The translations under genes and the position numbers were made by a program. Below, piece after piece: positions 1-64,000 of a stretch of 64,000 nucleotides of DNA. This stretch comes from Anagrus nilaparvatae. Lineage: Eukaryota > Arthropoda > Insecta > Hymenoptera > Mymaridae. How positions within the stretch are numbered: position 1 is the first letter of the stretch; every line of letters begins with the position of its first letter. The notes under the pieces were generated by a model. The model was not told where the DNA came from, did not search any database, and was given only the letters and a program-made list of their open reading frames with translations. The DNA lies in the NCBI GenBank assembly GCA_022575985.1, contig JAKSXM010000123.1, forward strand, positions 186,001 to 250,000. Direction: 5' to 3'.

Positions 1-540
1 TTTTCTTTTTCAGATGAAATTTAGCCAAGTTATCGTCAATTTAAGATTTTGCCCAAATTCGTCTTAAAAAAGATTGAAATTTTAATGAAAAAAGCCTGTT
101 TCTGAACTTTAAGCATGCATTACTCGCTTGATTTTCATCGTAAAATAATAATTTTTTTTTTTTAAATCAATTAATTTTTTCCTGAGTATTCATTTCTTCA
201 AGAAAGAAATCATTTTTATTTACCAAATTTCAATTTTTAGGTCGAAAACTGTGTTAAGTAAATTTGGCTACTTACAGTTTTCAAAGGCTTTTGACCTGGA
301 AAATGGAAATTAGGTACATAAAAATGATTTCTTTCATAAAGAAATGAATTGCCAGGGAAAAATACATCGATTTTAAAAAAAAATTATTATTTTACGATGA
401 AAATCAAGCGAGTAATGCTTGTTTAAAGTTCAGATAACAGGCATTTTTCAATAAAATTTCAATCTGTTTTAAGACAAATTTGAGTAAAATCTTAAATTGA
501 CGATAACTTGGCTAAATTTCATCGGAAAAAGTAAAGTTTT
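1..540. repeat. Foldback (inverted-repeat) element at the window edge
   Basis: The first ~260 bases are repeated in reverse complement up to about 533. For example GATGAAATTTAGCCAAGTTA near 13 returns inverted as AACTTGGCTAAATTTCATC near 504-525, and the segments around 100-130 and 385-440 pair likewise. The centre lies near 265. The arms differ by scattered substitutions, so the copy is not new. No coding potential is visible. The left boundary is so close to the window start that target duplications cannot be judged. Confidence 0.8.
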
Positions 541-1395
541 TTTTTCTTCTGGAGTGATTTTTCCCTGGCAATCAGATTTTTTACCTAGTTTTAAAAAATT
601 TTTCTTACCTAAAAAGTTATTTTTAAAATTTTGGGTAGCTCAGATACAAAAACGCAGTTTTTGATATAAGTGGCAAAATCTTTTTGGCATCCATCGCCGA
701 TTTCGTGTTCACGCTTTTTTTTGCAATCTATAGGGTTCAAACTACCAAAAAATCATGGTGGCAGTCGCGGCCTCGTAAATTTTTTTTTCTTCATTTTTGG
801 TTCTCATAAAAAGTACTTTCTCGTAGAAATGTACATATATCTTCTTTGCTTGATGAACGCGTCATGGAGACGCTTGAGGAACCTGCCTATAGACCCCTCC
901 AAGAAAGGCTGCCCACTATTATAAAAATTTTTTTTTAATGTATAAAAATAATACATATAACACCAACCTTAAACCTATATAGCTCATGAAAGTGAGATTT
1001 AAAAAAGAAAATGTACCACCCACGTAACCAAAGTACTTATAAAAACACTACACCACAAGTCTTACACTCAAGTCACCTTAGAAAATCTTTTATAAAAAAA
1101 AAACTAAACAATAAGTCTTACACACACATAACCTGAGGAATTGGTATATAAAAAATAAATATACCACAAGCCTTAAACCTACGAAACCTAAAAAATATCC
1201 TATACAAGCCTCGGTATCAGTGTAAAAGTAGAACATTGTTTATACAGCGTATAATTAAAAATACTTACATAGGATGACCTCTATCTTGGGGAAACCATAT
1301 TTCAATCTATAGTTATGGATGACTTTGATATTATGAGAAAAAAGCCCTGATGCCTTCTGGTTTGTAACAAACTTTTGGTTGATATAATTTTTTCA
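541..1395. other. Non-coding AT-rich stretch with a decayed tandem array
   Basis: No convincing exon is visible. Between about 930 and 1200 a degenerate unit of roughly 54 bp recurs. It starts TATAAAAA and contains CAAGTCTTACAC or CAAGCCTTAAAC followed by AACCT; copies start near 1037, 1090 and 1145. A higher-complexity stretch at 690-920 is open in one frame but has no recognisable protein features. Confidence 0.5.
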
Positions 1396-1399
1396 TCTA

Positions 1400-1655
1400 A
1401 GAGAGGCCTTTCAAGCCCCATAAACCACAATTTTTCATCACTAGTTCTCTTATAGCTAATTTACTGAATGGCCATTTTTTGCCAAAATGACCAATTTAAA
1501 AAAAGCTGCTAATATTGTAATTCATGACAAAAATGGATTTTATAGGTCTTTTTACAAGCTTCAATTTTCCGAAAATCCTTTGATCGTCTCTTCAATTATT
1601 TATTTTCCAGAGATGATAGTTCAGAGTCAGAGTCCCAGTCTTAGATTTTTTTACT
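1400..1655 (+). repeat. Half copy of dispersed repeat A
   Basis: This stretch shares a series of words (ATTTTTCATCACTAGTTCTC, GCCAAAATGACCAATTT, GACAAAAATGGATTTTATAG, TTTACAAGCTTCAATTTTCC) with the arms of the foldback elements near 8.2, 52.1, 57.1 and 60.1 kb. Only one arm is present. The open frame through it at 1487-1711 is repeat sequence and is not called as a gene. Confidence 0.6.
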
Positions 1656-1978
1656 TCCTATTCCTTAGGATGGGCTTTTATCGGGGTATTAAAAGAAGTT
1701 GTTTAGTTTAAAAAGATTTAAAAATGAGAAAAGATATTCTATAAATCGTCTGTTTAACTTTAAAATAATATAAAATTTAATAATCCACAAATTTTACGAA
1801 AAAATAAATTAAAATTTTATTTAAAAAAAGTAAATTTCTTTTTATTTTCCGTCACCTTAACTAGGCCCCCACCATATTTCCACTTAGAAACCTCTACTAT
1901 AGTCTTAGTTCGGCGCTGGGTCTAATTCTGAAAAGCCATTTTATTATTTTGTATTTTTTTACCATCTCTTGTTTTTAG

Positions 1979-3603
1979 GTATCGTGAAACGAAAATTGGA
2001 ATTTGCTCCACCAACGCGAATTCATAACAATGTATGCATTAATAATTTACTCAATGATGACTGCATGATACAAATTTTTGAGAATTTATCTATCAAGGAC
2101 AAATTAATTATTGAATTAGTTTGTAAAAGATGGTGTGTTCTAGGGAAACTCTCATGGAGCAACAGTAAAATATTACAAATCAGTGACAAAGGATTTAAAA
2201 AAATGGAATTAAAAAATGAATTGGCTTTGAATTCAAATGAAAAAAAGAAATTCATTTTAAAAGTTATTGAAAGGGACTGTTCTTATTTAACTGATCTGGT
2301 AATAAAAAATGATTGGGACTTAAATTACTCTCTGCTAATTAACGAGATTTCAAATTATTGTCAAAATATAACCAAACTAGTTTTATATTACTTCCCAAAC
2401 AATAAAGAATTTTGTGAGGAATCAGTTCTTGCCCAATTATTTAAGAACAACAAAAAACTAACAAGTATTCATTTGGAGAATTTAAGTTTAAATGGAACAT
2501 GTTTAGAAAGCTTATGTGCAGAGTCTATTACAGAACTAACAATAAAAAGGTGTTCTTTTAAGTTTGAAAATTATTTAGAGGATCTTTTTTTGAAATTAAA
2601 TAACTTAAATAAAATTTATATATATACTTCAAAAGTTGATTTATCAAATAAACTAATTAAATCTCTGAATGCGAGTAATTGCAAAAATATAAAAGATTTT
2701 TTTGTGGATTCATTTACAAGATATTCTAAAAAATATACTAATGATTTAAATCAACTGATTTTGAGACAAAAAAACTTATTAAAATTTAGAGCTAAAAATT
2801 GTATGTTAAATAAAAATTCATTGAAAGTTTTAAGATCAGATTCACTTGAAGAATTAGTGATTAATTGTAAAAATCCATCTAATCTGTATCCATTCAAAAA
2901 TTTAAAAAAGTTTCAATGCTTACTTTACCATTTAACTGATGAATTTTTAAAAAGTTTATCAAAATGTTCAAATTTAGAAGTAATTGATTTGACTGCGAAG
3001 CATAATAAACTAACTTCAGAAGGTGTGAGCTGCTTCTCTAAATTCCAAAATTTGAAAAATTTTATGTTTAACAGCGATTTTAAAAATATAGACAATATAA
3101 TGGATGCAATTTCTCAATGCCAAAATATTACATACATAGATTTTTGGAATTGTAAATTTACTTGTGACGATGGCCTACAGAATATTATTAGGAACCTAAC
3201 AAATTTAAAATTTTTATATATTTCATCTTCATCAAGAATTACAAAAAAAGAGCTTCTTGATATATCAGTTAATATGAAGTATTTAGAAACATTTGTATTT
3301 CAAGTTTTTGATGATTTAGATTATGAATTACTTAAAATGGTGAATAATATAAAGCTTCAGCGAGGTGATACAAATATTTTAGATACTAAAATCACCATTA
3401 AAGAAGAAGAATCTTATGAGCTCACAAAATCAATTCAGGAGTTAGGAGAATTGGAATTAGTAAAGATTTCATATGAATTTGTTAATTTTTATAACAAATG
3501 GGGTTTAGAAGATGGTTATTCTGATAGTATTAGTGAAACCGATAGCAGTAATGACGGTAGTAGTAGTAGTAGTGAAGATGATATTAGTGAGGTTGATTTT
3601 TAA
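1979..3603 (+). CDS. F-box/leucine-rich-repeat protein, terminal exon (5' end missing)
   Basis: This 1625-bp exon follows a good acceptor (TTGTTTTTAG, AG at 1977-1978) and ends in TAA. The reading frame is already open at the acceptor, which implies a phase-1 intron and an upstream exon that I cannot identify. An F-box lies in roughly the first 20-65 residues (INNLLNDDCMIQIFENLS, then LVCKRW). About 400 residues of irregular LRR-like strands follow, with phrases such as NLKKF, NLEVIDL and NLKFLYI. The last 30 residues are a Ser/Asp/Glu-rich acidic tail. Family members act as substrate receptors of SCF ubiquitin ligases through Skp1. The first in-frame ATG inside the exon (2065) would cut the F-box, so translation should start upstream. 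Expanded F-box/LRR families occur in some parasitoid wasps; orthology is not assignable here. Confidence 0.8.
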
Positions 3604-3750
3604 GAAAATATCTTGATACCATTCAGCATATTTTTTTAAAATTAGTCTTTATAAACATGTGTTCTTCATTTTGATGATTGCTAATTTAGCTTTGTAAAAT
3701 TATGTATTCTAAAATCAATGTAATTAATATTTGATGTATAATCAAATTGA

Positions 3751-3756
3751 AATAAA
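3751..3756 (+). terminator. Poly(A) signal AATAAA of the F-box/LRR gene
   Basis: A canonical AATAAA lies about 150 bp after the stop codon, and T-rich and GT-containing sequence follows it. Confidence 0.6.
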
Positions 3757-4062
3757 ATTTATTTTGTTTACCTAATTATTTTAAGTAAATAAGTAAAAAA
3801 AAACTTGTATAACTTTAATTTTTTCTCCAAAGCCCTGTTAATAATATAAAAATTTATAATTTATAATATTCAAGCCCTAAGTCGAAATAATACTACATAC
3901 AAGAAAGTCATTTATGTCTTGTATTATAACATTATTTCAAAATAGTATTACAATAATATGACCATAAACGTAAAAATTTGCCTAAAAAGCTTATCAAAAG
4001 ATCGAATATTTGAATTTATTATTTTTATAAGAATCTATTATTTATATTTCTTTATTTCTAAG

Positions 4063-4151
4063 GAATACGAAAATCGAGCCAGAATTTCAATCCAGTGACA
4101 GAAACAGTTCCAATTCTTACCATAACGTGCGCAGGAAATCTCCAGGTCCAA
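4063..4151 (+). CDS. Isolated internal exon of an unidentified gene
   Basis: An 89-bp high-complexity island stands out in AT-rich surroundings. It has a strong pyrimidine-rich acceptor (TTTCTTTATTTCTAAG) and an acceptable donor (CCAA then GTATGA). Two plus-strand frames are open. The second frame reads NTKIEPEFQSSDRNSS and then a basic Ser/Pro-rich end (RRKSPGP), the composition of a disordered linker. The minus strand is also open but lacks a pyrimidine tract. I found neither neighbouring exons nor a recognisable family. The flanking multi-kb emptiness would make it an exon of a long-intron gene. Confidence 0.4.
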
Positions 4152-4463
4152 GTATGAATTCAAAATTTATAATGTATTATTGACACATTAATGAATATTG
4201 ATTTTAAATTTTTGAGCTTATCTTCAATTCTCCAGTATAGTATTTCTTAAGAACATAGTAATAACAACTGATGAAAATGAATTGCTCGATTTGTAATAAT
4301 TGTTTTAAACAGTCAAAGGCTAAGATTTTGCATCATTAAACTATTATTAAATTTTTAAAAGGAATTCGGAAAAGATTAAATAAAAATAAATTAATGTTAT
4401 AAAAGTTATATGAACGTGAATTATATTTGATAAAATAAAATTTAATAAAGTTCAGCTTAAATA

Positions 4464-4513
4464 ATATATAAAATACATTTCTTTTACAAGAAAATATTAC
4501 GCCATCTAGATTG
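4464..4513. repeat. Short dispersed repeat, copy 1 (pairs with 5571-5630)
   Basis: The segment ends ATTACGCCATCTAGATTG and is preceded by TACATTTCTTTTACAAGAAA. Almost the same sequence is found 1.1 kb downstream (ATTTCTCTTGCGAGAAAG, then ATACGCCATCTAGATT). These are probably remnants of one short element in two copies. Confidence 0.5.
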
Positions 4514-5570
4514 AAAAAATTGAATTAATTTATATCAGGACTACAGATTACATGCTAATTGATGAATGTAATGCATCAATGAAGCGTTTATATTTTAATA
4601 AATACTAATTTTTCTGGACAGTAATTTTAACTTCTATCTCATAACTTTGAAATTACTTAAACAGTAATTTTAAAGTAAAAAATGACTTTTAATTTATTAA
4701 AAAATGAGGCTTTTTTATTTTAGGCACGATCGTTATCATGAAATAATAATATTTCTTACAAGTTTGGCTTCATTTTTTGGCTTCATCTTTTTTTCATTTA
4801 AACTTGAAAAATGAATTTTTTTTAGAAATTTCTACATAAAATTAAAAAATAATTTGATTATTATTTTTGGAGTCAACTTGTCGTATACTATACCACGTTT
4901 TGTTGCATAAAATTATGAAGAACCATAATTTCACATATAAAGATAAAGATTTATTTTCAGCACCCAATAATATTGAAGTTCATATTAAACATTTTGAACT
5001 TGTATATTTTTTTGATACATATTTTTTTTTTTATAGATCATTCATATTCTGCCTGTCTGATTCTGAAAAAATTTAGTTCTTTTTTTCGCATTTATTAGCA
5101 TTGTTTTTCAAGCATCATTTCAATCTAAATATTGCAATAATAATAATAATAAACTACTGTTCTAAGAAGGTGTAAATAAAAAAAAGATATGATAACTATT
5201 AATTTATATAAAAAATTATATAACACGAATTCAAAAAACAATCAAATCAATATAGTACTGGAACCTCGAATATCCGAGTCTTAATACAAATGATTATTTT
5301 GTCCAAAAATAATATTTTTTCCAAAATTAATACGGTAAAAGTTATTTTATCTAACCTCGTTCAAGCTTGTATTTTACAGGATGTCATCCGAAGCTAATCG
5401 AAGCTAATCCTGATAATTGATTAATTAAAACCAATAAATATTATTTAATAAAAAATAAATAATGTAAGAAATCTAATTTATAGAAACTTTTAAATGAAGA
5501 TTTGAGTAATAAAATTTAAATTAAGAATATCATTGTACATTAAATAATTCAAATTATGAAGCGCATAAGC

Positions 5571-5630
5571 TTATATATACAATATAAATTACATTTCTCT
5601 TGCGAGAAAGTATAATACGCCATCTAGATT
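5571..5630. repeat. Short dispersed repeat, copy 2 (pairs with 4464-4513)
   Basis: It shares ACGCCATCTAGATT and the preceding TTTCTCTTGCGAGAAA core with the copy at 4464. The core is a small palindrome. No coding content is seen. Confidence 0.5.
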
Positions 5631-8034
5631 AATTTTTTATTAGTTTTTTATACATATTTTAACGAATAAGCTGCTGTTTCCTAGTATTATTTAATTGTTT
5701 TACAATTACTAATTTAACAAATATCAACCCAGATTTTTATTTATGGTTTATATTAGAGCTACAGATATTTCAGAAAAGCTAATTGTAATAAACTTGGCTA
5801 ATTTTGTATTAGTTTATACCACATAAATTACAACTTCACCATAAAATATACTATAAATAAAAACATGCACTTCAGAAACACGAAATAACTTAATTCTCAC
5901 ACATAACTTAAAAAATCATATGTACCAATAAATATCTAGTGAAAGTGTTAATTTATAATTACATTAATTTTAAATACATTACAATAAAAATTAAAAAAAA
6001 AAATTTTAAATAGATATTTAATAAAATATCAGTAGACATACCTACACTTCCTATACGTATAAACTAATTAACAAAAGTTTGCATGTTTATGATATATATA
6101 ATACAAGTTAGCTGGGTGCATTGGCATCTTATTACAAGTTGTGTAATAATTTCACACGTCAGACCCGCGGGTGGTTCTCACTCAAAAAAAAAATTTTTTT
6201 TTATTCTTTATATTCTCTTTCTTATTCATAAATATTGCAATTCTTGTATATTAAATATTCATGCGAAATAAGTGCAATGAAAATATATCAGAACCAAAAA
6301 ATTATTATATAAATAAGATGAATGACAAAAAGATTTTATTTATCCAAAATTTTTTAAAAAGAGATATTTAACAGACACTTCTCTAAAAAAATTTTTAATA
6401 AAAGATGAACCCCATTCCAGGAAGGACGAGTTGATTGATAGGTTTAATTTATATTAAATATAAATGCTACGTGAGTTTTTTATAATGCGTGAAAAATTTT
6501 TTGTTTACCATACCTAAAACTACACTCTTGATGTATTTCTTTCAAAAAATAATATTAAATTTACATTTTTTATTGCATTTATTTCTTTTAAAAAATTTCT
6601 TTTTTCTGAATTTAACATATACAAAAATATTATCTCCCACGTATTATGTATGTGAAAACATAAGTCAATTTTTTTGAAGAAAGGTACACTAAAAAAATAT
6701 TAAAATTGCATGATGCATATAAAGGTGGATAATACTTAATAATATGTTTGTTTTTTTAATGTTTTTTAAGACACACACACACACATATATATGTAGTATG
6801 TTATGTATATATTATTTACATGACAAGTATATCGAATTACCAAAGTGTCCATTATTTTGTTAGTCACACCCAAAAAAAAATTTTTATTAAAAGAGACAAT
6901 AGAGAGATGATGATCATGACACTTAAAGAAGCAAAAAAATATGGTAGCTTTATATTATATAAAATGATAACGGAAAATAATTTGTATATGCGTTATTGTA
7001 AAATATCGGGTCAGTGAGCTTTGTTTTTTGCATATTAGACTTTTACTTGGTTTTGTTTTTTGTTTTGAATTATTATTGGTTTGTAGATGGGTTTTTATTA
7101 TGAAAATTTTTGTTTAAGGAAATTTGGTTTTTTTGGTCTGTTTCGTCTGTTGTGGAGGTCTAAAAAATAGTTTGATCATTTTTAACGAGATCCTTGAAAA
7201 ATGTTTGATTTTTTCGACTTTTTTTATGTAACTGAATTGAAACCTGTAAATTTTATCCAAATTTAAAAGTTTCTAAATTTTTTGTCAAAATATATTTTTA
7301 TGAACATTTTTACAGCTAACTTTTTAAAAATGAACTATTCTTGTAAAAAAATTACAGAATCTTTTTTTGGAATAACCTACTTTTCAAGATTTAGTGTTAT
7401 TTTAGGTAAAATCTGGATAAAATTGCACCAGGAATTCTGGCAAAACAATTATTCCGATTCCAAAAATTTGTAGGCTTGCACGTGAAAAAAATGTCATAAG
7501 CCCTGAATGAAAATTTTTAGACGCTATCTTTGATTACATATATCGCACCTATCGAAAATAATTTCCATAGAAAAAAAGATTTTGCAAATTTAGGATTTAA
7601 TAAATCTTTATAATCAATTCCATTGTTGTATCACTCACGTACATTTTTAGCATTAAACAATTCCAAAAACAAGCAATTATTAAAAATAAAATCCAAGCTA
7701 ATATGCATAATATATATATATATGCAACTTATAGGTACAAACAATAAAATAGGCAATCAATCTGTTGTTTAGTCACGTGTATAATAATAAATTAAATATT
7801 AAATATGCTAAAATATTATATATAAATATTCGTTCAAATAAACTCAAAGAGATTATAAGAAATTTTATAAATATATATATACTAGTTTTTGCATAATTTA
7901 TATAAATATTAAAAGCCTAATTAATTATATTCTTATAATTAAGGTGTAACTTTATGCGTATGATAGAAATATATGGGCAGATCCTATAGTATAATTACGA
8001 CGTTAGGCGTCTGTATAATGTAATTTTTATGAAA

Positions 8035-8670
8035 TTCAGACTTTGTTTTCAAAAATATGAGAGATTTTGAGACATTCAAATTTCTGGTGTAAATAGATTC
8101 TATATCAGATCTCAAAAATTTTTTACAAGCTTTCAGCTTTCAAACATTTTTTACTCATTTTTTTTCGCTTTTTGTTTTAGAGATTCGGTAATTTAAAGTT
8201 AGAATATCAATTTAAGATTTTTATAAATATGTTAATTTTTGTTACTATCATTCCAGAGTAAATTGGAAATTGTTTCTAGTAAAGAGACGAGTAGGAGATT
8301 TTTGGTAACTTGAAGATTTTACGAAATTTTTGCGACCCATAACACATATTTTCATTGGAAATTTGGATTTTGGTAGGAGAATTAGTGATAAAAAATTACT
8401 GTTTATGGGATTTGAAAGTAAACCCTGACAGAAAAAAATTTGACAAACTAGAAGTTTTTTGGTTAACTTGTGAGGTTTCAGCGTTATAGTGAAAGTTATC
8501 AAAAAACTATACTTAATAACTTTGAGCCCTGCATTTCTAGGCCCAGAAAGCCTATTGGAATATACGGAGAAACATCAGGATAATTTTTCAAATTATCAAA
8601 CTGATTCCTACCTATTTGATTTCATATGGTTTTCTAAATGGTTCTGGACGCCCCTTATTAGTCAAAAAAA
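8035..8670. repeat. Dispersed repeat A, near-complete foldback copy
   Basis: The left arm (TTTTTTACAAGCTTTCAGCT near 8115) pairs with the inverted right arm (GGTAACTTGAAGATTTTACG near 8305). The right outer part matches the copy at 51.9-52.7 kb in order: TTTTGGTTAACTT, GAGCCCTGCATTTCTAGGCC, then a terminal CCCCTT. It is a non-autonomous inverted-repeat element without an ORF of its own. Confidence 0.6.
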
Positions 8671-11551
8671 GCTCAAAAATCCAAAAAAACTAAAAAACTA
8701 AAAACTTAAAATTAATTCCAGATCTACCCATATTAAAAATTATTTGTTTAAAAGTCTTTAATAAATAAATATAAGTGTACATAAAGTGTCATGATTATTA
8801 TACAGTAATTATTTTATATAAGTAATAATTAATTTATAAAAAATTAAACATTTATTTTTATATCATTAATCATTTACCTACTATTTTTATTCATACATAC
8901 ATAATTTTTAAATACATACTCCTTATGTATTATAATTATCTGAACCGAAAAAAAATTAATTTTTTATAAAAAAATGACAATTTTTTTTTATACCTGCAGA
9001 TTAAAATATGAGCGAATTTTTAAATATTTTGATTTAATCTTATTAACATTATTTATAAAGATGTATCTTAAATTATTAATTGAAATTTTAAAAAAAATTT
9101 TTTTGAAGAATGGAATTTGTTGTGTAAAAAAAAAAAAAATAAAAAAATAAATTTGAGATTATTTTGAAATATTAATTAATTAAAGTCTTAATATTTATAT
9201 TTATAATTAATTACACGCCATAACAGAAGATTATTTATTTAAGTATTAGACAATCAATTCAACTGTTTGTGTAGGTTGCTAAATTTATTGACATGTATTT
9301 ATCTATTGTTTTGTATCAATAAACTTTATTTAACAGGCAGATTTTTTTTTATTGGCTAAATATTTATTTTAATTTATATTTAGAAAATTTCATGGTTGAG
9401 CTACTGTTTAATTTAAATTTGTTTATAAAATTAAGTTTATATATACAGTTTGATTTTTTTACGTAATTTTGTAAAATAGCTTATGTATATAAATTCTACA
9501 TTCGAATTAATATGATTTTTAAAACTTTAAAGATAAAAAATTGATTAGTTAGTCCGAGCGTAAGCTCAATAACTTGAATCTGTTAGTACTTTGAAATAAT
9601 TCAGAATTAATATTTTCTATTCAGAAAATTTTTAATAATTTTAGTTTAACAATCATGTTATACAGAAAGGTGACATAGAATTTACTATGCTATGATGATT
9701 TAGATACCCCAAAAATACAAATTTAATAAAATGTATAATATACGACATAATATGGCCTGAGAAGTAAATAAGAATTGACAAGATTCCATGTAAATTGCTG
9801 TCCAAGTCAAGGGTCGTAAACAGCCAATAGCAAGAAAATTAATTTTAAACATCCTATATTTCTGATGATAAAAAAAGTCCAAAAGTTACTGTAGAGGCCT
9901 TGGCCCCGGATATAACAAAATATTTCACTTTTGATGGCTATTAATAAGTGGTTTCGAAGAATTTATTAAAATTTTGAATTTTATATATCAGCCATGGGTA
10001 AAATCCCTAAAAAACTATTTAATGCATAATTTATGCACTCACTGTATACCCACCAGGCAAATACATCAAATATTCACAACCTGATAAAATTCAAAAATTT
10101 TCACACCTTTGACTGATAATAAACCATAAAAAAGCTCCATAAAATCTCTGAACAAAAAAATTTTAAATTATCTTCCCATAACAATAATAAAAAAAAAAAC
10201 AAGATAATTTTCATTCAATCTAAAACATAAAAAAATCTCAAAACGGATATTGTAATTTACTTTGTCAAGAATATTTTTAATCCAAACATTATTTACAATC
10301 TATAGAAGACTAAATTTAAAAATGATTATAGAAAAATAAATGAGCTATTATCTAAATAACGGTTCTTTTTTATATATAAAATATTTAATTCTTAACCAAA
10401 GCATGCAAAAATTTGTCATGAATACATTTCTTTACCATTATTCAAGGTTTTTTTTTCTTATTTTCTTCATCCAACATATTTTTCCTATAAAATTCAATTG
10501 TTTTTTTCTATAAATTACAATCTGTACTGTAATTTTCTATTTAAAAATTCAATTTTTCCTTACATAAATTTTAATTAAAAAAAAAATTATTATTACACGT
10601 TTTGGTTAAATAAAATTATATTCGTCAATAAATAAATTTTTTTAATTCATAAAAAATCATTCTTAAGGTACTATAAAACATCTTACAGAGTACCTATAAA
10701 GGTTTTTGATCCCTTTGGTGTGTATTTGTACGTACGTGTATATATCTTAGCAAAAAAGTAAAGGATAAAGGCTATAAAGAACATTTTCACGTTTTGTGTC
10801 TTCAAGTGCATCTGTTTACATTAGGATTCTTTAGTATGTGAATATATGCACACATTTAGTTATCTTATAAGAAACAAGTACTAAGAGCTCGAGACCCCTT
10901 GCTATTTTTCTTTTGTCTCATTACGCCCTTTAAAATATACATGTATACTTACACATATACATATTTCTGTAAGCTCATGATATCATTATTTTTTTTTTAA
11001 TTCAATCTTTTTCTCTTTCTTTTATTACGTATATAGTCATGTAATGTTTAAAACGAATTTTATTTAACAAGAAAAGGTACGTACGTGTATAGGAAAGATT
11101 CAATGAGAATATTATTGTACTTTAACAAAATGAAATTGATAAAAAAAGAAGCACCTGGCGCTTATATTTATATAGCAAATTGTTTTATATTATTATCTTT
11201 TTTTTTTTTAAATGAAATATTTTTTTGTTTTTGTAATATAAGAAATTATTATGTAATTTGTAATTTTTTTTTGTGATTCCAGAAATATTTTATGCAATTA
11301 TAAAGTGATTTGCTTTGGGAGCTTTTCATTAAGGAATCAGTTAGATTTATACAATATTATTCAATTTATTGAAATTTTATCTCTTCATGTTTCTATTTTT
11401 CAAAGAAGTTTTTTTTTAATTTTTTAAAAAATTATTTGTTTCGGCCTATACGAAGAAAAACTTTAATTTTTTATCAGCTTTTAGGATTTAAATGATAATA
11501 TAACTAATAAAATTATGTATAATAATTTTATATTTTTTATTCAATTTTTCT

Positions 11552-11628
11552 CGCAAGCAAAATGAATTCCTAAGAGTATATAAGGGTGTTAGTTACACGT
11601 AAACGTATCTAATATACTTACTGCAATA
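11552..11628. repeat. Short repeat related to 14637-14715
   Basis: TTTTTCTCGCAAGCAAAATG is followed by an AGTATATAAG block and an AACGTATCTAATATACTTAC end. The same order of words occurs at 14637-14715 (CTCGCAAGCGAAATGC, AGTGTATATAA, CAACGTATCTTTCTTACT). The two copies flank the foldback pair at 12.4-14.6 kb. Confidence 0.45.
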
Positions 11629-12429
11629 TGTTCTATTTCGTTTGAAAAGTAAAAATTTTGTACAATAAATAAATTATGTCTAGAGATTAATTAAATCTTG
11701 TATATAGGTATATATTTTATAGAATATTTTTTGAATTTATTGACCAAATGGAATAAAATGAAAAAATTTATTTATAATATAAAAAAATTGTGTTATTGCT
11801 GTTGTTAAAGCGACGTTTCGTCAACTAATTTGTTGACCTTGTCAAGCTCTAAAATTACATAATTAATGAAAATTCAAATTTTTTTTTTTACAATATTAAA
11901 ATTTGTGTATAATATTTATACACTCATATCACTGAGTCTGATGTAAAACTGAGACTATTTTTATTTTATTTTTTTATTAAAGTCTAAAACTTAAAGTACG
12001 TTGGATATTTTCAGAAGGGGACATAACTAATAAGCCTTGCATAATTTTTATCAAAAAGTGCCTAGGTTGATGTAGATATCTATAACAAACAGAACTTAAA
12101 AACTATATATATGCTATACTTATTGAATTAGCAAAAAATATCAAATTGAAATCTCTATTACAACATTCTTAAATAATTATATGTTTCAAGGAAATTAAAA
12201 ATTTTTTCGATCTTTTCTAATTCACAAAAAATAAATTTTTTGTCAAAAAGTAATATTATTTTTACAGCAAATGAAGCAAATTTTTAAACAAGCGTTAAAG
12301 TCTTTAAGAAAGCTCAAAAACCGCTTAAAAAAGCTACTCTATAATTCTTCTGACGGATTTTACAACTTCAAAACAAGAAAATTTTAAGTTCTATAGTTTT
12401 ACTATGATTTCATTTATATTAGTATATAT

Positions 12430-12754
12430 GTTACGCCCGAAACGAGGTAACGGCCGGTTCCGCGGAATCGGACAGTAAACCGGCCGGTTCCACGGAATGG
12501 GACATCAAACCGGCCGGTTCCGCGGAACGGGGCATCAAATTAAATAAATTAATACATTGAAAATAAGAAACATTTCCAAGAAAAAAAATTTTTGTTTAAT
12601 TTCTTTTACATTTAAAATACATTTTTAAATGATACTGATTAATTATAAGATAAAAAATTTGTTTGACTTAGCAAATTTTATTCATAATTTCATCAAACCA
12701 GCTGATGACTGCCCCGTTCCGCGGAACCGGCCGTTACCTCATTTCGGGCGTAAC
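12430..12754. mobile_element. GC-rich short inverted-repeat element (MITE-like)
   Basis: The termini are inverted repeats starting GTTACGCCCGAAACGAGGTA and running on into CGGCCGGTTCCGCGGAA; the right end carries the complement (ATTTCGGGCGTAAC). The left part has three direct copies of a ~35-bp unit beginning CCGGCCGGTTCC(G/A)CGGAA. The flanks are TATAT-like on both sides, consistent with an AT target duplication but uninformative in this background. The ends are far more GC-rich than the surroundings, while the middle is ordinary AT-rich sequence with no gene. Confidence 0.7.
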
Positions 12755-12759
12755 ATATA

Positions 12760-14581
12760 TACTCCAGTCAAATTACGGGTTTGGTTGTATTTTCACTGGC
12801 GAACACGAGATTTGCTCTACTATAGGTTTTTTGGGTCGCTGAACACGAAAATCGGGGTCATTTGAGTGAGAAATTGGGGCTTCACCCTTAAATCTGCAAA
12901 AACTACCCCCAAAAAAGGGTTTTTTTTACATATTTGCAATTTGAGCGCTCAGATTGGCACCATACGGGTTTTTTGGGTCGCTGATCAAGAATTTCGACTT
13001 CTTTTTCATAAATAATCAATATTTCATCCCTAAATTGGCTACAAGTCCCCCCCCCCCCCAAGGGGGTGTTTTGCTATTTTACCACTTTGAGCATCCAGGA
13101 TATATCCATATAGGTTTTTTGGGTCGGTAATCAAGCATTTCGACTCCTTTTTCACAAATAATCAATATTTCACCCCTAAATTGGCTAAAACCCCCCCCCC
13201 CAAGGGGGTGTTTTGCTATTTTACCACTTTGAGCATCCAGGATATATCCATATAGGTTTTTTGGGTCGCTAATCAAGAATTTCGACTCCTTTTTCATAAA
13301 TAATCAATATTTCACCCCTAAATTGGCTACAACTCCCCCCCCAAGGGGGTGTTTTGCAATTTTAGCAATTTGAGCATCCAGGATATGTTCATATAGGTTT
13401 TTTGGGTCGCTAATCAAGAATTTCGACTCCTTTTTCATAAATAATCAATATTTCACCCCTAAATTGGCTAAAACTCCCCCCCCCCCCCAAGGGGGTTTTT
13501 GCTATTTTCGCACTTTGACCATCTTCACCCTATTCAATTAAAAAAAATGTCTATATTAAATTTAATTATAAATATTAAATTATAAACTAATTAACATGGA
13601 ACACGATTAATTATTTGTTTTATATGTTCTTCACAAAATAAATTTGTTTAGTTATATGTTTTTAATTAGAATTATATGTGTTTAATTTCCTGTATTTCTT
13701 ATCATTGTAAAGCACTGTTTGTACAATATTTTACATTAATAAATGATTTTATTGAGTATGCATTATATAAAAAAAAAAGAAAATTTTAAGTTTCATTTAT
13801 TCATTTTTTCCTTCGTTATAATAATTTATTTTTCAGGTAAGTTTATTTTTTACTTTTAGGGGTATTTGTAGCTATTTTAAGGGTGAAATATTGATTATTT
13901 GTGAAAAAGGAATCGAAATTCTTGATTAGCGACCCAAAAACCTATATGAACATATCCTGGATGCTCAAATTGCTAAAATAGCAAAACACCCCCTTGGGGG
14001 GGGGGGGAGTTGTAGCCAATTTAGGGGTGAAATATTGATTATTTATGAAAAAGGAGTCGAAATTCTTGATTAGTGACCCAAAAAACCTATATGGATATAT
14101 CCTGGATGCTCAAAGTGGTAAAATAGCAAAACACCCCCTTGGGGGGGGGGGATTTTTAGCCAATTTGGGGGTGAAATATTGATTATTTGTGAAAAAGGAG
14201 TCTGAATTCTTGATTAGCGATCCAAAAAACCTATATGAACATATCCTGGATGCTCAAAGTGCTAAAATAGCAAAACAACCCCTTGGGGAGGGGAGTTGTA
14301 GCCAATTTAGGGGTGAAATATTGATTATTTATGAAAAAGAAGTCGAAATTCTTGATCAGCGACCCAAAAAACCCGTATGGGGCCAATCTGAGCGCTCAAA
14401 TTGCAAATATGTAAAAAAAAACCCTTTTTGGGGGTAGTTTTTGCAAATTTAAGGGTGAAGCCCCAATTTCTCACTCAAATGACCCCGATTTTCGTGTTCA
14501 GCGACCCAAAAAACCTATAGTAGAGCAAATCTCGTGTTCGCCAGTGAAAATACAACCCCCCCCCGTATTTTGACTGGAGTA
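12760..14581. mobile_element. 1.8-kb foldback transposable element with tandem units in both arms
   Basis: The termini are TACTCCAGTCA and TGACTGGAGTA, flanked by ATATA on each side (possible 5-bp target duplication). Arms of about 770 bp are inverted copies of each other. Each arm is built from five units of about 143 bp carrying GGTTTTTTGGGTCG, AATCAAGAATTTCGACTCC, AATAATCAATATTTCACCCC and a C-run/G-run hairpin (CCCCCCCAAGGGGG). A unique AT-rich centre lies at about 13530-13840. Open frames in the arms only reflect the repeat units. The structure is of Foldback type, so the mobilising transposase must be elsewhere. Confidence 0.85.
13050..13062. repeat. C-homopolymer with adjoining G-run inside each repeat unit
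   Basis: Runs of 7-13 C followed by AAGGGGG recur once per unit in the left arm, and as CCCCTTGGGGGG in the right arm (near 13990, 14140 and 14290). They are the most GC-dense points of the gene-free region. They can form short hairpins, and slippage there explains the variable run lengths. Confidence 0.6.
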
Positions 14582-16403
14582 ATATACTATTTAAAATTAT
14601 TGTAAACATGTATATATTAAACGTATATATTTGTTTATATTTTTCTCGCAAGCGAAATGCATTCGCAAGTGTATATAAATGCATTTCTTGCATGTCAACG
14701 TATCTTTCTTACTATACAAAATATTCGAATTATGTAAAATATACTCTTAAAAATAATCGAAAAATAAAAATTTTATTTAAGATTTTTTTGTGGTAACTCT
14801 AAAACTCTAAAAATCTTTAATCGTTAATCATTTTTTAATCTTATAACGTCTTTTGAATCAAAAGGATCTTTCGATTTGGCTGATTTTTCAACTAAAATAG
14901 TTTTTTAGAATTTAAAAAAAATTGGATGTTATAAATAGCTTTCTAATCGCTTCATTTTCAAAAGTTACATGAAAATATTTCAGCTTTATTGTGTTTCAAA
15001 ACATAATAAATAAATTATTTTTTATAATTATAGATTATTCAATTTATCCAAAATGAAGAATATATCTTACACTTACGTTCCAACCAAAATCTCAACAAAA
15101 TCTGTACTAAACCTGTGCCTCCCACAAACTCAATACTTTTCCCATAAACTAAATCAACAACTATAAATATGACCCTTTCTACCAACAAAAAGACAATAAT
15201 ATTATATCACGTTATTAAAAAATTCTAAAACTTACACAGATATCAAATAGAAAAGTTATATTTTCATAAATGCTTACATCGTCATATATTTTAATAATAC
15301 ATAATAAAAAGTTATGAAAACATAGAAAAAGTAATAATGGTGCATATATAAAAATCACGCGTGTCATAGCGTGTAAACCCGTTTCTTATATTTGCTGACT
15401 AACACTTCTAAATATATTCACTAGACATACAGTGTATATTTTTAAAATTTCAAATAAAGTAAAATTATACACACTACTGCATATAATTTCTCAGATGTCG
15501 TTTAGTACTTTATTTAGTTGTTTTAAAACTTATAAGCACGTGCAATTTTATATATATGCGTGTTTTTAATGCATTTATAAAAAGTTTTTTTTTTTTTTTT
15601 AAATATAGCAATCCTAGAAAAATAAAAATATTCTTGATATTATTTAATTATTTTGTAATAATATATTATTTAATGCATAATATATTTATTATTACTAGAA
15701 GTTATACTTAGAATGTTGAGAGATAAAAAAGGAAATTTCAAATTATTGTTATTACAGTTTTTTTTGTATGTGTGTATCTGTGTAATCATCAAAATGGAAA
15801 GTATGGTATTTATTGGAAGTATGACTTTTTTTTATGTGATTCATAGATAAAGTAATAATAAAACCCATTTTTTTTAAATCATATGGTTAGTTGGTATTTT
15901 ATTGGAAAATTACTTTATTTTTTATCAATTTTTATTATGTGATTAGAGTTTGGAATTTTTAATTTTTTATTAGGGAAGTTTTTTTTTTAGTAAGTTATTT
16001 TAGTATAGATTTTGGGTGTATAAATATGTTTAAATTATGTGGTTTTGAAAAACTAAGCAATATTTATTTAGATTAAAAGTTTTTTAGGAAGTATCTATTT
16101 CTAAGATACTGGGAGGCTTCAAAAATTAAACTCATTTGTCAATGGGATAAATACTGTAAATGGGATAACAATACCAAAAAAAATATATTAATTAACTTTA
16201 TTTTTTTAGAAGATTCCCTAAATTCCATAATTGATTATTGGAATTCGATCCCTGCAGATATTTTCCACGCCTAATTTTAATTTTTAATTTTTAGAATTAT
16301 TCATTTGAAACGAACAAAAAATTTGCAAAAATAGGTTAAAAGATATGGAGAAGTACAATATGCAATATCTTCAAAGACTTTGTGGTGAAATTTATGGAAT
16401 TGT
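14582..16403. other. Gene-free AT-rich stretch
   Basis: I see no exon. It contains the short repeat at 14637-14715, a C-rich patch of medium complexity at 15050-15200 and many T/A runs. Confidence 0.5.
14637..14715. repeat. Short repeat related to 11552-11628
   Basis: It contains CTCGCAAGCGAAATGCATTC, which is partly self-complementary with the following AAATGCATTTCTTGC. It shares the order of conserved words with the copy at 11552. Confidence 0.45.
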
Positions 16404-16821
16404 CAAGGGGAGAGTCAACTGTTTGGGTGGTTATCTGTTATGGTAATTGAAAAAACATTCCCCATACCCCTGTTTACCTGAATAGGTCTCCTGAGCTCAA
16501 AAATTTGGCCCCCTAGCAGGGTTCTATGCTATAAAACAGAGTTTTTTAGTACATATTCTAAATTACGCTGCTACCTTGTAAATCAACCAAATACCTTTCA
16601 GTTGGCCTCATTTTATTCGTGCATCATCTTTGAATCCTCGTAAACCACTAAACCAATAAACCTTTATCTTATAACACAGAATCCTGCTAGGGGATCTAAT
16701 TTCTAGGCCCAGGAGGCCCATTCAGGTAAACTAAGGATATGGGGAATATTATTTTAACTACTACAATCTATCCTGAAAGTTAGAAGCAAATCGGGTATCC
16801 AAACAGTTGACACTCCCCTTG
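16404..16821. mobile_element. Short inverted-repeat element (MITE-like), outer portion of repeat A family
   Basis: The ends are CAAGGGGAGAGTCAACTGTT and its complement (AACAGTTGACACTCCCCTTG). Internal halves also pair: CCCTAGCAGGGTTCTATGCT against AGAATCCTGCTAGGGG, and TTTACCTGAATAGG against CCCATTCAGGTAAA. The words ATTTCTAGGCCCAGGAGGCC and CTCCCCTTGT also end the repeat A copies at 8.6 and 52.66 kb. No ORF. Confidence 0.7.
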
Positions 16822-16922
16822 TAACTAGTATTTGCTAATAGTTTGATGAAAATTATACAAAATAAACGTGTTAAAATAATTCACTCTAAGTTTAAGTTAC
16901 AATAATTTTGTTAAATAACTTC

Positions 16923-19011
16923 TATAATATAGCTATAGATTAAAGTTTAAATTTTAGAAAATATTTCTTTAAGAACTCCTTTTATTAAATGTTTTACAAA
17001 GGAAGGAAAATAAAGTTGTAAAAATTATCTACAGATACATGGGACATTTCATGACAACTTACTTATATAAAATCAAAAATAGGTATATAAAAAAATTTAC
17101 TTAAATCCTCAAAAGTTATTGAAAACCAATTTTGTAAAATTTTTCAGACTTGCCAAATCGTCGATTAATGCAAATATTAAAATAAAAGATCACGCTCTTT
17201 ATTCCCTGAAACACAATTTATTTATTTTTTTAACAATAATGTCCATAAAATAAATGAAACGCAAAAATCTTCAGAAATTCTCATGTTTAAAAAATATTTC
17301 AAAAATGTATTTAGTAAATGGGAAAATACTTTTTAAGCAAACTTCGAAATATGCAAATTTCGAAATTTTTGGGGCAAAATATGTAATTTAAATTTTTTTT
17401 TGATTCACTGATATTTTAGGCATTTTTGATAAAAAGTAATTAATCCTCTCACTGGGTTGTATGCTATTTTTAATATTCTTTAGGATTTATATATATATAT
17501 ATATATATTATATTAAGTACTTAATTTGTTTCTACTTTTTAATATTTCCATTAGGAACAAGATACAGTTAACAGTTTTTTAATTTTCCAGGTTTTTGGAA
17601 AATTACAAAAAAATTGGTTAAAAGCAAGTGGGCATAACAGGTCAAAAATGATAATTTTTTCGAAATTTTCACAATTTTTCCCAAAATTATTAAGTAGACT
17701 ACAATGATCTGAAATACCCCACATACCTCTATAAAGCAATATAATTTATGTTAAATTCGTGATGAACCATAATTTTACAAGATTAAGACATACAAATATA
17801 TTTTTAATTCTTTTTTTATGCAATAGAAATAGACTGTGATACATTTTTTTATTTTCTATTTATCAATAAAAAAGGTAATAAATTACAAAATATATACTAC
17901 AAGATATAGTACTATATGTAAGAAATTTTTTAAAGAAAATAAATATCATAACAATAATAATATTATATAACTGTACCGGATATTGATGTACTTATCATTT
18001 TTATTGAAGAAATGTCACATATTTAAAATCAAAAGAAATAAAAATTTATTACTACTGTACCTATTTTTTTTACCGATATAAAACAATGATTTTATTTTTA
18101 GAAAATATTGTTAATTATTTGTCAGTTATATTTTATTGAGTTTCTTTTTTTTTAAATTAATTATGAATGAAAAATGCATCAGTTAATGAAATATGAGGTA
18201 TTTTTTATACGTTAGAATGAATTTATTGTGAGTGTAATTTTATGTTGGTATTTGATGATTAAAAATTTAGTGATTTTTGTTTTAAAAATTATGATATTGA
18301 GGAAAAAAATTTTGAAATAACGGCTGTTAAATTCTATTTTGAGGGGTATCAGAAGAAAATTAAAAAATTGTCATTTTTCTGCTGGTTTTTAGTTTCATAA
18401 AATTGTAATATTTTTTGCGAGGTATTTTTTAAAAATCATATGAACCACCTTAATATATATGCATTTTGCACATTTAAGAGATTATTTTTGAAGGTTTTGA
18501 TTATTTTTATGACTCCACTAAAAGAATTTCAAAACTCTGAAATTTGTTTAATATAGATCTGTCTTTTTTTTAGGTGCCCAGATTTAATTTCTTGAAACTT
18601 AAAAAAAAGGCTAATTTATTTATCTTTAAAACTTCAAAAGACAGTCTTTTTTATAGGTTCCTTGAGTTATCAGAAATTGGTTCTGAATTTTTAAATAATA
18701 AATAAAATGATTTAAAAGAAGATCTTACAACTATTAATTTTTAAAAAATATCAATTTTCGGAAAAATAATATGAAATTTTTTAAAGTTTTGCGGAAATTC
18801 ATTTTTTTGGAAAATCTAAGAAAACTTAAATTTGATGCTCTTAAATTACATGAAATGTTCCACATACGTACCTATATATTAAGGTGGTTTAAAATTTTCA
18901 TTTTTCATTTTTTTATTTAATAAACTTTAATTTTTCATATATGAATTTTCTAGGATCTGATTTATCAAATAGAAATATTTTCTAAAATTTAAACTTTAAT
19001 CTATAGCAATA
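16923..19011. repeat. Pair of inverted repeats about 1.8 kb apart
   Basis: TAATATAGCTATAGATTAAA and the following ~24 bases at 16923-16966 return in reverse complement at about 18967-19011. Further in, CATGGGACATTTCATG near 17040 corresponds to CATGAAATGTTCCACAT near 18850. The intervening sequence has no gene. It may be the termini of an old non-autonomous element. Confidence 0.45.
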
Positions 19012-20140
19012 TTATTTATTAAAAATTAGAAAAATTATCTAAATTAAAATATTGATATCTGCTTTATGATTTTCTGAATTACTTAACTGTAAATTTTTAT
19101 GCAAATAAATTATTATGAAAACAATAAAAGTGTAAATTATTAGCTATAGCTTTTTAATTTTAAATTTCAAAGTATTCAAGATTTACGATACAAAAATAAA
19201 ATATTGAAAACCAAGAGAAAATTTTTTCTTAGAAACAATAAAAATATAAGAGAAAACACTTGGTGTAACACTAAAAAAAAATTGTTTACAAAAACTATTT
19301 TTAGCAACCAGCCTAATATACAATCCCAAATTTTTGATGAAATTAATAAATTATATATAAAATTCCATTGAAAACTAAAATCTGATTAGATTAAAATCTT
19401 CCTTGTAAATAATTCTCCCTCTACCTAAATTTGATCAACCACTCTGTATAATTTGATTGATTTTAGTGATTTTGATCAAATTTACAGTTATAAATAAAAT
19501 TTTAGGCATATATAAAAAAAACACTAAATTACTTTTTGCATACAATATAAGACATTTATGCAAAATATTTTTTGGTTTAACAAGAATGAATTCCTTGTTA
19601 CGTATTTTTATTCGCTTACTAAAGCAAATAATAAAAATTTTTTTAACTTAAATAATCAGGTCTTCTTCTTTGACTTTTTACATTTTATGTGTTTCAAAGT
19701 AATTATTACTAAAATATTCTACCTAGTTTTTGAATCTATAAATATAAATGATAATGCAAAATTATGGAAATTAAAGAAAACTAGTTAAAAAAAAGCTTGG
19801 TTTTAATTTTTTTTATCTTTAAAAACGTGCATAATTTTTTTAATATATGGAGCAAAATTATTATTTTTTTTTTTTTCAAAGAAATTTTATATTTTATATA
19901 TGTAAGTTAATTTAAACAAATCATCAATTTTTAAAAATTTTTCGTCAAGCTTGCAATTTTTTTATTGTATTTTATAATATAAAAAAATAAAAATTGTATA
20001 ATAAAATTTCAAAATTGAATTACCTGAATTAAAAAATTTTTTATCTGATCTTCAAATTACAAAAAATTCACTTAAAATTTGTTCACTTAGCAAAAAACAA
20101 AAAACAAAAAATACAATTCACAAGTAAAAAAAAAAAAAAT
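19012..20140. other. Gene-free AT-rich stretch
   Basis: Only A/T-rich sequence with chance open frames (for example 19457-19788, which is Asn/Phe/Ile/Leu-rich with no motif). Nothing supportable is seen. Confidence 0.5.
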
Positions 20141-20370
20141 CAGAACCAAGTTGACGATCGCGCTCGCGACCGCGAACTACACCGGCGAACGCATCGGTTT
20201 GCCGTATGATAGGCTACTACTACACTACTGCCCTCGCAGTCTACAAAATAACCCACCAGTATTTTCTTTTTCTTACATTTGCAAAAAAAAAAAAAAAGTT
20301 GATGTATATTGGGAGTGGTATATTATGAGATGCGAGCGGAGAGAAGAGAAAAGGATCGTCGATGTAACAT
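20141..20370. promoter_or_regulatory. Small CpG-rich island, candidate promoter or 5' exon
   Basis: After a poly(A) run the sequence becomes CpG-dense (GACGATCGCGCTCGCGACCG, then CACCGGCGAACGCATCGG). A GAGATGCGAGCGGAGAGAAG stretch follows. This is the only such island between 4 and 30 kb outside repeats. It could be a transcription start region, but I see no clear TATA or initiator, and the strand is undecided. The open frames across it do not resemble a known protein. Confidence 0.35.
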
Positions 20371-23300
20371 TTTATATTATGCGGATTTTTCGTTGGTTTA
20401 TTATTCTTTTTTTGCACGTTTGAATTTACTAAGAAACTATAATAATTTTTTTTCTATAGCAACTTCATTGTTCTTCTCTCGCGGTGTTTCAGGCTTCCAT
20501 GTGTGGCTCTTTTTGTTATTGAACAGAACAATTAGCAATCATTTCTTATTGTTAACTTCTTCCTTTTTTACTATTAATTGATTTTATGTGAATTTTTATA
20601 TTTTTGCTCAGATTTAACTGATTATTTAAAATTTTGAGTTATTTTGCATAAATTAAATAAATCTGAAATGTGCATCCTCTTGAGAAATATGAAAACAAAA
20701 GATTTTTATGACGAGTACAGGATAAATCAACTCGAGTTAAAGTCAATTTTTTCTTTTAAGTACTTACTTTGCTGTGTGTGTCTTTAAAAAAAGAAAATTG
20801 CTTTTAAACTTTTTTTACAAGAATATACTTATTTTTATGCATATTTTCAGTATGTATCGAATGTCATGATATTTTAAAATGTATATTTTATGTATACATA
20901 CAATACCAATTAAATTATTGTACATTTGCCAATTTTGATTTCTTTTTCATAAAATGAGAAAAATCTTTATAGTTAAAATTGAGATTTGTTTCTTGATTTT
21001 TTTGGAGAAAAATATAAATATTATTGTTGGAATTGGTAGTTTAAGGAAGTTATAGTAACTTTTTATTGTTTTAATATTGGAAAAAAGCTCGTTAATTTAA
21101 GCGAATACGCGTAAAATAAATGTAATAAAATTTAAGACAAAATTGCGATTAAATCCGTTATTAGAATGTTATTTTTTTCATTGAGATTTTTTTTTGAATT
21201 GCTCTTATATTTGTTTACCCAGAAGAGTACTTGTTGAAGCTTAAAAATGAGGGAGGGAGGGTTATTTTTTTAACAGTATTTTAAAATTTGACATCTCCAA
21301 AGTAAATTATTGTAAAAATATTTATCGTGGATCAGTGACGTAGGCACGTGTCCAGAGGAGGTTTATAAGCAATAATTGTTGCTAAAAAATTCAAAGTTAA
21401 AAAATATTTTGCCTTATTGCTTATAAACAATTTAAAATAAGAAATTAACAATTAAATTTTGATTGATATTTAAGAAATTTCAATTTTAATATTAAGCATC
21501 GATTTTAATATTTTAGCCCCCTCGAAATTTTTTGGTTTCTCCCGACAAAAATTTTCTCGATACGTGTCTGACTGTAGTGCATCCAGAAATTTTCTCAAGT
21601 TATAACGATTCAGTAAAAATTTGCGAGTTTTTATAAAAAATTTATAATTATATACTAAATTTTATTAAAATACAAGTACATTTTTGATTTTCAGGAGGAG
21701 CCTGTTTCTTAATATCAAAATTTCGAGCTTGCAGGTTCGATTTGTGGCTAGATGATGATTAATCTAGACCATTTATAATATTCTGGACATGATTCGCACA
21801 CTATTTTGTTACGAGATTATTTGAAAAAATTTTTAATTTTCAAAATGTTTTCTAACAAAATATCTGTATAAACTTACAATTTCAGTTTACAACCAAATTT
21901 TTCCACTATCTTTCGAATTTCTAAACTTGTCTGCAACTACTTCAAAAATCAAACAAAGCAATCTCAAAGTATACAAAATTATTTAAAACCCATAAATTGA
22001 AATATATTAAGGTGCAGTGTATAATAATTATAACTGATTTACGAGCTAACAGAAAAAATCTTATGTACCAAATTAGCAATAAAAGGATACTTTTTTGTTG
22101 AAATAACCTAAATAAATATAAAACGATCTATATATCCGTAAAAATCAAATACAAAGAAAAGGTCATACATAAAATTGCTATAAAATTTCTACAAAGTTTA
22201 CATGTTTTATAATTTATGGTACCATATCGTACAAAGCATGTATGTCAAACCTTTAAAAAAATATTTTTTCATCGTTAAAAAAGCATAATATCGAGTGTGC
22301 ATATACTCTTGATGACATAAAATTTATATATTTATGCTAATATATATATTTTAAAAAGATCTCATTTTTTTTGCATATATAACTGATGGGCAAACATCAA
22401 TTTTTTTTTTTTTTGGTTGGTTGGTTCCGTTATTACCAATCTTGTTATTTAAAATTATAAATATAGGTACTTTTTTTTTATGTGTCTCAGTCGCACTATA
22501 TTTAAAGTTAATTTATTATATAAGTATTATAAATTAGCAAAAATAATATTTCTTTAATCTGATATAGTATATAAATTATTTAAAACGTTTATTTTAATGT
22601 ATGTAATTTACATATATTTATTTTTTTTTTTGGAATAAAAAGTGCATTTTTAATATAGGTATTTAATATTTAATTTAATAAAAGTTATTGATAAGTATTT
22701 TAGTGCTAAAAATGTGATTTTTTAGGTTTTTTTAAGCATGTGTTGTAAATTCTATTTGTATATTTTTTAAGGGCCACGTCTTAAGAAAATGACAGATATT
22801 TTATATCAACTCATCAGAAACTGATTCTTCTAAAAAAAACTTATAACCGGTTTGCCACAACATAAATACATGGAACATGTTTACTTCCAGCTGAGGGCTC
22901 GGTTTAATGCATAAATAATACGCAACAATACAATACAATTTGCTATTTTTATAATTTGTAATCATCACCTTTACTAGATTTTAAGATTCTAAGCCCAAAT
23001 TATTTTGATTCCTTCAACTCGTATATAATTTTAAGTACCTAAATATTCTAAGTCCCTTAGGCTGATTATTACAAGTCCCAAAACCCGTATTATTTTAAAT
23101 CCCAAAATTGAAATTATTCTAAATTCCATTTTACTTGCCTCTCCCCCCACTTAAATCGGACAAATTGAACCCACCCTCTTTTTTGTATATAAACTAAAAT
23201 TTGCTTAATAAATTTAACAGAAAATATATTTTTGAAAAATTTAATTGGAACGTCCAGATAATTTAAATTTCAATTGAGTTTGGAAACGACCTTGCTGGAC

Positions 23301-25671
23301 AAATTATAAGGAAAACTTTGATTTTCACTCTTGTCAATATTTCATTCTTAATATGAGAACCTCTTCAGGACCTTTATTTTTTAGAAATAATTTTTTCATT
23401 TTACAAAATATTACATTGAAATGTTTGAATTACATATATATTTTTTAAACATGCGATTTGAAAAACTTAACTTAACATTTAAATATTGTTAGCGAGTAAT
23501 TTTATATATTAGTCCTCAGATACGCAGTTTTGAATCAGAAATTTCCCTAGCATTATGATTCTCAGAATATTTTTGTTTTGAAAAGCTTTCGTCTATACGT
23601 TTAAAAAGGAGGAGAAATATGTAGTCAAAAATCAGTTAATACAATAATAATGATTTTTAATGACTTATTAGCTGAAATTAGCAAAAAATTTTGAATAATA
23701 TTTTGCATGAAATCGTAAAGCCAGGTAAATTTTCGATTCAAAACTATACCTGCGGACCGTTGTAGTTTTGACCCGAAAACCGATCCGACTCGACCCCAAA
23801 AAATTCAAGACCACACAGCCCTATAGTAAATAACTAAATACCCAGACAAGAATGTTTACAGTATAGGTAATGAAGCAAAAAGATTTTTGCGTTTATTGTT
23901 TATTTCCTAAAATCTGTTATACAATTTTTACTGATAATTTAAATTTTTTCAAAAAGATAAAATAAAATTAGTAATGAAGGTTGTAAAACTTATTTTAAAA
24001 TTTTTATTTTTGATTGTAAAGTTTTTTTAAACTATAATATTTGTTTTGGCAAAACCATGAAATAGTAGGTAGGATACAGATCATTGAATGAATTAATATT
24101 ATATTAATTAATATATAGCGATAAAAATTCATCACTTCCTGTTACTGAATTACTGGATATTTAATTAGAATACCAAATATGAAAAAAATCACCACATAGA
24201 TTATATTAATTTTTATGATTTTCAAAAAATCAATCAATAACGATTTTCTATGTACTTTAAAAGGTATGCTTAGTTTGACTCGCTAAATATTTAAAATTGA
24301 AGGTAAGATAAGACAGGTTTTGATAAATTATTGATCATTCAAATTAAACCTATTTCTGAAACTGTTACTAACGAATCGACTTAATGATGGGTCGCTTTTC
24401 CCTCGTTGGTTAACGACTATTATTTTTAAAAAAACGCTTATAATGGATTTGAGCATGAAACATGAATGTTGGGATCCAAAAGACTAATCCCAAAGTATCC
24501 GAAGTAAACTTCTACACTGAAATGCAGATACTTAAAGTACAATTTCCTGAAGTTTTAAAAAAAATAATCCATCAGTGTATATTTTTATCATAAAACTTCT
24601 CACCATATTAAAAGGAACATCAGATAAAGAGGTCAGTAAATTTTCTTGATGTAATAAACTAAATTAACGAATCCTTTGAATTTTTTTTCCAATACACCTA
24701 CACACATTAAATTGATAAAATATTAAGCATTGAAGACATAAATTTTTGGCATATATAGCGTGAAAAATAAAATGTAAAATAAGAAGAGTGCAGAGCTTAA
24801 CAATAACCAAAATAATTGGCATGAAATAGAAATATTGAAAATACCTACTTACAAAACTTATTTTTCTTTGCACACCTTTTCTTTAGCTATATATATAAAC
24901 AGATAAGAAAATTTTCCCATTTCTTATTATATTCATCTCTCAACGGCTGATCAACTCAAGACTCTATCTACTGTTTATAATATAAGCACGTGCCTTGCGG
25001 TCATTGCTACTACTCTTTTTCTTATCAGAATTTAAAATCATCTTTAAAAATTTCTTTTTTTTTTTTAATTGTCCCTAAAGCTATTGACTTGCTTTTTATA
25101 TATATATATAGTTGCTAATACAGAAAATAAGTATTTTTCTTACCAGTTCAATATAAATTCTTATGCAATCTTATATAATATGCTGTTTTTCCTATGGGTA
25201 AAATCAGACAAAAAAGTTTTTCTTTTTTTAATTCTTTTTAACTTTTTAGCTAGGAGGATGCACGTTAAACTGTGAGAGGTTTACTTTTAAATACTTGATT
25301 TAAAAGATAGAAGACATCACTGCTTTATAGAATTTTTCTTTTAGATTTAATTTATTTTATATTTATACAGAAAGGTGTAGGGAATAGGATTCTTATCAAA
25401 AAATGAAGTTTGGAATTTTTTTTAAAAAAAGGAAATGTAATAGTCAGTATTATATGGTGTTAAGTTACTTGTGTAATTTAATTTCTCGACCTAAATGGCA
25501 ATCTTTATTTAATTATAATTTTTTTTTTAATAAAGTGGGCAAGTTAACTTTGTCTTAAATTTTGCCTTATAGTACATCAATTATTGCGATCGAGCAAAAT
25601 CTAGAATTCTCGTAAATTAATTTAAGCTGAAAATTTTGCACTCACAAAATTTTCTAATAAAAAGTGAAATT
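20371..25671. other. Gene-free AT-rich stretch with minor repeats
   Basis: No exon is supportable. It contains a decayed element with GGATCAGTGACGTAGGCACG near 21330, a short-period array at 22985-23130, a GC-richer patch at 23740-23820 (GACCCGAAAACCGATCCGAC) and a CACGTG-containing patch near 24990. Confidence 0.5.
22860..23170 (+). repeat. Repeat C: short-period array with flank, copy 1
   Basis: From about 22985 a ~26-bp unit recurs in degenerate form: ATTCTAAGTCCC, ATTACAAGTCCCAAAA, ATTATTTTAAATCCC, ATTATTCTAAATTCC. It is preceded by CATGGAACATGTTTACTTCC and followed by a CCCCCCACTTAAATCGGACA patch. The same combination occurs near 57.5 kb and inverted near 54.8 kb. Confidence 0.5.
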
Positions 25672-27321
25672 TGGCCAATATTGGTCTAATTATTGGTTTA
25701 ATTATTGGTTAAGGGGTCAACAAAAAATTTTTCTTCTACAATATTCGAATAGCAAGGGAAAAATGAGCTCATTTTGAAAAAAAAATTTTTATTTTTGACC
25801 GAAAAATAAGCAAGTTATCATAATTTTAAGATTTTTTTAAAAATTGTCCAAAAATCCCTCACTGTAAAAAGTAACTTTCTTAGATTCACAAAAAAAATAG
25901 AATATTTTGGAAAAATGAGTAATTTTTCGAAAAAAAACGTAAATTTACTAAATTTAGTATATTCATTAAAATTTTGAGTATTTCCGATTTTTTTTGTAAA
26001 TTCACGAGAAAAATTGTTAATTTATAATTTTTTTTTCGAAAATTAACAAAAAATATTTGCTAATTTACAAATTTTTTTGTAAATTCACAAGAAAAAATCG
26101 AGAATTCTCGAATTCGTTGTTAATATACTAAATTTAGTAAATTTACGATTATTTTCGAAAATTTTCTATTTTTTTTTGTGAATATAAGAAAGTTACTTTT
26201 TACAATACAGTTTTAGGGTCATTATAAAATATTCTAACTTTAAATAACGATAACTCGCTTATTTGTCGGACAAAAATGAAATTTTTTTTTTTAAAACGTC
26301 AAACTTTTTTCCTGGATGTTTGAATATTTACAACAAAAAAACTTTTTATAAACAGAAATTATTTTTTTGGGCCAAAAACTACTCTAATGCATTTACAAAC
26401 TAAAGTAAGTTCTAAAGTAATTTTCTTGTCAGCGGCCAGAAAGCACGTATTTCCCGGCCGCTGCGCGACCGGAAAAGACGCGTTTTCTCGCCACTGACGA
26501 AGAAAAATTGTATACGACCCTTGTCCATAAATAAAGAATGAACCAAATCGCAGTTTACCAACCTCGGCTTCGCCTCGGATGTACTCCAGTCACAACACGG
26601 GATTGCGGTTGATTTTTTCCCCACTAATGAGGTTTGTTCCCCTATATGTTTTTTGGGTCGCCGATCACGAATTTTGGGGTCCCGAAGTCCGTGTAAGGGC
26701 GGAACACCCTTAAATTTGCAAATTCACCCTTTTAAGGGGTATTTTAACAATATTTTTAACAGGAGTTATTAATAATAATTTAAGCAGATTATAATAGGTT
26801 TTTTTGGCTTGCTAATCACGAATTTGAGGGTCCCAAGTGTGTAAAATTGATTAAGCACCCTTAAATTTGCAAATCAACCCCCCCTCCCGTGATTTGACTG
26901 GAGTAATGGTAATTTACGTGCGATTTGGACCATTCTTTACTTTTCTGGACACGGGATCGTAATATACTATTTCCAAAAAAAATAATTTTTGCATATAAAA
27001 AGTTATTTTGTTGTAAATATTCAAATAGCCAGGAAAAAATTCGACGATTTTTAAAAAAAAGTTTTTGTTTTTGATCGAAAAATAAGCGAGTTATCGTTTT
27101 TTAAAGTTAGAATATTGTATAATGACCCTAAACTGGGATTTTTGGACAATTTTTTAAAAAATCTTAAAATGATGATAACTTGCTTATTTTCCGGTCAAAT
27201 ATAAAAATTTTTTCTTCAAAATGAGCTCATTTTTCCCTGGCTATTCGAATATTGTAGAAGAAAAATTTTTTGTTGACCCCTTAACCAATAATTAAACCAA
27301 TAATTAGACCAATATTGGCCA
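25672..27321. mobile_element. Nested palindromic element with an ACTCCAGTCA element in its centre
   Basis: The outer ~85 bp at each end are almost perfect inverted copies (GGCCAATATTGGTCTAATTA inward, then GGTTAAGGGGTCAACAAAAA). Further pairs are 25690-25870 with 27140-27300, 26200-26370 with 26985-27140, and 26515-26575 with 26920-26975. The centre, 26581-26913, has the same TACTCCAGTCA/TGACTGGAGTA ends and GTTTTTTGGGTCGCC words as the foldback at 12760-14581. A further palindrome (25868-26215) lies inside the left arm. No protein-coding content. Confidence 0.75.
26428..26575. repeat. GC-rich segment repeated in inverted orientation at 27635-27775
   Basis: GTATTTCCCGGCCGCTGC, then GACGCGTTTTCTCGCCACTG and CATAAATAAAGAATGAACCA, ends at AAATCGCAGTTTACCA. 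The reverse complement of 27635-27775 gives the same order of words (GTATTTCCCAGACGCTGC, AAAGACGTGTTTT, AAATCGCAGTTTACCA). One copy lies inside the palindromic element and the other lies outside it. Confidence 0.6.
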
Positions 27322-27634
27322 ATATTGGTCCAATTATTCCACAAATTCAGAGTCTTATATCTACGAACAGAATCTTACATTAATCAATGCCATTAAAAAT
27401 CAACTCCTTGAAACTTTTTGAAAATTTTTTTGGTAAAAGTTGAAAGATCAAGGAAAAAAATGAGATCAGCCGGATGTTATTTGGATTAATCCTTGAAGTC
27501 CAGTAAAGTTTTGAAAATTGGCTAAAAACAGCTATTTTTGGACCTTTTAGAACTTGTATCTCGGCAACTCGTCCTGAGACGTAAATTACCTTAAATTACT
27601 CGACATAAATTACCTTAAATTACCATAAATGGTA

Positions 27635-27775
27635 TGATGGTAAACTGCGATTTGGGGCATTTCTTTATTTATGAAAAAGGACAGTATAAAATTTTCCTGT
27701 TTCTGTGGCGATGAAAAAACACGTCTTTGCCAGACTAGCAGCGTCTGGGAAATACTTGCTTTCGGGCTGTGAACC
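27635..27775. repeat. Inverted partner of 26428-26575
   Basis: It begins TGGTAAACTGCGATTTGGGG and ends with GGGAAATACTTGCTTTCGGG, the complement of the segment at 26428-26575. It is not coding as far as can be seen. Confidence 0.6.
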
Positions 27776-29700
27776 AGAAAAAAATTTTGAAGCATATTAA
27801 AAAATTAGAAAGTGGAAAAATTGAAATTTTTATGTTATTTAAAAGGGAAACTTCAAGTGCTTCAAAATCTCGAAAAAAAATAAGAGACACTCTAATATAT
27901 TTTTTACGCAGCTATACTAATTTATCCGCTTCAACAACAAACTTTGATCCAAAAATTAGAGTCATATATATATTTCAAAATTACAGGACAGTGAAACTGG
28001 AATAAATAATTATTTTATTCATAAACCGATTAGAATTAACTATAGTTTCCGAAAAAATGGTTTTTGCATTAAAATAATATATATTAATTACAATTAGTAT
28101 GCAACGAAGTACTGATGTAATTATTTCCTGTATAATTATCAAATAATTATATTATTTCAACGTTGATGTAAACTTTTGAATCTTAAAACTTTGTAATTTT
28201 TTTCTTTTAAACGCCGAGCTACACAAGCTATTTCAGCTGTAAATGGCAGCCCGAATGTCCGGACAAAGATTTTTATAAATTTTTAGTAAGAAATGGTTTT
28301 TTAAAGGCTATCTTTTTAATATACAATTTTTATGTAATTTTATTTTATTACCCTCTGTTTTAAGGATGATGCCTACCAAGCTGGGGATAATAGAAATAAG
28401 AAACTATTACTCTCTCTTTCTATCATATTACTATAGAAGCGAGAACCTTGCGCGCGCACAACTATACGATAGCATTGTTAAATAAATAAAATTTTCGTTA
28501 TAAACAAACCACCCTAGTCTAAAATAAATTGAATAATTATATTCTACGATATGTTTTTTATATGTTATAATTTTTTCATCAAAAACTATACGCAAAAAGT
28601 ATTTAAATTTTCTGTTACAAAATGCCGTCCCATAAGAATCACGTGTATAAGATGCTCGGAGAACCAAAATTATTTTTAATTAATTTAATAATGAAGGAGT
28701 CACCCTAGGATCTTATAATTTTAAATTTGTATTTTTTAATATGATTTCTTGTTATATACCAACTTTCATTAAAATCTATACGCAAACAAAAAAGGTGAGC
28801 AACATCCTTAAAAAAATTAGTAAATTTAAAAAAAAAATTATAAATAAGTAAATATACGAAAAACTCGAAAATTCTTGATTTCTTTTTTGTGAATTTGCGA
28901 GAAAAGTTGTTGAAAATAGTTTTGTTTTACAACTTTTTCTCGAATTCACAAGAAAAAATTGAATTTACAGGAGTAAGTTTTAATTGCTTATATTATTTTT
29001 TTTTAAAAGAATATAAATTCAACTCGCGTAAATTATTTTATAATTAATTAATTTTTTCTTTGTGATTATCTACTGTATATAAATTAATGTTTTGGTTTCA
29101 AATGACCAATTTTGAAATTGACAAAATTTTAATAGGGTTTCTGTATCCGAAAATTGTTAACTCTTTATATAAATAATCAATATCAAGAAATAGCTCTTCA
29201 AAATTAAAGTTCCAAATATACATGTTTTTCAGGAAATCTTTTAAGAAAACTATAAATTAGAACTATGATTTTACAAGGTTTTATCCAAGAAATAATTAAA
29301 TATAAAAAGAAAAGTTAAATTTTTTGAAAAAATGAAAAATAAATTTTTGAGACTTATTTTTCTAAAAAAATTAAAATTTTACAGCTAATTATATTCAAGT
29401 ATTGATAATCTTAGCCAAAATCAAGCATTTGGTATACCATTTACTGACCCTGGTATTAGAAGGTAAAGAATTAAAACTGACAAATTTTTTAAGTTTTATA
29501 ATTATCAGTTTTTATTTTAATATTTTTTGTACAAATTTAAAAATTGCAAAAAAAAAATAGGTAATCATATTTTTCTATCAATCTATTCATCATTTAAAAA
29601 AAATCCAAAATATGTATTATAAAGAAAAAAGTAAAATTACAATTAAAACAAATTAACATAATAAATATATATTGAAAAATAATTTATTATCAATTTACTT
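27776..29700. other. Gene-free stretch
   Basis: No supported exon. There are imperfect inverted fragments around 28820-29000 (TTTGTGAATTTGCGAGAAAA against TTTTTCTCGAATTCACAAG) related to those inside 25868-26215, and a GCGCGCGC patch near 28450. Confidence 0.5.
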
Positions 29701-29733
29701 GTAGATGTTTTAATAGTAGTATATCATTTTTTT

Positions 29734-29739
29734 TTTATT
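29734..29739 (-). terminator. Poly(A) signal after last exon B
   Basis: TTTATT on the plus strand reads AATAAA on the gene strand, 40 bp beyond the stop codon. Confidence 0.5.
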
Positions 29740-29778
29740 AATTAAATTTATATACTAAGTGATTAAATAACATAACTT

Positions 29779-29895
29779 TTACACTTCTCGATCTTCTCCT
29801 TTATCGGTACCAGCCCATTTTGGTATATGGTAAGTAAAATATGCTGGAACAAACATAACTCCGATAACCATAAATGCTCCGTGGCAACATATTTC
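29779..29895 (-). CDS. Alternative last exon B (distal) of the COX8-like gene
   Basis: The acceptor ATGTTACAG is followed by GAA ATA TGT, reading EICCHGAFMVIGVM, and continues to HIPKWAG and a charged tail. The HI-P-x-W stretch after the membrane segment is closer to the usual COX8 ending than exon A, so B may be the ancestral form. A poly(A) signal lies at 29734-29739 (minus strand). Confidence 0.7.
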   Translation of the reverse strand, partial: EICCHGAFMVIGVMFVPAYFTYHIPKWAGTDKGEDREV

Positions 29896-31655
29896 CTGTA
29901 ACATAAATTTTTTAAATTTATTATGTGTATATTAAAATAATATAAATAAAGTTTTAAAATGAAAATTTAAAATTATTAATTATAAAACTTACAAAATTAT
30001 TATCATATTTATTTATGGAATTATGGTATAAATATGATTAAAAATAACATAGCAGGATTCGGATATAGGTTTACAAAACAGGTTTATTGTTATTAGGATA
30101 ATCGTTGTAAGGATAATCACAATTTTTGGAATAAGGTTCGATTTTTCTTATGCTGGAAGTATATGTAGCCATAAGATAAATATTTTTACATTGTACCTGT
30201 ATGATAAAAATTTAATTAGTTAATATGGAAAAATAAAAATTCAAATAGATGTCACAACTTAAGGGGGTCACTCATTATAACTTACTTACAATCCTTTTTA
30301 GAATACTTACTTAAATTAAAATTTAAATTATTTTTTATAGAATAAATTGATATAGAAATATTTTGATATTATCGAAAATCAAAGAAAAAAAATTTTATTT
30401 AAAATGTAATTATAATTTATTATATTCATTTTTTAATTTAAACTAAAAATTAACACATATATTAAAATATAATTAATATTTCTATTAAATAATTTATTCT
30501 TCATCTTTCCTAAATTTTATTCCGTTATAAGTTGTGATTTGAGTTGTAATATAAATCGGAGTAATCATAACTCCTACTACCATGACAGCACCATGTAAAC
30601 ATTTTTCCTATAGTAAAAAGAATAATAAAATAATATTTATTTTCTTGGTTTTTTCCTTTACACTTTTTAATAAAGGACTATATTATTTTGAAAATTTGAT
30701 TATGCATTGTAAAATTGTTGTTGTTGTGTAAAGAAAATATATTTTTTTTGTAAAGTATGTATATTTATTAGCCTGACAATGATTTTATGAAATAGTTTTG
30801 AGTCATAATCATTAGAAGCAAAAGGGTTTAAGTTTATTTTTTATTTTAGATTGAGAATTTTATAACTTTTTAAGGATTTTATAAAGCTTCTGCATAACTT
30901 TACTGATTTCACGTAGCTTTTGTTACTATAAAAATTTATGTAAATGATGGAAGAACTTAAAAGTATTTTAATAGCTTTTAATTTTAAGGCAGTAATCATT
31001 TATGAATCAAAACTATTTTTAATTCTCAGGCTAATTTTTATTTCCCTACAGGCAATAATGAGCAATTTTGATAGTGTCATGAAATCAATGCTGTGAGCAG
31101 AAAAAAATAATTATAATACCAAATATGTTTTCAAAAAACTGTTTAAGAATGTAAAACTTGGTGATTAAATAAATTCTTGTAAACAATATTATCACTATGA
31201 GAATATGAACTTTAAAGTAAAGAAGGTTATGAGCAAGTTTTAATTTAAGTGTATGTATGAATAAAATAATTTAATAATAATGTATAAATAATATGTTAAA
31301 CTTTGATGTATCAAATATATCATTAACGTGTAATTAACCTAAAATTTGTAACAATTCTTTAATCCCAAAAATCTATGTTAAATTAATTAAAATCTAATAA
31401 TTAGGTGTAATCAAAATAAAGAAAATTGAAAGCCATAATTAACTTTTAACTAAAATTATTTTATCAGCTGGAAATTTTTTATTATGTAATGCCTAATTTT
31501 AATCTAAAATAACCATTTATAAAAAAAAAATGTATCCTTACCGCAATTGTAAGTTTACTTCTTGGTTTTGTAATCATTACATTAGAATTTAATCTTGTTA
31601 CCATTGATTTTGAGATTTTTGGAGAAACTTGAGCAAATTTTTGAATTGCAAACAT
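29779..31655 (-). CDS. Small mitochondrial inner-membrane protein, COX8-like, with alternative last exons
   Basis: The common exon is 31655-31542 (38 codons, start MFAIQKF), ending at donor GTAAGG. Either of two phase-0 last exons can follow: 30607-30494 (37 codons plus TAA) or 29895-29779 (38 codons plus TAA). The predicted proteins are 75 and 76 aa. The common exon is basic and Ser/Thr-rich without acidic residues, like a mitochondrial presequence. The last exons share the pattern E-x-C-x-H-G-A-x-M-V-x-G-V-M then P-x-Y-x-T, a single membrane segment followed by a polar tail. The order of these features resembles cytochrome c oxidase subunit 8, a small single-span subunit of complex IV. The assignment is tentative; the gene structure is more certain. 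The start at 31655 is the first ATG in frame. Confidence 0.6.
30071..30196 (-). CDS. Possible third last exon between A and B
   Basis: After an acceptor (ATCATACAG) there are 41 open codons in phase 0, starting VQCKNIYLMATY and ending before TAA. As in exons A and B, the third residue is Cys. It is Tyr/Asn/Pro-rich and lacks the membrane segment, so it may be a diverged or decayed duplicate or chance. Confidence 0.25.
   Translation of the reverse strand, partial: VQCKNIYLMATYTSSIRKIEPYSKNCDYPYNDYPNNNKPVL
30416..30421 (-). terminator. Poly(A) signal after last exon A
   Basis: AATAAA on the gene strand, about 75 bp beyond the stop codon of exon A. It is placed so that use of A would end transcription before B. 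Confidence 0.45.
30494..30607 (-). CDS. Alternative last exon A (proximal) of the COX8-like gene
   Basis: The acceptor TTACTATAG is followed by GAA AAA TGT, reading EKCLHGAVMVVGVM and ending in an acidic KDEE tail. It is homologous to exon B in its first 22 residues but differs in the C-terminal tail. A poly(A) signal (AATAAA on the minus strand) lies downstream at 30416-30421, as needed for a terminal exon. Confidence 0.7.
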   Translation of the reverse strand, partial: EKCLHGAVMVVGVMITPIYITTQITTYNGIKFRKDEE

Positions 31656-31768
31656 CTTGAACAAATTATTTTTTTTAATGTAAAAATGTATAATAATCTT
31701 TTATAATGAAGAAAATTCAGCTAATGTGAGGCTTGCGCTCTTGTAATCTTTGGTTGAATTACAAAATA

Positions 31769-31776
31769 GCTTCTGC
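31769..31776. repeat. Left 8-bp target-site duplication of the P element
   Basis: GCTTCTGC directly precedes the left terminal repeat and is repeated exactly at 38807-38814. Eight bp is the target duplication length of P-type transposons. Confidence 0.9.
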
Positions 31777-31806
31777 CAGGATGAACTTAACAAGGTGGAG
31801 TATCTT
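31777..31806 (+). repeat. Left terminal inverted repeat of the P element
   Basis: It is identical over 30 bases to the reverse complement of 38777-38806; the sequences diverge at base 31. Confidence 0.92.
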
Positions 31807-32109
31807 TTATGTTAACTGTATGTATTGCATTGGATTACAATTTGAGTAAACTTACCCAAACTCACCACGAGGCGGCAGTATAATTAGCCGGTTATTCTGA
31901 CGGTTATATACGTGTGAATAATAAGTTATAAAGCACATGTTTTTGTTTATACATTTTTTAATAAAGTATATACCATATTATAATAATATGAGCAATTATA
32001 CAGTAATTTTTGTTTTTTATTATGTTTTAAAATTTTTGATAAGTGTATGATCATCTAATTATTAAGCAATAATTTTATGTTTTTACTATTTAAATAATAA
32101 TACGAAAAA

Positions 32110-35100
32110 ATGAAAGAAGTTTGTGCCGTTCTTAATTGTGACTCAAAGAAAAAAACTCATCAAAGTTATTCTTTCTTTAGTATTCCTAATCCAAAATTAT
32201 CAATTTGGTCTAGGATTTTAAAGAGTAACTTAAAAAAGACTTCTTTAGTCTGCCAAAAGCATTTTAATGATGATGCATTCCAGCCTGATCATTACCATGC
32301 AAAAACTGCTGATGGAACTGTGCTACTAAATGTAAGTTTTTTTTTTAAATAATTAATCCTTACTAGGGTGATTAAACCAATTAATTAAGTTTTAATAGCT
32401 TTATTAATTATTTAAAAATATTTATTTTCACATTTAAATCATTGTTTTATAAAATACAAGTACCAAATATAGAAATAGTAGAAAAATTATTAAAGTGAAA
32501 AGTTATTGCATAGTGTATTTGTATATTTATAGTGTAATAAGTATAATAAAATTTTAGTTCTTTTTATATTAATCAGTTTTAAATAAAGTTCATCTGATTG
32601 TCATCGAGTACTGAAATGCCATGGTTAACTATTTTAAGCTGTACAAAAAGTGGTATATCAAGTTAGAATTATTTTAGCTCATCTGAATTTCATCGAATAC
32701 TAATATATTATTAAATTTAACAAAAGTTAATGATATAATAGTATTCGATGAAATTTAGATCAGCTTAAATCATTAAAACTTAATATACTACTATTCGTAT
32801 AACTCAAAATTGTTAAACATGGTAATCCAGTACTCGATGAATTACAAGGGCTCAAAATTGTTGTACCAAAATTTCAATTATCAAAAACAGTTAAAAATAG
32901 TAAGCTAGTAGTGAATATGTACTACAGATGAACCCCAATTATCAATGTTTACTATATAAAGCAATAAGCAAAGATCCTCTGAAATGAAGAACAAGTTAAC
33001 TTGTCAAACTTAAGGTACTTTGATGCTGGATAAGTTGTAACAGTTCATATATAATATGTCTTCTGTAAGTTCCAAAATTCTCATAAAACAATAAAAAATT
33101 ATGCCAGTACAAAAAAAAGGACAATTAATAAAGTTGATTGTTTCTTTGCAAAAATTGGACTTTAAAATTTAACTTTTAAATTAAGAAAATAAGGATTTGT
33201 ATCAAAAGCAACATAAAACTAACTCACATAATGAAGTGAAAAGAATTAGACTTTTTGGTTCTTAGTTTCTTATAATAAAGTGAAAAATATAACTTAGTAT
33301 GAGTTTTTTTTAACAATATCTCTAGGCTATATGTTACTTTTTTTATTATTATTTTTTTTTAATGAGACTTCTAATAATTAAAACTTACTTTTTAATTTAA
33401 TTTAATTTCATATTTTAACAAATTTTTAAAAAAATATGAAATTTTTTATTTCAATATTTATAAATAAAATAGTGGTCACTAATTGGTGATTCATTGGTCA
33501 TTGATTGGGGTCTGTGGTCACTAATTGGTGAAATGAGAATTTTTTCTTTTAATTTAAATTAAAATAAAATATAACTTAATTTTTTACAATATACTAGCGT
33601 TTTTCTAGTTAATCTACTATCAAATTTTCAAAAATAAAAAAGAAATAGAAACTATTCATTAAAAATGTTTATTTATTTACACTTAAATTTGCTCTTTTTG
33701 AACTTTGGTCACTAACTGGTTCAATCACCCTATTTATTCCATTCGTAAAATATACTATTTAAAAATGCTGTATTTTTATTCAATAATATTTGTGATAGGT
33801 TCCTAAGAAAAGAAAGCGTCTGAAGAAGGATGCTGTTCCAATAGCGAATGAAGATACTGACAATAATGTACGTTTAAGTGATTGTGTGGAAAATGAAAAT
33901 TTAGTGACTATATTTACTACCCCGAGTAGAAAGGAAAAAGAAAAATTAAAATCACCAAAGAAAAGCGATGCTGATGATACTATGGTATTTATTTAATAAG
34001 TGAATAATTTAAACTTTGCCTTTAGCTAGTTATTAATTTTTTGTACAGAATTTTTTGGAAGAAAACTTAATGCAAGACTTATTGTCATTTAATGAAGATA
34101 AATTTATTCAAATTACTGCTACTCCTACTACTACTCCTACTGCAAGAAAAGAATTATTTCCACGGCTAGAATTCTCAACCCCATCGACAGAACCTGTAAT
34201 TTTGATTAATCTAATAAATGAATTTTTTATATGTATTACACTTTTACTATATTTTTAGTTGGAAAACAGTACTTGCAGCAACATTGATTCATTATTAAAT
34301 GATAGCGTAATGGAATGCTCCGATTCTGACCATGTTGAAAATCAAAATATTCACAATAATACCATTAATGATGCTGAAACTGAAAAATCGAAATATTTAA
34401 AATTAATTGAAAACGTATATAATGGGAAGATTGTTATACAATTACCCAGCAATGAATGGAAGTTTATCAAAGCAAGAAAAAATCAAATTAATTTTTGCAG
34501 GGAGCATGTATACCAAGAAAAGCATTCAACTTTTGTAAACATTGAGTTTAGTAAGCAGGTTTGTAAATATGTATACTGTTTTACTAATTATTGTTTAGTA
34601 AACATATTTTATTTATTAACAAATATGAATATTTTACAGTTACGTCTTAATGAAGAAGGACACGCATTAATGTTAAGGCATAAACTTTTACCTGAAAATT
34701 GTAATATTTCCCCTTTAGAATTACCAACAGACAAGGATAGCTTAGAGCTAATGTTACGCAATATAGATACATATAGACTTTGCATGGGTGGTCCTACTTT
34801 GAATACATATGCTAACGTTGATTTACGTTGTGTCAGAAAAGATCCGCCAGTTTGGAGACATATTAAGTGCTCTTTGGTGATGGATCATGGAGGTCAAGTA
34901 TGTACAAAATGTCTTTCACTGCATAAACTGTTTGGACAGAAAATTAAGCGTACCCAGAAAAAACAAATAGAAAAAACTTTATTGCTGAGAAGAAAAAATA
35001 CAATAAGATTAAATCAATTTAAAAGGGCGGAATCGATTTACGTTCCAGAAAATAGTTCTCCCAGAACTAAAGACAAATACAAACTACTGAAAAATCAAAG

Positions 35101-38100
35101 AAATTTATTTAAGAAAATAATACGTAAGAGGGAAATTAAAATTTTGAAATTAAATAAACAACTTGACAATTTACAAGATGAGATGAGTCGTCAGGTCAAT
35201 AACAATGAACTGACAATAAACCTTGATGAGTTACCGGTAAATCAGGTAATTATTAATAAATTGGTACTTTTTCAGTTAAAAAAAATTCATAATAATTTGT
35301 TTGTTTGAACATTTAGATCAGCCATCAACAGTGCATTTTCATTACATCATTACAACATTCATACTAATATCATTTAATCATTTTAACTTTATCATTACAT
35401 CATCATCGCTTTAAATTCATTTCCTCGTTCATTGCTTATTACATATTGAAATAATATTATAAAAACAAAATTATTTTATTTCATTTATTTCAGAGATTTG
35501 TTATCAAACAAATGATTAAAAATTGCCATGCAAAAAATAAAGGTCAAAGATATTCTTACGATTGGTTACTCTTGTGTATGCTGCTTTATATTAGAGGGCC
35601 AACAAGCTACAAATGGCTTCGCGATGAAGAGATTTTGCCTTTACCATGTAAATCTATGCTTCTAAAATATCTTGAAAAATCAAATGTAGGTATTGGATTT
35701 GATACAAGTTTTTTTGAACTGCTTGGTAAAAAGTACGTAAATTTAAATCAACAATTCAAAAATGCAAACCATGGCACTTTGTCATGCGATGAAGCGAAAG
35801 TAAAGAAGTCTCTGGACGTAAATTTAGAAAAAATGACTTTCGATGGCTTAGCACAGTATGACATCAGCGATGAATATCTTAACCATCCTAATGAAATAAT
35901 TGTAAATAACAAAGAATTTTTAAAGGCTGCAAACGAAAATAAGTCTGTCAAATCAAATCAGGCAGATCATATTCTGGTTTTTATGTTCTCGTCCTTAACC
36001 TGCTCCTTCCATCAACCCATAGGAATCTTCGCAGCTGCAGGAGCTACCTCGCACCACATCCTTGCTTGTTTAGTTATATCAGCTATTCTAGCTGTTGAAA
36101 AAGCTGGAGGTCGAATCCACGCTTTTGTGTCTGATGGAGCAAAACCAAACAGGGGAACATGGAAAATTTTTGGGTTGAAAGCTGTAGTTGGCAAGGAAAT
36201 TATTTGCAGTTTTGAAAACCCAGCATATTCAAAAGAAAATGATAAACGTACTGGTTCAGAATTGAAAAATATACCCCAAATTTTTGTACTTTCAGATGTT
36301 CCGCATTTATTTAAATGCATAAGGAATAGGTTACTTAATAGTAAGGAATTGCAGGTTTGATTTTTTATTTAAAACAATTAAAAATATTATTGAAATTAAA
36401 TAAAATTAATGTATTAGAATAAATTTTCATTTTTTATGTTAATAATTTTTTGAAGATCGGCAAGGATATAGTCAAATGGAAATATTATCAACATTTATAT
36501 GCTGCTGACACTAAAAGAGAAGACGGAAAACGCGTGTGTCCAAAATTATCACATAATCATGTTAACCCTGAAAATTATGTCCGAATGCGTGTTTACGTTA
36601 TGGCACAAGTGAATGCTTACTATTAATGTTAATATTAAATTTGAAAATTTTTATAGTAAATATAAAAAAAAAATTTTTTTTAGTTATTCAGCATGAACGT
36701 GGCTACAGGCATGGAGTTTTATAAGAACTCTGCGGCTGAGTGTTCAAAAAATTTCATAGGCTGTGAAGCCACTATAGAGTTTACAAAAAAAATGAACGAG
36801 CTATTTGATCTTTTGAACAACCACGAAAAAGGAAAAGCAATTACATCCACGGATTGTCATGCTTATAAAGTAATTTTTTTATTTATTTTTAATTTTTTAA
36901 AACCCTAACAAAATAAATAATTTACCATATGATATCTAGAGACTTGAATATTACTTAACATGGTTGGATAATTGGGAAAAAGAAACTAAAGAAGCCATTA
37001 AAGAATTGGAAAAACATAGAGATCAACGTTTAAAAGTAGAAAAAAAAAAACATATTGTAACAAAACAAAAACATACGAAATTAATTAAGGATATAAGACA
37101 GTCGTATGATAAAAAAATAAGGAAAGAACTGAAAGACAATCAATATTTAGAAACCCGCACTGAAGCTGCAATTCGAGCTGCAATTCAAAAGTCAACCATT
37201 GAAGTTAATAAACTTAAAAATGAGAAAGAAAAAAGGCTAAAAGCGGCAAGACGAAAACGAACAGCAGAAAAGGAGGTAGAGAAGAAAAATGAAGGCATCA
37301 TAAAAAAATTTTACAAAAACAGAATCGACGATCGTGCAAAACTGTTTTTGAGTGACTCCACAGCTGTTGGATTACGCATGACCATAAAGAGCACGTTGGA
37401 ATTAAGTAAAGCCTTGATATCGGAAGAAATAGTCAGTTTTGTTCTTACTAGAAAAATTAACCAGGATTGCCTGGAGGTAAGCTATTTTTTAAAAAGGTTA
37501 AATTTATAAATAGTTACAAAATTCATTCCGTTATTTCAGCGCTTTTTTGGTAACATACGCCGGGCTGGGGGGCAAAACGATCATCCGGATCTTTGCACAG
37601 CGCTACAGTTGTACCATCTGCTATCTGTATACAAACTTCTGAGGCCTCCAAAGTTTGGAAACTGTAGGGCACCTCCTGCAGCTATAGAATCAAATCAAGG
37701 ACCAGGCATTTCCTTTGAGGAATTTCTAAATGCATATAAAGAAAAAAAGAAGGAAGAAAAAACCCATAAAGCTACTCATATTAAAAAATTGAAAGAACAA
37801 ATAAAAGACTGTGTCAAAACTGAAGAATGGAAATCAGAAGAGATCCTTTATAGTTATGAATTGATGTACCCAGAAGATGTAGATCAAATAATATATTCAA
37901 ACTGCGGTTTCATTTGCAGAAAAATGTTAGGGAAAAAATTTGTAAAATCTTGCACAAAATGTCAAGAATCGTTTGCATCTGTAGACGAAAATGAAATTTT
38001 TAATATATCTTTTTTGATACAGCTTCGCAATAAGGGTAAGTTAATATACCCCGATTTTAATTTTTTTAGACTAATAAAAGGCATTGATAAATTGTTTGAA

Positions 38101-38325
38101 AAGTACATATCAAAAGAAAATAACGCGTACGAGAATGTTGTTAAGGATATTGTAGCTGGGGAGATAGAATTATTTTTCCCCTGTGAAAATCATAAAGTTC
38201 AAGTCCTTGCTGAAATAATATATTATTACATTCTTCTTAATATGTGGTTTTTCCGCAAGTACGAACGAAAAATTAAAAACAGCGAGACAAATAAATATAG
38301 AAAATTTTCAAAATTATCTGATTGA
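32110..38325 (+). CDS. THAP-domain P element transposase, ten exons, about 1327 aa
   Basis: The exons are 32110-32331, 33799-33984, 34049-34195, 34259-34558, 34640-35245, 35494-36354, 36456-36608, 36684-36869, 36940-37476 and 37540-38325. All introns are phase 0 with GT-AG ends. Residues 1-90 form a THAP zinc finger (C5, C10, C48, H51, closing RLKKDAVP), the DNA-binding domain that recognises the transposon ends. A basic PKKRKRLKK is a likely nuclear signal. The middle part (exons 5-9) matches the P-type RNase H-like core with its inserted GTP-binding region: SCDEAKVKK, then VSDGAKPNRGTW, SDVPHLFKCIRN, and finally NQDCLERFFG. Likely catalytic acids are D586, D701 and E1066 (inference from motif position). 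Residues ~897-1012 are a Lys/Glu-rich insert. The C-terminus has paired Cys (CTKCQ). It is longer than the usual 750-900 aa, mainly from linkers and the insert. Intron 4 (81 bp) is stop-free, so it could be retained. Confidence 0.9.
32366..33730. mobile_element. TA-flanked element filling intron 1 of the transposase gene
   Basis: The ends are GGGTGATTAAACCAATTAAT and the complement of GGGTGATTGAACCAGTTAGT, each bounded by TA, as in Tc1/mariner-type insertions. Without it intron 1 would be about 100 bp, like the other introns of the gene. Near the right end GGTCACTAATTGGTGA occurs twice. There is no ORF, so it is non-autonomous. Confidence 0.6.
32585..32850. repeat. Imperfect palindrome inside the intron 1 element
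   Basis: CATCTGATTGTCATCGAGTA at the left pairs with TACTCGATGAATTACAAG at the right. Nearer the centre, CATCTGAATTTCATCGAATAC pairs with GTATTCGATGAAATTTAGATC. The arms are about 125 bp around a short centre. It is transcribed with the transposase pre-mRNA and could fold. Confidence 0.6.
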
Positions 38326-38408
38326 TACCAAATATATATGTATACCTTTTATTGACAAATGTTTAGCTAAAAAATTACCTAAGGTATTTAAAACATTTGT
38401 CTGTACCA

Positions 38409-38414
38409 AATAAA
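38409..38414 (+). terminator. Poly(A) signal of the P element transposase gene
   Basis: AATAAA about 84 bp after the stop codon. Another AATAAA-type word occurs near 38485. Confidence 0.5.
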
Positions 38415-38776
38415 AAAATTGTATTTATATATATAAATTGTATGCATTGTATGTATATATATATATTATACTTATATATAAGTAAATAAAAATAGAATGT
38501 CTAAATGTAAATGTGTATACAAAAATATATGTACGCTGTAAAAATAAAAAAATTTATGCATAAACATAATAAACAAATCTTTTTACTAAATAATTTATTT
38601 GCATGCACTAAAAAAAATATAATATTGCAATTCAGATAAAACAGCGCCGCTCTCTTATATATAATTCTGTACTTTAAAACGCCTGTGTAGGAAAAGTGGG
38701 GAACGCCTGGCTATCTTAAGCGGCATCTATAAATTTTAAGCGTAAGATGTTCAAATTGTGTACCCTAAAAATAAGT

Positions 38777-38806
38777 AAGATACTCCACCTTGTTAAGTTC
38801 ATCCTG
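38777..38806 (-). repeat. Right terminal inverted repeat of the P element
   Basis: It is the exact complement of the left terminal repeat over 30 bases. Confidence 0.92.
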
Positions 38807-38814
38807 GCTTCTGC
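38807..38814. repeat. Right 8-bp target-site duplication of the P element
   Basis: GCTTCTGC, identical to 31769-31776. Confidence 0.9.
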
Positions 38815-39330
38815 AATCTGCATAGTAACTGTAAACAACATGATAAATATATGAATGGTAAGTTAGAAATTAAACTCATCGGATAATTGATAAAAACCTC
38901 CAAAAAAATGTTTTGAACAGTTAATTATACAAAAATGTACATTAAAAATGCTAATTTTTATACAAAGTAATCATTAAATTTATACTTTTTTGAATAACTT
39001 TCTTAAAATCCTGTTAAAAATGAATATACTTTTTATATTTTTATAGAAACTATTCTTACCCTTACAAGATAAATAATATTAAATATAGTAGTTTCCGTAA
39101 ATTGATTATTATGTATTTAACAAAAAAAGATGCTATTTTTACTTTATTAATACTTTTTATTTAAAAACAAATAATACCTTCACTTTACAAATTTCTTACA
39201 ACAGTGCAAATTTCAAAAAATAAAAGGGCTAATTTTTTATTGTACAGCTATCTCTCTTTTTATAATATACTATCTCTTTCTTGATCTTTATTCTGCAAAA
39301 CACATATCTCCCCAATTTCTAGGGTGCATT
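38815..39330. other. Intergenic AT-rich sequence before BTBD7
   Basis: No gene is seen. Before the P element arrived this sequence joined directly to the upstream side of the COX8-like gene, so it may hold part of a shared, divergent regulatory region. Confidence 0.4.
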
Positions 39331-39339
39331 CGAATGTAA

Positions 39340-39457
39340 ACATGGCCGCTAGTATATTGTGCGACAATTACTATCGTAATATTAGTGAACTCGGAGTTTA
39401 TTCACCGAGGACTTAATAATATAAAAATAGTCAAAATAATGTATTTCAAATACCCAG
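39340..39457 (+). other. Probable 5' UTR exon and start region of BTBD7
   Basis: A stretch with CpG (ACATGGCCGCTAGTATATTG, then CACCGAGGAC) ends at a good donor, CCCAG then GTAATT. The next acceptor is TTTTAACAG at 39992-40000, just before the coding exon. The exact transcription start is not visible. Confidence 0.45.
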
Positions 39458-40160
39458 GTAATTAATAAGAACATAAGTTCTTTTAATAAAATGTGTAAAA
39501 ATAATTAATTTGAGGAAAATGTGTCAAAGGTTTTTTTAATCTTTAGTCATGACCGAGAAAAAAACCTTATAAGCGCAAATTAAAAGATTTTTTGGAGCAA
39601 CTGTTTTTTTATGTAGGTCGAGCGATTTTAATAGTTAAAAAGCCCTTTAAACTATTAAAATATGTGAATGTTAATAATTATCAAAAGCTTCAAAATCATA
39701 AAAAGTTATTTATAGTATAATTTAATATAAAATGAGTGCTAAAAACAGCTGGCCTGCTATCTTCTTAGTTGACAAACAAAATAATTATTTTTTTAATTTT
39801 TACTATTATTAATTGATATAAATTAACTAAAAATGTTGCAGAATCTGTTTGCCAAAATTTTATTTTTCTCTGCTTCTACTACTACTTTTTTTAAATATAT
39901 GTTAAAACAGTTTATTAGCTGGGGAATATTAAAATTAATCATGTTAGTGTAATGTGTAAGAATTTCAATACTGTTATTCTACAAATTTAAATTTTAACAG
40001 GCCAATGTCTGGGTAAGAGATGAATGTGTTTCGTGCTTTAATTCCATGTGTACTGCCATATAGTGGTGGAGAAAATCAAGGGACAACAAGAGAAAATAAT
40101 AGAGCCAGTTGCTGGTTTACAGGAAGAGGACAGGGTAATGATTTACGTATGACACAAAGA

Positions 40161-43100
40161 ATGGGAGCTTCTGCCTCTTCGAGCCTTGCATCAGTTGGAG
40201 GAGACTCGTTACAGGCAGCCAGGCTCTCATCCTCTGGAAGTCCTGATCCATTAGGAATTATAATAAGGTATTTGTATAAATTTGTATATTTATTTTATTT
40301 TATTTTAATTTAATATTTTGCAAATAAAATATTTTAAAAGGGAGAGAAAAAAGAGAGTTACTGGTTTTGCAACATTAAGAAAAAAATTTATAAGGAGGCG
40401 TCGCTCCTCAAAAGCTTGTGATCATGGACGAATAATACGTGAACTAGTTTCCACATGGAGTCCTTTAGAAGCAGGGGCATTGCTAGAAGAATATGAAGCT
40501 CTTGCAGCATTAAAAGATCTCCATGTTCAAGCAGAACTAGCAAGACCTCCAGCAGCGACTTTCAAACAGGATCTTTCAACACTATATGATTATAAATACT
40601 GTACAGATGTAGATCTTGTTTATAGAGGAGCTTGCTTTCCTGTACATCGAGCTATTTTGTCGGCAAGATGTCCTTATTTCAGGGATTTACTTGCTGGTTG
40701 TCCTGGTAATTAATTTACTTAATTGCACTTTATTTATTTTATTGCAAAACTAAAAAATTACAAAAGAATATAATTTTAATACTTTAAATTTTAGGATATG
40801 GGGCTCGAATTTGTTTGGAGCTACGAAGTCACAATTTAGAAGTTCCAATGTTTTCAGCTTTGTTACGCTATCTGTATACTGGTGATGTATGTCCTCATGA
40901 CACATCAATGGATGCAAATTTATTAAGGCGATTAGGAGATGAATTTGGCAATCCAAATCCATTAGAACATGATCTCAAATATTTATTGGAAACCGGTAAT
41001 TATGCAGATGCTGCATTAGTATTCACATCTGATAATGACTACCAAAGGCCTGACAGTGGAAGTTCAGAATATGGATTTCGACCAAAGTTAGAACTGCCAT
41101 GTCACAAATCAATATTATCAGCAAGATCACCTTTCTTCAGAAATTTAATTCAAAGGAGAACGAGGTCTGGAGAAGATCATACAGAAAGAGCATTACACAT
41201 ATTAACTAGAATAGTTCTAGATGAATCAGTTATACCCAAACGATATGCACATGTATTATTACATGCTGTTTATTTAGATACTGTTGACTTATCTCTTATT
41301 CTAAGAGGTAACGGTTGCGGTAATAATTCGGGTAGTTTAGGAGAGGTAATATGATTTGATTATGCTATTAAAAGAATTCTGATAATAAGTATATATATTT
41401 ATTTAGGTACAAGCTTTAACTCACACTGGTCGAGTAAGACCTAGTGCATTAGAAGAAGCTATGGAATTATATCAAATAGGTCGTTTTATTGATTTAGATA
41501 TTTTATCACAAGGCTGTGAAGATCTAATTTTAGAATGGCTTACATTAGATTCTCTTCCTACAGTGCTAAGGTAAAATTAAATCAAACATTCCTTTTTAAT
41601 TTGAATTCAAAAATTTTAATTATACATTTTTTTTAGGTGGAGTAGTCAACCTCATGGATCAGCATGGGTTCACAGACAAGCGTTACACTTTCTTAGAGAA
41701 GAATTTCAACCAGTTGCTTCTTCACCTATTTTGCATCTATTAGATCATTCACACTTATCAAATGTTTTAAAAAGTCATTTTTTACAAGCTAGTGAACTTG
41801 AGGTACTTCAGGCTGTATTAAAATGGGGAGAAAATGAATTAATACGTCGCATGGAAGATAGGGAACCAAATTTACTTAGTCACACAGTTCATTCAGTAGC
41901 AAGAAAAGGTGTAAAGAAACGGGACCTTAGTGATATTGAACTTCGTGAAATTCTTAGTGAACTTTTACCTCTTGTGAGAATGGATCATGTTCTTCCACCA
42001 AATAACGAAATACTCGCTCAGGTTAATTTTAATTTTATTTATTTTTTTAATGAAAAATAAAATTTTCATAATGATATAAAAATTTTTTTTTAGGCTATAA
42101 GGAGAGGGTTAGTATCAACTCCACCAAGTCATATGATAGGAGATGAAAGAGAAAATTTAAGGATAAATGCATGGATAAGAGGAGGGAAGAAAAATGGCTT
42201 ATTTGTTAGACCAAGACTTTTCATGCCATATTATGAAGAAATAAAGGTAAACATTTAAAGTCTAATATAAACATTTTTTTTACAGTCTGTGTACTAACGG
42301 TTATTTTCAATACTACTTTCAGGTTTTAGTTGAAGAACAAACTATTCAAGAAGCAGAATTAGTAAGGTTACGAAGAGCTCGTTATATTCCAGATATTCCA
42401 GACACACTATATATGGTGGATGAAAAGCCTCGTGTTATGGGTGCCGCTGGAGTTGATATTTTAGCAGCAGCAATCCCAGGTAACATTATTCTCTGAAAAT
42501 TAAAATTAAATTTTTATAATATATGTATTAATAAAAAATAATTTAAAATAAAAAATAAAATTTTTAGTACCTGATACTGCTACAATGTCAGCTATGTTAA
42601 AACGTGAACAAAAATTACGACAATCTCCAAGTTGTCAGCGAGCTATTAGTTTACCATTATCATCCCGGCATGAAATTAATCGACAGCTTAGATTAAGGGT
42701 CGTCAGAGAATTTAATTTACCAGATGCTGTCGCTGATCTGCTTGAAGTGAGTAATAGAATTATGATTATTCTTTACAATTCTTTCGTAATTTACTTTGAT
42801 TTAAATCATAAATACATTTTTTATAAAAGGCAAAGACAAATTGGGGTTTCTAAACTACTTTACAATTTTTTATGATACGTAATTGTTTAAATATTTTATA
42901 AAAATTATCGTGGCTTAATTTTAATTTATTATTATTAATGTTATTAATAATTTTAACATCATTTTAGCAAAAATCAGATTTGCTACTATTAAAAATAGGC
43001 CATCTTTATAAATAAATATAAAATAATCTTTTTTACTATTTTATGTTAATATTATTTACAAAAGCACTTATTTATTGAAATTCATTTATCGAACTTACTT

Positions 43101-46100
43101 AAATCTACATGCTTACTAAATGCTAATTAAATAAATATAATAAATATAATTTATACATATAAATATAATTTTTACTGCGTCTTATAAATTTTTCCAGGAA
43201 TAAAAAATTTTATTATGATTATAGTTTCATAAAAGTTTACATATTTAATGCTACTACATCAAGAATAAAAATCATAAATACATTGTTTTTTATCATTCTA
43301 ATCAAAAATTTTATTTCAAAATCTAGATTTTTTTTTTATAAATGAATTTAAAAAAGTTAATTAACACAAAAGTAAATCCTTAGTGCTTATGTAGAAAATC
43401 CAGAATTTTATTAAATTAGTATGTATGTTTAAAGTGCTATAACTTCTAAATGCATGTATTAATCAATATATGTAATTACAAAAACAAAGTCTTTTATTTG
43501 TCTTTAAAAAAAAAATTCTTGATGAAATTTTTCTTACAGCATACTTATATCAATAAACGCGGTGAAAGTTGAGCTTCTTTTAAAAAATGAAAAAAATATT
43601 ACAAGTTTTTTTTTATCCAAACAGAATGGTAACATCTACTTATATTAAAATAATGCTTATAAGAATGTATATTTTTGCATAAGTATAAAAGACGATTTAC
43701 TGAATTAGCCACTTTTGATTGACGAATGTTTGTAAGACGTGAAGTAATTTATCATCATAATTTTTACCATTTCCCATGTTTATAAAAACTTCTCGACTTT
43801 CAAAATTATTTACATCGGGTGCAGTTCCTGGTATCGCTTTTATGACTTTTACCATCATGATACATTGAGGAAATTTTAACGGTGCAGATTCTTTTAATAT
43901 TTTATCAAAACTTTCTCTTGAAAATTTTTTTACATCAACTTTTACAGATTTCAAAAAATCTATAAATGTTTCATAATATAAAGTTATTAAATCATTAAGA
44001 TGATTATCAATTACATCTTTTTTAGCGCTGGAAATTAAAAAAAATATTAAATCATTTACTCCGTAATCATAAGAACATAATTGAAAATCAATAATTTTCA
44101 TTGATTCAATTTTTCCGTTACTATTATGTTTAAAAAGCATATTATTAACCCAAAAATCATTGTGCGCAAATGTTTTCCACTTTTCTTCTAATTTTAAGTT
44201 GTGTCTCATAATAGCTTCATGTTCTAAGGTTTTGTAGACCATTTCCATGTAAGGCTGAGCTCCTTTCATATGCTTTAAATCTTCAGCTGCTTTGTTAATC
44301 ATTCCAGTCACAAAATTAATTAAAACTTCATTTACAGTTCTAGGAACCATTCCAGGATTAAAAATTTCTGGGAATTTATTTGGATTATTTTCTCTGTATC
44401 CAATCACAAGAGCATGGAGTTTAGCTAATTCTCTAACTCCAAATTCCATATGCTCTTTATCCATACCCATAATTCGGTCTTGGCTTGAATATCCAGAGTA
44501 ATTTAAATTTTCCATAACTATTGCTGCCTGACTATCAAATTGATCTAGCCCATTTATTTTATTTAAGTTTATTCGACCGCCATAAAAATGAGGTACTAGT
44601 TTTGTTAAATTATCATTATCAATTCCATTTTCTAACTGAAATTTAAGAAAAGTTGGTGCAATTTTGGAATAAAAATATATTTCTTTCCTAAATGTTGAAG
44701 GACAGCTGAATAAGTCAAACAAATATTCAGATTTTGGAGGCATCTTACACACAAGATGAAGTGTTTCTGGCTTATTGTCTTTTAATACATTGGCATCAAT
44801 ACTTATTATTAGGCTCCCAAAATTTTCTCCTGGGTCTGTCAAGTTTTTCCATGTAGAATTCTTAACTTTTAACGAAGGTCCTAAAGTTTGTTGTAACAAA
44901 ATTTCTAAATCTTGCAGTGGCAAGTCTTCGTCAAATGCTGGCATTGCTGCTGAAAAACTGTATACAAGAATAATACGATAAAGTGAATTTTCTCAAAATA
45001 ACATTTATTAATTCGAATATTAAAAAAAAATATTTTTTACTATTTTGGAGTCTAAAATGAGTATAATCTGAGAAAATTAACTATAAAATATAGCTAATGA
45101 AAAAAAAAAACCCAGGGATCGAATTTGGCTACCAATAGTAAGACTTCAGTAGTAACAATTAAGTTATTGAAGTATTGTTTTGTTTAAATGTCACTTTTAC
45201 TTTTAGAAATCTTTTTTTTTTATATCAATTTTCAAATTTTCTCTTCAAGTCATTTTTTCCAGGTAAAAGAATTTTATTTCTAATTTTATGCACAATTTTT
45301 TATTATTATTTCAACATAATTGACCTTCCAAGAACCAAGTAAAAAATAAACTAGATTTGTTTTAAAGATTGGGAAATGAAGTAATATTTTATTACTTGCA
45401 AGCAGTTAAATTCTAATAATTTTAATTGATTTTTATGAAATATTCATTTTTTTTTAAATTTTATATAATAAATAATTAAATAAACGTTACATGGTAAAGG
45501 AGACTAGGGCAAAATAACAACATTATTTTAATTTTAATAAATTTGGTACACATTTTTGTATCGTGGACTGTTATTTTCTATAAAAGTTCATACTATGAGA
45601 CAAATTAATCCAGTTACATGGATTTCCATGTAGATAAAAGAATAAAATTTCATAAGATAAAAATAATAATTAAAAATATGAGAACAACCTTCTTTTCTAT
45701 ATAATCTGCCAGAAAAAACACAATAATCTGTTATAGTAAGGATTAGAAATATTTTACATTTTTTATATTAAATTTAAAATCAATAAGCTATAAATGTGTC
45801 TTATGTTATCTTATGTCTTAATGAAAGGTGAGGTCGACTTGTTTATAATTATTCAATTCAGAATTATAGAGTTTATAAAATAATTTATTTTAATTTGTTT
45901 ATTTTTAATTAAATCATTTTAATTTATTATTCAAATCTATATGTTTATGGAATCAAGATCTATTGGTTATATGTGCTAGGCGAAATTCAGTCGCAAAAAT
46001 ACAAGTATTGCCTGAAATTCAAGAAAACAATTATTTATTAAAGGTCAAGAAAAAGCAAATTTTAAAAAAATAAGTAAATTGAAACCCTTGGCTCCGTCTC

Positions 46101-49100
46101 GGATTTTATTTCACGTATATAATATATCTGCAAAAATTTATTTTCACCCCTTTTGTAAGAAAAAATACTATTTTTATAAACCCCTATTGTTTACTCATTT
46201 TTTTTAGCCTTTTGTTTGGTTGATTTGATTTTTCTATTTTTAACCCTTTATCACACTACTAAAAGTAGATCCTGTAATTGTACTAAAAACATGGTTTTTT
46301 GCCAAAATTGTATATAAATTTTCAAAAAAAATTTACTAATTGTAACGAAAAAATCAAACATTCTTGATTTTTTTTTCTGAAATCACAACTTTTAAATTCT
46401 CAAAAAAAAAAGAAGTCGCAAATTTTTGTTTATTTCGTAAATTTTTTATCGAGTATAATAAACTATTTTTTTTGTAAAATTCAGAGATGTGCTTTTAACA
46501 GCGCGTTTACAGGGCTTATCTTAGAGGGTACAAGCGATAATAAAACTTTTTTGATTAATAATTTTGAGCTAAAAAATAAACTGAGAAAATGATCCTTTTG
46601 AGAAAAAAAATGATTTTTGATTCTTTACAAAAGAAATTATTTTACAGGAAAATTATTTCTTTTTACGCCAAAAATCATTTTTTCTTTAATGTCAAAAGGA
46701 TTCCTTTCGCAGGAAATAGAAAATGGGAATTTCGGGGCTGATTTTAAGTTCCTTTTCCCTCAATAAGATCTTAAATTATTTTGGCTAGTATTCTACTTGA
46801 GTATATTAGCTGTTTTTTTATAGTCCAATCTTAGTAAAAAAATAAAATAAAAGAAACAGAATTTCTGAGACCCCTTTCCTTTCGGATGAAAATTTTGAAA
46901 AATTCGGACATATTTTTTGGATACTTATAAATTTTATTATTGATCACTTTTTTGGATAAATTTTTGATTTTTTTTTAAATGCTATACAAAAAAATTAAAA
47001 TTTAAATATTTCTGAAATTTCATTGGTTTTTAGTTATAACGATAGCCAATTTTAGTTAAAAAAAAATTTATTTTCTAAGGAGTTTTAGAAATATCTAAAA
47101 TTTTTTGAAAAAAATCCAAAAATTTCCCAAAGAATTTTTTAATAATAAAATAATTAATTTTAATAATAATAATAATAATTAAATAATTTAATTTAAATAA
47201 TTTAAAAAATTTAATAATAATTAAATTTTAATAATAATAATTTTTTCGAAAATTAAGTCAGAATTTTCAAAGATTTTCGCCCTGAACAAAAAACCTGTCC
47301 CCAAAAATTTTCTTTTTTCATATTAATTTCTTTACTAAAGAATTTAAATTAAAAAAATAAACTATCAATTATTTATATTTCGATTTACTTTCTTATTAGA
47401 ATTTAAAATGAAAATTTAAATCAGGATACTCGTTTTATAAAAAAAACACTTTTACAAACATTATAGATTAAAATTAATAAATCAAGCGAAAAATAACGTG
47501 TAGGAGCGAGTGGTACATAACTTTTGATACCGAGATTGAAAAGGATATAAACATTAATAAGTTTAATAATAAATAAATTTAATATTATTTTTTAACGGGT
47601 GAAAGATTTCTAAAAGTTTTATGGTGGGAATTGGCATTTTTTTAATGCGTTTTCTTTTAAATATTTAAAGTGATTGTTAAAATTATTTAATACAATGTTT
47701 TTTATTGTAAAATTTAATGTGCAGAGAAATTTTTTAAAATTTATTTTTCTTGGAATTATTTTATTGTTCGTAATTACAAGTTTAAGCTAAAACATTGTAA
47801 TTTAAATTCATTTTTTCTCAAAAAGGTTTTAAAAAAAGAAAAAAACTTATGAAATGCAAAACTCACAATTATAAAATAAAATTATCGTTAAACTTACCAA
47901 ATAAGGAGAAAAATAAAATTAATAAATAATATCAGGTATGCTAGTGAAGGTTTGTCTAAAAAGAAAATGATTAATTCAATAAAAAAAAATAACCGTTCAA
48001 TAACCGTATAGACTAACGATGAAAACTCGACTGTCAAGTAAACTAGACAGACTTTTTTGACCCTCCTCAACAATTTTCCCCACTCATTTTTCACATAATA
48101 AATCTTTTAACTTTGATGCTTTATTAAATGAAAATTAATATTTAACATTTTTTCCATGTGAAAATTTTACAGTTTTAATTAAAATGAAAAGTAAGAAAAA
48201 TTAAAAATTATTTTTATTTATAATTAATGAAATTTAATTACATAAATAATACATTTGAAATTTTAATTATAATTAATGGTTATACATTGATTTCTTTTTT
48301 TATGAATACCGAAACCATTTTAGCGAGGTTTACAAACAAAAAATTAGTTTATTTAAAATATTTATTGCAAATTTACTAAAACATTGATAGAATTCATAAT
48401 TAGCTTAATTGCTTAGATTTTTGATTACAATGTGAAATTGGACAGCATTTATAAAAAAAAATAAGATTCTTAAAATATTTTAGTAGTCATCAAATTAGGC
48501 TTTTGTGGGATTGAAAATTGGCTCTATAAGAACCCAAATATTTTGGGAATCACATTTTTATACAAATAATTTAAATTTCAGCCTAAGGTTTCTAAAATAA
48601 TAACATTTTTCGTTGTTTTTTAAAGTGACAAAAATGTTTAAAAAATTACTTTCTAATAATTTAAAATTACATTATTTGGTAAGAGAGGCAAAGGCAGTTT
48701 TATTAAACTTACGTTGATAAATTCAGATTTTTAATTTCGCCATTTTTCAGCCTCTTAAAAGTCATAAATTTTGCTTTACAATTTTAACTATTTATAAAAA
48801 TATGTATAAAAAAATATTTATTTAATAAGCCAATTTTGTTTAACAAATGTTTGTAATACGTGAATTAATTTTTCATCATAATTTTTACCTTTTTCAATAC
48901 TTAAAAACTCTTCTTCGCTTTTTACACTGTTTACATCAGGCGCTGTTCCCGGTGTAGCTTTTATAACTTGTACCATCATGATACACTGTGAAAATTTTAA
49001 TGGCGCTGATTCTTTTAAAATTTTATCAAAATTTTCTCTTGAAAATTTTTTTACATCAATTTTTACAGATTTCAAAAAATCTATAAATGTTTCATAATAT

Positions 49101-52100
49101 AAAGTTATTAAATCATTGAGATGATTATCAATTACATCTTTTTTGGCGCTAGATATTAAAAAAAATATTAAGTCTTTAACTCCGTAATCATAAAAAGTTA
49201 ATTGAAAATCAACAATTTTCATTGAATTTATTTTTCCACTGTTATCATATTTAAAAAGCATATTATTAACCCAAAAATCATTGTGAATTAATGTTTTCCA
49301 ATTTTCTTCACCTGTTTCTTTGTGTCTCATAATAACATCGTGTTCTAAAGTTTTGCGGATCATTTCCATGTAAGGTTGAGCTTCTTTCATATTTTTTAAA
49401 TCTTGTACTGCGTTATTTATCATTCCACCGACACATTTCATAGCCATTTCATTTGCAGTTGGAATGAAAACAGGCTTGAAAATTTCTTCGAATTCATTTG
49501 GATTCTTTTCTTTGTATGCAATCACAAGAGCATGAAGTTTAGCTAATTCCTTAACTCCAAATTCCATGTGTTCTCTATCCATACCTAAAACTCTGTCTGG
49601 ACTTGAGTATCCAGAAAAATTTAAGTTTTCCATTATTATGGCTGCTTGGCTGTCAAATTGTTCTAAACCATTCAGACTCATTCTACCCCCATAAAACTGA
49701 GGAACTAATTTTATTAAATTATCTTTATCAATTCCATTTTCTAATTGAAATTTTAAAAAAATTGGAGAAATTTTTGAATAAAAGTAAATTTCTTTAAAAA
49801 ATGATATTGGACTGTTAAATAAATTTAATAAATAATCTGAATCAGGAGGCATTTTACATACAAGATGAAGTGTTTCTGGCTTATTGTCTTTTAATACATT
49901 GGCATCAATACTTATTATTAAACTTCCAAAATTTTCTCCTGGATCTGTTAAATTTTTCCATGTTGTACTTTTTACTTTAATAGAAGGGCCTAATGTTTCT
50001 TGCAGCAAACTTTCTAAATCATGCAGTGGCAAAGGTTCATTAGATTCCGGCATTGTTAAAAAACCTAAAAAAAGTAAAAAATTATTACAATAATTGAATA
50101 TTTCATTTAAAAAAAATTTTATTGAATATTTTTATAGTTATTATTTTTTTTTCTCCAATAATTGAGTTGGCCAATAAAAATTCTGAATCTATAATCTGAT
50201 AATGATATCCCAAAAGAATTTGTCACGCTAAATACGCCGTCATTGGCTATTTTTGGTAATGTTGTAAGGATTATGAGACACTTTTAATCTAAAACCACAG
50301 AAATTTACGTGTGTTTTCAGAAACTTTATTTGATTCATTATTTGATTCTCGGTCCTAGTTATAAATTAGATTTTAAAAATATCGTTTTCGGTTGTTTTGA
50401 GAGGATTTGGAAATATTCTAACCTAACGGGCTTATGATAACTTCCGAATTTCCTGAATTTTATTAATTTTTCTAAAATATTTTTTGGAAGTGATTTTAAG
50501 TTACAAAATACAAAATCTAAGGCTATTTACCACTTTCTGCAAGGATATTTTAATCTGGCACCCAAAAATATCTTTGACACGAAATTCTAAATTTACTAAA
50601 TTCAATTTTTTTAAGGAATTTCTAAAATATTTTAAATTCAAGCCTTTAAAGCTAGGATATTTCAAAATTATGGCATGATAGCCTGAGAAAGCAACTAAGG
50701 TTATTGGGAATCCAAAAGCTTTTCGTATGACACGAACCTCGATAACCAAATATGAAAAAAATTAAAGATTCTGAAAAAATACCAAAATTTGTCTCAAAAT
50801 CCTGATGCATCATACCCAATAATTGCGTTAATACAATCTGATTACAAAGTTCACAATTTCTATTTCTATTTCATGGCCAACACAGTAAATATTTAAAAAA
50901 TTTTAATACTTGTAAGTACGCTCTACAATAAATTACTTAATAAATTTCAATTAAACTGTTTATTTTTGCACTAAAAAAAAAAAATTACACGTTTTCGATA
51001 AATTCAAATTGACAATAAAACTATTCCGATAAAAAATAATTATTTTTTTTTTCACGGTCATCTTTTATCAGAAAAGTCAATTAAAATATTTATATATTAC
51101 AATATATATTATTGGTCATTAAATTATAATAAATGTCGTATATAAATATTAAAAAATTTTTAAAAAGCTGATTCAACATTGTCATTAGATTTCGTGAGTT
51201 CATTTAAGAATAATACTTTGTATAGTCTATAGGAAACAAAATTTGCATCTTCACTCTGATTAATATTTATAAATTGATTTATATTTTGTTTTTCACATAA
51301 ATTATTTATAAAATATTACTAAAAAAATATTTTTTAAAGAATTCCTTTAAAAAATATTTTTATGATATTTTTATTCCATGATTAAAATTATTAGAAAAAA
51401 AATTAGTTTGCCAAGTTTGTTGGTTCTTGTATAGCGTTGAAAAATTTGGTAACTGCAATGTAGAAATGAGAGCGATTGAAATATCATTTATTTATTATTG
51501 ATAATAAATATAATTTATTTTATAATGATTTATAGTCTAAATAGTTTAATTATGTGTTATAACTTGTATTATGAATTAAAACAGAGAAAATCTTGGTTTA
51601 TGATAAATTGATTTATATACGGTCTTATAAGGGTTTATCATGAATTGGATTCAGATGAATACTTAATTATGCAAGTGAAAGATTGATGTAAAGGGGGGAG
51701 CAGATTTTTTTTTATAGATTAGATTCAACCAGAATTAAATTTACCAAAAAAACTTATCAAAAAAAAAAAAAAAAAAAATTTATCAAAACCTATAGAATAA
51801 GTTTTTTTTTTAATAATCAGCTAATGCATAATTTTATTTGTGCAGTTACATTAAAAATTTTAACTTTTTGCGAAAAAGAAAGTGTCGTAAGTGTCACCTT
51901 TCAAATGCCGTAAACCTAAAATTTTTTATCACTATTTTTCTCATAAATGTAGCATATTCATCAAATGGACATTTTTGGCTAAAAATTACCAATTTTAAAA
52001 TTGCTGCCAAATTCGTAATTTCTGACAAAAAAGGGTTTTATGTGTCTCGAAAATTTTCTACAAGCTTTAAGTTTCCAAAAATTCTTTACTTGTCTCATTT

Positions 52101-55100
52101 CCTTGAGTCATTTTTATGAAATGACTCTTCAAAGTTAACATTAAAAATGAGCCTTTTTTAAAAAATCATAAAATTGGGACTCCGATTTAAAATTATCATA
52201 TCTAATCAACAAATAATTGAAAAAGGTAAAGTAAAGAAGTTTTGGAAACTTGAAGCTTGTACAAATTTTTTCAGACCTATAAAACTCATTTTCGTCAAAA
52301 ATTACAAATTTGGTAGCAATTTAAAAATTGGTCATTTTTAACCAAAAATGACCATTCGGTTAATTGGCTATAGTGTTGAGAGAATTAATGATAAAAAATT
52401 GCAGTTAACGGCGTTTGAAAGGTGATACTTACAACAACAAATTAAATGAGACCAATCAGAAGAGTTTTGGTTAACTTTTGAGGTTTTAGCGTTTCATTGA
52501 AATTTCCCAAAAAACTCTATTCCATAACATTGAGCCCTACATTTCTAGGCCTAGAAGGCCCTTTGGAATGAACGGAGGGCAGTCGGCATATTTTTTCAAC
52601 ATAATAAACTCATCCATAACCATTTGGTACAATTTGGTGTTCCAAATGTATTGAACTCCCCTTGTAAGTTAAAATTATACACAATTTATGTAACTAATAA
52701 CTTTTTAATTGGTTATAATCATTTTAAATATCTAATTTTGAGGTTATGTTTTTAGTGCAGTGTAGCTAGTTAAAAAATATCCAACAAACATGATTACGTG
52801 CTGGTTTACAGATGGCCTTACGTTTCAATAAAAAAAAAGTGCAAAATTTTCCCTTACCTTCCTCATCTTTTAATCCTTTTTCTTAACGCTTTATGATTAT
52901 GTTAATATCAAAATAATCATTACATCTTTATTATTTTATCTTTACCGTATAAAAATAATAACTTTGAAAAAAAAAGATAAAAATAAAAAGAAAAAAATTA
53001 TTAAATATTGTTTTTACACTCCACCGCTTCCGTTAGATGTATCATGTTTTATTATCACAGTTAAGCGAGCCGAGCTTTTTTTTTAAATTTTCAAAATATC
53101 GTCATGATAAAAATTATGTTATGCCTACTTTTTTTGATTATTATTCAAAAATACATTTTCGAAAATAGTAAAATTTAAAAATATTAATGGCATTACAGAG
53201 ATCTATAATTACCGTCATTTTCTATGGAGAATCTAGTAAATTTGAGCAAATTGGTTCCTGATTCCCTGAAGCCAAAAAGCAATTTAAAAAATTTTTCTCT
53301 TGTAAAAAACTTTCTTTTTAGTTTCTCTATACCGCTGTTGTCTTCGATTTTTGGTATTAGATCATTTTTTTTGGTCCAATCAAACAGCATCAAATATACA
53401 CGAACTTATGAATTATTATTAAATAAAAAAAAATTATCGAATATAAAATATTGAAGACGATACCAGTGTAGAGGAACTAAAAAGATAATTTTCTGCAAGA
53501 GAAAAATTTTTTAAATCGCTTTTTGGCTTCAGGAAATCAGGAACCAATTAACCCAAATTTACTAGATTCTCCGCATAAAAAGCTGGTAATTACAGAGCTG
53601 ATTAAGTATCTACTTTTCTCTAAATTTTATTTAACTAAATAATTTAATTATTTATTTAAGTTTTTATTATCTATTTGCTAAAATAAAATAGATATTTTTA
53701 AAAGGAAATTATTGTTATCTTTAATTTATTAAAAATATTTTGTGTAAAAATTTTTGTAGTTATTATATAAATGATAAGGAGTAGGTAAAATTTATGAATA
53801 TAAAATTTTTTTATTTATTTGGCTAGAAAAATTTTCCTTGTATTTTATTTTCTAATGTCGGAATTATTAATTTTTAAAAAATTATAAAACTTATTTTTTT
53901 GTTAAAGTAAAAATATTAAGTGTTTTAGGAAACTGAAAATTTGATATACATAAAAATCTAGTTAATTCAAACTCTAAATATTTAGTACTTTGGAGTAAAA
54001 ATTTTGAATTTAATCTCTTTTTTAATTCACGAGAAATTACTAATCTTAAATTCATAAGCTAATTTTCAAATATTTAGTTTGGTCATTAAATATTTTCTAA
54101 CTTGTTTAATTTAAAGTGTTAATGACAATTTAAATATCCCGGATATTAAGTAATTCAGATCAGAGCCCAGTACTCTCCCTTTGTCTAATTAATCCGGGTT
54201 AGCAGGGATCAAGTACAATTATTATTTTAATATTTTACTGTTAAGGTTAAATAAATTATTATTTAACCTTAACATAGTAAATTTTTTTAAGGTATTTAGT
54301 GTCTGTAAGACTCTTCATATTTGTAGTAAGTGATTTCTAGTAATGTCTAGTTATTTTCATAGTTTTTATTAAATTGTTAATTATTGAAGTAGGCAAATGT
54401 AAAAAACAAATTGGAAATGTAAAATTTAGGTATTTATTTATCATATTATCAAGTTTCATTAACTTGTGTCATCTTTATCATACTTTTTATAACGTCCAAA
54501 GGTGGTCCCCACGAGAGCAGTTAAACTGCCTATTTTCTTTTCTTAATAAAAAAAATTACATATATACAAAGTTGCTAAAAAAAGCTTTTTCAGTTTTTTA
54601 ATAGTTTTATAAATTTCATTCATTTCTGTTATCTTAAGTTTACACACACTAAACACCTTAACATGGGAAATGTTCATAGGGGAGGGTGACCGAAAAAGTT
54701 CCTTGAAATAAGGTGGGGGCGGGGGTTCCATGGACTTAGAATATTTTCGATTTAAAGACTTGTTATAATTTCGGTTCTAGGACTTATCATGATTAGGGAG
54801 TGTAAATTAAAACTGTCATAAGTGAACATGTTCCATGCTCGTTGGTTGTGTGAATACACAAACAAGTTATTTTTCGTATATCCCTTTTTTACTTTCAAGA
54901 ATTTATTTTAAGAAATTCCAAAATTTTTTTGCTTATATTTTAGTAAGTAAACACCCTAGAAATTTTGCCCATGAGTTTTCATAACAATAAAATAAATTTT
55001 TTTTATAAATAATATCAAAATCTATTTTGTAAATTTTTTACGTAGAAAAAAAAATTATGAAATACTTATGCAGTAAAAAATTATTACATAAAAAAATCAT

Positions 55101-58100
55101 AATTTCCGAAAATAATTTTAAATTACTTAACAATTTTTTGAATTTTTTTTAACAATTCATTAGTACATATACAACTAGCTTATTTGATCACATAACAAAA
55201 AAAAATGACAAAATAAATTTGAATAATTTTTTGTTTTTCAATGCAAAAAAAATTTTTTTTTTAAATTTTTTAGTACAGGTACTTACAAGTATTATAATAT
55301 ATTTGAAATATAAATTAAAAATTATAAATTATTTTTTAAAATTATTTCCTCAAAAATATAATTAACAAAAAACATTGTCATTTAAATAAATTATTTTTAA
55401 AAATATTTCTAAAGGAAGCACACAAAAAATTTTTAAAAACAATTTTTTAAAGAATCAGCAAATTTTTTCCACACTTAAAAAACAAACTCACCAAAACAAA
55501 AAAAAAAAAAAAATGAAACAAAAGTTAAATAAATTATATCCGTACAATACAACGATGAAAACTGTACTGTCAAGTAATTTTACTGCACAGCGAGACTATG
55601 ATGACTTTGACCCTAACAATTTTCTCCCTCTATATTATAAATATCAAATGCATAATTTTTCATTTACGTATATTAGCAAGACTTTTATCAATTATTATTA
55701 TATTAAAAGCTCAATTAATTAATTAAAATATATAGTTTATGACATAACAATGTGTGTGTATATTAAGATAGTCTTTAAAATTATTCAAATACTAATTTTA
55801 AACTTGGCATTCAAAATAAATAAAACCTATTAAATATTCAATTGACAGTTTGATGTACATACTATTTTTGATTTTTTTAGTTGTGGTAGTAGATAGTAAC
55901 ATTTAAGTTATAGAATGATATCATTTTATACAAAGTATTAAATTATTGAAGCTTATTTAAATTTATTAAAGTATTTAATTTGAACAAATTTATCATATTT
56001 TTTAACATTATAGGGGATTATCATTTTTATTTATCATGATGATAATAAGTTTTTGAAAATTTTTTTGGTCCTTGCAATTGGTCGAAAATTGGTAAATTAG
56101 GATGAATTTTTTAAAAAATTTTATTTTTTTTTTTCATTTGAGCCCTAAAAAACGAGCAATATATTTTTCAATTTCAAGAAATTCGATTTTTTCTTAGATA
56201 ATTTTTCACCAAAAAAAAACTTTCAAAAAACTTCATATTTTTAAGAAAATTTCTTGTAAAATTTAAAAAATGAAAACTTTTTTTGGTAATCTCAGATTGA
56301 AAAATAAATATAATATTATAAGTACATTCTTTCTTTGAAATTACTAACTTCTTTTGAAGCAGTTTAATTTTTTTCGAATTTAAAATTTTACGAGCCCTAA
56401 GGACTCTACTAAACTTGAACTCTTCACAGACATCTATAATAGAGAATCTTGAAACCAAGTTTGAGAAAATAAAATTTTTTTACACGAGATGTTAAATTAA
56501 TCATTTTTTATGAGATCAAAATGATCGATTAAAGATTCAATTTTCTGTTCTAGTTATAAATAAAATAAATATATTCTATACTGCTGCTACGACAGTTGCT
56601 ACCTTGATTTAAAATTTCATGCAGATTAACTACTTTTATATGTTGATGCGTAATTAGTAAAAATATGCGTAAATATTATTATTCTATACGTCTATGATAT
56701 TTTATCAGTTATATATAGGCTATTTTACGTGATTTATAAATAAGATTATAAGAAATTGACTTATAAGGAGAGACCGAAACATTTGAGACACCAAATTGTA
56801 ATCTTCGATACCCTCCTTTTATTCCAATGGGGCTCCTGGAACAACACTGAAAAAAAATCCACTTGCGGCAAGCAGAATTCCATTAGCCACTAGTAGGTTT
56901 TCGTTTATGGCTAGTGGAATTCGGAATATTTCCGTTTGTGGCAATTTGGTCCAATTGTTTAATTGCTGCCCAAATTGAAATTTTTGACGAAAATAGGCCT
57001 CGAAAATTTTTGTCCAAGCTCTAAATTTCCAAAAATTCTGAACTCATCTTTTTTGAAGTTGTTTTCGAATTATGGCTCTGTGAAGAGAGTGATAAATATG
57101 ATTTTTTTTTAAAGCCATTTATGCATACATTAAAACTCTGACTTTAAATGATCTTATAAAAAAATAATGAAAAAAAAATTAATAAGGAGTTTTTGAAAAC
57201 TTCGAGCTTGTAAAAAATTTTTGCGACCTATAAAACATAATTTCATCAAAAACTGCAATTTTGACATCAATTTAAATATTGATCATTTTGGGCCATAACA
57301 ATAGACATTTTATTTGGTTTCTTGAATATAGCGATGAGAGAATTGGTGATGAAAAATTGCGATTTACGAGAGTTGAAAAAGAACACTTATACAAAAAAAA
57401 AAATAACAAAAAGTTTGTGAACTCACCACTAATGAACATGGAAAATGTTTAAATTTATATTTTGAATTTTGAAGCCTTTATAATTCTAAGTCCTTCAGTC
57501 AAAAAAAAAAATTATTTTAATCTCTTTAAATTCTTATTATTCTGTATCCATTTATCGAAATTATTTTAAATCCCATTTGACCCCACCCTTCTTTTATCGG
57601 ACACATTTGACCCAACCCCCTTGATTTCAGATTCACAGAGTACTCCCACCGTATAAACATGTTCCATTCTAATAAACTTATCTATAAAACTATATATATT
57701 ATATATAAATCTATAGATTATAATTTGGCATCCCGAAAAAAGCCCCTTCCTCGATTGTAATCGTTTGATCTTCCCAAAGATTTTCAGACTTTCTGGGGTA
57801 TCCTTCCTTATAATCATGTTTCTTATTAATAAAATTTAGTGGCATACCTTTTGAATAATTCTAAAATTAAACAATAAGGGAAACATCAGATGATTTCAAA
57901 TTAAGTTTCTGAAATTCTCTGTTAGAAAGATGTATTTGTACATTACTTTATTAATTTTGAGATAACAAATTCACAAATAAAAATATTAAATTAAAAATTC
58001 TGACAAAAATCTCCCATAAAATGCAAAAAAAACACATTCCAATAATTGAAATTACAGTAATTTATTATTATTTACATTTATTTAAAATAATGAGACTCAT

Positions 58101-60951
58101 TATAGTAAACATTTATACTACGTAATTAATCTATTAATTAAGTCATACGTTATTTACATAGTCAGGTAATTGATAATAATATTATTTACTAACATCTATA
58201 CTAATCTTGTTTTATTTTATTTTATATCACTTTTTCATTGACAATTTTTTATTTAAAAAAGATTACATGTTGATATAATAAAGTACTTATGTCGCATGTT
58301 ATCAATTTTTATGTGATTTAATTTGCGTCTAATTTCTTATTATAATTATTAGAATAATAGGTAATTAACACGTATTCTATCAGATAAAGAATATTTGTAC
58401 TTAATTTTGGTGATATTTTTTTTGATAATTTTATTATGGATATGATAATAATAACCAAATTTAAATATTTTTATATGCCTTTAGTTTTTTGTAAATATCT
58501 TTCTCAAATAGTCATTTTTCAACTTTATTGTTAAGTACGAAATATGTATTATCATCAGGCCTGATTATCATATGTCCGTAAGGAAGCATGATTAATATTT
58601 TGTATAACAGTTGAATTAATTAATTGGAGATAAATTACGTATATATATTTTTTTTTAATTAATTAGTCTAAGAATATTTATAAAATAATTAATTAACTAT
58701 TTAATTATACTAATTAATTATTTGAAAATACAGTGGAACTTGTATGATTAAAACTCAATTTGAAATTATCTAATTCAAAATCTTCTATGATTCGAAATAC
58801 CACGTTGCATTCCGCCCGACTTCCAGTGTATATAATTTGATAGTAAAACTTTTATGAATCGAAATTAAATAGTAAATCTTGGTTTTTTAATCCTTATCAT
58901 TGAAATAAAAAAAATCTAATCCTATCATTAATCTCGAAAAGTCCTTGGTAAATATTTAAGGTTATAATCCTCATAAAACAATATTTAGCTAATGAAAACA
59001 CTCTATTTTTACAGAATGCAGCATGTTACCGTAACACAAGCGAATCAGAAGATAATTCAACAAATGCTGAAGATGATAATAACTGCACATTAAATGTAAA
59101 TTGTGGTGTTGGAGCTTCATCTTCATCTGGATGTTATGGTAGAAATATGACATTTCCACGTCATGCATCAACTTTTCCACATCATAGGCATCATGAATTA
59201 CCTGCTATTGTTACTGAAGGTGGAGAAAATTATAGATTGTCACAAGAGGTATTTAATATTTGATTTTTTTTTCTTAAAGTATTTTTTTTTATGGTCAAAA
59301 ATTGAGAATTTTTATTTACGAATTTACAGTAAGGATTTTATAAATATTTTAAGTACTCGATAATCTCCGAGGAAAAAGAATAATTTTCATTGTTTTCGTT
59401 ACGCTATTTTTTTTCATTTTTACTAACAATAACTGCATGCGATATATAAGTGAATAAATTATTTTATTTATGTTCTTGATCTAACGATCTAAAATTGTAT
59501 CTTTTTGCGTGAATTACTTTTTAAATTTATTTATTTTGCCATAAAATTATTTTCACAAAACGAAAAATGCCGTTAAAAAAGAAGTTACTGTTATTTTTAA
59601 ACTAAATAATTTTTTTAAATAAATTATATGAAATTATTCTACGTGTTATTTTGTTTCAATACTTAAAATTCAAAAAAAAAATTAAACTGACAAAGGCATT
59701 CCGATACAATTGGGACACCAAATTAAATCTTACATTATGGTTAAGGATCGATTTATTATGTTGAAAAATCATGCCCACCATCCGTTCATTCTTGTGGGCC
59801 TTCTGGATATAGAAAGATAAATCCTCATAATATGAAATAGGCGTTTTCAAGCTATTTTCTAAATGACGCTGTCATCTTGTAAGTCAGCTAAAAAGCTCGC
59901 GGTTGGTCTAATTTTTGTGTGTAAGCCGCAGTTTTTTATCACTAATTCTGTTACGGTAATCACTAAACCAGATGCTCGTTTTTGTTACAAAATAACAAAT
60001 TTTTGAATTGTTATTTTGCAAAAATTGCAAATTTAGAATAAATATAAGTTTATTCATTGATATTAAAAATTTTTTTACAAGCTTCCAGTTTCTTAAAATT
60101 TGTTACTTTCTTGTTTCTCTTCAATTATTTGTTTTCGAGATACATGATTAAAGTCAGAGTATATTTTGGGAGAATTAAAGCAAACGGGACGAGTAAAGAA
60201 TTTTTGGTAGCTTGCAAGCTTCATAAAGCTTGCACAAAATTTTTCGGAACTGTGAGACTCAATTTTATCTAACATTTAAAAATTAGTCATTTCAGGCTAA
60301 AAACTAGTATTTGATTTTCTATTCGTGATTTACGGGGCTTGAAAGGTAATAATTACACAAATAACATTATTGGAAGTTGACAGGGTTAGGAACAAAGCTA
60401 CAGCAATATTTTAAAGGTAGCTTAAAAAAAATATTCAAAAATTTACCTTTTGTCCTTTTTAGGGAAAAAAAAGGATATTTACTCTCTTATATCAAAAATA
60501 GAGAATTGTACTTTGATCATTTTTTCAGTCAGTTATAGAACTAAAAAAAAAAAATGCCTAACATAAGTCTAACATAAATGAAATTTTTCAGCATCTGGAA
60601 AATAATTCATGTAGCGAAGGTCATTTATCTGGTATAATGCCTGACGTTGCAATGGCAACTGCATCATTTGGTGCATTGCAATTAGTGGAACAACAAGAAT
60701 TAGAATTAGATCTTGGTGACGGTACTTCACATCATCATCATCATCATCACCATAATCCACAACAACAACAAAATTTATTACAACAACAGCAAACACAAAA
60801 TCAAAGTACCTCTTCTTCTTCATCATCAGCAGGAGGAAGATCTGGTTTAATTCCTCCTCATCAACGCCAAAGATATTTTTCTGCTGGCCTGCCTTCAGCG
60901 CCTTATAATATGTATAATCGCTCAGGCAGTGGACTTCCGCGATTTATATAA
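40161..60951 (+). CDS. BTBD7: BTB/POZ domain-containing protein 7 (BTBD7) orthologue, ten coding exons, 884 aa
   Basis: The coding exons are 40161-40267, 40341-40705, 40795-41345, 41407-41570, 41637-42021, 42094-42246, 42323-42479, 42568-42746, 59015-59248 and 60592-60951; the joined frame is continuous. I chose the start MGASASS because vertebrate BTBD7 begins with the same myristoylation-like MGAxAS; an in-frame ATG at 40020 would add 47 residues. Diagnostic stretches in order are GFATLRKKFI, YKYCTDVDLV with CFPVHRAIL (first BTB), HKSILSARSPFFRNL (second BTB), the BACK region from EEAMELYQ, REPNLLS with VKKRDLS, and a C-terminal MPDVAMATASF block. Vertebrate BTBD7 regulates epithelial cell dynamics in branching organs; the fly-type protein is shorter. 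The last exon carries an eight-His run, Gln-rich and Ser-rich tracts. Intron 8 is 16.3 kb and hosts two antisense genes; the other introns before it are under 100 bp. Confidence 0.93.
42747..43492. other. Start of BTBD7 intron 8
   Basis: AT-rich sequence without exons. The large intron begins here at a good donor (GAA then GTGAGT). Confidence 0.6.
43493..43498 (-). terminator. Poly(A) signal of EcKinase-like gene 1
   Basis: AATAAA on the minus strand, about 200 bp past the stop codon. Confidence 0.4.
43697..44944 (-). CDS. EcKinase/CHK kinase-like protein, gene 1 (415 aa), nested in BTBD7 intron 8
   Basis: A single uninterrupted reading frame of the EcKinase (ecdysteroid 22-kinase-like, CHK) family. 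The kinase-like signatures are in order: a Gly-rich turn GENFGS (~40-44), the Lys of VCKMPP (67), the Glu of FRKEIYFY (88), the hinge VMENLNYSGY (143-152), LAKLHA (174-179), the catalytic loop HNDFWVNN (D263, N268) and the metal-binding IIDFQ (D286) followed by YDYGVNDL. The family transfers phosphate to small hydroxylated molecules, with ecdysteroids and detoxification substrates known in insects; the substrate here is unknown. An acceptor-like TTTTTCAG lies 4 bp before the ATG, so a 5' non-coding exon upstream is likely. It is about two-thirds identical to gene 2 by eye, including identical stretches near residues 33-69. Confidence 0.9.
   Translation of the reverse strand: MPAFDEDLPLQDLEILLQQTLGPSLKVKNSTWKNLTDPGENFGSLIISIDANVLKDNKPETLHLVCKMPPKSEYLFDLFSCPSTFRKEIYFYSKIAPTFLKFQLENGIDNDNLTKLVPHFYGGRINLNKINGLDQFDSQAAIVMENLNYSGYSSQDRIMGMDKEHMEFGVRELAKLHALVIGYRENNPNKFPEIFNPGMVPRTVNEVLINFVTGMINKAAEDLKHMKGAQPYMEMVYKTLEHEAIMRHNLKLEEKWKTFAHNDFWVNNMLFKHNSNGKIESMKIIDFQLCSYDYGVNDLIFFLISSAKKDVIDNHLNDLITLYYETFIDFLKSVKVDVKKFSRESFDKILKESAPLKFPQCIMMVKVIKAIPGTAPDVNNFESREVFINMGNGKNYDDKLLHVLQTFVNQKWLIQ
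45000..48003. other. Upstream region or intron of EcKinase-like gene 1
   Basis: No exon is recognised. It contains a hairpin at 46587-46707 (ATCCTTTTGAGAAAAAAAAT against the complement of TTTGACATTAAAGAAAAAAT), (AAT)n tracts near 47170, and fragments resembling the palindrome at 25868-26215. Confidence 0.45.
48004..48085 (-). promoter_or_regulatory. Conserved block upstream of EcKinase-like gene 1
   Basis: On the minus strand it reads TTTACTTGACAGTCGAGTTT, then TCATCGTTAG and TACGG, preceded by GAAAATTGTTGAGGAGGGTC. The same words in the same order lie upstream of gene 2 at 55540-55632. The conservation and the spacing (3 kb and 5.5 kb before the start codons) suggest a shared promoter or first exon copied with the gene. 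No coding role is evident. Confidence 0.5.
48086..48817. other. Spacer between the two EcKinase-like genes
   Basis: AT-rich with no exon. The end of gene 2 lies to the right and the putative promoter of gene 1 to the left. Confidence 0.5.
48818..50053 (-). CDS. EcKinase/CHK kinase-like protein, gene 2 (411 aa), nested in BTBD7 intron 8
   Basis: A tandem duplicate of gene 1 with all catalytic elements kept: GENFGS, VCKMPP (Lys 67), FKEIYFY (Glu 88), IIMENLNFSGY, LAKLHA, HNDFWVNN (D259, N264) and IVDFQ (D282) with YDYGVKDL. The C-terminal third is nearly the same as gene 1 (from FFLISSAKKDVI on), while the part between the hinge and the catalytic loop has diverged more. This suggests relaxed constraint or selection there, or gene conversion at the ends. 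An acceptor-like TTTTTTTAG lies 11 bp before the ATG, so a 5' UTR intron is likely, as in gene 1. No signal peptide or membrane segment; probably cytosolic. Confidence 0.9.
   Translation of the reverse strand: MPESNEPLPLHDLESLLQETLGPSIKVKSTTWKNLTDPGENFGSLIISIDANVLKDNKPETLHLVCKMPPDSDYLLNLFNSPISFFKEIYFYSKISPIFLKFQLENGIDKDNLIKLVPQFYGGRMSLNGLEQFDSQAAIIMENLNFSGYSSPDRVLGMDREHMEFGVKELAKLHALVIAYKEKNPNEFEEIFKPVFIPTANEMAMKCVGGMINNAVQDLKNMKEAQPYMEMIRKTLEHDVIMRHKETGEENWKTLIHNDFWVNNMLFKYDNSGKINSMKIVDFQLTFYDYGVKDLIFFLISSAKKDVIDNHLNDLITLYYETFIDFLKSVKIDVKKFSRENFDKILKESAPLKFSQCIMMVQVIKATPGTAPDVNSVKSEEEFLSIEKGKNYDEKLIHVLQTFVKQNWLIK
50094..51860. other. Upstream region of EcKinase-like gene 2, no gene
   Basis: AT-rich sequence with poly(A) runs (near 51762). 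The open frames at 50484-50749 overlap each other on both strands and have no protein features. Confidence 0.45.
51880..52665. repeat. Dispersed repeat A, fullest copy (foldback)
   Basis: The left arm (GTGTCACCTTTCAAATGCCG, AATTGCTGCCAAATTCGTAA, TTTCTACAAGCTTTAAGTTT) is mirrored by 52240-52435 (AAACTTGAAGCTTGTACAAA, GGTAGCAATTTAAAAATTGG, GCGTTTGAAAGGTGATAC). A unique right part follows: TTTGGTTAACTTTTGAGG, GAGCCCTACATTTCTAGGCC and the end TGAACTCCCCTTGT. Confidence 0.7.
53193..53605. mobile_element. Foldback element with ~160-bp arms
   Basis: The left arm 53193-53355 and right arm 53450-53605 are inverted copies; for example GAGAATCTAGTAAATTTGAG pairs with CAAATTTACTAGATTCTC, and CCTGAAGCCAAAAAGC pairs with GCTTTTTGGCTTCAGG. 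The spacer is about 95 bp. It has no gene; the open frames on both strands reflect the inverted repeat. Confidence 0.8.
54236..54280. repeat. Short perfect hairpin
   Basis: GTTAAGGTTAAATAA, a 4-base loop and its exact complement; a few flanking bases also pair (TACT against AGTA with a mismatch). It could extrude as a cruciform or fold in the pre-mRNA. Confidence 0.7.
54650..54850 (-). repeat. Repeat C, copy 2 (inverted)
   Basis: Read on the minus strand it has CATGGAACATGTTCAC, a run of ATTATAACAAGTC and ATATTCTAAGTCC units and a C-rich stretch (GGAACCCCCGCCCCCACC). This matches the order in copy 1 at 22860-23170. Confidence 0.5.
55540..55632 (-). promoter_or_regulatory. Conserved block upstream of EcKinase-like gene 2
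   Basis: On the minus strand it contains GAAAATTGTTAGGGTCAAAG, then ATTACTTGACAGTACAGTTT, TCATCGTTG and TACGG, in the same order as the block at 48004-48085. It is the best candidate for the promoter or first exon of gene 2. The short plus-strand open frame across it (55513-55722) is not considered real. Confidence 0.5.
55633..56880. other. Gene-free stretch inside BTBD7 intron 8
   Basis: AT-rich. The minus-strand open frame at 56174-56458 is Phe/Lys/Asn/Ser-rich with no recognisable domain and no supporting splice context, so nothing is called. Confidence 0.45.
56900..57390. repeat. Dispersed repeat A copy (foldback)
   Basis: The left arm has AATTGCTGCCCAAATTGAAA and CCAAGCTCTAAATTTCC; the right arm has the inverted counterparts (TTTTGAAAACTTCGAGCTTG, GCGACCTATAAAACATAATT, GATGAGAGAATTGGTGATG). 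Arms ~170 bp around a centre with paired ACTCTGACTTTAAA-like words. Confidence 0.6.
57470..57680 (+). repeat. Repeat C, copy 3
   Basis: TATAATTCTAAGTCCTT, ATTATTTTAATCTC and ATTATTTTAAATCCC units are followed by TTTGACCCCACCCTTC, ATCGGACACATTTGACCC and AACATGTTCCATTC, as in copies 1 and 2. Confidence 0.5.
57690..59014. other. Last part of BTBD7 intron 8
   Basis: AT-rich with no exon before the acceptor at 59013-59014. CAGTGGAACTTGTATGATTA at 58732 resembles the terminal repeat of pogo/Tigger-type short elements, as does GTACTGGAACCTCGAATATC near 5258. No partner end was found, so no element is called. Confidence 0.4.
59249..60591. other. BTBD7 intron 9
   Basis: A 1343-bp intron between the last two coding exons. 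Over a third of it is the repeat A copy at 59870-60390. No other content is seen. Confidence 0.7.
59870..60390. repeat. Dispersed repeat A copy in BTBD7 intron 9
   Basis: TTTTTTATCACTAATTCTG and TTTTTACAAGCTTCCAGTTT on the left pair with GGTAGCTTGCAAGCTTCATA and GATTTACGGGGCTTGAAAGG on the right. It is flanked by ordinary intron sequence. Confidence 0.6.
60727..60796 (+). repeat. CAT/CAA codon repeats in the last BTBD7 exon
   Basis: An eight-codon His run (CATCATCATCATCATCATCA-type) is followed within a few codons by CAACAACAACAA Gln runs. Such tracts vary in length between alleles, and the exon stays in frame. Confidence 0.8.
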
Positions 60952-63900
60952 AAATTTAGTTTTTAATTATAAATATATAATATTAATGTATAAATCAAAA
61001 CAAATAATTGATATTATAAATAGAAAAATGCGTTTTACGGGAAACATTATATATATTTTTTTCTTCAATTTAAAAAAAACAAACCCGCGAAAAAAATAAA
61101 TAAAATTCTTGTAAGAAATGTAATATATAATAATTAATTAATAATATACTGCCGATATATAGAAAAATGAAGCATCAAATTTTAAAACAATAATCTATAT
61201 TAATCAGTGTTCGATGATAATTTTTTAAAAATTCTTTATTACCAAAATATTTTCTTTTGTTTTCTTTAAAAAAAAAATAAAGCTTTTTACAATAATATTA
61301 TATTAAATTAATAATTAATAAACGAATCTTTTTGTGATCAAATATATTAATATAATTAGGATAATATTTTTTTAAGTCAAAGTAAAAAAAAAAAATTTTT
61401 TTAATTCAAATTTTTATCGATAAAACAAAAGGCTAAATTTTATTATTATTATTTATTTTTAAATTGTGTATTTAAATTAAATGACACAACGATTATTAAA
61501 TTTTTGTAAATATTAATAATTAATTTTTTTTAGCGTAATTTAATATTTAATGAAAAATGTTATAATATGCTTAATATTGTAATTTGTGTATCGTAACCCA
61601 GTGGTCTTTCTCTGTATTGCATTTTTTTTTTAATTTTAATTTAAAGCTTATATTTTAGTATTGTCGTTAATTGTTTTTTAATTATCTTTTTTGTTTAAAA
61701 ACTAAAAAAATTCAATAATAATTCTAAACCAACTCAAAATTCTTATAAAAATTTCTTGGAGAGTTACGAATAATTTAAAAAAAAAATTCTTGAAAATACT
61801 TAAGAACTCTTCATCATAACGAAATTTTCATAAGAGTTCTGAATCTGTATCAAGAATTGAATTGTAAAGTTGATTAATTTGTTAGCGTGTATTTTGTTTA
61901 TGTTACATATTTATATATTATACTGTTTTCAAAAAAGCAAAAACTAAAAGAAATATAATAACTGCCATTTGCATTTTAACTTATAATAAATAAAATATAA
62001 TAATTGTTTTTATTTAATGAAAAAAATTAAGTTTTCGATGATTGTAAATTAATAAAATTAATATTACAGCTTCCTATTATACCTAGTATAAATAAATTGT
62101 ATATATAAATTAAATGTTTAAATTAAATATGTATATTTACTTATCCATTAATTATTAAATTTTTAAAATGGGTAAGTTAATGTATATAATTTATAATTTA
62201 AAAAGATGTTTCCGATAAAATAAACAATTTTTTATCGTTTACATCTTTCTATCCGATATATAAAATAATTATATTTAATTGTATAAAATAATATAAAATA
62301 TTCATCAGAGATTTAAAAAAAATGTAACAAAATTTTTGTGTCAGCTATAATAAAATTGTAGATTACAAATAAATATTTAAATGAAATTAAGTCTCTTGTA
62401 AAATGAGGCCTACATAAATATTTATTGAGTTTTAAGTAAAAAAATTAAATAATACTATTAATCGAAGCCTATAATAGTGTTATTATACGTAAAAAATATA
62501 TTTGCAACCGATTAAATGGTATAATTAAAAAAATTGTTAGTTAAAAAAAATGATCTTTTATTAATTAAAAAAAGTACCATAATAATACGCACTATAATTA
62601 AAAAAAATATCGTAGTGTATAGTTTATATTAGAAAAAATGTCTACTGTTGTAGAAAATATATGAACGGCTTTTATGGTTAATTAATTATATATATAATAT
62701 CAAAAGAAGATTGTTCAGATTTATATCGATGAAATTGCTTGCACTAAATTTTTTAATTTTGATATTTTATTTGTGGTTACGATTGTAATTATTTATTAAA
62801 TGACCATATTTAAATAAAGGTATATATAAGACTGCAATTTATTTAATTATATTTTTTAACTACTTTTGTGTTAAACATTTATTTATATGATAAAAGATTA
62901 ATTTATAAATATTTCTTCAATATCAAAAATTTGTACAGAAAATACTTATACAGTAAGTAAATTTAATTTTTTAAAACTTATGATTCTGAAATCTCAAAAA
63001 TTATTAAATTATATAAAAAGAAAAGGGTTAATAGCAGAGTGCAGTCTATACGAATATATTAAAAATGATTTTGTGGCCAAAAAATAAAAAGAGGCACAAC
63101 ATCCTTAAAGGACCAATGTATATCTAGTAATTATAATTATATGAAAAAAAAATTATGGATCTCGGTATATAATGCTTGCACAAAAATTGTATAATTCAAT
63201 AAATTAATTTAATGTATTATATTTTTGTCTCACAGCAAATAATCACATATATATTTAATTATTAAACTGATATATATATATATAATAATCACAATTGTAT
63301 AAAATTTCAAAAATAAGGCTAAAAATTAATTTAATATTTTTTTTAATCAAATATATAATCATAATTACCTGATTTTTTTATTAAAACAAAAAAACAGCCG
63401 TTTATCTTGAAAAATTGTCTTCTATAGGATATATATATATATACATAACTGTAATATTTTTTTGAAAAGTGCAATCTGAAAGTAAAAAAATTGTAAAAAA
63501 AATATTTGAAAAAAACTATATACTTATTATTGTTGCGTGAAAAAAACTGTTTAAGTGAATCGAAATTGCTCTATGCTTTCGATTCTTATAGTATCTGTAA
63601 AAAAACCTTAAAAAATTATATTAATGCACTATAATTCTGTGTTTCTATTTTAATCCTTTCCCTTAAATTTCCTATTTTTTTTTTATATTAATTTAAAATA
63701 TGAATACTAATTTTCCTAAACCTGAAATTTAGGAATTGGTTTCCTATATGCTTTTCTTTTTATCAAAATATAATTTAACTTTGCTTTTTATAGAAATATA
63801 TTTTTTTTAAGTTGAAAAAATGTAATATGTTGCTTTTTGTGAATTTACTATATTTCGCGAATGCATAAAAATAAGTAAATTTACGATTTTTATTAAAAGT

Positions 63901-64000
63901 TTACTAATTTTTCACATGAGTAAACTATTTTTACCTTGAATTATCATTTAAAAACTCAAACATTTAAAAATGAAATAATTGAAGATCAAGTAAAATTTTA
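60952..64000. other. BTBD7 3' UTR and AT-rich flank
   Basis: No further gene is seen. Several AATAAA words (61095-61104, near 61277, 61985 and 62812) allow 3' UTRs from ~150 bp to ~1.9 kb. The remainder is AT-rich with short (AT)n tracts near 63270 and 63430. Confidence 0.5.
61095..61104 (+). terminator. First overlapping poly(A) signals after BTBD7
   Basis: Two overlapping AATAAA words, about 145 bp past the stop codon. Confidence 0.45.

Follow-up and report, generated by a model that had tools for sequence, protein, structure and literature searches.

Much of the knowledge of the P-element mechanism has been obtained from one fly element (compare PMC7776569). The P element of Drosophila melanogaster is 2.9 kb in length, with four coding ORFs and a transposase of 87 kDa (available text of PMC7776569). 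Anopheles mosquitoes already provide examples of complete P elements, with ends of 27-31 bp. The AgaP elements of Anopheles gambiae measure 4,178-7,545 bp, carry terminal inverted repeats (TIRs) of 27-31 bp, make 8-bp duplications and encode a THAP transposase; three reference copies have intact frames of 876-895 aa, and the remaining reference copies contain stops or frame shifts (PMC1562414, in the part available). Outside insects, the P-like Pdre2/zfTHAP9 of zebrafish has a THAP transposase, 8-bp duplications and ends of 13 bp, and the accessible part of PMC10983969 reports excision, with no integration detected. A survey that included 73 arthropod genomes also reports P-superfamily sequences from every species it covered, a statement about presence and not intactness (PMC6327564, in part). 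The first-pass annotation of the present locus had regarded intact P elements as rare outside flies; set beside the arthropod survey and the excision-competent zebrafish transposase, this view is in part upheld and in part overstated.

The window, that is, the whole 64-kb stretch of Anagrus nilaparvatae DNA that was analysed, contains what is best read as an autonomous-looking DNA transposon of the P superfamily, inserted in the wasp genome upstream of a BTB/BACK-domain gene (rough probability 0.88). Membership of the P superfamily is solid as judged from sequence, and the initial view of the locus as a true insertion of a P element with intact coding capacity is upheld by its ends, duplication, open frame and domains. 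By description, AgaP resembles the wasp element in size range, end length, 8-bp duplications and THAP transposase, and zebrafish Pdre2/zfTHAP9 resembles it in its transposase and duplications but differs in its shorter ends. Drosophila P shares with it the 8-bp duplications, the same domains, and the catalytic and most GTP-binding residues (6p5a/6pe2). If a hymenopteran carries an intact and divergent copy complete with ends, it would provide a second full P system, in which the generality of GTP use and of P-type end recognition could be tested, and a candidate for gene-transfer tools in wasps.

Ends, target site and gene model

The element is 7,030 bp long (31777-38806) and has 28.0% G+C, the window having 25.1%. 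The identical 30-bp ends and 8-bp duplication claimed at first pass were both recovered: the two ends are a perfect inversion, and GCTTCTGC lies directly on both sides in identical form (Table 1). The inverted repeat as detected spans 32 bp, consisting of the 30-bp end plus GC/GC, which is part of the duplication. When the window was scanned with the end 20-mer allowing up to 3 mismatches, 2 places were found (0.00 expected from 100 shuffles), with no third copy within the 64 kb. Likewise, blastn of the element against the window gave, apart from the self-match, the two ends and an internal palindrome, no more than four matches, each 33-46 columns long.

Table 1. Positions of the P element's features within the window
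Feature	Position	Strand	Remarks
Left 8-bp target-site duplication GCTTCTGC	31769..31776	.	same letters at 38807-38814
Left terminal inverted repeat, 30 bp	31777..31806	+	100% complementary to 38777-38806
Exon 1	32110..32331	+	most of THAP zinc-finger domain
Nested TA-flanked insert, intron 1	32364..33732	.	1,365 bp between TA pair (1.37 kb)
Exon 2	33799..33984	+	end of THAP domain and basic stretch
Exon 3	34049..34195	+	little support from relatives
Exon 4	34259..34558	+	frame and alignment to relatives
Exon 5	34640..35245	+	Cys-containing region common with tick proteins, then Lys/Leu-rich stretch
Exon 6	35494..36354	+	RNase H N-terminal part (D586, D701), start of GTP-binding domain
Exon 7	36456..36608	+	GTP-binding insertion domain
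Exon 8	36684..36869	+	GTP-binding insertion domain
Exon 9	36940..37476	+	Lys-rich ~110-residue insertion modelled as helix, then RNase H to candidate catalytic Glu E1066
Exon 10	37540..38325	+	remaining RNase H C-terminal match, C-terminal region with conserved Cys/His, stop codon
Right terminal inverted repeat, 30 bp	38777..38806	-	perfect inverse of left end
Right 8-bp target-site duplication GCTTCTGC	38807..38814	.	same letters at 31769-31776

The P type of these ends, also asserted earlier from the motifs CA-GATGAA and AAGGTGG, was examined against 23 bases of the 31-bp Drosophila P end (PMC11368186, available text), with which the wasp end shares CA.GATGAA and AAGGTGG. In an alignment anchored at base 1 the wasp end scored 29, and the maximum among 5,370 other CA-starting 30-mers of the window on both strands was 27; the ends are assigned to the P type because this score tops every control. 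No subterminal repeats above chance were found in the first 60 bp inside either end, where an inverted 9-mer common to both sides was equalled in 494 of 5,000 random pairs. AT-rich 9- to 11-mers common to both sides occur further inside, at most as candidate subterminal repeats.

The 14-bp target site matches the Drosophila motif ATRGTCCGGACWAT (PMC10299278, in part) at 8 of 14 positions, a level of at least 8 being reached by 1.8% of the 14-mers of the window; the matches are the four outer positions on each side, with 0 of the 6 central ones. The duplication has 5 G/C letters out of 8 (at least 5 in 5.2% of 8-mers). Since one site was compared, and post hoc, these figures are only a hint of target preference. 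Downstream on the same strand lie frames with two BTB matches and one BACK match (40309-42060), which we take to be BTBD7-like. Regions 5' of genes are enriched in P elements in Anopheles, as is said of D. melanogaster (PMC1562414, available text), and one wasp insertion 5' of a gene proves nothing on this point.

The predicted gene is split into ten exons, all phase 0 (lengths divisible by three) and with GT-AG introns between them, and encodes 1,327 aa; AgaP has three exons (four in AgaP3) and shorter proteins (see above; PMC1562414, in part). The ten-exon frame without stops or frameshifts that the annotation had proposed was thus found again, the terminal stop being the only one in the predicted codons. 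Exon G+C amounts to 33% against 10-22% in the introns, which measure 1,467 nt (intron 1) and 63-248 nt (the other eight). Alignment with tick and other P-like proteins crosses junctions 1-2, 4-5, 5-6, 6-7, 7-8 and 9-10; exons 2-3 have little backing from relatives beyond their open frame. Stops in the exon frame interrupt eight of the nine introns. The exception is the 81-nt intron 4 (27 codons), whose retention was considered and rejected because the aligned relatives show no 27 extra residues there; it is therefore spliced in the model.

Predicted transposase

Four P-type Pfam domains lie above their curated cut-offs in the predicted protein, namely THAP, the TNP-like RNase H-N, the GTP-binding insertion domain and RNase H-C, in keeping with the THAP plus RNase H-like/GTP-binding transposase and the catalytic motifs discussed below. 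The THAP (C2CH) match, PF05485, covers residues 5-89 with C5, C10, C48 and H51; it spans the exon 1-2 junction and rises from 38.8 bits in the exon-1 frame alone to 41.1 bits in the joined protein. The RNase H fold is split by the GTP-binding insertion (PF21787, PF21788 and PF21789). The P-element HTH model PF12017 found no match in the wasp protein at E<=1, and in a relative (P0126) it scored 18.8 bits, below the cut-off of 23. The exon-6 model starts with helices, mostly of low to moderate confidence, and the Lys/Leu-rich stretch of exon 5 presumably sits where P transposases have their coiled coil.

The candidates for the DDE triad, D586, D701 and E1066, stand in catalytic motifs. E1066 aligns with Drosophila E531, and D586 and D701 are taken by us, from the Pfam domain, to correspond to the first two Drosophila catalytic Asp. 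The Drosophila P transposase was the only PDB sequence matched at E<=1 (2.7e-17), and the three alignable pieces of it, taken from the alignment to the wasp protein, are 28-46% identical. In a Foldseek search with the exon-6 model, the best folds were 6pe2 and 6p5a (E 1.8e-12 and 2.0e-12), at a TM-score of 0.46 and rmsd of 10.7 for a model built with seven aligned sequences and having a mean pLDDT of 66. Six of the seven GTP contacts of the GTP-binding domain that were compared (K385, V401, S409, F443, D444 and N447) are identical and K400 is replaced by Arg, in an alignment of five of the six returned proteins (P0004 left out) and with the contact list of PMC7776569 as available. The further contact D528 is also identical in the alignment to the Drosophila transposase. 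At position 379, which we add to the published list, the wasp protein has Gly.

Most likely, the product of the gene is a THAP-RNase H transposase, which would bind the element's ends. This protein would pair the ends with GTP as cofactor, excise the element and join it to its target with an 8-bp stagger; we infer these reaction steps and the role of GTP from Drosophila P biochemistry.

Relatives, extra residues and possible transfer

Two transposase searches, one of which scored only the 7,986 candidates that had most words in common with the query, returned four and two proteins. The named ones come from ticks: P0125 (LOC144148165) of Haemaphysalis longicornis, the nearest named transposase, with 35% identity over 96% of residues 285-885, and P0001 (LOC144113650) of Amblyomma americanum. 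Whole-protein BLAST between the wasp protein and P0125 gave 29% identity over 920 columns and 36% over 310. The 90% cluster of P0125 stands for 32 member sequences, which may be many copies in ticks, or isoforms or repeated records. Judged from the proteins, the tick sequences and P0126 share with the wasp transposase the THAP, RNase H-N and GTP-binding domains, a stretch linking THAP to RNase H, and a C-terminus with conserved Cys/His. The tick-type relatives differ in being only 1,030-1,087 aa long, and P0001 is without the stretch bearing the catalytic Glu.

A further difference is an insertion of ~110 residues that follows the GTP-binding domain and precedes the last catalytic segment; it is missing from P0125 and P0126 (five-protein alignment as above). 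Together with the nested insert in intron 1, it is a feature absent from the first-pass annotation. This Lys-rich stretch of exon 9 looks coding from its sequence. The possibility that it is an overlooked intron was rejected: when its 357 nt were shuffled base by base, the frame stayed open in only 1 of 20,000 trials, and exon 9 read in its two alternative frames has 18 and 19 stops. Single-sequence AlphaFold modelled residues 2 to 137 of the exon as one helix (exon mean pLDDT 87). A long helical arm formed by the insertion is accordingly plausible as a model, short of proven because Lys-rich sequence is easily modelled as helix.

It is very improbable that the locus is a domesticated THAP9-like host gene keeping its ends by chance. 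Its open frame would suit such a gene, and human THAP9 is a precedent for one retained and enzymatically active; nevertheless human THAP9 is described without flanking inverted repeats (PMC7776569, available text), whereas the wasp locus has 30-bp ends that match perfectly, with the 8-bp duplication identical on both sides. In addition, neither named search hit (2 of 6) is a wasp protein, in searches that reach only relatives sharing short words.

In an 8-row tree including all six returned proteins (alignment A2; midpoint root, for drawing only), the wasp transposase, P0126 and the two tick proteins grouped together (100/99), apart from the Drosophila pieces, which occupy 25% of the columns of their row, and from the long branches P0002, P0003 and P0004. 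No report of a wasp-tick P branch was found in the open-licence literature among the matches listed. This clade apart from Drosophila P, with ticks as the two named relatives, and the low neutral decay described below would suit a recent horizontal arrival with another arthropod as its source, comparable to the D. melanogaster P invasion, which is compatible with an autonomous-looking insertion. We nonetheless consider such an arrival unlikely, as an identity of ~35% at best falls well short of demonstrating recent transfer and fits old divergence equally well, the G+C of the element (28%) is near that of the window (25%), and protein collections sample transposons patchily. The wasp copy opens the tick-wasp branch of the family to tests of horizontal transfer. 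A bolder reading makes the locus a member of a separate P subfamily of ticks and wasps, alive and still moving in a parasitoid wasp, with a transposase enlarged by a helical arm and possibly spread between arthropods by parasitism or shared hosts; it is speculative and, in our view, unlikely.

No relatives were found in viral contigs, either with P0125 (4 pattern matches) or with alignment A1, built from three of the six returned proteins (107 pattern matches), or among the 43 pattern matches in GTDB prokaryote contigs. One viral contig of 49.6 kb contains 19 bases of the P end (L001:15-33), which was judged to be chance; over the 1,031 bases examined, the likeness does not extend at all to the left and extends by a single base to the right.

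Age, nested insert and other features of the window

Nonsense codons number 0 in 3,981 coding sites, which bounds neutral decay at <=1.3-1.8% at 95% (kappa 1-3), counting single-base nonsense changes only and presuming no selection on the copy since its frame was last selected. The identical ends and duplication agree with low decay and are too short to sharpen the bound. As far as its sequence indicates, insertion of the copy was thus probably a fairly recent event in evolutionary terms.

Intron 1 carries a nested insert whose inverted ends, TAGGGTGATT(A/G)AACCA(A/G)TTA at 32364 and 33732, are alike at 18 of 20 bases, TA included. The pair scored 26.6 against a shuffle maximum of 15.1, and 0 of 100 dinucleotide shuffles were as good, under a null, set up once the pair was already known, that scanned only TA-starting inverted pairs. 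Without the insert and one TA, intron 1 is 100 nt long. A 240-bp palindrome (81%) lies inside it at 32601-32840, and three GGTCACTAA(T/C)TGGT repeats lie toward its right end; no second copy of its ends was found within the window. From its sequence, we infer a TA-targeting, mariner-like, non-autonomous element that inserted itself into the P element. Such an event suggests that the P element, in this copy or an ancestral one, had already been in place for some time when it was struck. The recent or ongoing activity proposed at first pass is therefore retained only as a bound on age: low decay speaks for recency, and the nested insert suggests some residence.

The nested insert might also impair splicing. 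This bears on a sub-case of the autonomous-looking insertion, and compatible with it, namely an intact but now silent copy, inserted not long ago, of a family no longer mobile because it is repressed or its splicing is damaged. We regard this as a serious possibility, though we lean slightly against it: the 1.37-kb insert occupies the intron between the two THAP-coding exons and a single pair of ends occurs within the window, but frame, splice-site dinucleotides, ends and duplication are all undamaged.

Elsewhere in the window, long palindromes (73-85% self-complementary) occur at 1-535, 25728-26339, 51883-52436 and 53199-53599; they look like foldback/MITE-type elements, and parts of some recur in others of the set or elsewhere in the window. 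A block of direct and inverted repeats extends over 12756-14586, its longest inverted pair covering 733 columns at 94%. A single frame of 564 residues (1909-3603) has an F-box near its start. Two ecdysteroid-kinase-like frames, 43697-44992 (the one of the two run against Pfam) and 48818-50131 (minus strand), share 82% DNA identity over 1,268 columns and are probably a local duplication, to judge from this likeness. The five best matches of the single-frame EcKL-like protein at 48818-50131, among 120 of 161 listed, point to a chalcidoid wasp as the probable host, so far as one gene can show: they are 57-63% identical and come from the chalcidoid genera Trichomalopsis, Phymastichus, Ceratosolen, Copidosoma and Trichogramma.
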